Assembly: GCF_024181725.1 (NCBI RefSeq)
Contig: NZ_CP028908.1
Coordinates: 3,647,501 to 3,711,500 of the forward strand
From: Bradyrhizobium sp. WD16
Lineage (GTDB): Bacteria; Pseudomonadota; Alphaproteobacteria; Rhizobiales; Xanthobacteraceae
DNA: 64,000 nucleotides
Direction: 5' to 3'
The translations under genes and the position numbers were made by a program. Below the pieces are notes generated by a model. That model ran no database searches and had not been told where the DNA came from. It was given only the letters and a program-made list of their open reading frames with translations. This document shows, one piece after another, positions 1-64,000 of this stretch; position 1 is the first letter of the stretch; every line of letters starts with the position of its first letter.

Positions 1-55
1 CAGAAGCCGGTATTCGAAGGCGACTGAGCAAAAGCGCGCCGCAGCGCAAACGCCC

Positions 56-85
56 TTGCGGGCCGATTTATTTTAGACTTAAAAT
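56..85 (+). promoter_or_regulatory. Putative promoter with MarR-type operator (site 1)
   Basis: ATTTTAGACTTAAAAT at 70-85 is an imperfect dyad (ATTTTA / TAAAAT arms). It overlaps a candidate -10 (TAAAAT, 80-85) that lies 18 bp from a candidate -35 (TTGCGG, 56-61). The start codon of the monooxygenase is 30 bp further on. Closely similar dyads occur before livK, marR and the acyl-CoA dehydrogenase gene, so this is read as the operator of the MarR protein encoded at 12.4 kb. Binding is inferred, not shown. Confidence 0.5.
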
Positions 86-115
86 ATCTGGGTTGGCTCT
101 GCCTCGGAGGTGCTC

Positions 116-2467
116 ATGAAGGTTGCGATCATCGGTGGTGGCCCTGCGGGTCTCTATGCTGCCATCCTCCTCAAGAAACAGCGCCCGGAAGCCGACATCG
201 CCGTCTATGAGCGCAACCGGGCCGACGACACCTTCGGCTTCGGCGTGGTGTTCTCGGACGCGACGCTGGACAACTTCGAACAGCACGACCTGCCGAGCTA
301 TCGGCGCATCACCGAAGAATTCGCCTACTGGGACGATATCGCCATCCATTTTCGCGGCACCGTTCACAAGGTCGGCGGCAACGGCTTCTGCGGCTGTTCG
401 CGCCGCACCCTGCTCCTGATCCTGCAGGAGCGGGCTCGCGAACTCGGCGTCGCCCTGCATTTCGAGACCGAGATCAGCGACGAGGCGCAGCTCGCCGATG
501 CCGACCTGATCCTGCTGTCGGACGGCATCAACAGCCGCTTTCGAGACAAATACCTCGATCACTTCCGGCCCGAGACCGACCTGCGCGCCAACAAGTTCGC
601 CTGGATGGGGTCGACCAAGCCGCTCGACGCCTTCACCTTCGTCTTCCAGGAGACCGAGTGGGGGCCGTTCATTGCTCATGCCTACCAGTACGAGGCGGGC
701 CGCTCGACCTGGATCTTCGAAACCGATCCGGACACCTTCGCCCGCGCCGGGTTGAGCGGCCTCGATGAGCAGCAGTCGGCCGACCGCATGGCCGCGATCT
801 TCGGCTGGTTCCTCGATGGCCATCCGCTGCTGATCAACCGCTCGATGTGGCGGAATTTTCCGATGATCCGCAACCAGCGCTGGGTCAAGGACCGCATGGT
901 GCTGCTGGGCGACGCCAAGTCGACCGCGCATTTTTCGATCGGCTCCGGCACCAAGCTTGCCATGGAGGATGCCATCGCCCTGGTCGAGGCGATCGGCAAC
1001 ACGGCCAGTCTCGACGATGCGCTTGCGCTCTACGAGAGCGGCCGGCGCGAGGAGGTCGAGAAGACGCAGCACGCCGCCGACGTCTCGCTGGTGTGGTTCG
1101 AGCACCTCGACCGCTTCTGGGATTTCGATCCTGTTCAGTTCGCCTTCGGCCTGATGACGCGGTCGAAGGCGATCACCTACGATAATCTCAAGCTGCGCGC
1201 GCCGGATTTCGTCGCCGAGGTCGATCGGGTATTTGCCCGCCAGGTCCGGGCTAAGGGGCTCGACGTCGACCTCGACAAGCCGGGCGCACCGATGTTCCAG
1301 CCGTTCCGGCTGCGCGACATGGTGCTGGCCAACCGCGCCGTGGTCTCGCCGATGTGCATGTATTCGGCCAAGGACGGTGTCCCGCAGGATTTCCATCTCG
1401 TGCATTACGGCGCGCGTGCCATCGGCGGCGCCGGGCTGGTCTTCACCGAAATGACCTGCATCGCGCCCGACGCGCGCATCACCCGCGGCTGCGCCGGCCT
1501 GTGGAACGATGCCCAGGAGGCGATGTGGACGCGCATCGTCGATTTCGTTCATGCCAATTCGGCGGCCAGGATCTGCCTGCAGCTCGGCCATGCCGGCCGC
1601 AAAGGCGCGAGCAAGCTGATGTGGGAGGGCATGGACCGGCCGTTGGAAGAGGGCGGTTGGGAAGTGTTTTCGGCGTCGCCGATTCCCTATTTCCCGGACA
1701 GTCAGGTGCCGCGCGAGCTCGACCGTGCGGACATGATCCGCATCCGCGATGAATTCGTCACCGCCGCCGAGCGCGGTATCCGCTGCGGCTTCGACATGCT
1801 CGAGCTGCACTGTGCCCACGGCTATCTGCTGGCGAGCTTCCTGTCGCCGCTGACCAACACCCGCACGGACGCCTACGGTGGCACGCTGGAGAACCGCCTG
1901 CGCTACCCGCTCGAGGTGTTCCGGGCGTTACGCGCGATGTGGCCGGCGCACAAACCGATGTCGGTGCGTATCTCGGCGACCGACTGGGCGGAAGGCGGCA
2001 TTACGGGCGACGACGCCGTGAAGATCGCGGGGGCCTTCCATGCGGCCGGCGTCGATCTCATCGACGTCTCCACCGGCCAGACGGTGCGCGGTGCGCGCCC
2101 GGTCTATGGTCGCATGTTCCAGACGCCGTTCTCGGACCAGGTCCGCAACGAGGCCCGCGTCGCCACCATGTGCGTCGGCAACATCACCACGGCCGATCAG
2201 GTGAACACGATTCTGGCGGCCGGCCGCGCCGACCTCGTCGCACTGGGACGGCCGCACCTGGTGGATCCAGGGTTCACCCTGCGGGCCGCCGCCTGGTACG
2301 GCGCCGAGCAGGCCTATTGCCCGCTGCCCTATCTGCCCGGCAAGGAGCAGCTCTTCCGCAACAGCGTCCGCGACCGGGCGGATTTCGAGGAATTGAAGGT
2401 CAAGAGCAAGCCGAAGACGCGCGCCGAATTGCGCGGCGAGGCAGCCGGTCGCCTGGCCGCGGAATAA
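116..2467 (+). CDS. Bifunctional aryl-CoA monooxygenase/reductase (2-aminobenzoyl-CoA or salicylyl-CoA type)
   Basis: Fusion of an FAD aromatic hydroxylase and an old-yellow-enzyme reductase, 783 aa. The N-terminal half has the nucleotide-binding GGGPAG at residues 7-12 and a second FAD motif LLGD ending at D266. From about residue 393 ([10 protein letters not shown]) a full NADH:flavin oxidoreductase barrel follows, with an H565-x-x-H568 pair. This arrangement is known for 2-aminobenzoyl-CoA monooxygenase/reductase, which hydroxylates and dearomatises anthraniloyl-CoA, and for proteins named salicylyl-CoA 5-hydroxylase. The aryl-CoA ligase, thioesterase and RidA genes 14 kb away favour anthranilate, but the substrate is inferred. 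An ATG start was chosen because CGGAGG lies 5 nt upstream; a GTG two codons earlier overlaps that ribosome site. The protein is cytoplasmic. Confidence 0.88.
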
Positions 2468-2599
2468 TCGGCGCCGACGGTGCAGCGAAGGGCGTTATCC
2501 ATGGCCGGCGGCAGTTCGCGGCGGCGCCGCCGCGCGCTTGCTTTGCCGGTCGGTTAGGGCATGATTGATACTTCCATGCGTCTGTCGTGGGAGTAGGGA

Positions 2600-3844
2600 A
2601 TGAAGGCGATCATCGTCGGTGGCGGAATCGGCGGGCTGACCACCGCCCTGATGCTGCGGGCGCGCGGCATCGATTGCGAGCTCTTCGAGCAGGCGGACTC
2701 CATCCGTGAACTCGGCGTCGGCATCAATACGCTGCCCCACGCCATCCGCGAGCTGACCGGTCTCGGACTGTTGGACCGCCTGGACGAGGTCGCGATCCGG
2801 ACCGACGAACTCTATTACCTCACCCGCCGCGGCCAGGAGGTCTGGCGCGAGAAGCGCGGCATGGATGCCGGCTACGACGTGCCGCAGTTCTCGATCCATC
2901 GCGGGCGGCTGCAGAGCGTCATTCATCGGGCGGTTGTCGAGCGGCTCGGCGCCGACGCCGTCCACACCGGCTGTCGCCTCGGCGCCTTCAGCCAGGACGA
3001 AGGCGGCGTCAGCGCCTATTTCTTCGATCGCCATGGCAGCCACACGCTGACCGCGCGCGGCGACGTCCTGATCGGCGCCGACGGTATCCATTCCTTCGTC
3101 CGTCGCTCGCTGTTTCCGGACGAGGGCCCGCCTTGCTGGAACGGCCTGATGCTGTGGCGCGGCGCCACCGACTGGCCGGTGTTTCTCACCGGCAGCTCGA
3201 TGATCGTCGCCGGCGGTCTCAACGCCAAGGCGGTGATCTATCCGATCGCCGAGGGCTCCAGTCCCGCCAGCCGTCTCACCAACTGGGCGGTGCTGGTGCG
3301 GATCGGCGACGCCAACACGCCGCCGCCGCGGCGCGAGGACTGGTCGCGGCCGGGCAAGCGCGACGAATTGATGCCCCATGTCGCCGGTTTCAACGTTCCC
3401 CAGGTCGATCTCGCTGCGCTGATCGGCGCCACGCCTGAATTCTGGGAATATCCCTGCTGCGACCGCGATCCGCTGCCCCACTGGACCAGCGGGCGGGTGA
3501 CGCTGCTCGGCGATGCCGCGCATCCCATGTATCCGGTCGGCTCCAACGGTGCGTCGCAGGCGATCCTGGATGCACGCGGCCTCGCCGACGCGCTGGCTTC
3601 GGCCGAGCACCCCCGCCAGGCGCTGCTCGCCTATCAACGAAAGCGTCTGCCGATGACCGCCGAGATCGTCGCCGCCAATCGCCGCGGCGGGCCGGAGGGC
3701 GTCATCGACGCCGTCGAGCAGCTGGCGCCGCAGGGTTTTTCCGATCTCAACGCGATCCTCAGCTATGACGCCCGCGAATCCATCGTGCGCGGCTACGCGG
3801 CGAAGGCCGGCTTCGCCGCCCGGGTGGTGCAGCGCGCCTCCTGA
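2600..3844 (+). CDS. FAD-dependent monooxygenase (PhzS-like flavin oxidoreductase)
   Basis: Single-component flavoprotein hydroxylase of 414 aa, a typical length. It shows the FAD-binding GGGIGG at residues 7-12, the GADG motif ending the middle FAD contact at D161, and the GDAAHP motif with D305, followed by a GSNGASQAI stretch. This order is that of class A aromatic hydroxylases that use NAD(P)H and O2. It resembles the family often annotated simply as flavin-dependent oxidoreductase, related to PhzS. It lies 132 bp behind the CoA-ester monooxygenase on the same strand and may act on a free aromatic substrate in the same catabolic context. That role is inference; no substrate can be read from the sequence. 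A purine-rich GGAGTAGGGA supports the start. Confidence 0.82.
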   Translation: MKAIIVGGGIGGLTTALMLRARGIDCELFEQADSIRELGVGINTLPHAIRELTGLGLLDRLDEVAIRTDELYYLTRRGQEVWREKRGMDAGYDVPQFSIHRGRLQSVIHRAVVERLGADAVHTGCRLGAFSQDEGGVSAYFFDRHGSHTLTARGDVLIGADGIHSFVRRSLFPDEGPPCWNGLMLWRGATDWPVFLTGSSMIVAGGLNAKAVIYPIAEGSSPASRLTNWAVLVRIGDANTPPPRREDWSRPGKRDELMPHVAGFNVPQVDLAALIGATPEFWEYPCCDRDPLPHWTSGRVTLLGDAAHPMYPVGSNGASQAILDARGLADALASAEHPRQALLAYQRKRLPMTAEIVAANRRGGPEGVIDAVEQLAPQGFSDLNAILSYDARESIVRGYAAKAGFAARVVQRAS

Positions 3845-4011
3845 CAGTAAGCTGGTCGGCAATCCCATCTTCTCGACGGTGAGGAATGTGCTGCCGGTGA
3901 GCAGTGGCGCGAGCACTGCCGCTGCATTTGTCGGTGTGCCGGGTTTCTGTTATGGAACCCGCGCCCGGCCTCGGCGAACAGCGCCACAGCCACAGACCTC
4001 AGGGAGTGCCC

Positions 4012-4650
4012 GTGTCTCCAGCCGATCTGCCGCCTGCACGCCGGACGACGGTGGTGTTCGACCTCGGAGGGGTGCTCGTCGACTGGGACCCGCGTTATCT
4101 CTATCGCAAGCTGTTTGCCGGCGATGACGCGGCCATGGAGCGCTTCCTCGGCGAGGTCTGCACCAGCGAATGGAATCTCCATCAAGACGCTGGCCGCAGC
4201 TTCGCCGACGCGAGCGCGGTTCTCAAGCAGAAGCATCCCGAACAGGCGCAACTGATCGACGCCTACCATCAGCGCTGGCCGGAAATGATCGCCGGGCCGA
4301 TCGATGGGACGCTGGCTATCCTGCGTGAACTGAAGGCGCAGGCGACGCCGCTCTACGCCCTGACCAACTGGTCGCACGAGACGTTCCCGCTGGCGCTGGA
4401 AATGTTCGACTTCATGGCCTGGTTCTCCGGCATCGTCGTTTCCGGGCAGGAGCGGCTGATCAAGCCGGACCCGGAAATCTTCCGATTGCTGATGCGGCGT
4501 TACGGCCTGCGCGCCGAGGACCTCGTCTATATCGACGACAATGCGCGCAATGCGCAGACGGCGCGTGATCTCGGCATGCACGGGATTCATTTTTCCGGCC
4601 CCGAGGCGCTGCGGCGCGAACTGGCGGTGCTCGAGATTCTGCCAGCCTGA
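4012..4650 (+). CDS. HAD-superfamily hydrolase
   Basis: Small haloacid-dehalogenase-type phosphatase of about 212 aa. Motif I is DLGGVLVD beginning at D17, where the usual DxD is DxG, as in YihX-like sugar phosphatases. Motif II is LTNWS, motif III KPDPEIF and motif IV YIDDNARN, with a helical cap between motifs I and II. The likely reaction is phosphate-ester hydrolysis on a small metabolite; the substrate is unknown. A GTG start is preferred because AGGGAG lies 5 nt upstream; an ATG 60 nt earlier would add residues lacking family similarity. The gene converges with the SMP-30 gene downstream. Its link to the aromatic genes is only positional. Confidence 0.78.
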   Translation: MSPADLPPARRTTVVFDLGGVLVDWDPRYLYRKLFAGDDAAMERFLGEVCTSEWNLHQDAGRSFADASAVLKQKHPEQAQLIDAYHQRWPEMIAGPIDGTLAILRELKAQATPLYALTNWSHETFPLALEMFDFMAWFSGIVVSGQERLIKPDPEIFRLLMRRYGLRAEDLVYIDDNARNAQTARDLGMHGIHFSGPEALRRELAVLEILPA

Positions 4651-4663
4651 CGGCGGACAACGG

Positions 4664-4688
4664 CGTTGCGCGGCCTTGCCGCGCAACG
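4664..4688. terminator. Strong hairpin between convergent genes
   Basis: A perfect 10-bp stem (CGTTGCGCGG / CCGCGCAACG) with a CCTTG loop sits between the HAD gene and the convergent SMP-30 gene. No U-run follows on either strand, so a role in transcription termination or mRNA-end protection is only inferred from position. Confidence 0.4.
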
Positions 4689-4715
4689 CTTGATGACCCG
4701 CGTTCGGCGGCGATC

Positions 4716-5831
4716 TCAGCAGTAGTGAGCGCCCTGCGTCTCCACATAGACGGCATAGAGCGACTGGCTCGCGGTCATGAACAGCCGGTTGCGCTTGACC
4801 CCGCCGAAGCACACATTGGCGCAGATTTCCGGCAGGCGGATGAGGCCGATGCGCGCCCCGTCCGGGGCGAAGACATGGACGCCGTCGTAACCCTCGCCGA
4901 CCCAGCCGACGCCCGCCCAGACATTGCCCTCGATATCGACGCGCATGCCGTCCGGGAATCCTGATTTGCCGTCCATCGTCATGTCGGCAAAGATGCGCGG
5001 ATTGGACAGCTTGGCGCCATCGATATCGTACTGCCAGATGATGTTCTTGGCGTTGGGATAATGGGTGATGCCCGTATCGCAGACATAGAGCTTCTTGTAG
5101 TCGTGGCTGAAGGCGATGCCGTTCGGCTTGAACGGCTCGTCGGCGACCTTGGTGATCTGGCCGGTCTGGCCGTCGATCCGGTACACCGCCTCCTTCTGAT
5201 AGGGCTGTACCGAACCGGTGTTGGCCCGCTGCCCTTCATAGAGGCTGTTGGCGCCGTAACCGGGATCGGTGAACCAGATCGATTTGTCGTTGGGGTGAAC
5301 CACGATGTCGTTCGGCCCGTTCAGCGGTTTGTCGCCGACCCGCTCGGCGAGCACGGTGGGCTGGCCATTGTGCTCGAAGCGCACCACGCGGGTCCGTTCG
5401 CAGGTTAGCTGGCGTCCTTCGGGATCGAAGGTGTTGCCGTTGCTCTCGTTGGACGGATAGCGAAACCGTTCGGACACGTGTTTGTCGTCGTCGAGATAGC
5501 GGAGCTGACGATTGTTTGGGATGTCGCTCCAGAGGAGATAGCGGCCCTGGGCGTTCCAGGCCGGACCTTCGGCCCATAGGCATCCGGTAAAGAGGCGCTG
5601 GATCGCGGCGTTGCCGACCTTGGCCTTGAAACGCTTGTCGTCGATGACGACGATATCCGGATCGGGATAGCGCTGCGGCTGCGCATTGCGGCCGAAATCG
5701 CGGGCCAAAGCGCTGCCGCTCAGCATCGCCGCCGCCGTGGCTGCGCCGGCGGTGCGCAGCAGGTCCCGGCGATCGAGCCCGGTCGTGCCGCCCCGCGCCG
5801 TGGCGGTGGACGTCTCTTGCCGCATTCCCAT
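4716..5831 (-). CDS. Tat-exported SMP-30/gluconolactonase-family protein
   Basis: Six-bladed beta-propeller protein of the SMP-30/gluconolactonase/LRE family, 371 aa, expected to hydrolyse a lactone using a bound divalent metal. The N-terminus carries a twin-arginine signal, DRRDLLRTAG with the arginines at residues 21-22, then a hydrophobic alanine-rich stretch ending in an ALA cleavage-like motif, so the mature enzyme should be periplasmic. Family landmarks include LWAEGPAW, NGPNDIVVHP, TDPGYG, FKPNGIAFS and FPDGMRVD. The ATG with AGGGGA upstream was chosen; a longer open frame exists but would hide the Tat signal inside the protein. A terminator-like hairpin and the palindrome array lie upstream. 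The substrate is unknown. Confidence 0.82.
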   Translation of the reverse strand: MGMRQETSTATARGGTTGLDRRDLLRTAGAATAAAMLSGSALARDFGRNAQPQRYPDPDIVVIDDKRFKAKVGNAAIQRLFTGCLWAEGPAWNAQGRYLLWSDIPNNRQLRYLDDDKHVSERFRYPSNESNGNTFDPEGRQLTCERTRVVRFEHNGQPTVLAERVGDKPLNGPNDIVVHPNDKSIWFTDPGYGANSLYEGQRANTGSVQPYQKEAVYRIDGQTGQITKVADEPFKPNGIAFSHDYKKLYVCDTGITHYPNAKNIIWQYDIDGAKLSNPRIFADMTMDGKSGFPDGMRVDIEGNVWAGVGWVGEGYDGVHVFAPDGARIGLIRLPEICANVCFGGVKRNRLFMTASQSLYAVYVETQGAHYC

Positions 5832-5946
5832 GGTGTTTCCCCTGACTGATGTTGTTCTGTTTCTTCGAGACGGAATTTCGCAGTCAGGCCGGGGCCGGAC
5901 GGCGGTCGAGCCAAACCCCCAGCCTGCTTTGAGGTTCCGCTGCAAA

Positions 5947-5974
5947 CAAAAAAGACTGCGACAGGGCCGCAGCC
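5947..5974 (-). terminator. Rho-independent terminator candidate for the cupin/livFGMHK transcript
   Basis: On the minus strand GGCTGCG pairs with CGCAGTC (one G-U) around a 7-nt loop and is followed at once by six T. It lies downstream of the cupin gene and before the SMP-30 gene, so transcripts from the first Liv operon would run through the whole palindrome array before stopping here. Confidence 0.55.
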
Positions 5975-6025
5975 TTTGAACAGCAATCAGCGGTTGTTCT
6001 GGGACTGTCCGTCGTGGAACTGTCC

Positions 6026-6192
6026 CTAGTGTGGTGGATCTGACGCTCGTTTCAGTATCGCAGCGAGTTCTTCGAACGAGCGTCAGATCCAAAACCACAC
6101 TAGAATCATAATGATGCTAGTGTCCCTTTGGTTCTAACGTTCGTAGAAGTGCTCGCTGCATGGGAATACGAACGTTAGAACCGGGACACTAG
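6026..6192. repeat. Bipartite CTAG-bounded palindrome pair, unit A1-A2
   Basis: Palindrome A1 (6026-6103, 78 bp) and palindrome A2 (6117-6192, 76 bp) are separated by a 13-bp spacer. Each begins and ends with CTAGTG/CACTAG-type termini. Each contains a perfect 16-bp stem: GGATCTGACGCTCGTT in A1 and GGTTCTAACGTTCGTA in A2. Each has a small one-sided bulge in the outer stem, on the side facing the spacer. The loop of A1 contains GCAGCGAG; A2 contains the same octamer in reverse complement, so A2 is an inverted relative of A1. Confidence 0.9.
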
Positions 6193-6354
6193 TGTGGCGT
6201 CTCGCAATTGCCTATGCCCTTCGCGGCAAGCCCCTGTAGGCAATTGCGAGACATAAGCCGCACTGGCTTTTTGATTTTGCTAGTGTCCTGATGTCTCCGA
6301 ATGACCGTGCGAGGGTGAGGCAAATGAAGCGGTAATTCGGAGACAGGATACTAG
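6189..6354. repeat. Bipartite palindrome pair, unit A3-A4
   Basis: A3 (6189-6266) has a perfect stem GTCTCGCAATTGCCTA. A 13-bp T-rich spacer separates it from A4 (6280-6354), stem GTCTCCGAATGACCG with one mismatch. The first CTAG of A3 is the last CTAG of A2. The right terminus of A3 is degenerate (CTGG). Architecture, spacer length and bulge positions match unit A1-A2 although the stem sequences differ. Confidence 0.9.
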
Positions 6355-6516
6355 TGTGGCGTCTCGCAATTGCCTATGCCCTTCGCGGCAAGCCCCTGTA
6401 GGCAATTGCGAGACATAAGCCGCACCAGCTTTTTGATTTTGCTAGTGTCCTGATGTCTCCGAATGACCGTGCGAGGGTGAGGCAAATGAAGCGGTAATTC
6501 GGAGACAGGACACTAG
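6351..6516. repeat. Bipartite palindrome pair, unit A5-A6 (tandem copy of A3-A4)
   Basis: Nearly exact tandem copy of unit A3-A4 at a period of 162 bp, sharing one CTAG with it. The few differences are at the outer ends (for example GGATACTAG in A4 against GGACACTAG in A6). The array ends 18 bp from the stop codon of the cupin gene. Confidence 0.9.
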
Positions 6517-6534
6517 CCGCACGTCGTGCGGGTG

Positions 6535-6993
6535 TTATGCCGCGGCCGGCGGCGGCAGGAAATGGATGTTGTGTTCGGCGGCGAGCGCCACGACAGCTTC
6601 CGGCGTCTGCTCGCGCATGTTGTGGATGCCCCAGAACAGGTCGTAGAGCCGGCGGGTGGGAGTCACCCAGAACAGCGACTTGGCCAGCTGCTGCGACTTG
6701 TTGAAGATGCCGTGGGGCTTGCCCATGGGCAGGCGGACGAGATCGCCGGCGGTCGCATAATCGTCGGCGCCGTCGAGGAAGAAGTCGAGGCGGCCCTCGA
6801 GAATATAGAGGTATTCGTCCTGGTCGGGGTGGATATGCGGCGGCACAAAGGTGCCGGGCGGGAAGGCGGCGTGCCAGGAGAAGGATTGGTCGGTGCGGGA
6901 TTTCGGCACATAGGTCTGGCCCAGAATGTTCCAGCTGATGCCCTGCATCCCCTCATTGGCCCGGGTGATGCCGGCGGTCTCGAGCAGTGGCAT
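6535..6993 (-). CDS. Cupin-domain protein
   Basis: Single-domain cupin of 152 aa. The first cupin motif is PPHIHPDQDEY, with candidate metal ligands H53, H55 and E60, and the second supplies H94 in GKPHGIF. Small cupins of this type bind a metal and may act as dioxygenases, isomerases or ligand-binding proteins; the sequence alone does not say which. It is the last gene of the minus-strand livKHMGF block, 47 bp after livF, so it is probably co-transcribed with that importer. The start used follows GGAGAGG; an upstream in-frame ATG four codons earlier is possible. The palindrome array lies directly downstream. Confidence 0.78.
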   Translation of the reverse strand: MPLLETAGITRANEGMQGISWNILGQTYVPKSRTDQSFSWHAAFPPGTFVPPHIHPDQDEYLYILEGRLDFFLDGADDYATAGDLVRLPMGKPHGIFNKSQQLAKSLFWVTPTRRLYDLFWGIHNMREQTPEAVVALAAEHNIHFLPPPAAA

Positions 6994-7040
6994 GGTCCTC
7001 TCCATCAGGTTTGCGCATTCGAAATCGTGCGCGTTGATTA

Positions 7041-7739
7041 TCACACGTGCAGAAAACGGTCCTTGGCGGACGCGTCGGCCTTGAGGTCGCGGCTGGTCCC
7101 GGTCCATACCACGCGCCCCTTTTCGATGATGACGTGGCGATCGGCGAAGGCCGCGAGCGCTTCGACATTCTTGTCGATCACCAGGATCGCCATCCCGTCG
7201 GCCTTCAGGCGCTTGAGACAATTCCAGATCTCGATGCGGATCAACGGTGCCAGGCCCTCGGTCGCCTCGTCGAGGATCAGGAGCCTGGGATCGGTCATCA
7301 AGGCGCGGCCGATCGCCAGCATCTGCTGCTCGCCGCCGGAGAGCTGGTTGCCGAAATGGCCGCGCCGCTCGCGCAGTCGCGGGAACAGGGCATGGACGGC
7401 GTCCAGCTTCCAGCGAGAGCGTCCGCCGTGCGAGCGCGCCGTGGCGACCAGATTTTCCTCCACCGTCAGGGTGGGAAAGATCTGGCGGCCCTCGGGGACG
7501 AGGCCGATGCCGCATTGTGCGATCCGGAACGGCGGCAGGCCATTGAGCCTCGTGGCGCCGAACCGAAGATCACCGCCGCTCGGCCTGAGCAGGCCCATGA
7601 TCGTCTTGACGGTGGTGGTCTTGCCCATGCCGTTGCGGCCGAGCAAGGTGACGACTTCTCCCGCGCCGACATCGAGCGTGATGTCGAACAGGACGCGGGC
7701 GGCGCCGTAACCGGCCTGCAGATGGGCGACGTTCAGCAT
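7041..7739 (-). CDS. livF: Branched-chain-amino-acid-type ABC transporter ATPase LivF (system 1)
   Basis: ATP-binding subunit of 232 aa, the usual LivF length. Walker A is GRNGMGKTT at residues 34-42, the ABC signature is LSGGEQQ, and Walker B reads LLILDEATEGLAP, with an alanine where most LivF have proline. LivF and LivG together drive import through LivH/LivM at the inner membrane. Its ATG overlaps the TGA of livG, indicating translational coupling. Given the surrounding aryl-CoA genes, the cargo may be an aromatic acid such as anthranilate rather than an amino acid; this is inference from context. Confidence 0.9.
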   Translation of the reverse strand: MLNVAHLQAGYGAARVLFDITLDVGAGEVVTLLGRNGMGKTTTVKTIMGLLRPSGGDLRFGATRLNGLPPFRIAQCGIGLVPEGRQIFPTLTVEENLVATARSHGGRSRWKLDAVHALFPRLRERRGHFGNQLSGGEQQMLAIGRALMTDPRLLILDEATEGLAPLIRIEIWNCLKRLKADGMAILVIDKNVEALAAFADRHVIIEKGRVVWTGTSRDLKADASAKDRFLHV

Positions 7740-8500
7740 CAGCGCGGCTCCTCCGCCTCGTCGCCGAGATAGGCGGCGCGAACCTCGGCGTTGGCGCGCA
7801 CCTCGTCGGGCAGCCCGGAGGCGATCAGGCGGCCATAGACCAGCACTGAAACGCGGTCGGCGAGGGCAAAGACCGCATCCATGTCATGTTCGATCAGGAT
7901 GATCGGCACTTCGCCTTTGAGCGCGCGAAGGATCGCGATCACCCGGGCCGATTCCTCGTGGCTGGTGCCGGCGAGCGGCTCATCGAGCAGGAGCAGCTTC
8001 GGCTTCGCGGCGATGGCGACCGCGAGCTCGAGCTGGCGCTTCTCGCCGTGAGAGAGCGTTCCGGCCAGGATGTCGGCGCGGGCGGCGAGGCCGAAGCGCG
8101 CCAGGACGTGCAGGGCTTCGTCGTTCAGCGGCGCCTCAGCGGCGGCATGGCCGACGAAGCGGAAGCTCGAACCGGCATGGGCCTGCAGCGCCAGCGCCAC
8201 ATTCTCGCGTGCCGAAAACCCCGGCAGGATCGAGACGATCTGGAACGAGCGGATGAGGCCGCGCCGCGCCCTCGCATGCATCGGCAGTCGGGTGATGTCC
8301 TCGCCGTCGAACACGATGCGGCCGGCATCCGGCGTCGCGAGGCCCGAGATCTGATGCACCAGAGTGGTCTTGCCGGCCCCGTTGGGCCCGATGACGGCAT
8401 GCAGTTCGCGCCGGCCGATGGCGAGCGAGACGTCGTCGGTCACGCGCAGCGCGCCGTAGGACTTGCGCAGGTGTTCGAGGAGCAGGATCGGTGCCGTCAT
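7739..8500 (-). CDS. livG: Branched-chain-amino-acid-type ABC transporter ATPase LivG (system 1)
   Basis: ATPase subunit, 253 aa. Walker A is GPNGAGKTT at residues 38-46, the signature is the LivG-type TLSHGEKRQ, Walker B is LLLLDEPLAG, and the switch region is IEHDMDAVF. The C-terminal GDEAEE tail resembles the usual LivG ending. The start MTAPILLLEH was chosen because it overlaps the livM stop by four bases (ATGA). The longer open frame upstream runs inside livM and lacks support. It partners LivF at the cytoplasmic face of the importer. Confidence 0.9.
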   Translation of the reverse strand: MTAPILLLEHLRKSYGALRVTDDVSLAIGRRELHAVIGPNGAGKTTLVHQISGLATPDAGRIVFDGEDITRLPMHARARRGLIRSFQIVSILPGFSARENVALALQAHAGSSFRFVGHAAAEAPLNDEALHVLARFGLAARADILAGTLSHGEKRQLELAVAIAAKPKLLLLDEPLAGTSHEESARVIAILRALKGEVPIILIEHDMDAVFALADRVSVLVYGRLIASGLPDEVRANAEVRAAYLGDEAEEPR

Positions 8501-9492
8501 GACCCGCTCCTGAACAGGCCGGCGAGACCGCCGCGGGCGAACAGGACGACGAGAATGAGCAGCGGGCCGAAGATCATGCCCCAATACTCGGTCAGGCCCG
8601 ACAGGAATTCGGCGACCAGGGTGAAGGCCGCCGCGCCGATGATGGCGCCGCTGAGCGAACCGAGGCCGCCGAGCACGACCATGAAGATCAGGTCGCCGGA
8701 GCGCTGCCAGCCGACATAGGCCGGACTGACGAAGCCGCTCTGGTTGGCCAGCAGCCAGCCGGCGACGGCGGCGATCAGGCCGGCGATGACATAGGCGGTG
8801 AGCTGATAGCGGTAGGGCGAGAAGCCGATCGCCTGCATGCGCACCGGATTTTCCCTGATGCCGCGCAGCACCCGGCCGAACCGCGAGGCGATGAGCGCCC
8901 GCAGCGCCAGATAAAGCCCGCCGAGAACGGCGAAGACCAGGTAATAGAGCGCAAGATCGCTCTCGAGCAGACGCCAGCCGACGATGGTGCTGCGGGAGGC
9001 GAGGCTGAGCCCGTCGTCGCCGCCATAGGCGGCGAGCGAGGTGAACAGGAAATAGAGCATCTGGCCGAAGGCCAGCGTGATCATGATGAAGTAGACGCCG
9101 CGGGTGCGCAGGGAGATCGCCCCGGTCGCGAGGGCGAACAGGCCCGCCGAGGCGAGCGCTGCGGCGAGCTGGACGAAGGCATCGTCGATGCCGTGGCTCG
9201 ACAGGATGCCGGCGCTATAGGCGCCGAGGCCGATATAGGCGGCATGGCCGAAGCTGATCATGGCGCCACAGCCGATCAGCAGATCGAGCGACATGGCGGC
9301 GATTGCAAGGATCATGGTGCGCGTCACCAGCGCCAGAACGAAGTCGCCACCGCCCAACGCGGCGGCGAACGGCACCAGGGCCAACGCGGCGAAGACGACG
9401 ATGGGCAGCACCTGGCCGCGGCGCCGCGAGCCGGCCATGGAGGTCGCCGGCTCCGCCTCGTCGTTTCCGCTCACTCCGGGGACGTCGGCCAT
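8497..9492 (-). CDS. livM: Branched-chain-amino-acid-type ABC transporter permease LivM (system 1)
   Basis: Inner-membrane permease of 331 aa with about nine hydrophobic segments after a short charged N-terminal tail. Family landmarks are the LLIGCGAMISFGHAAY region near the first third, the GIRENPVRMQAIG cytoplasmic loop that contacts the ATPase, and GGLGSLSGAIIGA near the C-terminus. It is encoded one base after livH and overlaps livG, so the five genes form one operon. The charged N-terminal 25 residues are longer than in many LivM and the true start could be an internal ATG at MAGSRRRG. Confidence 0.9.
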   Translation of the reverse strand: MADVPGVSGNDEAEPATSMAGSRRRGQVLPIVVFAALALVPFAAALGGGDFVLALVTRTMILAIAAMSLDLLIGCGAMISFGHAAYIGLGAYSAGILSSHGIDDAFVQLAAALASAGLFALATGAISLRTRGVYFIMITLAFGQMLYFLFTSLAAYGGDDGLSLASRSTIVGWRLLESDLALYYLVFAVLGGLYLALRALIASRFGRVLRGIRENPVRMQAIGFSPYRYQLTAYVIAGLIAAVAGWLLANQSGFVSPAYVGWQRSGDLIFMVVLGGLGSLSGAIIGAAAFTLVAEFLSGLTEYWGMIFGPLLILVVLFARGGLAGLFRSGS

Positions 9493-9493
9493 G

Positions 9494-10414
9494 TCAGTGC
9501 TTCGCCGGAAACAGGCCGGTCGGCCGGAAGAACAGCACCGCCGCCATCAGGATGTAGATGAGCATCGGCGCGATGGCGCGGCCGGTCTGGCTGGCGCTGG
9601 CCGGATCGAGCAGGGCGCGCAGCAGCGTCGGGGCGAAGAAGCGGCCGAGCGTGTCGACGAGGCCGATCAGCAGCGCCGCGACGAAGGCGCCGCGGATCGA
9701 GCCGATGCCGCCGATGACGATGACAACGAAAGCGAGGATCAGCACATTGTCGCCCATCCCGGGCTCGACCGAGAGAATGGGCGCGACCATGGCGCCGGCG
9801 AAGCCGGCCAGCATGGCGCCGACGCCGAACACCACGGTGAAGAGCAGGCGGATATTGACGCCAAGCGCGGAGACCATGGGCGCGTTGCTGGCGCCGGCGC
9901 GCACCAGCATGCCGAGGCGGGTGTGATTGACCGTCAGATAGAGCAGGAGGGCGACCGCGAGCCCGGCGCCGATGACGACGAGGCGATAGACCGGGTAGAG
10001 CATGCCCGGCGCCAGCGTCACGGTCCCGGACAGGAGTTCCGGCACCGGGACGCTGAGCGGCGCGGCGCCGAAGACGAGCTTCACCGCCTGATTGAGGAAG
10101 ATGATGACGCCAAACGTCGCGAGCACATGGGAGAGGTGGTCGCGCTCGTAGAGGTGGCGGAAAACGAGCAGCTCCAGCACCAGTCCGAAGATCAGGGCGC
10201 TCGGCAGCGCCAGCGCGAGGGCGAGCACGAACGAGCCGGTCAGGGCGGTGAAGGCGGCGGCGAGATAGGCGCCGACCATGTACTGCACGCCGTGGGCCAG
10301 GTTGATGAAATCCATCACGCCGAAGACGATGGTGAGCCCCGCCGCGATCAGGAACAGGATCAGCCCGAATTGCAGGCCGTTGAGGATCTGGACGAGGGCG
10401 AGTGTGAGCGTCAT
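9494..10414 (-). CDS. livH: Branched-chain-amino-acid-type ABC transporter permease LivH (system 1)
   Basis: Inner-membrane permease, 306 aa, with seven to eight hydrophobic helices. It has the LivH hallmarks: LNGLQFGLILFLIAAGLT at the N-terminus, FGVMDFINLAHG, and GGIGSIRGAFVAALLIGL near the C-terminus. It forms the membrane channel with LivM. The gene lies 70 bp after livK, the usual KHMGF order. No special regulatory sequence is seen in the gap. Confidence 0.9.
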   Translation of the reverse strand: MTLTLALVQILNGLQFGLILFLIAAGLTIVFGVMDFINLAHGVQYMVGAYLAAAFTALTGSFVLALALALPSALIFGLVLELLVFRHLYERDHLSHVLATFGVIIFLNQAVKLVFGAAPLSVPVPELLSGTVTLAPGMLYPVYRLVVIGAGLAVALLLYLTVNHTRLGMLVRAGASNAPMVSALGVNIRLLFTVVFGVGAMLAGFAGAMVAPILSVEPGMGDNVLILAFVVIVIGGIGSIRGAFVAALLIGLVDTLGRFFAPTLLRALLDPASASQTGRAIAPMLIYILMAAVLFFRPTGLFPAKH

Positions 10415-10484
10415 TGGCGCCTAATACCCGGCACGCGGAGTCGACGAGATCGGCACGCCCATCGCGCGGCCCCCCGCCCCGTTG

Positions 10485-11678
10485 TTAGTTGCTCGCCGGG
10501 CAGTCCTTGGCGAACTGGTCACCGAAGCTGGAAAACACCTTCTGCACGATCTCGGTCTGGAACTTGCCATCCGGGCGCTTGGCCGCCTTGACGAGATAGA
10601 AGTCCTGGATCGGATAGTGGTTGGTGTTGAACTTGAAAGGTCCGCGCAGGGAAGTGAAATCGGCCTTCTTGAGGGCGGCGCGCACCGCATCCTTGTCGGC
10701 GAGGTTGCCCTTGACCGCCTTCACGGCGCTGTCGATCAGCAGTGCGGCATCATAGGCCTGGAAGGCGTAGGTGCCGGGCACGGAATGATAGGCCGCCTCG
10801 TAGGCGGCAACGAACTTCTTGTTCTGCGGCAGGTCGAGGTTCGGCGCCCAGTTCGCCCCGCCGAACATGCCGACCGCCGCATCCTGCTGCGCCGGCAGGG
10901 TGGATTCGTCGACGGTGAAGGCCGACAGGAACGGGATGCGGTCGGCGAGGCCGGCCTGCTTGTACTGTTTCACCAGGTTGACGCCCATGCCGCCCGGCAT
11001 GAAGGTGAAAATGGCGTCGGGGTTGAGTGCCGCGATTTTCGACAGCTCAGCCTGGAAGTCGAGGGTGTTGAGCGGCACGTAGGATTCCTCCACCACCTCA
11101 CCCTTGTAATCGATTTTGAAGCCGGCGACCGCGTCCTTCCCGGCCTGATAATTCGGCACCAGGAGATAGACCCGCTTGTAGCCGCGCTCCTGGGCGACCT
11201 TGCCGAGCACTTCGTGGACCTGGTCGTTCTGGTAGGAGGTGACGAAGAAATAGGGGCTGCAGGACTTGCCGGCGAAACTGGAGGGGCCGGCATTCGGGCT
11301 GATCAGGAAGGTCTTGCTTTCGACGACCGGCTTCTCGATCGCGATCAGGATATTGGAGAAGATCGGCCCGACGACGAAATCCACCTTGTCGCGCTCGAGC
11401 AGGCCCTTGACCTTGGTGACCGCGACGTCCGGCTTGAGCTCGTCGTCGGCGATGACGACCTCGGCGTCCCGGCCGCCGAGCTTGCCGCCGAGATCCTTGA
11501 GAGCAAGATTGAAGCCGTCACGGGCCTGCTGGCCGAGCACCGCGGCCGGACCCGACAGGCTGAGGATCAGGCCGACTTTGACCTTTTCCTGGACCTTGTC
11601 CTGCGCGACGGCCGGACTGGCCGCACCGGTGACGCCTGCCAGGATGGAAAGGGCCGCTGCTCCGAGGATCCGCTTCAT
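10485..11678 (-). CDS. ABC transporter periplasmic substrate-binding protein (Liv-type, system 1)
   Basis: Solute receptor of 397 aa with a cleavable signal peptide (MKRILGAAALSILAG..., cleavage near AVA-QDK). The mature part is a type I periplasmic binding fold of the Leu/Ile/Val family, starting VKVGLILSLSGPAAVLGQQ. The ATG has AGGAG six bases upstream; an ATG two codons earlier touches that site and is less likely. It heads the operon livK-H-M-G-F-cupin. It is divergent from marR, with two MarR-type dyads between them, so import is probably induced together with the catabolic genes. Aromatic-acid binding is plausible for this subfamily in catabolic clusters but not proven here. Confidence 0.87.
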   Translation of the reverse strand: MKRILGAAALSILAGVTGAASPAVAQDKVQEKVKVGLILSLSGPAAVLGQQARDGFNLALKDLGGKLGGRDAEVVIADDELKPDVAVTKVKGLLERDKVDFVVGPIFSNILIAIEKPVVESKTFLISPNAGPSSFAGKSCSPYFFVTSYQNDQVHEVLGKVAQERGYKRVYLLVPNYQAGKDAVAGFKIDYKGEVVEESYVPLNTLDFQAELSKIAALNPDAIFTFMPGGMGVNLVKQYKQAGLADRIPFLSAFTVDESTLPAQQDAAVGMFGGANWAPNLDLPQNKKFVAAYEAAYHSVPGTYAFQAYDAALLIDSAVKAVKGNLADKDAVRAALKKADFTSLRGPFKFNTNHYPIQDFYLVKAAKRPDGKFQTEIVQKVFSSFGDQFAKDCPASN

Positions 11679-11867
11679 AGTCATCTCCTGTGCCGCGCCC
11701 AGCCGGCGGGACTTGTGAGGTAATTGTGTTCGTTTCCAATTCGCCGTTTCGAACGCGCCGGCCGCTTTCATCCCGCTGCGGTGCACAGTGCGGCGCCGCA
11801 CCCGGGACAGCCGACCCTAACTGTTGCCGGGCGGCGGCTGCAAGCCGCGCCGCGGCGGCCGCGGTCC

Positions 11868-11892
11868 GTAATTGCTTGAAACTTAAAGTAAC
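11868..11892 (-). promoter_or_regulatory. MarR-type operator candidate (site 3) before livK
   Basis: The dyad GCTTGAAACTTAAAGT at 11874-11889 is flanked by GTAATT and AAC. Read on the minus strand it is ACTTTAAGTTTCAAGC, which aligns with the sites upstream of the monooxygenase and the acyl-CoA dehydrogenase. It lies about 195 bp before the livK start. The surrounding 695-bp divergent region (11679-12373) holds no recognisable gene. Confidence 0.4.
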
Positions 11893-12092
11893 GAAGCCCG
11901 CCGTCAAGCGGGCGCGCTGCCCATTCGGCGGGCGCAACGAGCGGCAAGCCGCCGCAGCGATAGGCACGATGCGCTCGCCCGTCCTGCGCCGCCGGACGTG
12001 CGGCAAACTGCAGCGGCGATATTGAGCAACAGAACCTCTGCTCCGATCGAACCGGAGCGATGCTTCTTGCATTGATGCGTCTTTCCTTGACG

Positions 12093-12139
12093 CCAGTGCG
12101 GTGGATCCGACGCGCAAGCGCATCGCAACTTGACGAGCG
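12093..12139. repeat. Decayed half of an L-type CTAG palindrome
   Basis: CCAGTGCGGTGGATCCGACG matches the left arm of the A1-type palindrome (CTAGTG-CGGTGGATCTGACGC form) with two changes. The following bases, including GACGAGCG, resemble its degraded loop and right arm. It marks an old insertion in the livK-marR intergenic region. Confidence 0.55.
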
Positions 12140-12177
12140 GTGCGGCTGCGGTTTTGACTTCCGGGCCATTCCGACTT

Positions 12178-12193
12178 ATTTGAAGATTAAAGG
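12178..12193 (+). promoter_or_regulatory. MarR-type operator candidate (site 4) before marR
   Basis: ATTTGAAGATTAAAGG fits the pattern ATTT-A--NTTAAA seen at the three other sites. It lies about 180 bp before the marR start and would give autoregulation, which is usual for this family. Assignment rests on similarity to the other sites only. Confidence 0.4.
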
Positions 12194-12373
12194 TGATTGC
12201 CGGGCCGGGGGCGATCCGCGATGCGCAGGCCACGGCAAGTGTCCGTCGTCCGAAGTTACAGCGCCGCACGTCCAGGCACGAACTTCGGGAAACGGGGTGC
12301 TGGGCGAGACAACCTGCGTTTGCAAGCTCGTGGCCGGAGCTGCGTGCGCCAATTCACCGGGAGCTTCCCGATC

Positions 12374-12892
12374 ATGACCTTCGATTCCGAAACCAAGGCT
12401 GTCGAAAAGCCCGAGGACCACGGCGACGAATTGCGGCTGTGGCTCCGACTGCTGACCTGCACGACCTTGATCGAGGGCGAGGTGCGCAGCCGCCTGCGCG
12501 AGCGCTTCGACGTTACCCTGCCGCGCTTCGATTTGATGGCCCAGCTCGACAAGGCGCCGGACGGCATGACCCTGTCCGACGTTTCCAAGCGCATGATGGT
12601 GTCCAACGGCAACGTCACCGGGCTGGTGGAGAGGCTGGTGGAGTCGGGCCATATCGACCGGCGCACCTCTGACAGCGATCGCCGGGTCCAGGTCATCCGC
12701 CTGACCAAGCTCGGCCGGGTGGTGTTCCGCAAGATGGCGGCAGAACACGAGACCTGGATTGCAAGCTTTTTCGCCGATCTCACCGAGAAGGATGTTCGCG
12801 ACCTGATGCGGCTGCTCGCCAAGGCCAAGGTGTCGACCACCAGGGCGGCGCAGGAACGGCTGGCGCGCGGCAAGGCGGCGCTGCTGGCCTGA
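12374..12892 (+). CDS. MarR-family transcriptional regulator
   Basis: Winged-helix regulator of 172 aa. After a helical dimerisation segment it has the recognition region LSDVSKRMMVSNGNVTGLVERLVESG and the wing DRRTSDSDRRVQVIRLTKLG, both characteristic of MarR proteins; a C-terminal helix completes the dimer interface. Homologues beside aryl-CoA catabolic genes commonly respond to an aryl-CoA thioester. Here it sits between the Liv importer (divergent) and the hydrolase/ligase genes, with four matching dyads in the neighbourhood, so it is the likely repressor of the region. The ATG follows GGGAG. A longer open frame upstream lacks MarR similarity. Confidence 0.88.
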   Translation: MTFDSETKAVEKPEDHGDELRLWLRLLTCTTLIEGEVRSRLRERFDVTLPRFDLMAQLDKAPDGMTLSDVSKRMMVSNGNVTGLVERLVESGHIDRRTSDSDRRVQVIRLTKLGRVVFRKMAAEHETWIASFFADLTEKDVRDLMRLLAKAKVSTTRAAQERLARGKAALLA

Positions 12893-12911
12893 GCCCGTCA
12901 CGGAGAACGAT

Positions 12912-13739
12912 GTGTCCGAAATCGATTACGCCGCGGAATACAACAACCGGGCGCGGGTGCCGGAGCATCCCGGCATTCTCGCCGGCTGGAGCCGCGACGC
13001 CGAAGCCTATCGCGCGGCGCGCGCGGGCGCCTGGCGGACCGTCGACTACGGGGCCGGCGAGCGCCAGCGCATCGATTTCTTCCCCGGCGAGGGCCGGGGC
13101 GCCGTCGTGGTGTTCATCCATGGCGGCTATTGGCAGAGCCTCGATCGTTCGTCCTCCAGCCACCTCGCTGCCGGCCTCAACGCGCGTGGCATCGACGTCG
13201 CCGTGCCGGGCTATGATCTCTGCCCCGAGGTGACGATTGCCGAGGTCCTCGCGCAGATGCGCGCTGCGGCGCGGGAACTGGCTCGCCATGGCAGGCCGCT
13301 CGTCGTCAGCGGCCATTCCGCCGGCGGGCACCTTGCCGCCTGCCTGCTGGCGACCGACTGGCGCAGCGTCGATGCCGCTCTGCCCGCCGATGTCGTCACG
13401 GCCGCCTATGCGATTTCCGGCTTGTTCGATCTCGCCCCGCTGATCGCGACGCCGCTTAACATTGCGCTGCGGCTCGATTCCGCAACGGCGCAGGCGATCA
13501 GCCCGATCCACTGGCCGCCGCCGCAGCATGGCAGCCTCGATGCCGTCGTCGGCGGCGCCGAAAGCTCGGAGTTCCTGCGACAGAGCCGGATGATCACGCA
13601 GGCCTGGAGCAAGGCGGGTGTCGCCACGCGCTACGGCGAAATTCCCGGCGCCAATCATTTCACGGTTGTCGCGCCGCTCACCGACCCTAACTCGACGATG
13701 ACCGCACGGCTTGCCGAACTGGCGCTGGCGGCGGCGTAA
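12912..13739 (+). CDS. Alpha/beta hydrolase, arylformamidase (kynurenine formamidase)-like
   Basis: Serine hydrolase of 275 aa. It has the HGGYW oxyanion-hole motif at residues 70-74, typical of kynurenine formamidase and related esterases, the nucleophile elbow GHSAGGH with S136, and a late GANHF histidine. Kynurenine formamidase releases formate from N-formylkynurenine on the route from tryptophan to anthranilate, so the enzyme may feed anthranilate, or deformylate an anilide, in this locus. That substrate is inferred from the motif plus neighbours; a general esterase is possible. The GTG start lies 19 bp after marR behind GGAG. Confidence 0.78.
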   Translation: MSEIDYAAEYNNRARVPEHPGILAGWSRDAEAYRAARAGAWRTVDYGAGERQRIDFFPGEGRGAVVVFIHGGYWQSLDRSSSSHLAAGLNARGIDVAVPGYDLCPEVTIAEVLAQMRAAARELARHGRPLVVSGHSAGGHLAACLLATDWRSVDAALPADVVTAAYAISGLFDLAPLIATPLNIALRLDSATAQAISPIHWPPPQHGSLDAVVGGAESSEFLRQSRMITQAWSKAGVATRYGEIPGANHFTVVAPLTDPNSTMTARLAELALAAA

Positions 13740-13878
13740 GCGCGAGCCGGACGCTCCGGGTCTCGCCGACATCGGTTGCTTTTCAGGCAGGGCGGGCATC
13801 AAATGGCAGGCGAAGTCCGCAGGCCCGGTCGAAAGCGACCCCTTGCAGGCAGATATCGACAACACGTATCTGAAACTC

Positions 13879-14415
13879 ATGGCCATGCCTGTCGCCGTCT
13901 CGCCCACGATTTCGCTCAAGGTGCGCCGCCTGGGGCCGCGCGACGTCGCCGATTATCGTGACCTGCGCCTTGAAGGCTTGAAGGTTCACCCGGAGGCCTT
14001 CGCCTCGTCCTGGGAGCACGAGGTCGACAAGCCAGCCTCATGGTGGGAGGAGCGTCTGGAAACGAACGCGGTCTTTGGCGGCTGGGTCAACAGTTCGCCT
14101 CTCGTTGGCCTGGCCGGCTTCAGCGTGCAGGACGGCGTCAAGCTCCAGCACAAGGGCGTGTTGTGGGGAATGTATGTTCGGCCGCAAGCGCGCGGTACAG
14201 GATTGGCCGCAGTTCTCGTGAACCAGGTCGTCGAGCACGCCAGGACACTCGTCGAAGACGTTTGTTCGACGGTGGTGGCTTCAAACGCCGCCGCGCATCG
14301 CCTTTACGGTGAAGCGGGCTTCGTAGAATACGGATTGGAGCGGCGGGCCCTGAAGGTCGGAAGCGAATACTACGACGAACTGCTCATGGCCCTGCCGCTC
14401 AAGCCGCGTGCTTGA
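13879..14415 (+). CDS. GNAT-family N-acetyltransferase
   Basis: Acetyl-CoA-dependent N-acyltransferase of about 179 aa. The N-terminal LKVRRLGPRDVADYRDLRLEGL is the beta1-alpha1 region. The acetyl-CoA-binding motif A is WGMYVRPQARGTGLAAVLV, with the R/Q-x-x-G-x-G/A core as RPQARGTG. The C-terminal part NAAAHRLYGEAGFVEYGLE is motif B. The acceptor is unknown; many such proteins acetylate small amines or antibiotics. The start is uncertain: two close ATGs (13879 and 13885) lack a clear ribosome site, and the frame is open further upstream to 13711. The gene may be unrelated to the catabolic cluster. Confidence 0.75.
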   Translation: MAMPVAVSPTISLKVRRLGPRDVADYRDLRLEGLKVHPEAFASSWEHEVDKPASWWEERLETNAVFGGWVNSSPLVGLAGFSVQDGVKLQHKGVLWGMYVRPQARGTGLAAVLVNQVVEHARTLVEDVCSTVVASNAAAHRLYGEAGFVEYGLERRALKVGSEYYDELLMALPLKPRA

Positions 14416-14768
14416 GGAGCAAGGCGGACTTCAACATCGAGGCGTTACGCTTGGCGAGCTTGCATATCTGACGGACCGACCTATGCACCTGACGCCGACA
14501 GGAGCGGAGTAGCCGCGCTGAACGTCGATCGAGAAGACGTTCGGTTGCTGATCCATTTCATGGAACCTGTCCGGCATGCCGATCCAACTCTCGCCGGATC
14601 GCGCTCTGTTTTTTTCAATGCCGGAACGTCCGACGTCCAGTGGAGAGCCCGGCCATGGCGGGAGGGACCGAGTCCGGCCTGACAAAAGAACGAGGCTGCC
14701 GTTTCGCGCTGCCGCATCTTGCGGCAGGGCACGGCGAAAAAGCGGGCGGATCCGCCGCAGATTCCATG
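14416..14768. other. Intergenic stretch without a recognisable gene
   Basis: This is the gap between the GNAT gene and the operator of the acyl-CoA dehydrogenase operon. A minus-strand frame of 129 codons crosses it, but it has no family resemblance and no ribosome site, so it was not called. A T-run at 14609-14615 follows a weak 6-bp stem and might end the GNAT transcript. Confidence 0.4.
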
Positions 14769-14802
14769 TTGCGTCCAATTGTTTTAGGTTTAAAATGATT
14801 GG
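14769..14802 (+). promoter_or_regulatory. Putative promoter with MarR-type operator (site 2)
   Basis: The core TTTTAGGTTTAAAA (14782-14795) lies within a larger dyad bounded by CCAAT and ATTGG. It overlaps a candidate -10 (TAAAAT, 14791-14796), 16 bp from a candidate -35 (TTGCGT, 14769-14774). This is the same layout as site 1, where the -35 is TTGCGG and the -10 TAAAAT. The operon start codon is about 100 bp downstream. Confidence 0.5.
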
Positions 14803-14896
14803 TGTCGCGACGGGATCCATGCTGTCGGATCGGAGCGCGACGCCGACTGTGAATTTTGAATTGCGGTTTTCGAGCCGTGATTTGCGGAGCGCGACA

Positions 14897-16093
14897 GTGG
14901 CCGATCGATCATTTCTCGCCTGGCCGTTCTTCGACGAGGCCCATCGCGGCGTCGCCGGCGAACTCGGCCGCTGGGCCGACGGGACGATCGATCGCCTCGT
15001 CGATCATCACGATGTCGACGGCTCTTGCCGCCGCCTGGTGGCGGCCCTCGGCCGCGCCGGTTTTCTCCGCGCCGCAGCGCCAGCGGCGCAGGGCGATGGA
15101 TCGCTGTTCGATGTCCGCACGCTTTGCCTGATCCGCGAGACGCTCGCCTACCGCTCGGGTCTCGCCGATTTCGCCTTCGCCATGCAGGGGCTCGGCACCG
15201 GCCCGATCACCCTGTTCGGGTCCGATGCATTGCGGCAGCGCTATCTGCCCAAGGTGGTCCGCGGCGAGGCGATCGCTGCGTTCGCGTTGTCCGAGCCGGA
15301 GGCCGGCTCGGACGTGGCGGCGATGACCACGACGGCGACGCCCGATGGCCCCGATCACGTCCGCCTCGACGGCCTGAAGACCTGGATCTCGAACGGCGGT
15401 ATCGCCGACCATTACGTGGTGTTCGCCCGATCCGGCGAGGCCGCGGGCGCCCGCGGCATCAGCGCCTATGTCGTCGATGCGGATGCGCCGGGGCTGTCGA
15501 TTGCCGAGCGTATCGATGTCATCGCACCCCATCCGCTGGCAACGCTGAAATTCGATGGCTGCCGTGTGCCGCTTGCCCGCCGGATCGGCGGCGGCGGTGA
15601 CGGCTTCAAGGTGGCGATGGCCACCCTCGATGTCTTCCGCTCGACGGTCGGCGCCGCCGCGCTCGGGCTCGCCCGCCGGGCGCTCGACGAGGCGCTCGGC
15701 CGCGCCGCCAGCCGCAGGATGTTCGGCGGCGTGCTCGGCGATCTGCAACTCACCCAGGCCGGACTGGCTGAGATGGCGACCGGCATCGATGCCGCCGCCT
15801 TGCTGGTCTATCGCGCGGCCTGGACCAAGGACCGCGGCGCGGCCCGCGTCACCCGCGAGGCCGCCATGGCCAAGCTGTTCGCGACCGAGACCGCACAGCA
15901 GGTGATCGACCGCGCGGTCCAGATCTTCGGCGGGCTCGGCGTCAGGCAGGGCGTCAAGGTCGAAGAGCTCTATCGTGAAATTCGGGCGTTGCGCATCTAT
16001 GAAGGCGCGACGGAAGTGCAGAAGGTTGTCATCGGCCGGGAACTGATGAAGGCCGCGCAGGCGGCGACCGCCGGAGGCGACGCCGCGCAATAG
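14897..16093 (+). CDS. Acyl-CoA dehydrogenase family protein
   Basis: Flavoprotein of 398 aa, the normal length for this family. The order is an N-terminal helical domain, a central beta domain with [16 protein letters not shown] (FAD and substrate contacts) and KTWISNG, and a C-terminal helical domain ending [18 protein letters not shown], which provides the usual catalytic-glutamate region. Such enzymes put a 2,3 double bond into acyl-CoA thioesters. In a 2-aminobenzoyl-CoA pathway one could oxidise the alicyclic CoA ester made by the dearomatising reductase; that assignment is inferred. A GTG start with GGAG seven bases upstream was chosen because similarity begins there; the frame is open 107 codons further upstream across the operator. 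Confidence 0.85.
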
Positions 16094-16216
16094 CGGCGCC
16101 GCAACGGCGGCAGGAAACGCAATGGACGGGCCATGGGGTCGCGGGAATCTTGGCGATTCCTCCGACGGAATGGTCGCCGCCGCGGGCGCAGCCGGCGGGG
16201 CTGAAAGGGACACGCG

Positions 16217-17842
16217 ATGGCCAAGACGGCGCATGTCGATACATTTGCACAGGATCATCTGCCGCCACGGGAACTGTGGCCGGACATGATCTTCACCCGC
16301 CCCGAATTTCAATATCCGGAGCGGCTCAATTGCGTGCACAGCTTCCTCGACCGCTGGGTCACGGAGGGGCGCGGCGACGAGACCTGCATCTTCACCGACG
16401 AGCGGACCTACACCTATCGCGAGCTGCAGGCATTGGTGAACCGCATCGCCAATGTGCTCGTCGGCAAGCTTGGTCTCGTCACCGGAAATCGCGTGCTGCT
16501 GCGCTCCGCCAACAATCCGATGATGGTGGCGACCTATCTCGCGGTGATCAAGGCCGGCGGCATCGCGGTGGCCACCATGCCGCTGCTGCGTGCCAAGGAG
16601 ATCGTCTATCCGATCGGCAAGGCCAGGATCCGTCTCGCGCTGTGCGACCATAAGCTCGCCGACGAGATGGAGAAGGCGAAGGCCCAGTCGAGCGATCTCG
16701 AACGCGTGGTCTATTGGGGCGGCAACGATGCGCAGTCGCTGGAGGCGCTGATCGCCGACGTCAGTCCGGAGTTCACCGCGGTCGATACCGCTGCCGACGA
16801 TCTTTGCCTGATCGCCTTCACCTCCGGCACCACCGGCGATCCGAAAGGAACCATGCATTTTCATCGCGACATGCTGGCGGTGTGCGACGGATTTGCCCGC
16901 AATGTCCTGCGCGCCGGGCCGGCCGATCGTTTCATCGGTTCGGCGCCGCTCGCCTTCACCTTCGGCTTCGGCGGCGTTCTGTTTCCGATGCATATCGGCG
17001 CGTCGTTCGTTCTCCTCGAGAAGACGACGCCGGACAACCTTGCCGCCACCATCGCGCGCTTCAAGGCCACCGTCTGCTTCACCGCACCGACCGCCTACCG
17101 GGCGATGCTGTCGCTCCTCGACAAGCACGACTTGTCGTCGCTGCGCAAATGCGTCTCCGCCGGCGAGCCCCTGCCAAAAGGCACCTTCGAGGCCTGGCTG
17201 AAGGCGACCGGCCTCAAGCTGATCGACGGGATCGGCTCGACCGAGATGCTGCACATCTTCATCAGCGCCGTCGAGGACGAGATTCGTCCCGGCGCCACCG
17301 GCAAGCCGGTTCCCGGCTTTGAGGCCAAGATCGTCGGCGACAACGGCGAGGATCTGCCGCCGGGGCAGATCGGCCGGCTCGCCGTGCGCGGCCCGACGGG
17401 CTGCCGCTACATGGCCGACGAGCGCCAGCGCAAATGCGTGCTCAACGGCTGGAATCTCACCGGCGACACCTACCTCATGGATGAGGACGGCTATTTCTGG
17501 TACCAGTCGCGCTCCGACGACATGATCGTGTCCTCCGGCTACAACATCGCCGGTCCGGATGTGGAGGCCGCGCTGCTGACCCACGATGCGGTCGCAGAAT
17601 GCGGCGTGGTCGGAGCGCCTGACGACGCCCGCGGCACCATCGTCAAGGCCTATGTGGTGCTGCGTCCGGGGGTGACCGGCGACGCCGCGCTGGTCGGCGC
17701 GCTTCAGGAGCATGTCAAGCGCGAGATCGCGCCCTACAAGTATCCGCGTGCGATCGAGTTCGTCGGCGAATTGCCCAAGACCGCCAGCGGCAAGCTCAAG
17801 CGCTTCACCCTGCGGCAGATGACGCAGGAGGCGGCGGAATGA
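16217..17842 (+). CDS. Aryl-CoA ligase, 2-aminobenzoate/benzoate-CoA ligase type
   Basis: AMP-forming acid:CoA ligase of 541 aa, expected to activate an aromatic carboxylate with ATP and CoA in the cytoplasm. The P-loop-like motif TSGTTGDPKG spans residues 202-211. GIGSTEMLHIF is the family A5 motif, GDTYLMDEDGYFWYQSRSDD is the hinge region, and K526 in the C-terminal TASGK is the adenylation lysine. The overall pattern (PPRELWPDMIF start, GSTEMLHIF) is that of benzoate-CoA ligase relatives, including 2-aminobenzoate-CoA ligase. The partner monooxygenase/reductase makes 2-aminobenzoate the preferred substrate, by inference. Its TGA overlaps the ATG of the thioesterase gene. Confidence 0.85.
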   Translation: MAKTAHVDTFAQDHLPPRELWPDMIFTRPEFQYPERLNCVHSFLDRWVTEGRGDETCIFTDERTYTYRELQALVNRIANVLVGKLGLVTGNRVLLRSANNPMMVATYLAVIKAGGIAVATMPLLRAKEIVYPIGKARIRLALCDHKLADEMEKAKAQSSDLERVVYWGGNDAQSLEALIADVSPEFTAVDTAADDLCLIAFTSGTTGDPKGTMHFHRDMLAVCDGFARNVLRAGPADRFIGSAPLAFTFGFGGVLFPMHIGASFVLLEKTTPDNLAATIARFKATVCFTAPTAYRAMLSLLDKHDLSSLRKCVSAGEPLPKGTFEAWLKATGLKLIDGIGSTEMLHIFISAVEDEIRPGATGKPVPGFEAKIVGDNGEDLPPGQIGRLAVRGPTGCRYMADERQRKCVLNGWNLTGDTYLMDEDGYFWYQSRSDDMIVSSGYNIAGPDVEAALLTHDAVAECGVVGAPDDARGTIVKAYVVLRPGVTGDAALVGALQEHVKREIAPYKYPRAIEFVGELPKTASGKLKRFTLRQMTQEAAE

Positions 17843-18312
17843 ACATGATGACCGGCGCCAAGGCGGCTATTCCCGCGCTGGAGGCGCTTGGCCCGGGCGT
17901 CTGGCGCCGGTCGGTGCCGATCCGTTTCTCTCACTGCGACCCGGCGGGCATCGTCTATTTCGCCAAGTATTTCGATATCGCCAATGGCGTGGTGGAGGAC
18001 TGGTTTGCCGCCGCGCTCCACCTGCTTTATCACGATTTCATCGGGGCTCGCCGCACCGGGCTCGGCTTCGTCAACGTCACCTGCGATTTCGTCCGCCCGG
18101 GCATGATGGGCGACGAGGTGATCTTCGCCGTGATGGTGGAGGGGGTCGGCACGGCCGCGATCAGGCTGGTCATCGACGCCTATCGCGAGGGCGAGGTGGT
18201 GCTGGCAATGCGCCTCGTCATGGCGACGACGTCGTTGCTGGTTCACCGGGCGATTCCGGTTCCGGACGACCTGCGCGACGCCATCGAAACATACAAGGAG
18301 AACTGCCGGTGA
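17839..18312 (+). CDS. Acyl-CoA thioesterase, 4-hydroxybenzoyl-CoA type
   Basis: Hotdog-fold thioesterase of 157 aa. The active-site helix motif is HCDPAGIVYFAKYFD, with D34 as the expected catalytic aspartate of 4-hydroxybenzoyl-CoA thioesterases. It could hydrolyse aryl-CoA esters to free CoA when the pathway stalls, or release a product; both are inferred. The start overlaps the ligase stop by four bases (ATGA), and its own stop overlaps the GTG of ridA, so the three genes are translationally coupled. Two further in-frame ATGs lie within the first four codons. Confidence 0.83.
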   Translation: MNMMTGAKAAIPALEALGPGVWRRSVPIRFSHCDPAGIVYFAKYFDIANGVVEDWFAAALHLLYHDFIGARRTGLGFVNVTCDFVRPGMMGDEVIFAVMVEGVGTAAIRLVIDAYREGEVVLAMRLVMATTSLLVHRAIPVPDDLRDAIETYKENCR

Positions 18313-18773
18313 CGGCGATCAAGGGAACCACGGTTGCGGTGATGCCCGCGGCCACGGATCGGGAAGCTGCGGAGCGTCCTGTGGCGCTGCAGCCGTCGGG
18401 CTGGCCGCGGCCGAAAGGCTATGCCAACGGCATGCTGGCCGAGGGCCGGCTGGTGCTCACCGGCGGCGTGGTCGGCTGGGATGCGCAGGAGCGGTTTGCC
18501 GATGGCTTCGTTGCCCAGGTCCGCCAGGTGCTGGAGAACATCGTCGCCATTCTCGCCGAAGGCGGCGCCGGGCCGGAGCATCTCGTCCGCCTCACCTGGT
18601 ATGTGGTGGACATGGCCGAGTACACCGACAATCTCAAGACGATCGGCGAGGCCTACCGCGAGGTGATCGGCGCGCATTATCCGACCATGGCGCTGGTCCA
18701 GGTCGTCCGCTTGGTCGAGCCGGTCGCCCGCGTCGAGATCGAGGCGACGGCGGTCCTGCCGGCGCGCGGCTGA
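18309..18773 (+). CDS. RidA-family (YjgF/Rid) imine/enamine deaminase
   Basis: Rid-family protein of 154 aa with an N-terminal extension of about 25 residues. Recognisable parts are the core KGYANGMLAEGRLVLTGG, the loop LTWYVVDMAEYTDN, and the C-terminal ARVEIEATAVL, close to the RidA active-site strand with its arginine. Rid proteins form trimers in the cytosol and hydrolyse reactive enamines or imines to ketone plus ammonia. The dearomatised product of 2-aminobenzoyl-CoA carries such an enamine, so a pathway role, not just housekeeping, is plausible; this is inference. The GTG start is coupled to the preceding stop. Confidence 0.85.
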   Translation: MTAIKGTTVAVMPAATDREAAERPVALQPSGWPRPKGYANGMLAEGRLVLTGGVVGWDAQERFADGFVAQVRQVLENIVAILAEGGAGPEHLVRLTWYVVDMAEYTDNLKTIGEAYREVIGAHYPTMALVQVVRLVEPVARVEIEATAVLPARG

Positions 18774-18888
18774 GTGCGATCGGCGTAGACACCTCGGCCG
18801 CCGTCAGGCTGATGCCACATTCCAGCACCACGATGCTTGCCATTGATGATGGGCCGCGGCGGTTTGCAGTGCGGGAGAGAGGCGCGTT

Positions 18889-19054
18889 CTAGTGTGGCGT
18901 CTCGCAATTGCCTATGCCCTTTGCGGCAAGCCCCTGTAGGCAATTGCGAGACATAAGCCACACTAGCACTTTGATTTTGCTAGTGTCCCTATGTCTCCGA
19001 ATTACCGTGCGAGCGCGAGGCAAACGTAGCGGTAATTCGGAGACGGGACACTAG
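18889..19054. repeat. Bipartite CTAG palindrome pair, unit B1-B2
   Basis: B1 (18889-18966) is the A3-type palindrome with intact CTAG at both ends. A 13-bp spacer separates it from B2 (18980-19054), the A4-type palindrome. B2 has a perfect stem GTCTCCGAATTACCG where A4 has one mismatch. Orientation is the same as in the array at 6 kb. Confidence 0.9.
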
Positions 19055-19216
19055 TGTGGCGTCTCGCAATTGCCTATGCCCTTTGCGGCAAGCCCCTGTA
19101 GGCAATTGCGAGACATAAGCCACACTAGCACTTTGATTTTGCTAGTGTCCCTATGTCTCCGAATTACCGTGCGAGCGCGAGGCAAACGTAGCGGTAATTC
19201 GGAGACGGGACACTAG
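19051..19216. repeat. Bipartite CTAG palindrome pair, unit B3-B4 (tandem copy of B1-B2)
   Basis: Essentially identical tandem copy of B1-B2 at a 162-bp period, sharing one CTAG. Copies within this array are more alike than copies between the two arrays (for example CTTTGCGG here against CTTCGCGG in array A), which points to local duplication. The array ends 26 bp before the next start codon. Confidence 0.9.
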
Positions 19217-19242
19217 CGCCACCCTGATTCGGCGGAGCGCAG

Positions 19243-20829
19243 ATGGCGAACCAAGATATCGGACCGGTCCGCAACATTCTTTGCGTTTTCCCGCGGTATG
19301 CGCCGTCGTTCGGCACCTTCGAATATGCCTACGGGCTGACCGACGGCATTCGCGCCTTCATGCCGCCGCAGGGGCTGCTGGTGATCGCGGCGGTGTTGCC
19401 CGGCCACTGGCGGGTGCGCTTCATCGACGAGAACCTCGCGCCGGCCAGCGCAAATGAGTTTGCCTGGGCGGATGCCGTGCTCGTCAGCGGCATGCATATC
19501 CAGCGGCGGCAGATCAACGACATCTGCGCCCGGGCCCACGCCGCCGGCCGCGTCGCCGCCCTGGGCGGCCCGTCGGTCAGCTCCTGCCCGGACTACTACC
19601 CGGCGTTCGACTACCTCCATGTCGGCGAACTCGGCGATGCCACCGACGAGCTGATCGAGCGGCTCGCCCGGGACGTCGCGCCGCCGCAGCGCCAGGTGGT
19701 GCTGACGACGCGCGAGCGGCGGGACATGACCGCATTTCCGCTGCCGGCCTATGAACTGCTGCCGCTGTCGCGCTACTTCATCGGCAGCATCCAGTTCTCC
19801 AGCGGCTGTCCCTACCAATGCGAATTCTGCGATATTCCGGGGCTCTACGGCCGCAATCCGCGGCTGAAGGCCCCCGAGCAGATCACCGCCGAACTCGACA
19901 AGCTGCTTGCCGCCGGCCTGATCGGCTCGGTGTATTTCGTCGACGACAACTTCATCGGCAATCGCCGCGCGGTCCAGGAGCTGCTGCCGCATCTGATCGA
20001 TTGGCAGAAGCGCAACGGCTATGCGCTGCAATTTGCCTGCGAGGCGACGCTGAACATCGCCAGGCGCCCGGACATTCTTGCCCAGATGCGCGAGGCCTAT
20101 TTCACCACGATCTTCTGCGGCATCGAGACGCCCGATCACGATGCGCTCAAGGCCATGGCCAAGTCGCACAATTTGATGGTGCCCATTCTCGACAGTGTCG
20201 CGACCCTCAACGGCTACGGCATGGAGGTGGTGTCCGGGATCATCCTCGGCCTCGACACGGATACGCCGAACTCCGGCGAATCGATCCTCGATTTCATCGA
20301 GCAGTCGCAAATACCGATGCTGACCATCAACCTGCTGCAGGCGCTGCCGCGGACGCCGCTGTGGGACCGGCTTGCGCGGGAGAACCGCCTGGTCGACGAC
20401 CCCGGACGGGATTCCAATGTCGATTTCCGCTTGCCTTACGACCAGGTCGTCGCGATGTGGCGCAGCTGCATGGCGAGGGCCTATGAACCGGACAGGCTGT
20501 TCGCCCGCTTCGAGCATCAGGCCCGCGCCACCTATCCCAACCGTCTCAAGCCGCCGAATTCGCGCCAGCGCCTGTCATGGCCGAACCTCAAGCGTGGATT
20601 GACCATGCTGGCCAAGATCCTGTGGCAGGTCGGGCTGCGCGGCGACTATCGCGCCGCGTTCTGGGCCTTCGCCTGGCCGAAGTTGAAACAGGGGGATATC
20701 GAGCGCGTGATTGCCGTCGGTCTCGTCGCGCATCACCTCATCCTGTTCGCGCGAGGTGCGGCCAGTGGTCGCCAGACCGCATCCTATTATTCGACGCGGC
20801 TGCGTGAAGCGTCGGTGCCGGCGGAATGA
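19243..20829 (+). CDS. B12-binding radical SAM protein, HpnP-like (hopanoid C-2 methylase family)
   Basis: 528 aa with an N-terminal B12-binding-like domain (about 10-150, containing MPPQGLLVIAA and VSGMHIQRRQ), then a radical SAM domain with the CX3CX2C iron-sulphur motif at C189, C193 and C196 (SGCPYQCEFCDIPG), and a C-terminal helical domain of the DUF4070 type. From memory this layout and several stretches (CVFPRY, GGPSVS, EFCDIPGLYGRNPR) resemble HpnP, which methylates hopanoids at C-2. Other DUF4070 proteins modify different substrates, so the function is tentative. No hopanoid gene is nearby. GGAG precedes the ATG; palindrome array B fills the upstream region. Confidence 0.7.
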   Translation: MANQDIGPVRNILCVFPRYAPSFGTFEYAYGLTDGIRAFMPPQGLLVIAAVLPGHWRVRFIDENLAPASANEFAWADAVLVSGMHIQRRQINDICARAHAAGRVAALGGPSVSSCPDYYPAFDYLHVGELGDATDELIERLARDVAPPQRQVVLTTRERRDMTAFPLPAYELLPLSRYFIGSIQFSSGCPYQCEFCDIPGLYGRNPRLKAPEQITAELDKLLAAGLIGSVYFVDDNFIGNRRAVQELLPHLIDWQKRNGYALQFACEATLNIARRPDILAQMREAYFTTIFCGIETPDHDALKAMAKSHNLMVPILDSVATLNGYGMEVVSGIILGLDTDTPNSGESILDFIEQSQIPMLTINLLQALPRTPLWDRLARENRLVDDPGRDSNVDFRLPYDQVVAMWRSCMARAYEPDRLFARFEHQARATYPNRLKPPNSRQRLSWPNLKRGLTMLAKILWQVGLRGDYRAAFWAFAWPKLKQGDIERVIAVGLVAHHLILFARGAASGRQTASYYSTRLREASVPAE

Positions 20830-20978
20830 TCGCCGGCGATCGGCCGTCGCGGCAAAAGTTCCGCGCATTCACCGGTTGCCAAGCCAGCGTCGGAGCACCA
20901 GAATCCAGGGCATAGGGGCGCCCATATCTGCGGTTCCCGCCCGGCTGCGACCGGGCGGGTCCAGAGGAGGAAGACGCC

Positions 20979-21161
20979 ATGCGGGAGATGCAAGTCCACG
21001 ACATCGCGCGGCAGATGCTGGAACGGCACGGCGGCACAGCGATCGCCCAGGCCGCGCAGAAGGCGGTGATCTGCGAAGAGAAGGGCGACGTCGAAGAGGC
21101 CAAGGAATGGCGGCATATCGAAGCCGCCATGAAGATGATGCGCGGCCCGCATCAGAGCTGA
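20979..21161 (+). CDS. Small hypothetical protein, 60 aa
   Basis: A short, strongly helical, charged protein (residue pattern REMQVHDIARQMLERHG ... EEAKEWRHIEAAMKMM). It has a strong ribosome site (GAGGAGG) before its ATG, which argues for a real gene. It has no signal peptide or membrane segment. It is 149 bp behind the radical SAM gene on the same strand. I do not recognise a characterised family; similar small unknown proteins are common in Bradyrhizobium genomes by recollection. Confidence 0.6.
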   Translation: MREMQVHDIARQMLERHGGTAIAQAAQKAVICEEKGDVEEAKEWRHIEAAMKMMRGPHQS

Positions 21162-21520
21162 GGCACGCATCAAGGACCGCTCGTGATGTGCATCGGCGGT
21201 CGCCGCGCGCTTCAACGATCGTCCCGTCGTACTGGATCGTCCAATCAGGCCGGTCGATGACAACGACGGTGAGGCGGCGGCTGCCGGCTCGCCTCGTTCG
21301 TGCGTCGGCTGTTGGGGCCGCCTGCGTTCGCGCCGCTGTGGACTATGAGGCCGTTTGAACCTGCTTCCGGTTTCACGACACTCATCGGGATGTGCCGAGA
21401 AGCAACATCCCTGTGCAGAAGAGCCTGCGCTGCGCGCTTTTTTCCCTGACCGGGTCCTCCGCGCTCTATTCGCGGTCTTCGCCTTCCTGTTATGGGACAG
21501 GAAATTCTGGGGTTATCTGA
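21162..21520. other. Intergenic region with no gene recognised
   Basis: No frame here shows family similarity or a convincing ribosome site. A short GCGC-TGC-GCGC stem followed by six T lies near 21430-21446 and could be a weak terminator. The stretch probably holds the promoter of the TPR/barrel gene. Confidence 0.35.
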
Positions 21521-22903
21521 ATGGCCGGGGCGACGTTAGCTGAGCAGGGGCGGGCGCGGGTGCAGGGGCGATCTGCCCCGATTCTGTCGTGCCTCGCCGC
21601 CGTGCTGTTGAGCGCGGCCGTCGCCCTGCCGCTGCCCGCAGATGCGCAGACGGCCGACGGGTCGGAGCAGGACCGCCTCTTCCAGGCGACGCTTGCCAAC
21701 CCCCGCGATCTGGAGACGACCTTCGCCTATGCCCGCGTCGCCGCCGCCAACGGCGATTACGAGGCGGCGATCGGCGCCCTCGAGCGCGTGGTGTTCTATC
21801 ATCCCAATCTCGCCCGGGTGAAATACGAGCTCGGCGCGCTCTATTTCCGGCTCCGCTCCTACGAGATGGCGCGGCGCTACTTCCGGGAGGCGCTGGCTTG
21901 CCCGGATCTCGACCCGGCGACCAGGATGCGGATCGAGGCATCGCTGCCGGACGCCGACAATCAGCTGCAGCGGAGCCGGTTCTCCGCCTTCCTGCAGACC
22001 GGCGCGCGCTACCAGAGCAACGCCAGCTTTGCCCCGACCAGCGGCATCGTCCGTTTCGGCGGCCAGGACCTCGCGCTGTTGCCGTCGGCCACCCGCAAGA
22101 GCGATACCAACTGGTTCGGGATCGCCGGGGTGAGCCACGACTACGACCTCGACAACGAGCGCGGCGACACCTTGGAGACGCGTTTCGTCGGCTACGCGAC
22201 CGAGCAGGCGCGCTATAGCGAACTCAATGTCGCCCTGTTCGATTTGAGCTTCGGACCGCGTCTCGTGCTGGCGCCGGATCTGCTGCCCGGGGCGACCATC
22301 AAGCCCTACGTCGTCGGCGGCAACACCTGGGTCGGCGGCTCGTCCTATGTCGGCAGTTATGGCGCGGGTATCACCGCCAGCCTGCCGGTCGGCCGGCGCC
22401 TGACCATCAGCCCCGAATTCGAGTGGCGGCGCGCCGACTTCCGCGACAACGCTCTGGCGCCGCTGTCGTCGTTCAATTCGGGCAACTGGTACACGGCGGG
22501 CGTCGCCGGCGCGGCCAACCTCAATGCCGATCTCAAGCTCGAGGCGCGCGGCGCCTTCCGCCACGGCGATTCCCAGCTCGCGTTTTCCAGTTTCGATCAG
22601 TGGATGGGCGAGGCGGCGCTGACCTGGTCCTTCGCCCCGCCGTTCGAATCCATCACCCGCAACTGGAGCGTGTCGCCCTTCGTGCGGCTGATCCAGACCG
22701 ACTTCAAGGCGCCCAACCCGGCGATCGATCCTTTGGTTGCCGAGCACGACACCGAATGGATCGCCGGTGCGCGCTTCGACACCCCGGTGACGCGCACGTT
22801 CGGCCTGTCCACCGCCATCCAATACGACCGCACCAATTCGAACCTGCCGAATTACCGCCAGAACAACTTCTCGGTGATATTCGGCCCCACCGCGCGCTTC
22901 TGA
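21521..22903 (+). CDS. Secreted TPR protein with C-terminal outer-membrane barrel
   Basis: 460 aa. A signal peptide with a positively charged n-region and a hydrophobic core (LSCLAAVLLSAAVALPL) ends near ADAQ. Residues about 60-150 form TPR-like repeats (ANGDYEAAIGALERVVFYHP, RLRSYEMARRYFREAL). The rest is rich in alternating hydrophobic strands with aromatic residues and ends in phenylalanine (FGPTARF), the usual mark of an outer-membrane beta-barrel. The layout resembles surface-lipoprotein assembly modulators (SLAM/DUF560), TPR plus barrel, though membership is not certain. It is followed 10 bp later by the FecR-domain gene, so the two probably work together at the cell surface. Confidence 0.68.
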   Translation: MAGATLAEQGRARVQGRSAPILSCLAAVLLSAAVALPLPADAQTADGSEQDRLFQATLANPRDLETTFAYARVAAANGDYEAAIGALERVVFYHPNLARVKYELGALYFRLRSYEMARRYFREALACPDLDPATRMRIEASLPDADNQLQRSRFSAFLQTGARYQSNASFAPTSGIVRFGGQDLALLPSATRKSDTNWFGIAGVSHDYDLDNERGDTLETRFVGYATEQARYSELNVALFDLSFGPRLVLAPDLLPGATIKPYVVGGNTWVGGSSYVGSYGAGITASLPVGRRLTISPEFEWRRADFRDNALAPLSSFNSGNWYTAGVAGAANLNADLKLEARGAFRHGDSQLAFSSFDQWMGEAALTWSFAPPFESITRNWSVSPFVRLIQTDFKAPNPAIDPLVAEHDTEWIAGARFDTPVTRTFGLSTAIQYDRTNSNLPNYRQNNFSVIFGPTARF

Positions 22904-22913
22904 GGTCTGGCCC

Positions 22914-23921
22914 ATGATGCGATGCCGCCATGATATCGCTCCGCGCGGCCGTGCTGCGCACGGTCCCTTGCCGGCGCTGCTGGTCGCATCGGCGCTCACC
23001 GCGGCATTGGCGCTGCCGGCGCGCGCCGACAGTTTCGCCAGGATCGGCGCGGCCAATCAGGACGCCACCGGCACGCCGCCAGGCGGCGCCACCCGCAGCC
23101 TCGTGGTCGGCATGGGCGTCGTCTACAAGGAGAAGATCCAGACCTCGGCGCAGGGGTCGACCCAGGTCCTGTTTCCGGATTCATCGACGCTGAATATCGG
23201 CCGCAATGCCAGCGTCACCATCGACGAGTTCGTCTACGATCCCAAGCCCAATAGCGGCACCATGGTGGCGACCCTGGCGAAGGGCGCGCTGCGCTTCGTC
23301 GGCGGCCAGATCAGTCATCACGACGGCGTCACAGTGAAGACGCCGGTGGCGACGCTCGGCATCCGCGGCGGTGTCGCCAGCCTGAGCTATCCGACCCCGG
23401 CCAAGCTCGCCGGCGCCGACCCCAATCTCGCCGGCTGTACCGGCGAACTGGTGATCGGTCATGTCGGCGCCATCGTGCTGAGGAATCGGGCGGGGCAGGC
23501 GACCCTGCGGCCGGGCTTTGCCACCTGTGTCAACGGACCGGATACGCCGATTCCGCCGCCGTTCCGCATCTCGGATGCAGCGCTGAACATTGTCGTCAGT
23601 CTGCTCACCAGCGGGCCAGGACAGAATGGCGGCAATCCGACGCCGGCGCCGGGACCGCTGATCGTCGGCAACACCGGAACGGTGCACCTCGACCCGCCGG
23701 GCAGTCCGCCGGGCAGCGATCCGCTCGGCTTGCTGTCGATCATTTCCGGTGGCGACAACACCGTGAAGAACCGCTCGCAGGCGGGTCAGCTGCAGACCGG
23801 GCTGCCGCCGCCGCAGATCGTCGATCCGCCGCCCCCGGTCAATACGCCGACCACGACGTCACCATCGACGCCACCCCCCGTCTCTCCGCCGCCACCGCTG
23901 ACGGTCGGGCCCCGGGATTAG
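22914..23921 (+). CDS. Exported FecR-domain protein with proline-rich tail
   Basis: 335 aa with a signal peptide ending near ARA-DSF. A FecR-type domain spans about residues 60-165 (VVGMGVVYKEKIQT, QVLFPDSSTLNIGRNASVTIDEF, VKTPVATLGIRGG); in such stand-alone exported versions it is a periplasmic or surface beta domain rather than an anti-sigma factor. The last 90 residues are proline and glycine rich (PPPPVNTP, STPPPVSPPPP), a probable unstructured stalk. It is coupled to the TPR-barrel gene just upstream. In alphaproteobacteria such pairs often accompany large secreted proteins, none of which is in this window. Function unknown. Confidence 0.7.
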   Translation: MMRCRHDIAPRGRAAHGPLPALLVASALTAALALPARADSFARIGAANQDATGTPPGGATRSLVVGMGVVYKEKIQTSAQGSTQVLFPDSSTLNIGRNASVTIDEFVYDPKPNSGTMVATLAKGALRFVGGQISHHDGVTVKTPVATLGIRGGVASLSYPTPAKLAGADPNLAGCTGELVIGHVGAIVLRNRAGQATLRPGFATCVNGPDTPIPPPFRISDAALNIVVSLLTSGPGQNGGNPTPAPGPLIVGNTGTVHLDPPGSPPGSDPLGLLSIISGGDNTVKNRSQAGQLQTGLPPPQIVDPPPPVNTPTTTSPSTPPPVSPPPPLTVGPRD

Positions 23922-23996
23922 TCGTCTGGGCGAGCCAGTCGAAAAAGTCATTCCGTGACTGGATATGAGCCGGCTTGTCATGGTTCTTGCCGGTCT

Positions 23997-24113
23997 TCAC
24001 ATTCCGGCCGGCGGCTCGATAAGAATATCGATGTCCTCCGAAAACCGGCCTATGCCGCCATTGCCGCCGGTGACCACCGCGACCCGGCCGTTGAGATCGA
24101 ACACGTTCGTCAT
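23997..24113 (-). pseudogene. Truncated short-chain dehydrogenase (N-terminal fragment)
   Basis: A minus-strand frame begins MTNVFDLNGRVAVVTGGNGG, the unmistakable start of an SDR with its TGGNGGIG cofactor loop. After 22 residues similarity stops and the frame ends 16 codons later at TGA. It starts 23 bp after the stop of the phenylacetate-CoA-ligase-like gene in the same direction, so an SDR was probably the last gene of that operon and lost its 3' part by deletion. Confidence 0.7.
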
Positions 24114-24136
24114 CGTTTTCTTCCGATAACCCGATT

Positions 24137-25360
24137 TCAGCGCTCGTCGGCGATCACCCGGCCGTCATTGGGCAGCGTGCCCGGTGTCAGCAGCTCGACG
24201 CCGCCGCGCAGCTTGGTGACCGCCTGCAGCGAGGTGGCCACCGCCTCGCCAAGACTGTCGTCGATTGCCGCCGTCTCGGCCCGAAGCACCATGGCATCGG
24301 TTTCGCCCTCGCGGCGGACGACGAGGCGCAGCCGGCCGAGTTCGGGATGCCGCCGCGCGATCTCGGCGACCTGCTCGGGGCGGACGAACATGCCCTTGAT
24401 CTTGGTGGTCTGATCGGCCCGGCCCATCCAGCCCTTGATGCGCATATTGGTGCGGCCGCAGGCGCTTGGTCCCGCCAGCACCGCGCTGAGGTCGCCGAGC
24501 GCCAGCCGGATCCAGGGATGATGGGGATCGAGCGAAGTGACGACGATCTCGCCGACCTCGCCGTCGGGCACCGCATCGCCGGTGCCGGGCCGCACGATCT
24601 CGACGATCAGGTCCTCGTTGACGACGAGGCCGTCGCGCGCGCCGGTCTCATAGGCGATGAAGCCGAGGTCGGCGGTAGCGAAAGCCTGGTAGGCATCGAT
24701 GCCGCGGGTCGTGAATTCGTCCTGTAGCGATCTGGGGAATGCGGCGCCGGAGACCAGCGCGCGCCTGATGCAGGTGGCATCGCGGCCGGCGGCCGCGGCG
24801 CCGTCGAGCAGGATCTTGAGAAAGTCGGGGGTGCCGGAATAGGCGACCGGTCGATAGGCGGCGATCAGTTCGAACTGCTGCTCGGTGTTGCCGGGGCCAG
24901 CCGGGATCACGGCGCAGCCGAGCGCCCGCGCCGCGCCGTCGAAGATGAAGCCGCCGGGGGTCAGATGATAACTGAAGGTGTTGAGCACGATGTCGCCGCT
25001 GCGGAAGCCCGCCGCGAACAGCGCGCGGGCGCCGCACCACGGGTCACGCTCTGCCGGTTCTGCCTCGAAGATCGGTCCCGGCGAAGTGAACAGCCTGGCA
25101 AAACGGCCGGGCGCCTCGAGGTTGAAGCCGCCGAACGGGGGCGTCGCGCGATGCAGCGCCGGCAGCGCCGACTTGCGCAGCACCGGCAGGCGCGCCAGCG
25201 CGCCGCGGCTCGTGACCGCCGCCGGTTCAATGCCGGCAAGATGCGCGGCATAGCCCGGCGCCGCCATGGCCCGGCGCAGGATGTCGGGCAGGCGGGCGAA
25301 CAGATCCTGTTCGCGGGCCTGCGGCTCGCGGGTCTCCAGGGCGTCGTAGTGCTCGGTCAT
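24137..25360 (-). CDS. Phenylacetate-CoA ligase-like AMP-binding protein
   Basis: Acid:CoA ligase of the short PaaK-like branch, 407 aa. It has the LARLPVLRKSALPALH N-terminal motif, SYHLTPGGFIFDGAARALGCAVIPAG, the YSGTPDFLKILLDG stretch, and the C-terminal MRIKGWMGRADQTTKIKGMFVRPEQV hinge that PaaK relatives share. It should adenylate a carboxylic acid and form its CoA thioester. It is the distal intact gene of a livG-ligase-livH-livM-livK-livF operon, so the imported acid is probably its substrate. The start follows an AAAGG element; the longer frame upstream runs through a palindromic repeat and was rejected. Confidence 0.8.
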   Translation of the reverse strand: MTEHYDALETREPQAREQDLFARLPDILRRAMAAPGYAAHLAGIEPAAVTSRGALARLPVLRKSALPALHRATPPFGGFNLEAPGRFARLFTSPGPIFEAEPAERDPWCGARALFAAGFRSGDIVLNTFSYHLTPGGFIFDGAARALGCAVIPAGPGNTEQQFELIAAYRPVAYSGTPDFLKILLDGAAAAGRDATCIRRALVSGAAFPRSLQDEFTTRGIDAYQAFATADLGFIAYETGARDGLVVNEDLIVEIVRPGTGDAVPDGEVGEIVVTSLDPHHPWIRLALGDLSAVLAGPSACGRTNMRIKGWMGRADQTTKIKGMFVRPEQVAEIARRHPELGRLRLVVRREGETDAMVLRAETAAIDDSLGEAVATSLQAVTKLRGGVELLTPGTLPNDGRVIADER

Positions 25361-25395
25361 GCCGTGGTTGCCTTTTTGTGTTCGCATCCGCTCCG

Positions 25396-25538
25396 CGTCA
25401 TCCTGAGGTGCGAGCCATGCGCCGCTTTGAGCGGCGCGCGGCGAGCCTCGAAGGATGGCGCGGCCCAAATATCTGCCGGTGTTGCACCCGGCGCCGTCGT
25501 CCTTCGCGGCCCGCTGGCGCGAGCACCTCAGGATGACG
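25396..25538. repeat. Long interspersed palindrome (CGTCATCCTGAGGTGCG type)
   Basis: A 143-bp element bounded by CGTCATCCTGAGGTGC and GCACCTCAGGATGACG, an exact inverted repeat, with inner palindromes such as CGCCGCTTTGAGCGGCG. It fills the gap between livF and the ligase gene. Elements with these ends are, from memory, abundant in Bradyrhizobium and Rhodopseudomonas intergenic regions. Confidence 0.85.
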
Positions 25539-25560
25539 GAACCTCCACTTCGCTCATCCC

Positions 25561-26397
25561 TCACAGCCAGCGCTTGCGGCGCTTGAAGCTCTTGAGGTTC
25601 TTGAAGCTCTTGCGCTGGTCGCCGGCGCCGCCGAGGTAGAATTCCTTGACGTCCTCGTTGTCGCGCAGCTCATCGGCGCCGCCGTCGAGCACCACCTTGC
25701 CCTGTTCCATGATGTAGCCATGGCTCGCCACCGACAGCGCGGCGCGGGCGTTCTGCTCGACCAGAAGGATGGTGACGCCGAGGTCGCGATTGATCTTGCG
25801 GATGATGCCGAAGACTTCCTTCACCAGCAGCGGCGACAATCCCATGGATGGCTCGTCCATCAGGATCAGCTTCGGCCGCGCCATCAGCGCGCGGCCGATG
25901 GCAAGCATCTGCTGCTCGCCGCCGGAGAGATAGCCGGCGAGCCCGGTGCGCTCCTTGAGGCGGGGAAAATAATCGAAGACCATGTCGATGTCGGCGGCGA
26001 CCTCGCGGTCGCGCCGGGTGTAGGCGCCGAGGCGCAGGTTTTCCAGGGAGGTCATGTCGGCGATGATGCGCCGGCCCTCCATCACCTGGAAGATGCCGCG
26101 GCGGACGATCTTGTCGGGATCGATGCCGTCGATGCGCTGGCCGTCGAAGACGATCTCGCCGCGGGTGACTTCGCCATCTTCCGTCTTGAGCAGGCCGGAG
26201 ATCGCCTTCAGCGTCGTCGACTTGCCGGCGCCGTTGGCGCCGAGCAGCGCGACGATCGCTCCCTTCGGCACCTCGATGCTCAGCCCGCGCAGTACCAGGA
26301 TGACGTCGTCATAGACGACCTCGATGTTCTTGACCGCCAGAAGCGGCGCTGTGGCCGGGGCCGGCTCGGGTTGCGATGACGACGTGGTCTGCAGCAT
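25561..26397 (-). CDS. livF: Liv-type ABC transporter ATPase LivF (system 2)
   Basis: ATPase subunit of 278 aa, longer than the other LivF here because of an N-terminal Ser/Pro/Ala-rich lead (about 20 residues) and a basic C-terminal tail (KSFKNLKSFKRRKRWL). Walker A is GANGAGKST, the signature YLSGGEQQ, and Walker B LILMDEPSMGLSPLL. The tail contains a short repeat (KSFKNL KSFKRR). It serves the transporter encoded by livG2, livH2, livM2 and livK2. The chosen ATG excludes an upstream open stretch that merely translates a palindromic repeat. Confidence 0.87.
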   Translation of the reverse strand: MLQTTSSSQPEPAPATAPLLAVKNIEVVYDDVILVLRGLSIEVPKGAIVALLGANGAGKSTTLKAISGLLKTEDGEVTRGEIVFDGQRIDGIDPDKIVRRGIFQVMEGRRIIADMTSLENLRLGAYTRRDREVAADIDMVFDYFPRLKERTGLAGYLSGGEQQMLAIGRALMARPKLILMDEPSMGLSPLLVKEVFGIIRKINRDLGVTILLVEQNARAALSVASHGYIMEQGKVVLDGGADELRDNEDVKEFYLGGAGDQRKSFKNLKSFKRRKRWL

Positions 26398-26447
26398 TGC
26401 GGCCTCGCTTGGCAGTGAGGTTGATATGACGCTCGCATCAGCATCCT

Positions 26448-26539
26448 GCGTCATGGCCGGGTTTATCCCGGCCATCCACGTCTTCTCCCGGGGACAGGCA
26501 GCGAAGGCGTGGATGCCCGGCATGAAGCCGGGCATGACG
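26448..26539. repeat. Long interspersed palindrome (CGTCATGGCCGGG type), copy 1
   Basis: A 92-bp element with two nested hairpins: CATGGCCGGG-CCCGGCCAT at the left and ATGCCCGGC-GCCGGGCAT at the right. The outer ends are CGTCAT and ATGACG. It lies between livK2 and livF2 inside the operon. The same family occurs at 29.3, 56.0 and 57.8 kb. Confidence 0.85.
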
Positions 26540-26575
26540 AAGGAATTGCTGGTTCAAGCCGAGCGTCACGGACGA

Positions 26576-27865
26576 TCACCAGCCCAGCAATTCGGGCTTG
26601 CGGGGCAGCTCGATGGTCTTGACCTTCTCCAGCTTGATGGTGCCCTTGGCCATCAGGTCGTTGAGGTCGCCGTCGGTCGGTCCCGATACCCGCGAACGAT
26701 AGAGATCGACCTTGAGCGTGCCGCGGTGATCGGTGTCGGTCCAGGTCGAGGGATTGCAGACGCCTTCGAGGCCGGCCGGCACCCAGTCCTTCTTCTGATA
26801 GAAGCCCTTCTTGACGTTCTCGCCGGTGGCGCCGCCATTGGCCACGGCCCAGGCGATGGCCTCCTTCATGTAGAGCGCGGTGCAGACCGCGGCGACGTAA
26901 TGCACCGGCCGATAGACCTTGCCGGTCGGGTCGGACATCTTGGAGATCTCGGCGACGGTCTTCATGCCGGGCGCGCTGCCGCCCCAGGCCACCGCCGTGC
27001 GCAGCGGGAAGATGACGCCGTCGGCGGCGTCGCCCGCGGTCTTGGCGGCGTTCTCGTCCATGCCCCAGACGTTGCTCATGAACTGCACGTCGACGCCGGC
27101 CGCCTTGCAGGCCTTCATCACCGAGATGTTGGAGGCGGCGGTGTTGCCGAGATAGGCGTAGTTGGCGCCCGACGACTTCAGGCTGAGGCACTGGGCGCTG
27201 TAGTCACCCGGCGCGAGGGCAAACACCAGCGGCGGCAGCACCTCGAAGCCGAGCTCCTTGGCCATGGCCTCGCCGGCTTCCTTCGGCGCGTTGGGGTAGG
27301 GGTGGTTGGCGCCCATATGGACGAATTTCGGCTTGCCCGGCTTGCCCTTGGCCTTCCAGTCCTCGGCCGCCCAGGTCAGTTCCGCGCGCAGCGCGTCGGA
27401 ATAGCTCGGCCCGTAGAAGAAGTTGTAGGGCGCCGGCTTGGCCTTGCCGCTCTTGCCGGTGGGATCGGTGAGGGCGGCGGCATAGGAGCCGGAGATGTCC
27501 GGGATCTTGTCCTGGGCGAGGAAGCCGGTCAGCGCCTCGGTGTCGGCAGTGCCCCAGCCCATGATGGCGGAGACCTTGTCGGTGCCCGACCACTTCTTGT
27601 ACAGCGCGATCGCGCGCGGCACCTGGTAGCCGTAATCCACAGTCTCGACATCGAGCTTGGTGCCGTTGATGCCGCCATTTTTGTTGACGAAGGCGAAGGC
27701 GTCGGCGACGCCCTGGCCGAACGGGGTGCCGACGTCGGAGGTGCCGCCGGAATAATCGGCGAGATGGCCGAGCTTGATCGCCGATTGCGCCATGGCCGGG
27801 CCGGCGAGGACGAGCGCCAGCGCGGCGGAGCCGAGCGCGAGGCGAAGGCTGGTGATGCGGGTCAT
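26576..27865 (-). CDS. ABC transporter periplasmic substrate-binding protein (system 2)
   Basis: Type I solute-binding protein of 429 aa with a signal peptide (MTRITSLRLALGSAALALVLA, cleavage after AMA). The mature protein starts SAIKLGHLADYSGGTSDVGTPFGQG and contains YLGNTAASNISVMKACKAAGV and other Leu/Ile/Val-receptor-like blocks. AGGAGG precedes the ATG. Receptors of this kind coupled to acyl-CoA ligase genes often bind aromatic or medium-chain acids; the ligand here is not readable. It lies between livM2 and livF2. Confidence 0.85.
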   Translation of the reverse strand: MTRITSLRLALGSAALALVLAGPAMAQSAIKLGHLADYSGGTSDVGTPFGQGVADAFAFVNKNGGINGTKLDVETVDYGYQVPRAIALYKKWSGTDKVSAIMGWGTADTEALTGFLAQDKIPDISGSYAAALTDPTGKSGKAKPAPYNFFYGPSYSDALRAELTWAAEDWKAKGKPGKPKFVHMGANHPYPNAPKEAGEAMAKELGFEVLPPLVFALAPGDYSAQCLSLKSSGANYAYLGNTAASNISVMKACKAAGVDVQFMSNVWGMDENAAKTAGDAADGVIFPLRTAVAWGGSAPGMKTVAEISKMSDPTGKVYRPVHYVAAVCTALYMKEAIAWAVANGGATGENVKKGFYQKKDWVPAGLEGVCNPSTWTDTDHRGTLKVDLYRSRVSGPTDGDLNDLMAKGTIKLEKVKTIELPRKPELLGW

Positions 27866-27918
27866 TTTACGTATTTCCTCCTTTTGGCTTTCTTGATCGT
27901 TGGTCCGGACCGTCCTCT

Positions 27919-28992
27919 TCAGTGCGAGAACGGGTAGAGCTTCCAGTAGGTCTTGATCTGGCGCCAGCGGTGGGCGAGCCCGTCGGGCTCGAACACCAGG
28001 AACAGGATGATGATGAGGCCGACCGCAATCTCGCGCAGGAAGGTGAGATTGTTGTTGAGCTCGAGCGCGCGGTCGATGGCGCTGCCCTTGAGCGCGGCGC
28101 TGATCCACTGCATCGATTCCGGCAGCAGCACCACGAAGGCGGTGCCCATCAGCGAGCCCATGATCGAGCCGGTGCCGCCGATGATCACCATGGCGAGGAA
28201 CAGGATCGAGCGTTCGATGCCGAAGCCCTCGTTGGAGACGACGAGCTGGTAATGGGCATAGAGCGCACCGCCGACGCCGGCGAAGAAGGCGGCGAGGCCG
28301 AAGGACAGGGTGCGGTACTTGGTGAGGTTGATGCCCATGATCTCGGCGGAAAGATAGTGATCGCGCACCGCCACCAGGGCGCGGCCGTCGCGGCTGCGCA
28401 TCAGGTTGGTGGCGAGGATGAAGCAGACCACCACATAGGCCAGCACGACGTAGAAATACTGGCGGTCGCCCTGCGCCACATAGCCGAAGATCGAGAACGG
28501 CTCGGCCATGGCCGGCACCGTGCCGCCGGTGAACCAGTCGGCGCGGGCGAAGAAGTCGAGCAGGATGTACTGGGCGGCGAGGGTGGCGATGGCGAGGTAG
28601 AGGCCCTTCAGCCGGGCCGCCGGCAGGCCGAAGACGAGGCCGACCAGCGCCGTGACGGCTCCCGACAGCGGGATCGAGAAGAACACCGGCACCGAAAGCT
28701 TCGACGACAGATAGGCCGAGGTGAAAGCACCGAACAGGAAGAACGCGGCGTGGCCGATCGAGATCTGGCCGGTGAAACCGACCAGGATGTTCAGGCCGAG
28801 CGCGGCGATGCCGAACATGCCGATCTGGATCAGGATGGCGATCCAGTAGTCGCCGAGGACATAGGGGGCGAAGGCGAGCAGGACGACGCCGAGGATGGCG
28901 GCGTTGCGGCTCGTCACCGTCGGGAAGATGGTGGTGTCCGCGGCATAGGAGGTGCGGAAGTCGCCGGCGGGAATGAGGGACTGGCCTGCCAT
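27919..28992 (-). CDS. livM: Liv-type ABC transporter permease LivM (system 2)
   Basis: Permease of about 357 aa with eight to nine hydrophobic segments. Landmarks are NILVGFTGQISIGHAAFFLFGAF, the ATPase-contact loop AVRDHYLSAEIMGINL, GGTGSIMGSLMGTAF and the C-terminal FEPDGLAHRW. The N-terminal 35 residues (MAGQSLIPAGDFRTSY...) are hydrophilic and characteristic of this LivM branch. The start is the ATG at that motif; no strong ribosome site is visible. It lies 53 bp before livK2, which is an unusual gene order (H-M-K-F). Confidence 0.87.
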   Translation of the reverse strand: MAGQSLIPAGDFRTSYAADTTIFPTVTSRNAAILGVVLLAFAPYVLGDYWIAILIQIGMFGIAALGLNILVGFTGQISIGHAAFFLFGAFTSAYLSSKLSVPVFFSIPLSGAVTALVGLVFGLPAARLKGLYLAIATLAAQYILLDFFARADWFTGGTVPAMAEPFSIFGYVAQGDRQYFYVVLAYVVVCFILATNLMRSRDGRALVAVRDHYLSAEIMGINLTKYRTLSFGLAAFFAGVGGALYAHYQLVVSNEGFGIERSILFLAMVIIGGTGSIMGSLMGTAFVVLLPESMQWISAALKGSAIDRALELNNNLTFLREIAVGLIIILFLVFEPDGLAHRWRQIKTYWKLYPFSH

Positions 28993-29078
28993 GTCAGAGA
29001 GGTCCGGTGGGATTGGATTGAGAAACGCCGCTTGCCGGATCAATGGTGCGGGGCAGCGGCCGCCACCGGCCGCACGGC

Positions 29079-29185
29079 GTACTGGGTCGCCCGGTCAAGC
29101 CGGGCGACGACAACAGAGTGAGTGATAGGCGCGGTGCTGGCATCACCCCCGGCGTCGTCACCCGCGAAAGCGGGTGACCCAGTAC
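29079..29185. repeat. Long interspersed palindrome (GTACTGGGTCGCCCG type)
   Basis: Two hairpins, GTCGCCCGGTCAAGCCGGGCGAC at one end and GTCACCCGCGAAAGCGGGTGAC at the other, are enclosed by the inverted ends GTACTGGGT and ACCCAGTAC. The element occupies the livH2-livM2 gap together with the next repeat. Similar elements are, by recollection, frequent in Bradyrhizobium relatives. Confidence 0.85.
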
Positions 29186-29259
29186 TCCGTGAGGGTGCAG
29201 TGGGGGTCGCGTTCCGAACCGCGCACCTTCGCGGCCCGATCGCCCCCCACACTCTCCGT

Positions 29260-29350
29260 CGTCATGCCCGGCCTTGTGCCGGGCATCCACGACTTTGCAG
29301 CCTTTCGCGGAATGAAGACGTGGATGGCCGGGACGAGCCCGGCCATGACG
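29260..29350. repeat. Long interspersed palindrome (CGTCATGCCCGG type), copy 2
   Basis: A 91-bp element of the same family as the one at 26.4 kb but in the opposite orientation: CGTCATGCCCGGC at the left and GGCCATGACG at the right, with two inner hairpins. It lies 53 bp from the livH2 stop. Confidence 0.85.
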
Positions 29351-29403
29351 AGGGATGCCATGGCGGGCGCGAGGACGCGGTTTGTTGTCAGCGTTTCCCT
29401 GCA

Positions 29404-30297
29404 TCAGATCCGCTCGATGTCGTGGGTGCCGAACAGGCCGTAGGGCTTGATCATCAGGATGATCACCAGCACGTAGAACGGCGCGACTTCGAACAGATTG
29501 CCCCAGTGCAGGTATTCGCCGTCGATGAACTGCGCCGCATTCTCCAGCAATCCGATGATGATGCCGCCGATCACCGAGCCGGCGATGCTGTCGAGGCCGC
29601 CGAGGATCACCGCCGGAAACACCTTGATGCCGTAGACCGACAGCCCCGAGGACACGCCGTTGACCACGGCGACGACGATGCCGGCCACCGCCGACACGGT
29701 GGCCGAGATCGCCCAGGCCATGGCGAACACGCTCTTCACCGAGATGCCGAGCGACTGCGCCACCTGCTGGTTGAAGGCGGTGGCGCGCATGGCGAGACCG
29801 TATTTCGAGACCCGGAAGAACCAGGCCATGCCGGCCATCATCGCCACCGAGACCACCAGCGACAGCACGTAGACCGTCTGCAGCGTCAGGCCGGCGATGG
29901 TCACGGTCTGGCTGGCGAAGATCCGGGGAAAAGGCTGGGGCGAGGTGCCGAACATCCATTTCATCAGCGCCTGGAGGATCGTCGACAGGCCGATGGTGAC
30001 CATGATCACCGAGATGATCGGCTCGCCGATCATCGGCCGCAGCACCACGAGCTGGACCGTCATGCCGAAGGCGAACATGAAGGCGAGGGTGATCGGCATG
30101 CCGAGATAGAACGGCACCTGGTATTTGGTCAGCAGCGCCCAGCATACCCAGGCGCCGACCAGCAACAATTCGCCTTGCGCGAAATTGACCACCTGCGTCG
30201 CCTTGTAGATCAGCACGAACGACATGGCGACGACGCCGTAGAGCGTGCCGACGACGAGGCCGTTGACGAGGAGCTGGATCAGGAGCTGGGTGTTCAT
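29404..30297 (-). CDS. livH: Liv-type ABC transporter permease LivH (system 2)
   Basis: Permease of 297 aa with the LivH hallmarks LLVNGLVVGTLYGVVAMSFVLIYKAT, QVVNFAQGELL and GGLDSIAGSVIGGIIIGLLENA. It is expected to pair with LivM2. It follows the long acyl-CoA ligase gene by 22 bp, so ligase and permease are co-expressed. A 411-bp gap packed with two palindromic repeats separates it from livM2. Confidence 0.9.
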   Translation of the reverse strand: MNTQLLIQLLVNGLVVGTLYGVVAMSFVLIYKATQVVNFAQGELLLVGAWVCWALLTKYQVPFYLGMPITLAFMFAFGMTVQLVVLRPMIGEPIISVIMVTIGLSTILQALMKWMFGTSPQPFPRIFASQTVTIAGLTLQTVYVLSLVVSVAMMAGMAWFFRVSKYGLAMRATAFNQQVAQSLGISVKSVFAMAWAISATVSAVAGIVVAVVNGVSSGLSVYGIKVFPAVILGGLDSIAGSVIGGIIIGLLENAAQFIDGEYLHWGNLFEVAPFYVLVIILMIKPYGLFGTHDIERI

Positions 30298-30319
30298 CGT
30301 GCCTCTCGTCCTGTTCGGC

Positions 30320-32248
30320 TCATTCGGCGGCCAGTGCCAGCGGCGGCGGACCGACGAGGTCGACCACCGCCAGCGTGCAACGCACCCGCTGGGTGCTGCC
30401 GTCCTGGAAGCGGATCACCGTGTCGATGTCGATCTGCGGGCGGCCGGAATAGATGGCGTCGATGATGCCGGCGTATTTCTCGTTGATGACGCTGCGCCGC
30501 ACCTTGCGGGTGCGGGTCAATTCGCCGTCGTCGGCGTCGAGCTCCTTGTAGAGCAGGAGGAAGCGGGCGATGCGCTGGGCCGGCGGCAGGGTGGCGTTGA
30601 CGGCCTCCACCTCCTTGCGCAGCAGGTCGTAGACTTCCGGCCGCGAGGCGAGGTCGCTGTAGGTGGTGAAGGCGATGCGATTCTTCTCGGCCCATTTCGA
30701 GATGATCGAATAACGGATGCAGATCATCGCCGCGAGGCTGTCGCGGCCGGCGCCGAGCACCACGGCCTCGGCGACGTAGGGTGAGAATTTCAGCTTGTTC
30801 TCGATGTACTGCGGCGAGAAGCGGTCGCCCTGGGTCGTCTCCGCGAGATCCTTGATGCGGTCGATGACGACGAGTTGCCCCTTCGGATTGAAATAGCCGG
30901 CGTCGCCGGACAGCAGCCAGCCGTCGCTCATGTCGGCGGCCGAGGCCGCCGGATTCCTGTAGTAGCCGAGGAACATGTTGGGATGGCGCACGACGATTTC
31001 GCCGACGCCGCTGGCATCGGGATTGTCGATGCGGATCTCGATCTCCGGGCCCATGGCGACGCCGGTGCTGTCGGGATCGACCGCCTCCGCCGGGTGCAGG
31101 GTATAGGCGCCGAGCAGTTCGGTCTGGCCGTAGAGCGTGCGCAGCGGCACCCCCATGGCGCGGAAGAAGCGGAAGGTGTCCGGCCCGAGCGCGGCGCCGC
31201 CGGTCGCGGCCGAGCGCAGGCGGCTGAAGCCGAGGCGGTCGCGCAGCGCACGGAACAGCAGCGTCTCGGCGAGGAGCGAGCGGCGGCGATGGTCGAGGGC
31301 TTTGAGCCCGGCTGCCATGCCGAGGTGGTAGAGCCGCCGCTTCAGCGGCGAGGCATCCATCACCCGGGCGCGGACGTCGGCGGCGAGCGATTCCCAGATC
31401 CGCGGCGCGAACAGCACGAAGGTCGGCGCGATTTCGCGGAAGTCGTTCATCATGGTGTCGGCGTGCTCGACGAAGTTCACTTTCATCCGGCACAACAGGC
31501 CTTTGCCGAGTGCGTAGACCTGCTCCATGATCCACGGCAGCGGCAGCACCGAGACGTATTCGTCCTCGGGTCCCTTGGGATCGAAGGCGAGATAGGTGGC
31601 GCAGTGGGCGAGCACTCTCCCGGCGGCGAGCATCGCCAGCTTGGGATGGGAGGTGGTGCCCGAGGTCGTGCACAGGATGGCGACGGCGCTGCCGCGCGTC
31701 GCATCGACGAGGCGGTCATAGAGGTTGGGCTCCGCCGCGGCACGGGCGCGGCCGAGCTCGGCGAGCTTGTCCGCGGGCAGCAGCCGCGGATCGTCGTATT
31801 TGCGCATGCCGCGCGGGTCGGAATAGACGATGTGCTTGAGCCTGGGCGCGCGGTCGCCGAGACCGAGCAGCTTGTCGACCTGCTCCTCGTCTTCGGCGAA
31901 CACCAGGCGTGCGTTGCCGTATCCGAGCAGATAGGCGACTTCCTCGTCGAGGGCGTCGCGGTAGATGCCGAGACTCATGGCGCCGATGGCATGGGTGGCG
32001 ATCTCGGCCGCGACCCAGTCCGGACGGTTGTCGCCGATGATGCCGATGACGTCGCCGGCGCAAAGGCCGAGTGCGGTCAGGCCGAGGGCGAAATCGGCGA
32101 CGCGGGCCTGGTAGTCGGACCAGGTGTATTCGCGCCACAGTCCGAAATCCTTCTCGCGCAGCGCGACCTCGCCGCCGTGCTCGCGAGCGTTGAGCCGCAG
32201 CAGCTTGGGATAGGTGTCGGCCTGGGTGAGGCGGGCTCGGTAATCCAT
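30320..32248 (-). CDS. Long-chain-type AMP-dependent acyl-CoA synthetase
   Basis: Acyl-CoA synthetase of 642 aa in the long FadD15/ACSL-like branch. It has the adenylate motif LCTTSGTTSHPKLAML, the LPLPWIMEQVYALGKGL and LFAPRIWESLAADVRARV regions, the GQTELLGAY motif, SGDAGYFNPKGQLVVIDRIKD hinge, and TRTRKVRRSVINEKY near the C-terminus. It activates a carboxylic acid to its CoA ester in the cytoplasm. Its position between livG2 and livH2 suggests it traps the imported acid. This is the second, structurally different ligase of the operon. The ATG follows GAGGGAGG. Confidence 0.85.
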   Translation of the reverse strand: MDYRARLTQADTYPKLLRLNAREHGGEVALREKDFGLWREYTWSDYQARVADFALGLTALGLCAGDVIGIIGDNRPDWVAAEIATHAIGAMSLGIYRDALDEEVAYLLGYGNARLVFAEDEEQVDKLLGLGDRAPRLKHIVYSDPRGMRKYDDPRLLPADKLAELGRARAAAEPNLYDRLVDATRGSAVAILCTTSGTTSHPKLAMLAAGRVLAHCATYLAFDPKGPEDEYVSVLPLPWIMEQVYALGKGLLCRMKVNFVEHADTMMNDFREIAPTFVLFAPRIWESLAADVRARVMDASPLKRRLYHLGMAAGLKALDHRRRSLLAETLLFRALRDRLGFSRLRSAATGGAALGPDTFRFFRAMGVPLRTLYGQTELLGAYTLHPAEAVDPDSTGVAMGPEIEIRIDNPDASGVGEIVVRHPNMFLGYYRNPAASAADMSDGWLLSGDAGYFNPKGQLVVIDRIKDLAETTQGDRFSPQYIENKLKFSPYVAEAVVLGAGRDSLAAMICIRYSIISKWAEKNRIAFTTYSDLASRPEVYDLLRKEVEAVNATLPPAQRIARFLLLYKELDADDGELTRTRKVRRSVINEKYAGIIDAIYSGRPQIDIDTVIRFQDGSTQRVRCTLAVVDLVGPPPLALAAE

Positions 32249-32258
32249 GACGCCTCCC

Positions 32259-33182
32259 TCAAGCGGCCGGCGCTGGTGCTGCATCGTCGGGGCTGACCAG
32301 CCGTTCGTCCTCCTCGCCGAGATAGGCGCGCTTGACGTGCGTGTCGGCGAGCACCGACTGCGGATCGCCTTCGGCGATCTTGCGGCCGAAATCGAGCACC
32401 ATGACGCGATGGGAGATGTCCATCACCACCCCCATGTCGTGCTCGATCATCATCACCGTCATCCCGTACTCCTCGTTGAGATCGACGATGTAGCGCGCCA
32501 TGTCCTCCTTCTCTTCGAAATTCATGCCGGCCATCGGCTCGTCGAGCAGGATGAGGCTCGGCTCGAGCGCCATGGCGCGGGCGAGCTCGACACGCTTGCG
32601 CAGGCCGTAGGACAGGGTGCCGGCGGTCGCCTTGCGCACCGGCTGCAGGTCGAGGAAGTCGATGATTTCCTCGACCTTGCCGCGGTGCTCGAGCTCCTCG
32701 GCGCGCGCGCCGGTCAGCCAGTACAGCGCGCCGGTCAGGAAGTTGTTCTTGAGGAGGTGATGGCGGCCGACCATGATGTTGTCGAGCACGCTCATGTGGT
32801 GGAAGAGGGCGAGGTTCTGGAAGGTCCTGCCGATGCCGAGCGAGGGCCGGGCATTGGGATTGAGGCCGGTGATGTCGCGGCCGCGATAGTACAGCCTGCC
32901 CTCGGTGGGGCGGTAGCGGCCGGAAATGCAGTTGACCATCGAGGTCTTGCCGGCGCCGTTCGGGCCGATGATCGAGAACAGTTCGCCCTCGTTGACGGTG
33001 AAGCCGACATCGGTGAGCGCACGCACGCCGCCGAAGCGCAGCGACACGCCACGCACTTCCAGCGCGGGCCGCAACGAGGCGGTGACGCCAGCCGCGGCCG
33101 GCGGCGTCGCCTCCTTGTCCAAGCTGCCCTTGTCCGAGCTGCTCTTGTTCAAGCCGCTCTTGTCCAATGTCTCCTGGACCAA
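32259..33182 (-). CDS. livG: Liv-type ABC transporter ATPase LivG (system 2)
   Basis: ATPase of 307 aa. After a 40-residue N-terminal extension come Walker A GPNGAGKTS, the signature TLSYGLRKRVELA, Walker B LILLDEPMAGMNF and the EHDMGVVMDISH switch. The family's extended middle segment (HHLLKNNFLTGALYWLTGARAEEL) is typical of LivG encoded beside acyl-CoA synthetases. The extension contains four five-residue repeats (LDKSG, LNKSS, SDKGS, LDKEA) encoded by 15-bp tandem repeats. It is the first gene of the operon; 10 bp separate it from the ligase gene. The start could also be an internal codon after the repeats. Confidence 0.87.
   Translation of the reverse strand: MVQETLDKSGLNKSSSDKGSLDKEATPPAAAGVTASLRPALEVRGVSLRFGGVRALTDVGFTVNEGELFSIIGPNGAGKTSMVNCISGRYRPTEGRLYYRGRDITGLNPNARPSLGIGRTFQNLALFHHMSVLDNIMVGRHHLLKNNFLTGALYWLTGARAEELEHRGKVEEIIDFLDLQPVRKATAGTLSYGLRKRVELARAMALEPSLILLDEPMAGMNFEEKEDMARYIVDLNEEYGMTVMMIEHDMGVVMDISHRVMVLDFGRKIAEGDPQSVLADTHVKRAYLGEEDERLVSPDDAAPAPAA
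33109..33168 (-). repeat. Four 15-bp tandem repeats inside livG2
   Basis: Imperfect 15-bp units (consensus CTTGGACAAGAGCAG on the coding strand) encode the pentapeptide pattern (L/S)(D/N)K(S/G/E)(G/S/A). They lie in the N-terminal extension, ahead of the ATPase fold, where length change would be tolerated. Confidence 0.75.
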
Positions 33183-33481
33183 GCCGCACCCCTCCCGTCC
33201 GGCGCCTTCGGCGCTCTCGTGCCCGGATTGTCGTTCATCCGGCGCCTCTAATCTAGTTCGATCGGGCCCGCTAACCTATTCAACTTAGGGCATAATGCTG
33301 CACCAGAAAAAATGGCGTGCGGCGGTCGCCCCGAGCACGCCATGGCTCCCACGCGCGGGCGCTGGTCCGCCAGCGTTTAGGTGACACAAGGCGGAAAATT
33401 TTCGAGGGAAGGATCTTCTTCAGAATGCGCTTTCGCACCGCGTTCGGCGCTGCAGCAAAACCGCTGCGCAGGCCGGCAATC

Positions 33482-34156
33482 CTATTCGCCGTAATTGGCG
33501 AGCCCGGCGAGGCTGCGCACCGTGATGCCGCCGCGCTCGACACCGAGCAGCCCCCTGGTCTCGAGCAGCTTGAGAGCCTCGTTGGTGTGCTGGCGCGACA
33601 GGCCGGCGAGCTGACCCAGCTCCTCCTGGGTGATTTCCAGATGGGTGTCGGCGGTCGGGTACAGCACCGGATTGAACAGCCAGGCGATGCTGCGGGCGAC
33701 GCGGCTCGGCGCATCGAGCGTGCGGTCGTACTCGACGAGGCCGATGAACTGGCTGATCCGCTCGTTGAACTGGCGGATCAGGAAGCGGTTGAAGGCGACG
33801 CTGTTGTCGTACAGCCAGAAGAAGGTCGCCCGCTCCATGAGCGCCACCCGGCTGTCGCGCAGCGCGATCAGGTCGTAGCGGCGTGGTTCGGACTTCAGCA
33901 CCGAGCCCTCGCCGAACCAGCTGCCGGCTCGCAGGCCGGCCAGCGTCGCAGACTTGCCGGACTTCGACACGGTCGCCATCTTCATGACGCCGCCAATCAT
34001 GCCGGTCCAGAAATCGAGCCGGTCGCCGCGGTGGCAGAGATAGGCGCCCTTGGCGACGTCCTTCTCGACGATGCCGCGGCGGGTCTGCTCGATCTCGGTC
34101 TCGTTCAGCCCGTGCGCCCAGAAGGCGATCTGGCGCAGTCGCTCCGCCGAAATCAT
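33482..34156 (-). CDS. Crp/Fnr-family transcriptional regulator
   Basis: 224 aa. The N-terminal two thirds form a cyclic-nucleotide-binding-like beta-roll (AYLCHRGDRLDFWTGMIGG, LRAGSWFGEGSVLK) followed by the long dimerisation helix, and the C-terminus has the HTH ITQEELGQLAGLSRQHTNEALKLLETRG. No FNR-type cysteine cluster is present, so it is not an oxygen-sensing FNR. The ligand is unknown. It lies between Liv systems 2 and 3 on the same strand and may control either. The ATG at MISAERLRQ was chosen; the frame upstream continues from a TTG that lies within a palindrome remnant. Confidence 0.82.
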   Translation of the reverse strand: MISAERLRQIAFWAHGLNETEIEQTRRGIVEKDVAKGAYLCHRGDRLDFWTGMIGGVMKMATVSKSGKSATLAGLRAGSWFGEGSVLKSEPRRYDLIALRDSRVALMERATFFWLYDNSVAFNRFLIRQFNERISQFIGLVEYDRTLDAPSRVARSIAWLFNPVLYPTADTHLEITQEELGQLAGLSRQHTNEALKLLETRGLLGVERGGITVRSLAGLANYGE

Positions 34157-34189
34157 GGTTTGGACCGCTCCCTTGCGGACGGCAAAAGA

Positions 34190-34236
34190 CGAGTGTCCCG
34201 TTTCCAACGTTCGTATTCGATCGCAGCAGACGCTCG
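34190..34236. repeat. Decayed half of an R-type CTAG palindrome
   Basis: GAGTGTCCCGTTTCCAACGT followed by TCGTATTCGATCGCAGCAG matches one arm and the loop of the A2-type palindrome, read in reverse complement. The second arm is missing. It fills the gap between the Crp-type gene and livF3. Confidence 0.65.
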
Positions 34237-34240
34237 CCGC

Positions 34241-34939
34241 CTACACCTCCAGCCATTCCTTGCGGACCGCGTCGTTGGCCTTGAGTTCGGCCGGCGTGCC
34301 CTCGAACACCATCCTGCCGTGACCCATGACGTAGACGCGGTGCGAGATGCGCATGGCGATCGACAGCTTCTGCTCGACCAGGAGGATGGCGAGGCCGCGC
34401 CGGGCGATCTCGGCGATGAGGTCGCCGACCCGCTGCACGATCAGCGGCGCCAGTCCCTCGGTCGGCTCATCGATCATCACGAGATCCGGGTTGCCCATCA
34501 GGGTGCGGCAGATGGTCAGCATCTGCTTCTCGCCGCCGGACAGGACGCCGGCGGCGGTGTCGGCGCGCTCGGCGAGATTGGGAAACATCGCCAGCATGTC
34601 TTCGAGCTTCCAGCGGCCCCGCCGGCGCGGGTCCTTGATCCCCATCAGGAGGTTCTGGCGCACCGTCAGCGTTGGGAAGATGTCCCGGTTCTCCGGCACG
34701 TAGCCGAGCCCGAGCCGGGCAATCCGGTAGCTCGGCCAGCCGGCGATGTCCTGCCCCTTGAAGCGGACGATCCCTTGCGGCGGCACCTCGCCCATGATCG
34801 CCTTGACCGTGGTGGAACGGCCGACGCCGTTGCGGCCGAGCAGGCTCACCACCTCGCCGGCATCGACGTGGAAATCGACACCCTGCAGGATGTGGCTCTT
34901 GCCGTAATAGGCGTGAAGATCATGCACCTCGAGCATCAG
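34241..34939 (-). CDS. livF: Liv-type ABC transporter ATPase LivF (system 3)
   Basis: ATPase of 232 aa with Walker A GRNGVGRST, in which the usual lysine of GKST is arginine (GVGRST). It also has the signature VLSGGEKQM and Walker B LVMIDEPTEGLAPLI. The lysine-to-arginine change in the P-loop is notable, because the lysine normally contacts ATP phosphate; the rest of the fold is intact. The start overlaps the livG3 stop (ATGA). It is part of the livKHMGF operon upstream. Confidence 0.88.
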   Translation of the reverse strand: MMLEVHDLHAYYGKSHILQGVDFHVDAGEVVSLLGRNGVGRSTTVKAIMGEVPPQGIVRFKGQDIAGWPSYRIARLGLGYVPENRDIFPTLTVRQNLLMGIKDPRRRGRWKLEDMLAMFPNLAERADTAAGVLSGGEKQMLTICRTLMGNPDLVMIDEPTEGLAPLIVQRVGDLIAEIARRGLAILLVEQKLSIAMRISHRVYVMGHGRMVFEGTPAELKANDAVRKEWLEV

Positions 34940-35685
34940 GCCGCCTCTTCGCCCAGATAGGCTTCCCGGACCTTGGGATTGGCGCGGATCTCGTCCGGCG
35001 TGCCGGAGGCGATGATCTGGCCGTAGACCAGCACCGAGATGCGGTCGGCGAGGCCGAACACGACGCTCATGTCGTGCTCGACGATGAGCAGGGTGCGGCC
35101 TTCGGTCAGGCGGCGGATCAGCTCCACCGCGCGCTCGGTCTCGGCATGACTCATGCCCGCGGTCGGCTCGTCCAGCAGGATGACGTCGGCGCCGCCGGCG
35201 GTGGTGATGCCGATCTCCAGCGCCCGCTGCTCGGCATAGGTCAGCAGGCCGGCGGGAATGTCGCGGCGGTCGGCGAGGCCGATGTCCTCCAGGATCTGGG
35301 CGGTGCGCTCGCGCACCTCGGGCAGGCGATCGACATTCTTCCAGAAGGCGTAGCGATGGCCGGTGGTCCAGAGCAGCGCGCAGCGCACGTTCTCCCACAC
35401 GCTCATGTTGGCAAAGACGTTGGTCACCTGGAAGCTGCGCGACAGTCCGCGGCGGTTGATCTGGTAGGGCGGCAGGCCCGAGATCACCTTATCGCGCAGC
35501 AGAATCTCGCCGGTGGTCGGCGCCATGTAGCCCGAGATCAGGTTGAAGGTGGTGGATTTGCCGGCGCCGTTCGGCCCGATCACGGCGTGGCGCTCGCCCT
35601 GACCGACCGTCAGGTTGAGGCTGCGGATGATCTGGATGCTGCCGAAACTCTTGCTGACATTGCGGATGGTGATGGCGGGCGTCAT
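34936..35685 (-). CDS. livG: Liv-type ABC transporter ATPase LivG (system 3)
   Basis: ATPase of 249 aa. Walker A is GPNGAGKST at residues 37-45, the LivG-type signature is LLTYAEQRALEI, where the classic LSGGQ is replaced by TYAEQ, and Walker B is VILLDEPTAGMSH. The switch region is VEHDMSVVF. The signature variant is common in LivG proteins. The start overlaps livM3 by four bases. It works with LivF3 beneath LivH3/LivM3. Confidence 0.9.
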   Translation of the reverse strand: MTPAITIRNVSKSFGSIQIIRSLNLTVGQGERHAVIGPNGAGKSTTFNLISGYMAPTTGEILLRDKVISGLPPYQINRRGLSRSFQVTNVFANMSVWENVRCALLWTTGHRYAFWKNVDRLPEVRERTAQILEDIGLADRRDIPAGLLTYAEQRALEIGITTAGGADVILLDEPTAGMSHAETERAVELIRRLTEGRTLLIVEHDMSVVFGLADRISVLVYGQIIASGTPDEIRANPKVREAYLGEEAA

Positions 35686-36968
35686 GCGAGGTATCCCTTG
35701 GCGCGCGCCGCGATCAGCGCTTCGTCGAAGCTGTGGCCGACATAGGTCCAGGCCGGCCGTGCCACGGCGTAGCCGACCAGAACCAGCGTTGCCGCGGCCA
35801 GCCAGGTCATCGGGCTCGCCGTGTCGAAGGTCATGCCGAATGCCCGGATATGGGGATCGTCGGTGGCGTTGACGGTGTGATGGACGATCACTTCGATGCT
35901 CAGGACGCAGCCCGCGAGCAGGGCCAGCGTCGGCAAAGCCGCCACGGCGTAGGAGCGCAGGACCGGCCCCATCCGGCCCGCGCGCAACACCGGCCGGTGG
36001 CGCATCATGACGCCGGCGATGCCGCCCGGCGCGAACACCACCACGGCGATGAAGATCAGGCCGAAATAGAGCTGCCAGACCGAGGTGAGATCGCTGAGCG
36101 CCAGCGACAGATAGGTGACGAAGATGGCGCCGATAATCGGGCCGAAGAAAAGGCCGATGCCGCCGATATAGGCGGCGAACAGCACGATGCCGGATTGCGC
36201 GGCGCCGAGATAGGCCGAATTGGCGATCTCGAAATTGATCGCCGACAGCGCCCCGGCGATGCCGGCGAAGAAGCCGGAGAAGCAGAAGGCGATATAACGG
36301 ACCACATGCGGATCGTAGCCGACGAACTGGACGCGTTCGGGATTGTCGCGCACGGCGTTGCACATCCGGCCCAGAGGCGTGCGGGTGAGAGCGTACATCG
36401 CGATGGCCGCGATCAGGGCCCAGAGCGCAACCAGGTAGTAGATCTGGACCTGTGGCCCGAAGCTCAGATCGAAGACGCGGAACAGCTTGGTGCGATTGGC
36501 GGTGACGCCGGCCTCGCCGCCGAAGAAGCTGCGCAGGATCAGCGCCGAGGAGCCGACCAGTTCGGCGAGGCCGAGCGAGATCATGGCGAAGACGGTGCCG
36601 CTGCGTCGCGTCGAGACCCAGCCGAGCAGCAGCGCGAAGGTGAGGCCGGCGAACCCGCCGATCAACGGCACCAGCGGCAGCGGCACCGGCCACTTGCTGG
36701 CGGCGATCAGGTTCATGCCGTGGATCGCCAGGAAGCCGCCGAGGCCATAATAGACCGCGTGGCCGAAGGACAGCATGCCGGTCTGGCCGAGCAGGATATT
36801 GTAGGACAGGGCGAAGATCACCGCGATGCCGATCAGGCTGAAGGTGGTCAGCGAGCTGCCCGAGGCGAACAGCCGGGGCAACACCAGCAACACGACTGCG
36901 GTCGAAATCCAGATGCCGTAGAAGCGCAGGTTCGCGCCCTTTGAGGAATTCCGGTCTTGCGTGCTCAT
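35682..36968 (-). CDS. livM: Liv-type ABC transporter permease LivM with C-terminal extension (system 3)
   Basis: Permease of 428 aa, about 80-100 residues longer than the other LivM proteins in this window. The conserved core has NILLGQTGMLSFGHAVYYGLGGF, VRDNPERVQFVGYDP and GGIGLFFGPIIGAIF, ending near VFAPGGIAGVMMRHRP. The extra C-terminal part adds two hydrophobic segments (AALPTLALLAGCVLSIEVIV and MTWLAAATLVLVGYAVA) and a short soluble tail. It is encoded 25 bp after livH3. The role of the extension is unknown. Confidence 0.88.
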   Translation of the reverse strand: MSTQDRNSSKGANLRFYGIWISTAVVLLVLPRLFASGSSLTTFSLIGIAVIFALSYNILLGQTGMLSFGHAVYYGLGGFLAIHGMNLIAASKWPVPLPLVPLIGGFAGLTFALLLGWVSTRRSGTVFAMISLGLAELVGSSALILRSFFGGEAGVTANRTKLFRVFDLSFGPQVQIYYLVALWALIAAIAMYALTRTPLGRMCNAVRDNPERVQFVGYDPHVVRYIAFCFSGFFAGIAGALSAINFEIANSAYLGAAQSGIVLFAAYIGGIGLFFGPIIGAIFVTYLSLALSDLTSVWQLYFGLIFIAVVVFAPGGIAGVMMRHRPVLRAGRMGPVLRSYAVAALPTLALLAGCVLSIEVIVHHTVNATDDPHIRAFGMTFDTASPMTWLAAATLVLVGYAVARPAWTYVGHSFDEALIAARAKGYLA

Positions 36969-36993
36969 GTCTGCGGGCTCGTGTCCTGGGGGC

Positions 36994-37938
36994 TCATGAC
37001 TCGCGGGTTCCGAGCAGACCCATCGGGCGGAAGATGAGGATCAACACCAGCAGCATGTAAGGCAGCACCGGCGCGATCTGGGCGATGCTGACGTTCCAGA
37101 TGTCGCTGAGCAGGGACGGACCGCTGGTGGCGAGCGGCCCGAACACGCTGGCGAGCGAGGCATTGATCGAGACCGCGAAGGTCTGCAGCAATCCGATCAG
37201 CAGCGAGGCGATGAAGGCGCCGGGCAGCGAGCCGAGCCCGCCGACCACCACGACCACGAACAGGATCGGGCCGAGCAGGCCGGCCATGTTCGACTGGGTG
37301 ACCAGCGCCGGGCCGGCGATGACGCCGGCGACGGCGGCAAGCGCCGTGCCGAAGCCGAACACCGTCATGAAGATCCGCCCGACGTTATGGCCGAGATGTC
37401 CGACCATATGCGGATGGGTGAGCGCGGCCTGGACGATCATGCCGATCCGGGTCTTCTTCAGCACGACCAGCAGCGCGACGAAAATCGCCACCGCGACCGC
37501 CAGCATGAACATCTTGTAGGCAGGGTAATTGGTGGAGAAGACGGTGAAGGCCGGAAAGTCGAGCAGGGCAGGCACCCGATAGTCCATCGGCGCCTTGCCC
37601 CAGATCATCTGCACGACCTCCTCGATGGCGAAGGCGAGGCCGAAGGTGAACAAGAGTTCGGCGACGTGGCCGTTCTTGTGGACATTGCGCAAGCCGTAGC
37701 GCTCCACGGCGGCGCCGATGCAGCCGGCGAGCGCCGGCGCGATCACCAGTGCCGGCCAGAAGCCGATCCAGCGGCTGAGCTGATAACCGAAAAAGGCGCC
37801 CAGCATGTAGAAGCTGGCATGGGCGAAGTTGAGCACGCCGAGCATGCTGAAGATGACGGTCAGCCCGCTCGCCATCAGGAAGAGCAGCATTCCGAACAGA
37901 ATGCCGTTGAGCGTCGATATGGCGATCAGTTCGAGCAA
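36994..37938 (-). CDS. livH: Liv-type ABC transporter permease LivH (system 3)
   Basis: Permease of 314 aa. Landmarks are STLNGILFGMLLFLMASGLT, SMLGVLNFAHASFYMLGAF and GGLGSLPGAFIASLLIGLLQT, with a C-terminal FRPMGLLGTRES. About eight membrane helices are expected. A 187-bp gap with a palindromic repeat separates it from livK3 upstream. Confidence 0.9.
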   Translation of the reverse strand: MLELIAISTLNGILFGMLLFLMASGLTVIFSMLGVLNFAHASFYMLGAFFGYQLSRWIGFWPALVIAPALAGCIGAAVERYGLRNVHKNGHVAELLFTFGLAFAIEEVVQMIWGKAPMDYRVPALLDFPAFTVFSTNYPAYKMFMLAVAVAIFVALLVVLKKTRIGMIVQAALTHPHMVGHLGHNVGRIFMTVFGFGTALAAVAGVIAGPALVTQSNMAGLLGPILFVVVVVGGLGSLPGAFIASLLIGLLQTFAVSINASLASVFGPLATSGPSLLSDIWNVSIAQIAPVLPYMLLVLILIFRPMGLLGTRES

Positions 37939-37967
37939 GGAAGGTCTCCCACCCCCAACGTGTTTCC

Positions 37968-38112
37968 CCTCGTGGTGAGGAGCGCGGCGCGCTCATTCGA
38001 GCCGTCGCCGGACTCCGGCGCGCCGCGCGTCTCGAACCATGAGGCCGAAGCATCTCCTGCAAGTCCGCCCTCGTCCGTCGAGACGGCGCGTCGCGCCTCC
38101 TCGGGATGAGGG
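37968..38112. repeat. Long interspersed palindrome (CCTCGTGGTGAGGAGCG type)
   Basis: About 145 bp bounded by CCTCGTGGTGAGG and CCTCCTCGGGATGAGGG-like ends, with an inner palindrome around CGGCGCGC and a second motif TCTCGAACCATGAGGCC. It lies inside the Liv system 3 operon, between livK3 and livH3. It belongs to another repeat family that I recall from Bradyrhizobium-type genomes. Confidence 0.7.
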
Positions 38113-38125
38113 CGGGAGATCCTCC

Positions 38126-39370
38126 TTACGGCCGGTCCATCTTGCAGGTGGTCGGCAGTACGGTGTTCGGGGTGTCGATCTTGGCGACGAGGCGCCAGCC
38201 CCAGCCGGTCTTCTCCTCGTCGAACGGCTCCTTGTCGTTGCGCGCGCCGAAGGAGGAGATGTACATCGGCTGGAAGAACTGATGGTCGTCCTTGCGCATG
38301 ACGCCCTTGCCGCCGTCGTAGACCTCGACTTCCATGCCTTCGAGCGCCTTGGCGACCTTCACCGGGTCGAGCGAATTGGCCTTTTCCGCCGCGGCCTTGA
38401 ACATCCGCATCTCGTTGACGGCGCGCGGGTAGAACAGGCTGAAGTCGTACTTGGCGCGGAGCGCCTTCTCGAATTCGGCGGCGGGGGCATAGCCGAGATT
38501 GGGCACGCCTTCGGAGATCTGGAAGACCTGATGGTCGAGATTGGCCTGCTTGATCGCGGTCGGGCCGCCGGTGCCGCCGGCGTAATAGGTGAACCAGTCG
38601 ACCTTGAGGCCGGCGTCCGCGGCGGCCTTCAGCAGCAGCGCGAAATCCTGTCCCCAGTTGCCGGTGATGACGCTGTCGGCGCCCGAAGCCTTGATCTTGG
38701 CGATATAGGGCGCGAAGTCGGTGACCTTGAGCAGCGGATGCAGCTCGTCGCCGACGATCTGGATGTCCGGCCGCTTCTTGGCCAGCATCGCCTTGGCTTC
38801 GGTGCGCACGGATTCGCCGAACGAATAGTCCTGATTGATCAGGTAGACCTTCTTCACGGCCGGAACGGTCTTGATGTAGTTGGTCAGCGCTTCCATCTTG
38901 ATGTCGGAGCTCGCATCCCAGCGGAAGTGCCAGAAGCTGCACTTGTCGTTGGTGAGCACCGGATCGACGGCGGCGTAGTTGAAGTAGAGCACTTCCTTGC
39001 CCGGGTTGCGCTCGTTGAATTTGGTGACGAAGTCGGACAGCGCCGCCGCCACCGACGAGCCGTTGCCCTGGGTGATGTAGCGAACCCCGGCATCGATCGC
39101 CTTTTGGGCCTGGACCAGGCTTTCCTGCGGATTGGTCTTGTTGTCGAGCGGTACGATCTCGACCTTCTTGCCGAGAATGCCGCCCTTGGCGTTGAGCTCG
39201 TCGGCCAGAAACTGGAAGGTCTTGAACCCGACTTCGCCGACGCTGGCGCCGCCGCCGGACAGGGGGTCGATATAGCCGAGCTTGACGGTGTCCTCGGCCG
39301 AAGCGCCGCCGCAGAGCGGAAGCGCCAGCAGCGCTGCCGTCATCAGCGCGGTGGAGAGGGATCTGCGCAT
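38126..39370 (-). CDS. ABC transporter periplasmic substrate-binding protein (system 3)
   Basis: Solute receptor of 414 aa with a signal peptide (MRRSLSTALMTAALLALPLC, cleavage after ASA). The mature part opens VKLGYIDPLSGGGASVGEVG and includes YITQGNGSSVAAALSDFV and a Cys pair that might form a disulphide. AGGAGG lies just before the ATG. It is the first gene of livKHMGF system 3 and is divergent from the GDP-fucose synthase gene; the shared 298-bp region is the likely promoter area. Ligand unknown. Confidence 0.86.
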   Translation of the reverse strand: MRRSLSTALMTAALLALPLCGGASAEDTVKLGYIDPLSGGGASVGEVGFKTFQFLADELNAKGGILGKKVEIVPLDNKTNPQESLVQAQKAIDAGVRYITQGNGSSVAAALSDFVTKFNERNPGKEVLYFNYAAVDPVLTNDKCSFWHFRWDASSDIKMEALTNYIKTVPAVKKVYLINQDYSFGESVRTEAKAMLAKKRPDIQIVGDELHPLLKVTDFAPYIAKIKASGADSVITGNWGQDFALLLKAAADAGLKVDWFTYYAGGTGGPTAIKQANLDHQVFQISEGVPNLGYAPAAEFEKALRAKYDFSLFYPRAVNEMRMFKAAAEKANSLDPVKVAKALEGMEVEVYDGGKGVMRKDDHQFFQPMYISSFGARNDKEPFDEEKTGWGWRLVAKIDTPNTVLPTTCKMDRP

Positions 39371-39668
39371 GGTTATCCTCCTGAGATCGTTTCTGTCATT
39401 ATCGGCCGAAGCCTTTTTGCAGGAACCTTATCGCCAATCTGGCGTGGGGTCCGCAAGTGGCTTGCGTCGTTGAATTTTCCTGCCGGATTGTGGGGGTGCA
39501 GGGCCGCTGTTGGCAAGGGTGGCCGTGGCCGGCAGCGATTTGCGCAGTGCGCAAATCGCGTGGTAGGGAAGGCCGCCAGCGGTGATATGCGGCCATGGTC
39601 GCGGCGGCGGTTCTCGGCCCTGACGGCCGTGATGACGGATGCCGGCTGCGGCGATCGTGAGGAGTGCA

Positions 39669-40619
39669 ATGGCGACGACGCCGTTCGATCTGAAGGGCAA
39701 GAAGATCTATGTCGCCGGCCATGGTGGCATGGTCGGTGGCGCGGTGGTTCGCCGCCTGGCGAGCGAGGGCGTCGAAATTCTCACCGCCTCGCGCAGCGAA
39801 CTCGATCTCGCCGACCAGGCCGCCGTCCAGCGCTTCTTCGCCGCCGCCCGGCCGCAGGTCGTGGTGCTTGCGGCCGCCAAGGTCGGCGGTATCGTCGCCA
39901 ACAACACCCTGCGCGCCGAATTCATCTACGATAACCTGATCATCGAGGCCAATGTCATCCACGCCGCGCATCTGCATGGCGTCGAAAAGCTGTTGTTTCT
40001 CGGCTCGTCCTGCATCTACCCCAAGCTGGCGGCGCAGCCGCTGCGTGAGGACTCGCTGCTGACCGGCCCGCTCGAGCCGACCAATGAGCCCTACGCGATC
40101 GCCAAGATCGCCGGCATCAAGATGATCGAAGCCTATCGCGCCCAGTACGGCAGCGATTTCGTCAGCGTGATGCCGACCAATCTCTATGGCCCCGGCGACA
40201 ATTACCATCCGGAATACAGCCATGTGGTGGCCGCGCTGATCCGCCGTTTCCACGAGGCGAAACAGTCGGGCGCTGGCGAGGTGGTGGTCTGGGGCACCGG
40301 GACGCCGCGTCGCGAGTTTCTCTATGTGGACGACATGGCCGATGCCTGCGTCCACCTGCTCAAGACCTATTCCAGCGACCAGCTGGTCAATATCGGCACC
40401 GGCGAGGACATCACGATCGCCGAATTCGCCCGCGTGGTGGCCGAGGCGGTCGGCTATGGCGGAGCGATCCGCTTCGACGCCTCCAAGCCGGATGGCACGC
40501 CGCGCAAGCTGCTCGATGTCGGCAGGCTGGCGGCGCTGGGCTGGCGTGCCCGCACCTCGCTGCAGGACGGCATTCGCCTGGCCTACAAGGCCTTCCTGCG
40601 CGAGACCGGCCCGGCCTGA
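39669..40619 (+). CDS. fcl: GDP-L-fucose synthase
   Basis: SDR-type epimerase-reductase of 316 aa that converts GDP-4-keto-6-deoxy-mannose to GDP-L-fucose, a precursor for surface polysaccharide or Nod-factor decoration. The NADP-binding GHGGMVG is at residues 17-23, SSCIYP at 113-118 and the catalytic Y142-x3-K146 in PYAIAKIAG, as expected. [27 protein letters not shown] is diagnostic. GAGGAG supports the ATG. No GDP-mannose dehydratase gene is adjacent, so the rest of the pathway must lie elsewhere. Confidence 0.92.
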
Positions 40620-40635
40620 GCGGGCAGGGTGAAGA

Positions 40636-41469
40636 TCAGGCGGGGCCCCGGCCGGCGCCGAGGACCTGGGCCATGGCGCTGATCAGCGGCTTCATGAAGA
40701 AGGCGTGGTTGGCGGGGTAGATATCGGTCCGCAGTCCGTTGGCCGAGAGCTCCTCCGATACCACCGGGCCCACCGAGGCGATCTTGGTTCGCTCCAGCGC
40801 GGCGCGCAGCCGATCCTCGTAGCCGTGATGGCGGGCCGCCTCGATCAGGCGGCGCACCTGGCCCGAGCTCGTCAGGGCGACGGCGTCGACCCGCCCGGCG
40901 GCCATTTCGTCGATCGCCTTGAGGATGTTGGCGTCGGCGGCCTTCGGATCATAGACGTAAGGCAGCACCGTCTCGACCTCGGCGCCGAGCGCGGTGATGG
41001 CCGCGATGAGCGCGCCGTGATCCTTGTCGGGATAGAGCTGCAGGCCGACGCGATGGCCATTGAGGTCGTAGCCGGCGAGCAGGGCGGCGACGCCCTCCGA
41101 GGTCGGGGTATCGGTGGTTGCATCCGGAGCGAGGCCAAGGTCGCGCAGCGCCCGGCCGGGTTTGGGCCCTCTGGTGAAGCAGCGTGCGGCGCCGACCGCT
41201 TTGACGAATTCCGCTTCGAGGCCGATCCGCCGCGCCGCGGCCACCAGCCGGCGCAGGCCTTCGCCGGTCAGCAGCACGAAATCGTCCAGCGGGCGTTCGA
41301 CGGCACGCCGGATGAAGGCCTCCACCGGTTCTGCGACCGGGTTGTCGTGGATCACGAACATCGGGCATTGCAGCACGTCGGCGCCCTGCTCGACGAGCAG
41401 GCGCGAGAACTGCGCCTCCTCCCGCGTCTCCAGGATCAGGATTCGCGCGCCGTTGAGCCGGTCCGCCAT
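40636..41469 (-). CDS. Uroporphyrinogen-III synthase (HemD)-like protein
   Basis: 277 aa with the two-lobed HEM4 fold. The start is ARILILETREEAQFSRLLVEQGADVLQCPMF, the central lobe contains LLTGEGLRRLVAAARR, and the C-terminal lobe has VDAVALTSSGQVRRLIEAA and KIASVGPVVSEEL, matching the positions of the family's conserved Thr/Ser-rich loops. It could be the tetrapyrrole cyclase HemD, or one of the HemD-like proteins of other function that genomes of this group carry. No other haem gene is nearby. It converges with the fucose synthase gene, 16 bp apart. Confidence 0.72.
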   Translation of the reverse strand: MADRLNGARILILETREEAQFSRLLVEQGADVLQCPMFVIHDNPVAEPVEAFIRRAVERPLDDFVLLTGEGLRRLVAAARRIGLEAEFVKAVGAARCFTRGPKPGRALRDLGLAPDATTDTPTSEGVAALLAGYDLNGHRVGLQLYPDKDHGALIAAITALGAEVETVLPYVYDPKAADANILKAIDEMAAGRVDAVALTSSGQVRRLIEAARHHGYEDRLRAALERTKIASVGPVVSEELSANGLRTDIYPANHAFFMKPLISAMAQVLGAGRGPA

Positions 41470-41499
41470 GAGGCACCTTCGAGATGAGAGCGTTCGCTG

Positions 41500-41597
41500 G
41501 TAAAAGGGACACTGGCATCATAGTGCGGTTTTGGATCTGACGCTCGTATGAAGAACTCGCTGCAATGCTGAAACGAGCGTCAGATCCACCGCACTAG
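41500..41597. repeat. Inverted, partly decayed bipartite CTAG palindrome (locus C)
   Basis: The well-preserved part (41520-41597) is the A1-type palindrome in reverse orientation, with a 15-bp stem (GGATCTGACGCTCGT) and the loop octamer GCAGCGAG read in reverse complement (CTCGCTGC). A remnant of the R-type partner, GGGACACTGG, lies just before it at 41506-41515 across a shortened spacer. It sits between the HemD-like and purU genes, which diverge. Confidence 0.8.
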
Positions 41598-41687
41598 CCA
41601 TTGTCGCCGCTGCGGGGATTGGCGCAAGGGGGGGCGAGGTGATACAGGACGCGGAACTTTCGAGTTCATTCCCGGTGACGTGATCCC

Positions 41688-42551
41688 ATGTCCTCATCCC
41701 AGTTCGTGCTGACTCTGTCCTGCCCGGACCGCCCCGGCATCGTCGCCGCGGTGTCCGCCTTCCTGCTGTCCCACGGCCAGAACATTCTCGACGCGCAGCA
41801 GTTCAGCGATACCGAAACCGGGCATTTCTTCATGCGGGTGCTGTTCGGGCCGGCCGATGCCCGCATTCCGCTCACCGACCTCAAGGCGGCCTTCGTCGCC
41901 ATCGCCTCGCGTTTCTCCTTCGACTGGCAGATGCGCGATCGCGCCGAGCGGCGGCGCGTCATGCTGCTGGTCTCGAAATTCGACCACTGCCTCGCCGACA
42001 TCCTCTATCGCTGGCGCACCCAGGAACTGGAGATGATTCCGACGGCGATCGTCGCCAATCATCCGCGCGAGACCTATAACGGCTTCGAATTCGGCGACAT
42101 CCCGTTTCATCACCTGCCGGTGACGCGCGAGACCAAGGCGGCGCAGGAAGCCGAAGTGCTCAAGCTGGTCGAGGATACCGCGACCGAGCTCGTGGTGCTG
42201 GCGCGCTACATGCAGGTGCTGTCGAACGACATGTCGAAACGGCTTGTCGGTCGCTGCATCAACATCCATCACTCCTTCCTGCCGGGCTTCAAGGGCGCGA
42301 AGCCCTACCACCAGGCCCACGAGCGCGGGGTCAAGCTGATTGGCGCCACCGCCCATTACGTCACCGCCGATCTCGATGAGGGGCCGATCATCGATCAGGA
42401 TGTCGAGCGCATCAGCCATCGCGATTCGCCCGAGGACCTGATCCGAAAGGGCCGCGACATCGAGCGGCGCGTGCTGGCGCGCGCGGTCCGCTATCACCTC
42501 GAGAACCGCGTCATTCTCAACGGCCGCAAGACGGTGGTCTTCACCGACTGA
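41688..42551 (+). CDS. purU: Formyltetrahydrofolate deformylase
   Basis: 287 aa. It hydrolyses 10-formyl-THF to THF and formate, balancing one-carbon pools. An N-terminal ACT domain (residues 6-85, starting [17 protein letters not shown]) is followed by a formyltransferase domain with [17 protein letters not shown], which holds the catalytic N192 and H194, and DLDEGPII with D230. Length and motifs are standard for PurU. In alphaproteobacteria PurU often supports growth on methylated or methoxylated compounds. The nearest genes downstream are Liv system 4 and a MetE-like methyltransferase, all on the same strand. Confidence 0.93.
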
Positions 42552-42574
42552 ATACGGGTGCTGAGCATGGGCGC

Positions 42575-42631
42575 TCAGCCGGCAAAACCGTAGAGCCGCG
42601 GCGGGGTGTCGGTCAGCACGGCGGCGCGCCG
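42575..42631 (-). pseudogene. Possible C-terminal remnant of an amidohydrolase
   Basis: On the minus strand the frame reads RRAAVLTDTPPRLYGFAG then TGA. This resembles the common C-terminus of TIM-barrel amidohydrolases (ILVDNPARLYGF). No start or other domain is present upstream, so it is at most a fragment. The rest of the 42552-43235 gap holds no recognisable gene. Confidence 0.4.
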
Positions 42632-42827
42632 GCGCGTCGACCGCCTCGAAGGTTGCCAGCTCCAGCGCGCAATCGATGCCGCCGTTCTGCTGCATTGCGA
42701 TAGGTCGGGTGCGCTTCCGGTCATTCGCCGCCCGTCGCGCCTGACTGGTTCATGTCATGAAACCCAGCTGGTCTTGCCGGGCTGAGCCCGGTTGAGAAAT
42801 GGTGACCGCGGGAACTTTGACCTGGAC

Positions 42828-42900
42828 TTGTATACATTGAATTGCGATGTCCGGCGAATTCAGTCCCGGAAAGGTTGATTCAAGCAGGCTTCTGTATACA
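42828..42900. promoter_or_regulatory. Two TGTATACA palindromes upstream of Liv system 4
   Basis: TTGTATACATT at 42828-42838 and TCTGTATACAAAT around 42891-42903 share the perfect 8-bp palindrome TGTATACA, spaced 64 bp apart centre to centre. Such sequences are typical half-spaced operators of GntR-type regulators (FadR/VanR branches). They lie 340-400 bp before livK4. No GntR gene is in the window, so regulation is inferred. Confidence 0.4.
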
Positions 42901-43235
42901 AATGGCGCCGCTCCGGCGGGCGCATTGCAGGAGGGGGACGTCGCGGGCCACAGCGCGGCGCGGACCATTCTCGGGTGGCCGAGATCTCGTTCGAAAGTCG
43001 ATACTGACTTCGGCGACGAAATGGCGGCCTGTCATCGCGTCCCGGGGGTGGCTATGCGACGGTCTGCCTCGCCCGCCGCCCTCGCGTTTCGAGCGGCGCT
43101 GAAGACGCTGCGCCGGAGGGGCAGGGCCTGGCGGCAGGATTGCCGGGTGAGGGTTTCGCCTTCGCTCGGCCAATGCTCTAATTTTATCGAGACCACGCCA
43201 AGTGGTCCTGAACGAATAACCACTGGAGGGACCAC

Positions 43236-44423
43236 ATGACTGCATCGAAATTTGCACTGAACCGCCGTGCCGCCTTGGTGGGCCTTGTCGGCGCCGCCGC
43301 CCTGATCGGTACCCCGGCGCTGGCCGAGGACACCGTGAAGATCGGCCTGATCGTGCCGATGACCGGCGGCCAGGCCTCGACCGGCAAGCAGATCGACAAC
43401 GCCATCAAGCTGTATCAGCAACTGAACGGCAGCACCGTGGCCGGCAAGAAGGTCGAAGTCATCCTCAAGGACGACGCGGCGCTGCCCGACAACACCAAGC
43501 GCCTCGCTCAGGAACTGATCGTCAACGAAAAGGTCAACATCATCGCCGGGTTCGGCGTGACGCCGGCCGCCCTGGCGGCGGCGCCGCTGGCGACCCAGGC
43601 CAAGGTGCCGGAAGTCGTCATGGCGGCGGGCACCTCGATCATCACCGAGCGCTCGCCCTATATCGTGCGCACCAGCTTCACGCTGCCGCAGTCCTCCACG
43701 GTGATCGGTGACTGGGCGGTGAAGAACGGCATCCAGAAGGTGGCGGTGCTGGTCTCCGATTACGCTCCGGGCGTCGACGCGCTGAACTCGTTCAAGGAGC
43801 ATTTCGAGGGCGGCGGCGGCAAGATCGTCGAGGAAGTGAGGGTCCCGCTCGCAAATCCGGACTTTGCGCCCTTCCTGCAGCGCATGAAGGATGCCAAGCC
43901 GGACGCGATGTTCGTGTTCGTGCCGGCCGGCCAGGGCGGCAACTTCATGAAGCAGTATGTCGAGCGCGGTCTCGACAAGAGCGGCATCAAGGTGATCGGA
44001 CCGGGCGACGTCATGGACGACGATCTGCTCAACAACATGGGTGATGCGGCGCTCGGCGCGGTGACCGCCCATATCTATTCGGCGGCTCACCCCTCGCAGA
44101 AGAACAAGGATTTCGTCGCGGCCTACAAGAAGGCGTTCGGGACCCGGCCGGGCTTCATGGCGGTCGGCGGCTGGGACGGCATCCATCTCATCTATGAAGC
44201 GCTCAAGAAGACCGGCGGCAAGGCCGACGGCGATTCCCTGATCGCGGCGATGAAGGGGATGTCGTGGGAAAGCCCGCGCGGCCCGATCTCGATCGATCCG
44301 GAAACCCGCGACATCGTCCAGAATGTCTATATCCGCAAGGTCGAGAAGGTCGATGGCGAACTCTACAACGTCGAATTCGCCACGTTCGGCCCGATCAAGG
44401 ATCCCGGCAAGCTGAAGAAGTAA
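43236..44423 (+). CDS. ABC transporter periplasmic substrate-binding protein (system 4)
   Basis: Solute receptor of 395 aa. The signal peptide has two arginines (ALNRRAALVGLVGAAALIG), a possible Tat-like or plain Sec signal, with cleavage near ALA-EDT. The mature part begins VKIGLIVPMTGGQASTGKQIDNA and has FVPAGQGGNFMKQYVERGL and GGWDGIHLIYEAL, usual for the Leu/Ile/Val receptor family. GGAGGG precedes the ATG. It starts a plus-strand operon K-H-M-G-F followed by a MetE-like gene. Ligand unknown. Confidence 0.87.
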   Translation: MTASKFALNRRAALVGLVGAAALIGTPALAEDTVKIGLIVPMTGGQASTGKQIDNAIKLYQQLNGSTVAGKKVEVILKDDAALPDNTKRLAQELIVNEKVNIIAGFGVTPAALAAAPLATQAKVPEVVMAAGTSIITERSPYIVRTSFTLPQSSTVIGDWAVKNGIQKVAVLVSDYAPGVDALNSFKEHFEGGGGKIVEEVRVPLANPDFAPFLQRMKDAKPDAMFVFVPAGQGGNFMKQYVERGLDKSGIKVIGPGDVMDDDLLNNMGDAALGAVTAHIYSAAHPSQKNKDFVAAYKKAFGTRPGFMAVGGWDGIHLIYEALKKTGGKADGDSLIAAMKGMSWESPRGPISIDPETRDIVQNVYIRKVEKVDGELYNVEFATFGPIKDPGKLKK

Positions 44424-44562
44424 GGCCTGCGCGCCGGATTTTCCCCGGCGCCGGAATGCCCACCGCAGGCGCGGTTTGGTACCGCGCCTGCATGTCCTGC
44501 ATATCAACTCTGATCGCAACGGAAGTCCCGACCACGATGACGACGCGCTTGCCGGAACGGCC

Positions 44563-45429
44563 ATGACAGTTCTGACCATCCTGTTCGACGGCGTCGCCTA
44601 CGGCATGCTGCTGTTCGTCCTTGCCTGCGGTCTCGCGGTGACCATGGGCCTGATGAACTTCGTCAATCTCGCCCACGGCGCCTTTGCCATGGCCGGCGGC
44701 TATGCCTGTGTCATCCTGGTCAACCGCTGGGGCCTGCCGTTCTTTTCGTCGCTGCCCCTGGCCTTCGTCTCCGCGGGCCTGATCGGCCTCGTCCTCGAGC
44801 GACTGCTTTATCGCCATCTTTACGGTCGCAACCACCTCGACCAGGTGCTGTTCAGCATCGGCATCGCCTTCATGGCGGTCACCGCCATGGACTACGTCAT
44901 GGGCTCGCAGCAGGTCTTCATCCAGATTCCGGATTATCTGCGCAGCCAGATCGATATTTTCGGCATCGGCGTCGGGCGCTACCGCCTGATGATCATCGTG
45001 ATCTGCGGTCTCCTGACGGTGGCGCTGCAACTCATTCTGGCGCGTACCCGGTTCGGCAGCCGGCTGCGGGCCGCGGTGGACGACCCCCGCGCCGCCACCG
45101 GTCTCGGCATCAACGTCAATCAGGTCTTCGCGCTGACCTTCGCCTTCGGCTGCGGCCTCGCCGGTCTCGGCGGCGCGCTCGGCGCCGAGATCCTGGGTCT
45201 CGATCCCTATTTCCCGCTTAAATTCATGATCTACTTCCTGATCGTGGTGGCGGTCGGCGGCACGTCGACGATCACCGGCCCGTTCGTCGCCGCGCTGCTG
45301 CTCGGCATCGGCGATGTCGCCGGCAAATATTATGTTCCCAAGATCGGCGGCTTCGTCATCTACGCGATGATGATCGCGATCCTGCTCTGGCGTCCGAACG
45401 GCCTGTTCGGACGCTCGGCGACGCGGTGA
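44563..45429 (+). CDS. livH: Liv-type ABC transporter permease LivH (system 4)
   Basis: Permease of 288 aa with about eight hydrophobic helices. It has ILFDGVAYGMLLFVLACGLAVTMGLMNFVNLAHG at the N-terminus (seen as consecutive segments), AVDDPRAATGLGINV as ATPase-contact loop, GGTSTITGPFVAALLLGIG, and a C-terminal WRPNGLFGRS. The ATG at MTVLTILFDG was chosen; an upstream in-frame start adds 29 residues without similarity. It follows livK4 by 139 bp. Confidence 0.88.
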   Translation: MTVLTILFDGVAYGMLLFVLACGLAVTMGLMNFVNLAHGAFAMAGGYACVILVNRWGLPFFSSLPLAFVSAGLIGLVLERLLYRHLYGRNHLDQVLFSIGIAFMAVTAMDYVMGSQQVFIQIPDYLRSQIDIFGIGVGRYRLMIIVICGLLTVALQLILARTRFGSRLRAAVDDPRAATGLGINVNQVFALTFAFGCGLAGLGGALGAEILGLDPYFPLKFMIYFLIVVAVGGTSTITGPFVAALLLGIGDVAGKYYVPKIGGFVIYAMMIAILLWRPNGLFGRSATR

Positions 45430-45436
45430 GGCGACG

Positions 45437-46465
45437 ATGACCATGACCTCGCATCCCGCCATCGGCGAACAGCTCGTTGCCAAGGCGAAATGGCGCTGGC
45501 CGGAGGCGCTGTTCTGGCTCGTTGCCTTCGGGGCGATTTTCCTGTTCCCGAACCGCTACCTCATCCTTACCGAGATGGCATGGCTCGGCCTGTTCGCGCT
45601 CTCGCTCGATCTCATCCTGGGCTACGCCGGCATCGTCTCGCTGGGACACGCGGCTTTCTTCGGCCTCGGCGCCTACGCCGCCGGGCTGCTTGCCAAGCAT
45701 GGCATCGTCAACGAGCCGGTGCTCGCGCTCGTCGCCGCCGGGCTGGTGGCCATGGTCGCCGGTTTTCTCACCAGCTTTCTGGTGATGCGCGGCACCGACC
45801 TGACGCGGCTGATGGTGACGCTGGCGGTGGCTCTCGTGCTGCGCGAACTCGCCAACCGCTATTCCGACATCACCGGTGGCTTCGACGGCCTCCAGGGCAT
45901 CACCATGGCGCCGATTCTCGGGCTGTTCGAGTTCGATATCTTCGGCAAGGTGGGCTTCATCTACTGTCTGTGCGTGACGTTCGTGCTGTTCCTGCTGGCG
46001 CGGCGCATCGTCCATTCGCCGTTCGGCCTGTCGCTGCGGGCGATCCGCAACAATCCGTTGCGGGCGGCGGCGATCGGCATTCCGGTCAATCGCCGACTGA
46101 TCGCGATCTATACGGTGGCGGCGTTCTTCGCCGGCATCGCCGGTGCGCTGTTCACCCAGTCCACGGCGCTCGCTTCGCTCGACGTCTTCTCCTTCGACCG
46201 TTCCGCCGACCTGCTGCTGGTGCTGGTGATCGGTGGTACCGGCTATCTCTATGGCGGGCTGATCGGGGCGGTGATCTTCCGCCTGCTGCAGGAGACATTC
46301 TCGTCCTGGACGCCGCAATACTGGCAGTTCTGGATCGGCCTCGTGCTGGTGGTGGTGGTGCTGATCGGTCGCGACCGCATGCAGCGCTGGATCGGTGTGG
46401 TGACGAGCCGTCTCGGCCTCGCCGGCCGCGCCGCGACCGTCGCTCCGGGCGAGGGCACGTCATGA
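45437..46465 (+). CDS. livM: Liv-type ABC transporter permease LivM (system 4)
   Basis: Permease of 342 aa. Landmarks are LDLILGYAGIVSLGHAAFFGLGAY, AIRNNPLRAAAIGIPV, GGTGYLYGGLIGAVIF and hydrophobic helices throughout. The N-terminal 25 residues are polar. It starts 7 bp after livH4, and its stop overlaps livG4 by four bases. It forms the channel with LivH4. Confidence 0.89.
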   Translation: MTMTSHPAIGEQLVAKAKWRWPEALFWLVAFGAIFLFPNRYLILTEMAWLGLFALSLDLILGYAGIVSLGHAAFFGLGAYAAGLLAKHGIVNEPVLALVAAGLVAMVAGFLTSFLVMRGTDLTRLMVTLAVALVLRELANRYSDITGGFDGLQGITMAPILGLFEFDIFGKVGFIYCLCVTFVLFLLARRIVHSPFGLSLRAIRNNPLRAAAIGIPVNRRLIAIYTVAAFFAGIAGALFTQSTALASLDVFSFDRSADLLLVLVIGGTGYLYGGLIGAVIFRLLQETFSSWTPQYWQFWIGLVLVVVVLIGRDRMQRWIGVVTSRLGLAGRAATVAPGEGTS

Positions 46466-47206
46466 CCTACGCACTCGAAACCATCAATCTGCAGAAGCAT
46501 TTCGGCGGCCTCGCCGTCACCCGCGACCTGTCGCTCAAGGTCAAGCGCGGCGCCCGCCACGCTTTGATCGGCCCGAACGGCGCCGGCAAGACCACGGTGA
46601 TCAATCTGCTCACCGGTGTGCTGCGGCCGAATGGCGGACAGATCCTGCTGGACGGCGCCGACATCACCTCGCTGCCGGTGCATCAGCGGGTGCTGCGCGG
46701 CCTGTCCCGGACCTTCCAGATCAACCAGCTCTATCCCGAGCTGACGCCGCTCGAGACCGTCGGTCTCGCGGTATCCGAGCGGCTCGGCCATGGCTCGGAC
46801 TGGTGGCGGGTGCTCGGCACCCGGCCGGACGTCAACGGCGAAATCGCCGAGCACCTGGCGCGTTTCCACCTGTTCGACGTGCGCGGCGAGCGCACCGCGA
46901 CGCTTCCTTACGGCAAGCAGCGGCTGCTCGAGATCGCCGTGGCGATCGCCACCAAGCCGCGCGTGCTGCTGCTCGACGAGCCGGCCGCCGGCGTGCCGGA
47001 GAGCGAGCGCCACGACATTCTCGCGGCGGTGGCGAGCCTGCCCCGCGACGTCACCGTTCTGCTGATCGAACACGACATGGATCTCGTTTTTTCCTTCGCC
47101 GACCGGATCTCGGTGCTGGTCAGCGGCGCCATGCTGGTCGAAGGCGAGCCGGACGACGTGGCGCGCGATCCCCAGGTCAAGGCGGTGTATCTTGGCGAGG
47201 GTGCCG

Positions 47207-47214
<8 letters not shown>
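46462..47214 (+). CDS. livG: Liv-type ABC transporter ATPase LivG (system 4)
   Basis: ATPase of 250 aa with Walker A GPNGAGKTT, signature TLPYGKQRLLEIA, Walker B VLLLDEPAAGVPE and switch IEHDMDLVF. The signature is a LivG-type variant of LSGGQ. The start codon overlaps the livM4 stop (ATGA). Its stop overlaps the first codons of livF4. A longer frame upstream runs inside livM4 and is a shadow. Confidence 0.89.
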
Positions 47215-47923
<709 letters not shown>

Positions 47924-47994
47924 GCTATGCCGACCGGCATTCGTCTTCGGTGCCGCCGGTGGGACGGCAGGACATTCAACACGGAGGAACGACC

Positions 47995-49110
47995 ATGCAG
48001 CGAACGATACCACCTTTCCGCGCCGACGAGGTCGGCAGCCTGTTGCGTCCGCAGCGCATCAAGGAAGCCCGTGCCAAGCTGGAGGCCGGTGAAATCGATG
48101 CCGCCGAACTGCGGCGCATCGAGGACGTCGAGATCGAAAAGGTCGTCCACAAGCAGAAGTCGATCGGCTTGCAGCTCGCGACCGACGGCGAGTTCCGGCG
48201 CTCGTGGTGGCACTTCGATTTCCTCGCCAAGCTCACCGGCTGCGAACTCTATCACCCGGAAGGCATCCAGTTCGCCGGCGTCACCACCCGGCCGGACAAT
48301 GTCCGCGTCACCGGCAAGATCGATTTCGCCGACGACCACCCGATGCTCGATCACTTCCGGTTTCTCAACAAGCAGTGCGCCGTGACCGGCGCCACCGCCA
48401 AGATGACGATTCCCTCGCCGGCGGTGCTGCATTTCCGCGGCGGCCGCAAGGCGATCTCCAAGGACGTCTATCCCGATCTCGAACCGTTCTTCGAGGATCT
48501 GGCACGGACCTATCGCAAGGCGGTGAAGGCGTTCTACGACGCCGGCTGCCGCTACCTGCAGTTCGACGACACCGTGTGGGCCTATCTGTGCTCGCAGGAC
48601 GAGCTCAAGAAAGTGCGCGAACGCGGCGAGGAGGTCGATCGCCTGCAGGAGATCTACGCCCGCGTCATCAACTACGCCATCGCCGACAGGCCGGCCGACA
48701 TGGCCATCACCACCCACGTCTGCCGCGGCAATTTCCGTTCGACCTGGATCTCCTCGGGCGGCTACGAGCCGGTGGCGGAGACGCTGCTGGCCGGCACCAA
48801 TTACGATGGCTATTTCCTGGAATACGATTCCGACCGTGCCGGCGGTTTCGAGCCGCTGCGCTTCCTGCCGAAGGGCAAGAAGGTCGTCGTGGTCGGGGTC
48901 ATCACTTCGAAATTCGGCCAGCTCGAGCGCAAGGACGACGTCAAGCGCCGGCTGGAGGAGGCCGCCAAGTTCGTCGACATCGACCAGCTCGCGGTCTCGC
49001 CCCAGTGCGGCTTCGCCTCGACCGAAGAGGGCAATATCCTCTCCGAGGAAGAGCAGTGGGCCAAGCTGAGCCTTGCCGTCGAGGTCGCCAACGAAGTCTG
49101 GGGCAAATAA
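47995..49110 (+). CDS. MetE C-terminal-like (cobalamin-independent) methyltransferase
   Basis: Zinc methyltransferase of 371 aa, only the catalytic half of full-length MetE. Expected zinc ligands are H241 and C243 (HVCRG), E276 (LEYD) and C338 (SPQCGF). Recognisable blocks are FRADEVGSLLRP at the start, the FRRSWWHFDF region, YLQFDDTVWAYL, and VVVVGVITSKFGQLE. Short homologues of this kind (YxjG/YxjH-like) transfer methyl groups to homocysteine or other thiols; the donor is not certain. GGAGG precedes the ATG. The gene follows livF4 and may share its transcript, which would join import with methyl transfer; this is inference. Confidence 0.85.
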   Translation: MQRTIPPFRADEVGSLLRPQRIKEARAKLEAGEIDAAELRRIEDVEIEKVVHKQKSIGLQLATDGEFRRSWWHFDFLAKLTGCELYHPEGIQFAGVTTRPDNVRVTGKIDFADDHPMLDHFRFLNKQCAVTGATAKMTIPSPAVLHFRGGRKAISKDVYPDLEPFFEDLARTYRKAVKAFYDAGCRYLQFDDTVWAYLCSQDELKKVRERGEEVDRLQEIYARVINYAIADRPADMAITTHVCRGNFRSTWISSGGYEPVAETLLAGTNYDGYFLEYDSDRAGGFEPLRFLPKGKKVVVVGVITSKFGQLERKDDVKRRLEEAAKFVDIDQLAVSPQCGFASTEEGNILSEEEQWAKLSLAVEVANEVWGK

Positions 49111-49122
49111 GGCGGCTTCCGG

Positions 49123-50880
49123 TCACAGCTCTCCAAGCGCTTCGCGGCGGCGCTGCTCGGATTCCTCCGAGTAGCGCCGCAGCGCATAGGCCTCGGTGAG
49201 CAGGCCGACGACGCGGCGGTCCTCGACGGAATCGACCACCGCGAGGGATTCCGCCTCGGCCTTGTCGAAGGCGGCCACGGCTTCCTGGATATTCATGCGG
49301 GGCAGCAGCATCGCCGACTGGCAATGCAGGATGTCCCGGACCTGGGCGGCGGTCGTTTCCTCGGCATGGGCTTCGGTCACCAGCGTCATGCCGGCATAGC
49401 GGCCGTCGGCGTCGACCGCCACCACCTGGGTGCGCGAGCCGAGCGGGAATTTCGTCCTGAATTCGCCGAGTGCCATGCCGGCGAACACGGTCGGAACGTC
49501 GCCGCGCATCATGCTGCCGACGGTGAGGTCGCGAATCCAGCCGACATCGGCGGCGCTGCGGATGGTCTCGCCCCGCAGGTGGAAGCGCCAGGTCGCGAAG
49601 GAATAGCCGAAGATCTCGCGGGTGAGCTGGGCGGAGATGATGATCGCGACCAGCACGGCGGTGGCGAGCCAGAGATTGCCCGTGGTCTCGAGCGCGATGA
49701 AGGACATCGTCAACGGCCCGCCGATGATCGAGGCCGACAGTGCTCCCATGCCGATGATCGAATAGACGTTCGGATCGAGCACGGCGCCGGGAAACAGCAC
49801 GGCGAGCCCGGCGGCGAACAGCCGTCCGCCCAGCGCGCCGAGCAGCAGCGAGGCGAAGAACAGGCCGCCGCGAAAGCCGGAGCCGAGCGAGGCGATCGAG
49901 GCCAGTGTCTTGAGCACGAAGACGAGGGCGATCATCCGCAGGCTCATCTCGTCGAGGCCGGCGAGATGCAGCGCGCCGTGTCCTGACGACATCACCTGGG
50001 GCGTGGCGAGGGCGAACAGACCGACGATCAGCCCGCCCAGCATCGGCCGCAGCGGCGGCCATAGCCAGCGCCGGTTGAGGATCTTCTCCCAGAGCGCGAC
50101 GCTGCGCATCAGGGCGATGCCGAACAGTGCGGCCACCGTGCCGAGCAGGCCGGCGATCACCAGGTCCTGGGTCGCCACTTCGCCGATCTGGCCGGAGACG
50201 ATACCGATCGAGAATGGGGCGAAGACGCGGGCGACGACGAAGCCGAGCACCGCGGCGACGCCGACCGGGGTGAGCGCCGCCGGGGTGTAGCCGCCGATCA
50301 CCAGTTCGAAGGCGTAGAACGCGCCGGCCAGCGGTGCGCCGAAGGCGCCGGCGATCGCGGCGGCGGCGCCGCAGCCCACCATGATGCGCTGGTCGGCGCG
50401 ACGCAGGTGGAAGGCGCGGCCGACCGAGGCGGCGAGGCCGCTGGAGAGCTGGGTGTAGCCGGCCTCCAGCCCGACCGAGGCGCCGACGCCGCTCGACCAG
50501 ACCGTCTGCAGCGCCACGATGACGCTGCCGCGGAACGACATCCGGCCGCCATGCAGGGCGTTGGCTTCGATCGGGTCGACTTCTCGTGCGGGCCGCCAGC
50601 GCAGCAGCACGAGGAATGCGAGGCCGATCGCCAGCCCGCCGAGAGAAGGCACCAGCAGCGCCGTGGCTGGATCGAGCCGCGGCTGGGCGGAGAGGCGGGC
50701 GCCGAGCGGCAGCCCGAACAGCGCCGCGTGCAGGAAGCTGACCGCGCCGCTCATGGCGGCGACGCCGAGACCGCCCATCACGCCGATCAGGGCCGCGAGC
50801 AGGACGAGGCTGGATTCCCGTGCCCGGACCAGGGCGCGCAAGCGCAGCGGGGCTTCGAGATAGCGGCTCGTGGATGGCAT
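49123..50880 (-). CDS. ClC-family chloride channel/transporter with CBS domains
   Basis: 585 aa. The first 430 residues hold ten or more membrane helices. Recognisable ClC regions are VGLEAGYTQLSSGLAASVGR (where many ClC have GREGP), GCGAAAAIAGAFGAPLAGAFYAFE, GSGFRGGLFFASLLLGALGG, and IIGMGALSASIIGGPLTMSFIALETTG. A C-terminal CBS pair follows (MMRGDVPTVFAGMALGEF and DILHCQSAMLLPRMNIQEAVAAFDKAEAESLAVV), likely binding nucleotides to gate transport. It should move chloride or another halide across the inner membrane. It converges with the MetE-like gene, 12 bp apart, so no long terminator is present there. Confidence 0.88.
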   Translation of the reverse strand: MPSTSRYLEAPLRLRALVRARESSLVLLAALIGVMGGLGVAAMSGAVSFLHAALFGLPLGARLSAQPRLDPATALLVPSLGGLAIGLAFLVLLRWRPAREVDPIEANALHGGRMSFRGSVIVALQTVWSSGVGASVGLEAGYTQLSSGLAASVGRAFHLRRADQRIMVGCGAAAAIAGAFGAPLAGAFYAFELVIGGYTPAALTPVGVAAVLGFVVARVFAPFSIGIVSGQIGEVATQDLVIAGLLGTVAALFGIALMRSVALWEKILNRRWLWPPLRPMLGGLIVGLFALATPQVMSSGHGALHLAGLDEMSLRMIALVFVLKTLASIASLGSGFRGGLFFASLLLGALGGRLFAAGLAVLFPGAVLDPNVYSIIGMGALSASIIGGPLTMSFIALETTGNLWLATAVLVAIIISAQLTREIFGYSFATWRFHLRGETIRSAADVGWIRDLTVGSMMRGDVPTVFAGMALGEFRTKFPLGSRTQVVAVDADGRYAGMTLVTEAHAEETTAAQVRDILHCQSAMLLPRMNIQEAVAAFDKAEAESLAVVDSVEDRRVVGLLTEAYALRRYSEESEQRRREALGEL

Positions 50881-50996
50881 GGGCGGGATCGACCGGACCG
50901 AGACCTTCAGGGGCGCCGACCGTCAACGTCCCCATGCGGTTCTTGATCGATTTCGCCGCCGATGAAAAGCACCAATTGCGCCGGTGCGCCGCGCGC

Positions 50997-51755
50997 CTAC
51001 GCCGCGTCGTGGAAGATGATGCCGAGCGTGTGCCGACGGCCGGAGCGCAGCCGGCTGACGCCGTGGCGCAGGTTGACGCGATAGATGCCACGACTGCCCT
51101 GGACGGGCCGGTGGCGGACGGCGAAGGCCACCGCGTCGCCCTGGCGCAGCGGCACCACCTCGGCGCGCGACTGCATGCGCGGGCGCTGCTCGGTCAGGAC
51201 GAATTCGCCTCCGCTGAATTCCCGGCCCGGTTCCGACAGCAGCACGGCGACCTGCAGAGGAAAGACGTGCTCGCCATAGAGATCCTGGTGCAGGCAATTG
51301 TAGTCGCCGGCGTCGTAGCGCAGCAGGAGAGGCGTCGGCCTGATCTGTCCGGCGGCGTGGCAGCGGGCGAGAAAGGCCGCATGCTCGGCCGGGTAACGGG
51401 TCGAGATCCCCAGCGCCGCGTTCCAGCGGCTGGCGAGCGGCGCGAGGCGCGGATAGAGGGCCGCGCGCAACGCCGCGACGACATCGGGCAGCGGATAGGC
51501 AAAGTACTGGTATTCGCCCCGGCCGAAGCCGTGGCGCGCCATCACGATGCGGCTGCGGAAATGATCGCCGTCATAGAGCGCGGCGAGGCTTTCGCAGTCC
51601 TCGCGGCTGATGAGGCCGGGGAGCACGGCGCAGCCGCTGGCATCGATGTCGGCCTCGATCGCGGTCCAGTCCGAAGCGGCCACGGCCGAACGAACGGCTT
51701 CGGCGGCGGACGATGCGGCCGGCGCGGATGGGCGGGAGCGGGGGGCGGCGGGCAT
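50997..51755 (-). CDS. 2-oxoglutarate/Fe(II)-dependent oxygenase (prolyl-hydroxylase-like)
   Basis: 252 aa. A double-stranded beta-helix oxygenase. The iron motif is H156-Q-D158 (CLHQDLYG) with the distal histidine H231 in NLRHGVS, and R238/R240/R241 are candidate 2-oxoglutarate ligands. RYDAGDYN and SGGEFVLTEQ match prolyl-4-hydroxylase-like proteins. The substrate (protein, small molecule or nucleic acid) is unknown. The ATG is preceded by GAGGAG at a longish spacing. Its neighbours, a ClC channel and UDP-glucose dehydrogenase, do not suggest a pathway. Confidence 0.78.
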   Translation of the reverse strand: MPAAPRSRPSAPAASSAAEAVRSAVAASDWTAIEADIDASGCAVLPGLISREDCESLAALYDGDHFRSRIVMARHGFGRGEYQYFAYPLPDVVAALRAALYPRLAPLASRWNAALGISTRYPAEHAAFLARCHAAGQIRPTPLLLRYDAGDYNCLHQDLYGEHVFPLQVAVLLSEPGREFSGGEFVLTEQRPRMQSRAEVVPLRQGDAVAFAVRHRPVQGSRGIYRVNLRHGVSRLRSGRRHTLGIIFHDAA

Positions 51756-51862
51756 GGCGGATCGGCTCCTCGGGTGCAGATCGATGCGCGGCCGGTGCGC
51801 ATCGTTTCCGTCACCATGCGGCGCCGCCGCGCCGTCACGCCACCCGTTTTGCGGCTTGCCGC

Positions 51863-53173
51863 TTAGCGGCGCGCTCGCCCGATGCTCTCGTAGGCAAAGC
51901 CGTGCTCGGCCATCTCCTCGGGCCGATAGATGTTGCGCAGATCGACGATCACCGGCTGCGCCATCTCGCGCTTCAGCCGCCTGAGGTCGAGGGCGCGAAA
52001 CTGCTCCCATTCGGTGACGATGACGAGGGCGTCGGCGCCTTCGGCGCAGGCATAGGGATTGTCGCAATAGGCGATCGCGGGCAGCTCAAGCCTCGCCTGC
52101 TCCATGCCCTCGGGGTCGTAGGCCCTGACCTGCGCGCCCATGTCCTGCAGCGCGGTGATCAGCGGGATCGACGGCGCTTCGCGCATGTCGTCGGTATTGG
52201 GCTTGAAGGTCAATCCGAGCACACCGATGGTTTTGCCGCGCAACTGGCCGCCGAGCGCGGCGGCGACCTTGCGGGCCATCGCCCGCTTGCGGCTGTCGTT
52301 GACCGCCAGCACCGCCTCGACGATGCGCAGCGGCGCGTCGTGGTCCTGCGCCGTCTTGACCAGCGCGCGGGTGTCCTTGGGAAAGCACGAGCCGCCGAAG
52401 CCCGGTCCGGCATGCAGGAATTTCGAACCGATGCGGTTGTCGAGGCCGATGCCGCGGGCGACCTCCTGGACATCGGCGCCGGCGCGCTCGGCGAGATCGG
52501 CGATCTCGTTGATGAAGGTGATCTTGGTGGCGAGAAAGGCGTTGGCGGCGTACTTGATCAGCTCTGCCGTGCGCCGGCCGGTATACATGATCGGCGCCTG
52601 ATTGAGATAAAGCGGCCGGTAGATCTCGGTGATCACCTTGCGCGCGCGCTCGTCGTCGGTGCCGACCACGATGCGGTCGGGGTGTTTGAAATCGCGGATC
52701 GCCGCGCCCTCGCGCAGGAATTCCGGGTTGGAGGCGACGAGGACGTCGGCCTGCGGATTGGTCTCGGCGATGATGCGCTCGACGTCGTCGCCGGTGCCGA
52801 CCGGCACCGTCGACTTGGTGATCACGACCGTGAAGCCCGTGACGTTGGCCGCGATCTCGCGCGCCGCGGCGTGGACGTAGGTCAGATCGGCATGGCCGTC
52901 GCCACGACGGGATGGGGTGCCGACGGCGATGAAGACGGCATCGGCCTCGGCGACCGGGGCGGACAGATCGGCGGCGAAATCGAGCCGCCCGGCGGCGGTG
53001 TTGGTGGCGACGAGCTGGTTCAGCCCGGGTTCGAAGATCGGGATCTCGCCGCGCTGGAGGGCGGCGATCTTGCCGGCGTCCTTGTCGATGCAGGTGACGT
53101 GATGGCCGAAATCGGCGAAGCAGGCTCCGGAAACCAGGCCGACATATCCGGTGCCGATCATCGCAATGCGCAT
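51863..53173 (-). CDS. ugd: UDP-glucose 6-dehydrogenase
   Basis: 436 aa. It oxidises UDP-glucose to UDP-glucuronate in two NAD-dependent steps for exopolysaccharide synthesis. The start is MRIAMIGTGYVGLVSGACFADFG with the GxGxxG cofactor loop, then TKSTVPVGTG, SNPEFLREG, and the catalytic cysteine C263 in GPGFGGSCFPKD, followed by LGLTFKPNTDDMREAPS. Length and motifs are canonical. The start with GGAG upstream was chosen over an upstream ATG that adds ten unrelated residues. The next gene upstream is divergent. Confidence 0.93.
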   Translation of the reverse strand: MRIAMIGTGYVGLVSGACFADFGHHVTCIDKDAGKIAALQRGEIPIFEPGLNQLVATNTAAGRLDFAADLSAPVAEADAVFIAVGTPSRRGDGHADLTYVHAAAREIAANVTGFTVVITKSTVPVGTGDDVERIIAETNPQADVLVASNPEFLREGAAIRDFKHPDRIVVGTDDERARKVITEIYRPLYLNQAPIMYTGRRTAELIKYAANAFLATKITFINEIADLAERAGADVQEVARGIGLDNRIGSKFLHAGPGFGGSCFPKDTRALVKTAQDHDAPLRIVEAVLAVNDSRKRAMARKVAAALGGQLRGKTIGVLGLTFKPNTDDMREAPSIPLITALQDMGAQVRAYDPEGMEQARLELPAIAYCDNPYACAEGADALVIVTEWEQFRALDLRRLKREMAQPVIVDLRNIYRPEEMAEHGFAYESIGRARR

Positions 53174-53372
53174 GCTGCGGTTCGCTCCTGCTTCCAAAAA
53201 CAACGGGCCGATGGCCGGTGAGTTGCCGGCCTTGTAGCAACTGGCTCGCGGGCTGACGAGGCCGCGCGGGCCCCGGCTTCCCGCCGGACGGGCGGTCCAC
53301 AGGCCGATTCTGCGCCGCTCCGGAACGGTGGTAGGGGAGAAGGGTGACCGATTTGCGAAGCCCCTCGAGGCG

Positions 53373-54719
53373 ATGAAAAACGATCAACTGCTCGCCAACA
53401 TTTCCGAGTACTGCCGGCAGGCGGGGATGGCCGAATCGACCTTCGGCCGCCTGGCCGTCAATGACGGCAAGCTGGTCTCGCGCCTGCGCGAGGGCAAGCG
53501 CATCACGACGGATACGCTGGAGCGGATCCGGGCCGTCCTGGATGGCGCTCTGCCGGCGCCGCAGCGCCGCCCGGAACCGCCGCCGGAGCGGCGCGACCCC
53601 CGGGGCAACTTCCGCTTCTTCGAAAACCGCCAGAAATACCTGCTGTTCGTCCACACCTGCAGCGAAAAACGGGTGATCGCCCATCGGATCGAACTGGAAC
53701 TTGGCAGCATCCACCCCCGGCCACCGGCCCTGCGGCTGTTCGATGCCGGGGTCGGGGATGGTACGGTGCTGGCCCGGGTTCTGCGCGCAATGCATGCCCG
53801 TTTTCCCCACATGCCGTTTTATGTGGCAGGCAAGGAGATCAGCCTCGAAGACGTTCGCCTGACCCTGGAGAAGCTGCCCGACCGCCTCTACGAGCATCCG
53901 GCCACGGTCTTCGTCCTGACCAACATGTATTACGCCGAGGCGCCGTGGCTCGCCCCTCGCTCCCCGGCCGCGGCCGCGGCGATGATCTGGCGGGAGGTGG
54001 CCCTGACCGGCTCCACATCTGGGGATTTCGAGGCCCAGATCGCCGAATTGCAGCCTTTTCTTGAGGAAAACTGGCGGGCCAGCATCAGCCCCCGCTCGGG
54101 CATGCCGGTTTATGAGCGCCCGATTGCCCTGGTTTTCTACCGCGACGACCACCGTTTCCTGCTCGATTCGGTGATTCCCAGGGCGGGCAAGGTCGAGGCG
54201 GGTTTCGACCTCGTGATCGCGTCGCAGCCCTATCGTGCCAAATCCTCGGTCTCGTTCCGGGCCAAGCGGATCATCGCACCGCTGGCCAGGGCGTTGCGGC
54301 CGGGAGGGCGGCTGATCGGAATTCACTCGTATGGCCATGATCCGGGGATGGAGATCATCGATGCGGTCTGGCCGGGAGAAAATCCTTTCGCCGTCAGCCG
54401 CCATGAGATATTGCGCGCGGTCAAATACGAGCTCGGTCCGGACGGGCGGAACCTGAACTTCAACGCCTATTCTGACGCCCGGTCGATTTTCCGGTATGAT
54501 ATGGAAGCATTGCCCAATGAGGTGACCGGGTCTATCGGCACATCAACGGCCTTTGCAGCCTGGAATGCGGCGGTGTATGTCGCTCAGGTCGAGGATGACC
54601 GGTTGGCGGATATCACCCAGAACGGGCAATATCTCGACACCAGTCGGGAGGTCCTGCGCCGGCACAACGGCCTGTGGTTCTACGACGAGTCCTACGTCAT
54701 CTCGCGTCGGCGGGACTGA
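53373..54719 (+). CDS. HTH-methyltransferase fusion protein next to metK
   Basis: 448 aa. Residues 1-65 form a helix-turn-helix-like segment (ISEYCRQAGMAESTFGRLAVNDGKLVSRLREGK), followed by a proline-rich linker. From about residue 95 a Rossmann-type methyltransferase domain follows; FDAGVGDGTVLARVLR with D124 in the first motif is the SAM-binding loop. A LARALRPGGRLIGIHSYG block is the later catalytic-fold strand. I do not know a characterised member. Its place just before metK and ahcY suggests it senses or uses SAM and may regulate the SAM cycle. This is inference. GAGG precedes the ATG; 55 bp separate it from metK. Confidence 0.68.
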   Translation: MKNDQLLANISEYCRQAGMAESTFGRLAVNDGKLVSRLREGKRITTDTLERIRAVLDGALPAPQRRPEPPPERRDPRGNFRFFENRQKYLLFVHTCSEKRVIAHRIELELGSIHPRPPALRLFDAGVGDGTVLARVLRAMHARFPHMPFYVAGKEISLEDVRLTLEKLPDRLYEHPATVFVLTNMYYAEAPWLAPRSPAAAAAMIWREVALTGSTSGDFEAQIAELQPFLEENWRASISPRSGMPVYERPIALVFYRDDHRFLLDSVIPRAGKVEAGFDLVIASQPYRAKSSVSFRAKRIIAPLARALRPGGRLIGIHSYGHDPGMEIIDAVWPGENPFAVSRHEILRAVKYELGPDGRNLNFNAYSDARSIFRYDMEALPNEVTGSIGTSTAFAAWNAAVYVAQVEDDRLADITQNGQYLDTSREVLRRHNGLWFYDESYVISRRRD

Positions 54720-54742
54720 CGTTTCATGATCATCAATGCGGA

Positions 54743-54768
54743 CCGCTGGAGTGGTCCAGCGGAAGGGG
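54743..54768 (+). promoter_or_regulatory. Hairpin adjoining the metK ribosome-binding site
   Basis: CCGCTGGA (54743-54750), loop GTGG and TCCAGCGG (54755-54762) form a perfect 8-bp stem whose last two bases touch the ribosome site GGAAGGGG (54761-54768) of metK. It could tune translation. It does not match the SAM-II, SAM-V or SAM/SAH riboswitch patterns that I can recall. Confidence 0.5.
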
Positions 54769-54774
54769 TTCTTG

Positions 54775-55971
<1,197 letters not shown>

Positions 55972-56000
55972 GAGCCGCGGTCGGCTCGTTCACACCACAT

Positions 56001-56127
56001 CGTCATGGCCGGGCTCGTCCCGGCCATCCACGTCTTAGGCATCGATGCCCTCCAGACGTAGATGCCCTGCAGAGCAGACTGGTCTACGCAGTCTGCACAA
56101 GACCGACTGCTATTGCCGGGCATGACG
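56001..56127. repeat. Long interspersed palindrome (CGTCATGGCCGGG type), copy 3
   Basis: Left end CGTCATGGCCGGGCTCGTCC and right end TGCCGGGCATGACG, 127 bp, between metK and ahcY. It contains an extra inner segment compared with the 91-92-bp copies. Confidence 0.8.
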
Positions 56128-56182
56128 GCGGAGGCAGACCCTCGGGCCCGCGGGCCACTTCAAAGAGACAAGAGGAAAATTC

Positions 56183-57586
56183 ATGAGCAACGCCGACTAC
56201 ATCGTCAAGGACATCGGTCTCGCCGAATTCGGCCGCAAGGAGATCGATCTCGCCGAGACCGAAATGCCGGGCCTGATGGCGACCCGTGCCGAATTCGGCG
56301 CTTCGCAGCCGCTGAAGGGCGCCCGCATTGCCGGCTCCCTGCACATGACCATCCAGACCGCGGTGCTGATCGAGACGCTCAAGGCGCTCGGCGCCGATGT
56401 CCGCTGGGTGTCGTGCAACATCTATTCGACCCAGGACCACGCCGCCGCGGCGATTGCCGCCGCCGGCATTCCGGTGTTCGCCTTCAAGGGCGAGAGCCTG
56501 AAGGAATACTGGGACTTTACCGCCAAGCTGTTCGACTGGCATGGCGGCGGCGTGCCCAACATGATCCTCGACGACGGCGGCGATGCCACCATGTTCGTCC
56601 ATCAGGGCCTGCGCGCCGAGAACGGCGACACCGCCTTCCTCGACAAGGCCGAGAGCGAGGAAGAGGAGATCTTCTACGCCCTGATCAAGAAGAAGCTCGC
56701 CGAGAAGCCGAAGGGCTGGTTCGCCGAACTCGCGAAGAGCATCCGCGGCGTCTCCGAGGAGACCACCACCGGCGTCAACCGCCTCTATCAGCTCGCCGCC
56801 GCCGGCAAGCTGCTGTTCCCGGCGATCAACGTCAACGACAGCGTCACCAAGTCGAAGTTCGACAATCTCTATGGCTGCCGCGAGTCGCTGGTCGACGCCA
56901 TCCGCCGCGGCACCGACGTGATGATGTCGGGCAAGGTCGCCTTCGTCGCCGGCTTCGGCGATGTCGGCAAGGGCTCGGCGGCGTCGCTGCGCCAGGCCGG
57001 CTGCCGCGTGCTGGTGGCCGAGGTCGATCCGATCTGCGCGTTGCAGGCGGCGATGGAGGGCTACGAGGTCGTCACCATCGAGGACGCGCTGCCGCGCGCC
57101 GACATCTACGTCACCGCCACCGGCAACCGCGACATCATCACCATCGAGCACGTGCGGGGGATGAAGGATCGCGCCATCGTCTGCAACATCGGCCACTTCG
57201 ACAACGAGATCCAGGTCTCGTCGCTGCGGAACTACAAGTGGACCAACATCAAGCCGCAGGTCGACGAGATCGAACTCGCCTCGGGCAAGCGCATCATCCT
57301 GCTGTCGGAAGGCCGGCTGGTAAATCTCGGCAACGCCATGGGCCATCCGTCGTTCGTGATGTCGGCCTCCTTCACCAACCAGACCATCGCCCAGATCGAG
57401 CTCTGGACCAACCCGGGCAAGTACGACGAGAAGGTCTATACGCTGCCCAAGCATCTCGACGAGAAGGTCGCCATGCTGCATCTGAACAAGATCGGCGTGA
57501 AGCTGACCAAGCTCAAGCCCGAGCAGGCCGCCTATATCGGCGTGCCGCAGGACGGCCCGTTCAAGGCGGATCACTATCGCTACTGA
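56183..57586 (+). CDS. ahcY: S-adenosylhomocysteine hydrolase (adenosylhomocysteinase)
   Basis: 467 aa. It splits S-adenosylhomocysteine into adenosine and homocysteine and thereby removes the inhibitor made by methyltransferases. The NAD-binding loop is [12 protein letters not shown], with the conserved [30 protein letters not shown] and [21 protein letters not shown] blocks. The C-terminus [10 protein letters not shown] is canonical. AGAGGA lies before the ATG. It is separated from metK by 211 bp holding a palindromic repeat. A clear terminator follows. Confidence 0.96.
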
Positions 57587-57614
57587 GGCCGAGCCAAGGC
57601 TCACGGCAGACAAC

Positions 57615-57642
57615 AAGCCCCGGAGCGATCCGGGGCTTTTTT
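57615..57642 (+). terminator. Rho-independent terminator after ahcY
   Basis: A 10-bp stem AAGCCCCGGA / TCCGGGGCTT with a GCGA loop is followed by a run of T. It lies 30 bp after the ahcY stop codon and is an almost ideal intrinsic terminator on the plus strand. Confidence 0.9.
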
Positions 57643-57776
57643 GATGGGTGCGCAACGTCGCGGCGGATTGGCGTAGACGCCGGCCCTCGACCAACGGTCG
57701 TCCTCCGCGAAAGCGTTACAATATGCACACATCTGATCCGCAGCCGGGAAAGCGGCCACTGTTTCAGCCTTTCCGT

Positions 57777-57820
57777 CGTCATGCCCGGCCTTGTGCCGGG
57801 CATCCACGATTTTGAAGCCT
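57777..57820. repeat. Truncated half of the CGTCATGCCCGG palindrome, copy 4
   Basis: Only the left hairpin CGTCATGCCCGGC-GCCGGGCATCCACG is present. The right half is missing, replaced by the first bases of the 122-bp inverted-repeat element (stub ATTTCGGTGACAT at 57822-57834). Confidence 0.75.
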
Positions 57821-57835
57821 CATTTCGGTGACATC

Positions 57836-57957
57836 ATTTCGGTGACAGTGCATTTAATTGAGCTAGCCCGTAGAGCCCGTCAGGAGGGGCCGAAGGCTTG
57901 GCGATGCTTGGCTGCTTCCACCACTTCGTCGGGGTATTAAGTGCAGTGTCACCGTAA
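57836..57957. mobile_element. 122-bp inverted-repeat element (MITE-like), copy 1
   Basis: The left end reads ATTTCGGTGACAGTGCATTT; the right end is GTGCAGTGTCACCGTAA, its imperfect reverse complement (about 25-bp ends with four or five mismatches). No ORF of note. It is almost identical to copies at 59.0 and 59.3 kb. A 13-bp stub of the same left end sits just before it. The right end merges in frame with the toxin fragment. Confidence 0.85.
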
Positions 57958-58004
57958 CTCTGATCGGATCCTTTGGTGCTGGTCTGGGCGCTTTTGGCGC
58001 TGCC

Positions 58005-58310
58005 ATGGACAGGCTTGCGGATGCTTGGGCGGGCGGTGCAGTTTACGAACAAAGGCAGACGCCGGATCAGGAGGCACTGAAAGATATTGTCAAAGGTGCT
58101 ACGAACGACGGTCGCAAACCTCTTTCCGTTCCCGACACCGAAACGGTGCTCGATTGGGCAAAGGAGACAAATTACCCTGGCGTCCGGGCCGGGGTTGGAG
58201 ATGTCTCGCGACCATCGAATTGGGCTGGGGGCAATGGGCAGCCGCATATACACGTTCCTGGTGTTGGTAGCGGACATGTTCCTGTCGAAGATGGCGTGAT
58301 GCCACGGTGA
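58005..58310 (+). CDS. Orphan C-terminal toxin domain (polymorphic-toxin type), 5'-truncated
   Basis: Last 101 codons of a probable larger secreted toxin. The frame stays open upstream through LIGSFGAGLGAFGAA, a glycine-rich segment usual before C-terminal toxin modules, into the 122-bp element. Motifs are DWAKETNYPGVRAGVGD, PSNWAGGNGQPHIHVPG and GSGHVPVEDGVMPR. From memory this pattern matches the 'polymorphic toxin type 24'-like tips of RHS and filamentous-haemagglutinin proteins; exact class is uncertain. No ribosome site or complete export domain is present, so it is a detached tip, perhaps inactive. The stop overlaps the next gene's start. Confidence 0.6.
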   Translation: MDRLADAWAGGAVYEQRQTPDQEALKDIVKGATNDGRKPLSVPDTETVLDWAKETNYPGVRAGVGDVSRPSNWAGGNGQPHIHVPGVGSGHVPVEDGVMPR

Positions 58311-58918
58311 TGAGTAAAATGCTAAATCTGTGTGGCTTTGTGGTTGTTAGGAAACCGGAGTTTGCGGCGAACGAACTCATTAGACCGAACTTGCGCCTTG
58401 GCAATCTTCTTTACCAAGGTGTTGATCGGCTTCGTTGGGAGGACCTGGAGGTCGCCCACTACAACCGAACTTTGCCGACCGCAATGATCCCCATATTCGA
58501 GGAGCTTGAGCGGGAGAATAACGATCTCTCTGGGCTAAAGCTGCTGAAAGATCTGAGCAAAGCCCAGCGGACGTTAAGCCTCGCTTCTGCGGTCTCAGAA
58601 ATCATAGGCATATGGTCCGTCGAGCTCGAGCAAATCAAGGGATCCCAGGACCATCCCCTTAATTGGAATTTCTTGGGGTTCGATTGCTTTGGATTGGGAG
58701 AATGGTCTCTTTTGCTTGAAGGCGTGTTCGCTCACCCGAATCTGTTTCCTGGGCTGATGGGCAACCTAAATGAAAATGGACTATTACGGTCTGAACAGGC
58801 GTGCCTTGAGCTGAGGGAGCGCTATCTCGCTCTTTCAGAAGAGGAATTGGTCGAGCCGCTTATGCAAAGCAGTTCGGTAACAAACGTTAAGATCTTTGGT
58901 CCCCGTTGCGTATCGTAA
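58310..58918 (+). CDS. Probable immunity protein for the orphan toxin tip
   Basis: 202 aa, no signal peptide or membrane segment. The ATG overlaps the toxin TGA (TGATG), which is typical of toxin-immunity pairs. Base composition is visibly less GC-rich than neighbours, and the codon choice differs, consistent with recent transfer. Blocks such as LLKDLSKAQRTLSLASAVSEIIG and FDCFGLGEWSLLLEGVF show no family I recognise. The immunity role is inferred from order, overlap and composition. Between copies of mobile repeats on both sides. Confidence 0.55.
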   Translation: MSKMLNLCGFVVVRKPEFAANELIRPNLRLGNLLYQGVDRLRWEDLEVAHYNRTLPTAMIPIFEELERENNDLSGLKLLKDLSKAQRTLSLASAVSEIIGIWSVELEQIKGSQDHPLNWNFLGFDCFGLGEWSLLLEGVFAHPNLFPGLMGNLNENGLLRSEQACLELRERYLALSEEELVEPLMQSSSVTNVKIFGPRCVS

Positions 58919-58921
58919 CCG

Positions 58922-58998
58922 GAATTACGGTGACAGGTGCGCCGAATTACGGTGACACTGCACTAAATTAGCCGAGACGCTCTGCAATGGCCCGTCTG
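58922..58998 (+). mobile_element. 5' end of a RAYT (REP-associated tyrosine) transposase element, gene cut after four codons
   Basis: GAATTACGGTGACA occurs twice (58922 and 58944) and is followed by CTGCACTAAATTAGCCGAG and an ATG at 58987. The frame reads M-A-R-L then runs into the left end of 122-bp element copy 2, giving a stop. The same leader and the same first codons precede the RAYT fragment at 61.1 kb, where they continue. The leader is the inverse complement of the 122-bp element's right end. Confidence 0.7.
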
Positions 58999-59000
58999 GA

Positions 59001-59122
59001 ATTTCGGTGACAGTGCATTTAATTGAGCTAGCCCGTAGAGCCCGTCGGGAGGGGCCGAAGGCTCGGCGATGCTTGGCTGCTTCCACCACTTCGTCGGGGT
59101 ATTAAGTGCAGTGTCAACGTAA
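59001..59122. mobile_element. 122-bp inverted-repeat element (MITE-like), copy 2
   Basis: Same length and ends as copy 1, with scattered substitutions (GTCGGGAGG for GTCAGGAGG; GTCAACG for GTCACCG near the right end). It abuts the cut RAYT start on the left and an IS256-type transposase tail on the right. Confidence 0.85.
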
Positions 59123-59248
59123 CTCCGCGGTGAGGTCTGGCCGAAAACACGCGAGCAGCGCTGCTGGGTGCACAAGACTGCGAACGTGCTCGCCAAGCTG
59201 CCGAAGAGCCAGCAGCCGAAGGCCAAGCGCGCATTGCAGGAGATCTGA
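59123..59248 (+). pseudogene. C-terminal fragment of an IS256-family transposase
   Basis: The frame reads LRGEVWPKTREQRCWVHK then TANVLAKLPKSQQPKAKRAL and ends at TGA, the well-known internal block of IS256-type (mutator) transposases. All catalytic residues upstream are absent. The fragment is bounded by two copies of the 122-bp element, so it was cut by or between insertions. Confidence 0.85.
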
Positions 59249-59271
59249 ATTTCGGTGACAGTGCATTTAAT
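59249..59271. mobile_element. Stub of the 122-bp element left end
   Basis: ATTTCGGTGACAGTGCATTT occurs immediately after the IS256 stop and 5 bp before copy 3. It is the left end only, similar to the stub before copy 1. Confidence 0.7.
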
Positions 59272-59276
59272 ACAGA

Positions 59277-59398
59277 ATTTCAGTGACAGTGCATTTAATT
59301 GAGCTAGCCCGTAGAGCCCGTCAGGAGGGGCCGAAGGCTCGGCGATGCTTGGCTGCTTCCATTACTTCGTCGGGGTATTAAGTGCAGTGTCACCGTAA
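59277..59398. mobile_element. 122-bp inverted-repeat element (MITE-like), copy 3
   Basis: Starts ATTTCAGTGACAGTGCATTT and ends GTGTCACCGTAA, 122 bp, with a few substitutions relative to copies 1 and 2. The right end adjoins the truncated group II intron. Confidence 0.85.
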
Positions 59399-59518
59399 CT
59401 GTGGTCAGAGACCCTGGCATGTATGGACGCTCTTCGACCAGGAACCGGGAGGTCTCTCGCTCGACCACAGGCCGCATGGCCGTCTGGTCCGCATCGGGAA
59501 GGCGATGAGCCGAAGCCG

Positions 59519-61063
59519 ATGATGCACGAACGGGAGAAGTCAGACCCTGCCATAGTAGCCGTGAAGCCTGCGAACACAGCCGATCGACCGGAGATGGCGC
59601 GAGCAGTTGTGGAGCAGGTGGAGCCAAGGGCAGGGGCCGAGGAGAACGCGACACAGGACGGCACGCACCGGACACCGAGCCGGGCTGACGTGTCCCCCGG
59701 ACTGGAGCGCGTACGACAAACTGCGAGGGGGCTGAAGGAGAAGTTCACCGCGCTCCTGCACCATGTCGATACCGATCTGCTGCTAACCGCCTATCACGCG
59801 TTGAAACGCGAGGCGGCGGCTGGCGTGGACGGGATGACATGGCGCGACTACGGCGAGGATATCGAGCGCAGGCTCGAGGACCTGCACGGCCGTATTCATC
59901 GGGGAGCGTATCGAGCGCAACCGTCGCGGCGGACGTTCATACCGAAGCCGGATGGCAGAGCGCGCCCGCTCGGCATCGCGACGCTGGAGGACAAGATCGT
60001 CCAGCGCGCGCTGGTCGAGGTGCTGAACGCGATCTACGAGGAAGACTTCCTCGGGTTCAGCTACGGCTTCCGACCAGGGCGGAGCCAGCATCTTGCGCTG
60101 GACGCGCTGGCGGTCGGGATCGATCGCACACAGGTGAACTGGATAGTGGACGCCGACATCGCGGGGTTCTTCGACACGGTCAGCCACGACTGGCTGATCC
60201 GCTTCGTCGAGCACCGCATCGGCGACCAACGGGTGCTCCGCCCGATCCGCAAATGGCTGACGGTCGGGGTGATGGAAGACGGGGTGGTGACGCCGAGCGA
60301 GGTGGGCACGCCGCAGGGCGCGGTCATCTCACCACTGCTGGCGAACATCTACCTGCATTACGTCTTCGATCTCTGGGCGCAGCAATGGCGCAAACGCCAT
60401 GCCCGAGGGAACGTCATTCTGGTGCGCTATGCCGACGACATCGTCGCCGGCTTCGAGCACAAGGCCGATGCCGAGAGGTTCTTGACGGAGCTTCGTCAAC
60501 GGATGGCCGAGTTCGCGTTGTCGCTGCATCCGGACAAGACGCGCCTGATCGAGTTTGGCTGCTTCGCGGCGGCAAACCGAAAGCGGCGCGGCCTTGGCAA
60601 ACCGGAGACGTTCAACTTCCTGGGCTTCACGCATATCTGCGGACGCACGCGCAAGGGATACTTCCAGCTCCGGCGGAGGTCCCGAGGTGATCGGATGCGG
60701 AGTAAGCTGCGTGAAGTCAAAATGGAGCTGAACAGGCGACGGCATGAACCGATCTCGAAGCAGGGGCATTGGCTGAAACAGGTCGTCACCGGCTGGTACA
60801 ATTATCATGCCGTACCGACCAACGGCCCTGCGCTCTGCGCCTTCCGCGACCGCGTGGCCGAACTCTGGCACCGCACGCTTCAGCGGCGAAGCCAGAAAGA
60901 CCGGACCCCATGGGATCGCATGAGGCAAATCGCCAAGCAGTGGCTACCCGTACCCAATATCCGCCATCCCTGGCCCAACCGCCGCTTCGCCGTCACTCAT
61001 CCAAGGTGGGAGCCGGATGCCTTAATCGGGCCCGTCCGGTTCTGTGCGGGGGGCGTCCAGTAA
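59519..61063 (+). CDS. ltrA: Group II intron reverse transcriptase/maturase
   Basis: 514 aa. The reverse-transcriptase palm has GIATLEDKIVQRALVEVLNAIY, FLGFSYGFRPGRSQH, DADIAGFFDTVSHDWL, GTPQGAVISPLLANIYLHYVFD and the catalytic YADD at residues 304-307. FNFLGFTHICGRTRKG and the C-terminal maturase region with FAVTHPRWEPD follow. There is no HNH endonuclease domain. The ORF is intact, and its last codons overlap intron domain V. Because the intron RNA is truncated, the enzyme could act only in trans. The second of two adjacent ATGs is also possible; the frame is open upstream. Confidence 0.93.
   Translation: MMHEREKSDPAIVAVKPANTADRPEMARAVVEQVEPRAGAEENATQDGTHRTPSRADVSPGLERVRQTARGLKEKFTALLHHVDTDLLLTAYHALKREAAAGVDGMTWRDYGEDIERRLEDLHGRIHRGAYRAQPSRRTFIPKPDGRARPLGIATLEDKIVQRALVEVLNAIYEEDFLGFSYGFRPGRSQHLALDALAVGIDRTQVNWIVDADIAGFFDTVSHDWLIRFVEHRIGDQRVLRPIRKWLTVGVMEDGVVTPSEVGTPQGAVISPLLANIYLHYVFDLWAQQWRKRHARGNVILVRYADDIVAGFEHKADAERFLTELRQRMAEFALSLHPDKTRLIEFGCFAAANRKRRGLGKPETFNFLGFTHICGRTRKGYFQLRRRSRGDRMRSKLREVKMELNRRRHEPISKQGHWLKQVVTGWYNYHAVPTNGPALCAFRDRVAELWHRTLQRRSQKDRTPWDRMRQIAKQWLPVPNIRHPWPNRRFAVTHPRWEPDALIGPVRFCAGGVQ
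61010..61042 (+). ncRNA. Group II intron domain V
   Basis: The hairpin starts GAGCCGGATGC and ends GTCCGGTTC, with an internal bulge, which is the usual layout of domain V for this intron class. A further hairpin with a branch-point-like A (GCGTCC / GGACGT) follows as domain VI. Domain V overlaps the end of the RT gene. Confidence 0.75.
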
Positions 61064-61110
61064 TGGACGTCCCTACCGCGATTGCACTAAATTAGCCGAA
61101 GCTCTCAGCT

Positions 61111-61221
61111 ATGGCCCGTCTCGCCCGCGTCGTCATTCCCGGCATTCCGCATCACGTCACCCAGCGCGGCAACGGCCGCGCGCGGACATTTTTCAGCAAT
61201 GCAGATGATGCGCTCTGCCGC
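61111..61221 (+). pseudogene. N-terminal fragment of a RAYT transposase
   Basis: The frame MARLARVVIPGIPHHVTQRG then NGRARTFFSNADDALC is the start of REP-associated tyrosine transposases of the IS200/IS605 Y1 type. The HUH motif and catalytic tyrosine regions are missing; after 37 codons the similarity ends. The leader before the ATG matches the copy at 58.96 kb. Confidence 0.85.
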
Positions 61222-61288
61222 CGACGCTTCTTGCGAAGCGTTGCGCGGCGGCGAGCGGGCGGCGCAGATCAGATCCCAAAATGCAGAA

Positions 61289-61308
61289 GCCCCGGATCGC
61301 TCCGGGGC
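61289..61308 (-). terminator. Hairpin downstream of the FAH-family gene
   Basis: GCCCCGGA / TCCGGGGC, an 8-bp stem with a TCGC loop, closely resembling the ahcY terminator. On the minus strand it is followed by TTCTGCATTTT, an interrupted T-rich stretch, so it may stop transcripts of the FAH-family gene. Confidence 0.5.
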
Positions 61309-61350
61309 CTTCTTCGATCCAAGGTGATGCCGGCGGTCCGCAGTGTCAGC

Positions 61351-61426
61351 CTGGTGGTCCGATTCCAACATTCGCATCCCGTTTCTGCAGGCGCATTTGC
61401 GAATGTTGGAATCATAGGACCACTAG
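61351..61426. repeat. CTAG palindrome, single L-type copy (locus D)
   Basis: 76 bp with ends CTGGTGGTCC and GGACCACTAG and a perfect 16-bp stem GATTCCAACATTCGCA. A small bulge (ATA) lies in the right outer arm, the L-type position. The CTAG at its right end provides the TAG stop codon of the FAH-family gene on the minus strand. Confidence 0.85.
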
Positions 61427-62124
61427 TCCACCAGCGGCCCGATCTGCACCTTGAGCGTGCCGACGCCGTCGATGCCGCACTCGATCCTGTCGCCCGGCGC
61501 CAGCGCCGCGACCCCGGCCGGGGTGCCGGTCATGATGATGTCGCCCGCACCCACGCTGACCTGCAGCGACAGGCGGGAGATGATCTCGGCGGTGTTCCAG
61601 ATCATCTCGGCGAGGTCGCCGTTCTGGCGTTGCGTGCCGTTGACCGACAGCCAGATCCGCCCCTTGGCCGGATGGCCGATCTCGGCGGCGGGCTTCAGCG
61701 CGCCGCAGGGCGCCGAGAGGTCGAACGACTTGCCGATCTCCCAGGGCTGCTCCTTCTTGCGCGAGGCGGTCTGCAGGTCGCGCCGGGTGAGGTCGATGGC
61801 GACGCCGTAGCCGTAGACGTGGCCGAGCGCCTGGTCGGGGGTGATATTGGTGCCGCCGCTCCTGAGCGCCACCACCATCTCGACCTCGTGCTGGAAGTCC
61901 TTGGTCAGCGACGGATAGGGCACCGTGGCGCCGTCCTGGGCGATCATGTCGGCATGCTTGGCGAAGAAGAACGGCGGCTGGCGCTCGTCGTTGCCGAGCT
62001 CGCGGATATGCTCGAGATAGTTGCGGCCGACGCACCAGATCCGGCGCACCGGAAAGCGCGCTCTGGTCCCGGTGACCGGCAGCGACGGAACGGGCAGGGC
62101 GGGGATGACGTAGCTGTCGCTCAT
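61423..62124 (-). CDS. Fumarylacetoacetate hydrolase (FAH) family protein
   Basis: 233 aa. It belongs to the FAH/YcgM-like family, which hydrolyses or decarboxylates diketo acids or oxaloacetate with a bound divalent metal. Landmarks are the IWCVGRNYLEHIRELG start, HEVEMVVALRSG with the metal-binding glutamates, GYGVAIDLTRRDLQ, KSFDLSAPCG, TGTPAGVAAL and GDRIECGIDGVGTL. It may act in aromatic ring-cleavage pathways, but no partner genes lie nearby. The ATG after an in-frame TTG was preferred. The stop codon comes from the CTAG terminus of a palindromic repeat, so the C-terminus may be slightly altered. Confidence 0.85.
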   Translation of the reverse strand: MSDSYVIPALPVPSLPVTGTRARFPVRRIWCVGRNYLEHIRELGNDERQPPFFFAKHADMIAQDGATVPYPSLTKDFQHEVEMVVALRSGGTNITPDQALGHVYGYGVAIDLTRRDLQTASRKKEQPWEIGKSFDLSAPCGALKPAAEIGHPAKGRIWLSVNGTQRQNGDLAEMIWNTAEIISRLSLQVSVGAGDIIMTGTPAGVAALAPGDRIECGIDGVGTLKVQIGPLVD

Positions 62125-62162
62125 GGGTGTGGGTCTCAACGGCTGGTCGAAGGATTTCGTGA

Positions 62163-63998
62163 TCAGGCGGAAGCGGCGACCGGCGCCAGCGGCGCGTCCT
62201 CGCGCTGCTGCAGGCGGAAGAACGAGGCGTAGCGGCCGTTGCGGCGAAGCAGGTCGTCGTGGCGGCCGGATTCGACGATGCGTCCGCCCTCGACCACGTG
62301 GATGGCGTCGGCATGCATGATGGTGTGCAGGCGGTGGGCGATGACGATGGTGGTGCGATTGGCGCAGAGATGATCGATCGCCTCCTGCACCTGGCGCTCG
62401 GATTCCGAATCGAGCGCGGCGGTGGCTTCATCCAGCAGGATCAGGGGCGAGTTCTTGAGCAGGGCGCGGGCGATCGCGACGCGCTGGCGCTGGCCGCCGG
62501 AGAGCTGGGCGCCGTGTTCGCCGACCGGGGTATCGTAGCCGAGCGGGAACGCCGAGATGAAGTCATCGGCGCAGGCGGCCCTGGCCGCCGCGACGATCTC
62601 CTGTTCGCTCGCGCCGGGGCGGCCGAAGGCGATATTCTCGCGGATGGAGCCACGGAACAGGTAGACGTCCTGGCCGACATAGGCGATCTGGCCGCGCAGC
62701 GAGTGGCGCGACACGTCCGCAATATCCTGGCCGTCGATCAGGATGGTGCCGCTATTGCGCTCATACAACCGCAACAGCAGCGCCAGCACCGTCGACTTGC
62801 CGCCGCCGGAGGGACCGACCAGAGCCGCGACCTTGCCCGGCTCGGCGATCAGATTCATGCCGCTGAGCACCGGCTCGTCGGGGCGATAGGCGAAAGAGAC
62901 CTCGCGCAGTTCCACCCGCGCCGGACCCATGGCGAGCGCCGGCTTGTCGGCATCGTCGGGCTCGGTCGCCGGGCTGTCGACGATCTCGAGCAGCTTGCTG
63001 GCGCCGATCAGGCTGCTGTTGAGGTCGATGTTGAGCCGCGCCAGCCGCTTCGCCGGCTCATAGGCGAGCAGGAAAGCGGTGAGGAACGAGAAGAACTGGC
63101 CCGGCGTCGCACCCTTCACCACCACGCCGTAGCCGCCATACATCAGCGAACCGGCGATGGCGAAGCCGCCGAGCATCTCCATCAGCGGGCTCGAGCGGTT
63201 GGAGACGCGAGCGATCTTGTTGGCGTTGCGCTCGTTGGCATCGATATTGGCGTCGATGCGCGCGCGCATGATGGCCTCGAGCGTGAAGGCCTTCACCGTG
63301 CGGATGCCCTGCAGCGATTCCTGCATGGTCTCCAGGATGTCGGAATTGGTGGTGAACTGGTTCTGGGCGAGATTGCGCACCCGGCGGACCAGCTTGCGCA
63401 GCACCACGATCGCCGGCGGCGCCACCACGAGGCCGAACAGCGACATCCAGGGATCCTGGGTCATCATCACGACGACGAGGCCGATCAGCGACAACAGATC
63501 GCGGCCGACCGCGGTGATCAGGAGGCTGAGCACCTGGGTGACGGCGGCGGCCCCGGCGGATAGGCGCGCCAAAAATTCCGACGAATGGCGGTCGGCGAAG
63601 AAGCCGAGATTCTCGCTCATCAGCTTGGCGAACAGCCGGCGCTGGTTGGAGGCGACGATGGCGTTGCTGATGCGCGAGAGGATGACCTGGTGGCCATAGG
63701 TCGCCGCGCCCTTGACGATGAACAGCACCATGGTGACGACCGACAGCATGACGATGCTGCGGAAGTCACGCGCCACATAGGCGGCGTTGATGACTTCGCC
63801 GAGCAGCCAGGCCGACAGCGCCGTGGCGCCGGCGACCACCGCCATCATGGCGAAAGCCGCGAGGTAGCGCCGCCAATAGGCGGCGCCCTGCTCGCGGACG
63901 AGGCGCTTGATCAGCGCCGCGGCGCGATAGGGATCGTCGGTGATCTTGCGCGGGGCGTTGCCTCGCGGGGTGTTGTCTCGAAGATCGGTCATCCGCAT
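62163..63998 (-). CDS. MsbA/MDR-type ABC exporter (fused membrane and ATPase domains)
   Basis: 611 aa. A half-transporter with six membrane helices in the first 320 residues, followed by an ATPase domain with Walker [11 protein letters not shown], signature [18 protein letters not shown] and Walker [16 protein letters not shown], and the switch histidine in VIAHRLHTI. It probably acts as a homodimer in the inner membrane exporting lipids or drugs. The first ATG is two bases from the end of the window and a second lies two codons later; an earlier start beyond the window cannot be excluded. The gene sits upstream of the FAH-family gene on the same strand, 38 bp apart. Confidence 0.87.
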
Positions 63999-64000
63999 TC

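Follow-up and report, generated by a model that had tools for sequence, protein, structure and literature searches.

What kind of element is made of two palindromes, each bounded by CTAG and held a fixed 13 bp apart? The question is raised by positions 6026-6516 of the window, the whole stretch of 64,000 nucleotides of Bradyrhizobium sp. WD16 that was analysed here, where six palindromes stand as three pairs of 78-13-76, 78-13-75 and 78-13-75 bp, just as the first-pass annotation had laid them out. The first pair consists of palindrome A1 (6026-6103, 78 bp), with its outer short arm on the left and its long arm on the right, the 13-bp spacer AATCATAATGATG (6104-6116), which is IHF-like at 7/9 positions as a consensus match, and palindrome B1 (6117-6192, 76 bp), in which the long arm lies on the left and the outer short arm on the right. 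The last CTAG of B1 is common to the next pair, which comprises palindrome A2 (6189-6266, 78 bp), the 13-bp spacer CTTTTTGATTTTG (6267-6279), whose complement together with CTAG agrees with 8/9 IHF positions, and palindrome B2 (6280-6354, 75 bp); a second tandem copy of A2 (6351-6428, 78 bp), the same 13-bp spacer (6429-6441) and a second tandem copy of B2 (6442-6516, 75 bp) follow. Among the six palindromes, two inner ends (CACTGG in the first A2, CACCAG in the second) and one outer end (GATACTAG in the first B2) are mutated. The second array, 18889-19216, holds two further pairs, A2 (18889-18966) with B2 (18980-19054) and A2 (19051-19128) with B2 (19142-19216), and both have the 13-bp spacers that had been annotated there. 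Adjacent pairs in the arrays overlap by one CTAG. Two palindromes stand alone, a diverged A1 (41520-41597) and a degenerate B1-like copy with uncertain ends (61340-61426).

The two arms of a typical palindrome differ in the distance from CTAG to stem, which is 13-14 nt in the long arm and 10 in the short arm, and the long arm faces the spacer in 5/5 window pairs. The one-sided bulge reported as always facing the spacer was accordingly recovered as 3-4 extra nucleotides on the inward side of all five. The exact pattern CTAGTGT-N45-75-ACACTAG has seven matches in the window and none in each of 100 shuffles, and an Rfam search of window positions 5500-20000 gave one match, under its gathering score and away from the arrays. 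Two of the three pairs in 6026-6516 are 162-bp tandem copies, which probably arose by local duplication because they are 98% identical and have in common the same changes against most copies.

The reading in the first-pass annotation would have been refuted by pairs confined to this duplication or by a freely varying spacer length, and neither proved to be so. Across the 5.95-Mb genome the exact palindrome pattern is matched 713 times (reversed-pattern control, 0), and four stem families occur, A1 and A2 with the cap CTAGTGTGG and B1 and B2 with the cap CTAGTGTCC. Palindromes are mostly 72-79 bp and pairs ~164-168 bp, with no transposase gene inside, and the inner arms carry about 2-4 extra nucleotides between the CTAGTGTNN cap and the stem. 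A relaxed finder located 216 elements (97 clusters) in C1:1-800000 and 151 elements (76 clusters) in C1:2000001-2800000, which was taken as a fresh test and contains 7500 N. For neighbours 5-30 bp apart, with unreadable-arm elements left out (18 in the first sample, 10 in the second), the spacer is 13 bp in 74/78 and 50/53 cases (124/131 in total) and both long arms point inward in 67/78 and 45/53 (112/131 in total); opening the spacer window to 0-60 bp in the first sample gave 13 bp in 55/59. Partners are matched as well: with nine A-A or B-B neighbours left out, the two samples hold 36 A1B1, 72 A2B2 and 18 mixed A-B pairs (p 6e-15). The spacer had been described as fixed in length with differing sequence; the length is nearly fixed, but the sequence is constrained as well, since the spacers in C1:1-800000 fall into two main types that track the A partner (AATCATAATGATG; CACTTTGATTTTG or CTTTTTGATTTTG).

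These regularities bear on the reading that single palindromes are the mobile units and that pairs and arrays were assembled from separate insertions, recombination and duplication. CTAG bounds each palindrome, and 20 palindromes in the two 800-kb samples lack any trace of a partner, as that reading would have it, but it leaves the conserved 13-bp spacer, the inward long arms and the matched partners unexplained, and a single palindrome is the insert needed in 0/64 three-palindrome contexts of the two samples; we regard it as very unlikely. Lone copies differ in form from the rest, since two short arms are seen in 7/16 lone palindromes that have no spacer, IS or shared border beside them, compared with 13/323 (p 7e-6); the 13 two-short-arm forms among the 323, some of which have intact ends, speak against a strict rule. 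In the two samples 13 asymmetric palindromes are also found alone and lack a spacer, so that the long arm may retain some activity.

The insert can be examined at CTAG itself, which is scarce in this genome. Outside the elements there are 109 and 150 CTAG per 800-kb sample against ~2520 and 2455 expected from base composition, a ~20-fold under-representation, whereas the elements contain 333 and 227, or 68% of all CTAG; in the 64-kb window 17/21 lie within palindromes. Because CTAG is scarce and mostly within elements, new copies often fall into old ones, which would yield arrays. The two samples contain 14 nested patterns of four palindromes, 10 of them clean, in that an inward-long-arm A-B pair lies inside another such A-B pair, and four unclear. 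Removing the insert and one CTAG from the first-sample nests restores a host pair whose 13-bp spacer is of a usual type, and the hosts point to a putative target duplication at CTAG. One host, at nest 259727, is a mixed pair (B1-A2), and in three first-sample cases the spacer of the insert measures 10, 11 and 14 bp.

A transposase family with this target is resident. DDE_3 is matched 34 times in the WD16 genome, by three families: F1 with 15 copies, F2 with 10 and F3 with nine (one with a stop codon). F3, which carries DDE_3 and is IS630 by NCBIfam (1.7e-75), is 1184 bp long with CTAG at both ends, and its ends, CTAGTGTTCCGTCTCGC and CTAGTGTCCTGACTCTC, match in register the short arms of A2 at 18 and 19 of 24 positions and those of B2 at 16 and 20 of 24. 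The same F3 ends match the inner long arms at only 9-12 of 24, and F1/F2 left ends match the short arms at 8-11 of 24. The likeness is weak for A1/B1, which agree with the F3 ends at 12-16 of 24 (B1 equals B2 in closeness to the F3 left end, at 16), and none of the three resident IS630 families was found to have A1-like ends. The idea that the two IS ends gave rise to palindromes A and B respectively was rejected, as the F3 match numbers do not separate A and B. In another genome, G055, an IS630 with an open frame has ends that agree with palindrome B in 22 and 21 of 25 positions and with A in 19 and 18. Thus A2/B2 and the G055 palindromes have ends like a resident autonomous IS630, and the elements are short, numerous and without a transposase gene, as in an IS630 MITE. 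CTAG borders the nested pairs and those F1, F2 and F3 copies whose ends are readable, which supplies the flanking TA of such an element. A palindrome, a spacer or another such IS borders 11/15 F1 copies, 8/10 F2 copies and three of the four F3 copies examined (nine in all). F1 and F2 copies (L102, L104-L127) land at palindrome-border CTAGs; the F1 copy at L117 seems to lie inside a palindrome stem, at another TA and not at the border CTAG.

We extended the comparison to 149 family genomes, WD16 included, through the junction ACACTAG-N0-30-CTAGTGT, which occurs in 44/149 and at least seven times in 16; low junction counts do not exceed the reversed control (eight in G073 and at most five elsewhere among the matches listed). 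G122 has 173 junctions. F3-like proteins are found in 45/149 family genomes, 9/16 pair-rich and 36/133 other genomes (p 0.02). Only 4/10 pair-rich genomes (G145, G055, G033, G008) have an IS630 above the family cut-off; in the other six, G122 has fragments, G051 and G075 have sub-cut-off matches and G146, G064 and G068 have none, and therefore the enzyme in such genomes is lost, diverged or something else. At 29 other IS630 loci a CTAGTGT end is present at nine (both ends in two) and CTAGTGG stands instead at ~11. A sister set of IS630 elements carries CTAGTGG ends (L159, L160, L162-L164 and others).

The same genomes allowed us to weigh a REP/BIME-like family moved by a RAYT-type transposase, a single-strand Y1 enzyme that recognises hairpins. 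The palindromes are paired and each has a bulge, and a search with the Y1_Tnp profile (PF01797) of the WD16 genome and the 149 family genomes that include it found one RAYT-type gene in WD16 and Y1 genes in 9/16 pair-rich against 27/133 other family genomes (p 0.004), an association at least as clear as that of F3-like proteins. It may reflect general mobile DNA load, and it slightly lowers our confidence in the IS630 reading. On the other side, the palindromes have CTAGTGT ends on both sides, no GTAG or CGTC tag and lengths of mostly 72-79 bp against 20-40 bp for REPs; their outer arms match IS630 ends; and at E 0.001 no Y1 gene was matched in G122, with its 173 junctions. No RAYT gene flanked by the repeats was found at the WD16 locus or in 20 other RAYT neighbourhoods (~2 kb each side); at the former there is just one truncated palindrome, past the 3' end of the gene, and an exact CTAGTGT end occurs in 1/20 of the latter, 1.2 kb away. 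A RAYT/REP origin, with a statistical link and no physical link at RAYT loci, was set aside as the explanation and kept as a rival that we judge quite improbable. Of the BIME-type mosaic proposed in the first-pass annotation, the genome-wide paired palindromes, near-constant spacing and variable stems are retained and REP identity is not, in keeping with its remark that the ends are unlike those of known REPs, for which the available text of PMC3733652 gives GTAG/CGTC tags in the published superfamilies. The WD16 locus itself (C1:55300-56160) contains a RAYT-type gene of 226 aa, accompanied by a repeated TTTCGGTGACAGTGCACTTAATTCC-like sequence and a truncated palindrome, of type B2, past its 3' end. 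At L142 1686-1860 (G033), two palindrome-like stretches that fit a loose pattern only lie ~88 bp apart, and a Y1 gene is present within a few hundred bases of them. Ends, target and nesting agree better with IS630-type transposition than with a REP/RAYT origin.

Is the pair then peculiar to Bradyrhizobium? The junction occurs in 13/385 genomes of a class sample, and by reading, six of the 13 (G000, G162, G215, G271, G295, G311) have AT-rich 13-bp spacers of the pair kind, while the remaining seven look like chance or other repeats; the full pair pattern occurs in 1/398 genomes of a phylum sample, namely Bradyrhizobium sp. WD16 itself. A contig scan of named genomes, whose pattern allowed an 11-15 bp spacer, returned at least 119 stretches, of which 80 listed records, some from the same genomes, were characterised. 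Genera among the matches listed are Bradyrhizobium, Nitrobacter, Afipia, Hyphomicrobium, Devosia, Mesorhizobium, Caulobacter, Phenylobacterium, Paramagnetospirillum, Terasakiella and Acidiphilium, together with a few MAGs named Proteobacteria only. Both palindromes have all four exact ends at 53 of the 80 listed loci (the other 27 have no such pair), and in 52/53 of these complete pairs both long arms point inward, the exception being symmetric on one side. Spacer length among them is 13 bp in 35 pairs, 12 in eight, 14 in seven, 11 in two and 18 in one, and 45/53 combine one CC cap with one non-CC cap. In stretches chosen for containing 0-30 bp junctions, the spacer is 12 or 13 bp in 19/20 from G122 and 13 or 14 bp in 10/10 from G073. 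Partner stems showed no significant co-evolution across the class (9.82 against 9.55 of 15, reached in 114/2000 shuffles). Across many Alphaproteobacteria, then, the stems change but the layout persists, as does a spacer of mostly 13 and usually 12-14 bp. Several draft contigs of G048 (C55, C67, C70, C83, C220, C248, C297) start less than ~60 bp from a palindrome, and the repeats may be assembly breakpoints in that genome. The ~1.7-Mb genome G222 (C119, C126, C134) has short repeats, ACACTAGTGT and GGACACTAGTGT, that are unlike the WD16-type pairs.

The spacer is conserved in more than length. Oriented from A to B, the 29 class-wide 13-bp spacers among the matches listed give the consensus AAtCAtaaA.TTG, and the IHF consensus WATCAANNNNTTR, as given in the available text of PMC5896051 and PMC3281130, is likewise 13 bp. 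The best match over the nine specified IHF positions averages 7.49 for the 53 listed spacers against 5.83 (sd 0.10) for shuffled ones, and 31/53 reach eight or nine of nine compared with ~1% of shuffles; because the spacers have common ancestry, the resemblance is one conserved motif and not 53 tests. The distinct spacers of WD16, G122 and G073 behave similarly in this match, and spacer position 6 deviates from the IHF consensus. On consensus comparison, the spacer resembles an IHF site.

An IHF-like spacer, together with a layout and spacer conserved across many genera and an intergenic position (12/216 and 9/151 elements of the two samples lie mostly within called ORFs), is what would be expected of a host-functional architectural or RNA element, an IHF-anchored site or transcript hairpin kept for its function, with transposition secondary or past. 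This account is at odds with the patchy distribution of junctions among the 149 family genomes and with elements nested inside each other, and we consider it unlikely. Nor is a gene-end bias clear: an excess in convergent gaps is absent from the first sample and mild in the second, and a role at gene 3' ends was rejected on that count.

We conclude that the A-13-B pair is probably a single non-autonomous transposon, a 'twin-hairpin' (paired) MITE that relies on an IS630-family transposase supplied in trans. The outer short arms have the spacing of IS630 ends and largely their sequence, and a DDE transposase of this family with a TA/CTAG target would act on them in trans. The shifted inner arms would be poor substrates, so that cutting is directed to the outer ones and both palindromes travel together, while the spacer may serve as an IHF-type bend site that folds the element until its outer ends meet. 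Arrays would then form mostly as new copies land in the CTAG of old ones, with some added by local duplication. More tentatively, and with less confidence than in the transposon itself, the pair may represent a distinct kind of mobile DNA in which one IHF site pins two hairpins, the outer arms still work as transposon ends, a shift of a few nucleotides has disabled the inner arms, and the folded doublet jumps as a unit, spread over the Alphaproteobacteria and nesting in scarce CTAG that it supplies itself. An abundant repeat would in this way be tied to a target and an enzyme family, and the fixed-spacer palindrome pair becomes a testable rule of live outer arms, shifted inner arms and an IHF-like bend between them. 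Confirmation would show by what means two hairpins stay joined in a non-autonomous element, and how an element whose target tetranucleotide is scarce can create landing sites for itself.

Among known systems, we take the comparison with BIMEs and REPs as one of analogy. Boccard and Prentki reportedly found in 1993 that IHF binds a class of REP-containing repeats in E. coli, the RIB-type BIMEs. Those are REP-based, whereas the A-13-B pairs have IS630-type ends and IHF enters as a consensus match only. The RIME repeats of Rhizobium are two-palindrome repeats. Bradyrhizobium has the palindromic intergenic repeats Br-REP1 and Br-REP2 (PMC5082802), which differ in sequence from the A-13-B pairs, and CTAG is absent from the main text of that paper. 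The Correia elements of Neisseria and QMITE1 of Coxiella are MITEs with an IHF site but, as described in the available parts of PMC2229807, PMC10969869 and PMC5896051, each is one inverted-repeat element and not two palindromes with an IHF-like site as their sole spacer. A literature search, which reached few subscription papers and included passages of PMC3189936 and PMC12306157, found no prior description of the A-13-B element. RUP of Streptococcus pneumoniae, an IS630-Spn1 MITE of 107 bp with 108 intergenic copies (PMC2229807), is likewise a small intergenic repeat with ends like a resident IS630, a TA-containing target and frequent landing in or near other mobile elements; the accessible text of the same source describes it as a single element, with no mention of a second palindrome or fixed core. 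The closest published layout encountered is that of the CIR repeats of Caulobacter and other Alphaproteobacteria, in which two long inverted repeats form two arms and a linker in intergenic DNA (Chen and Shapiro 2003, as described in PMC2229807), features common to the WD16-type pairs as far as the description of CIR goes. According to the available text, CIR is ~110 bp, against 164-168 bp for the A-13-B pairs, has GANTC at its terminal loop and is not linked there to a transposase; GANTC was found in 9/106 loops class-wide among the matches listed and anywhere in 11/367 WD16 elements, so the pairs lack this CIR feature as a rule. Within the portions of the literature examined, the A-13-B pair works like an IS630 MITE, in a doublet layout that is otherwise described for the CIR repeats only.
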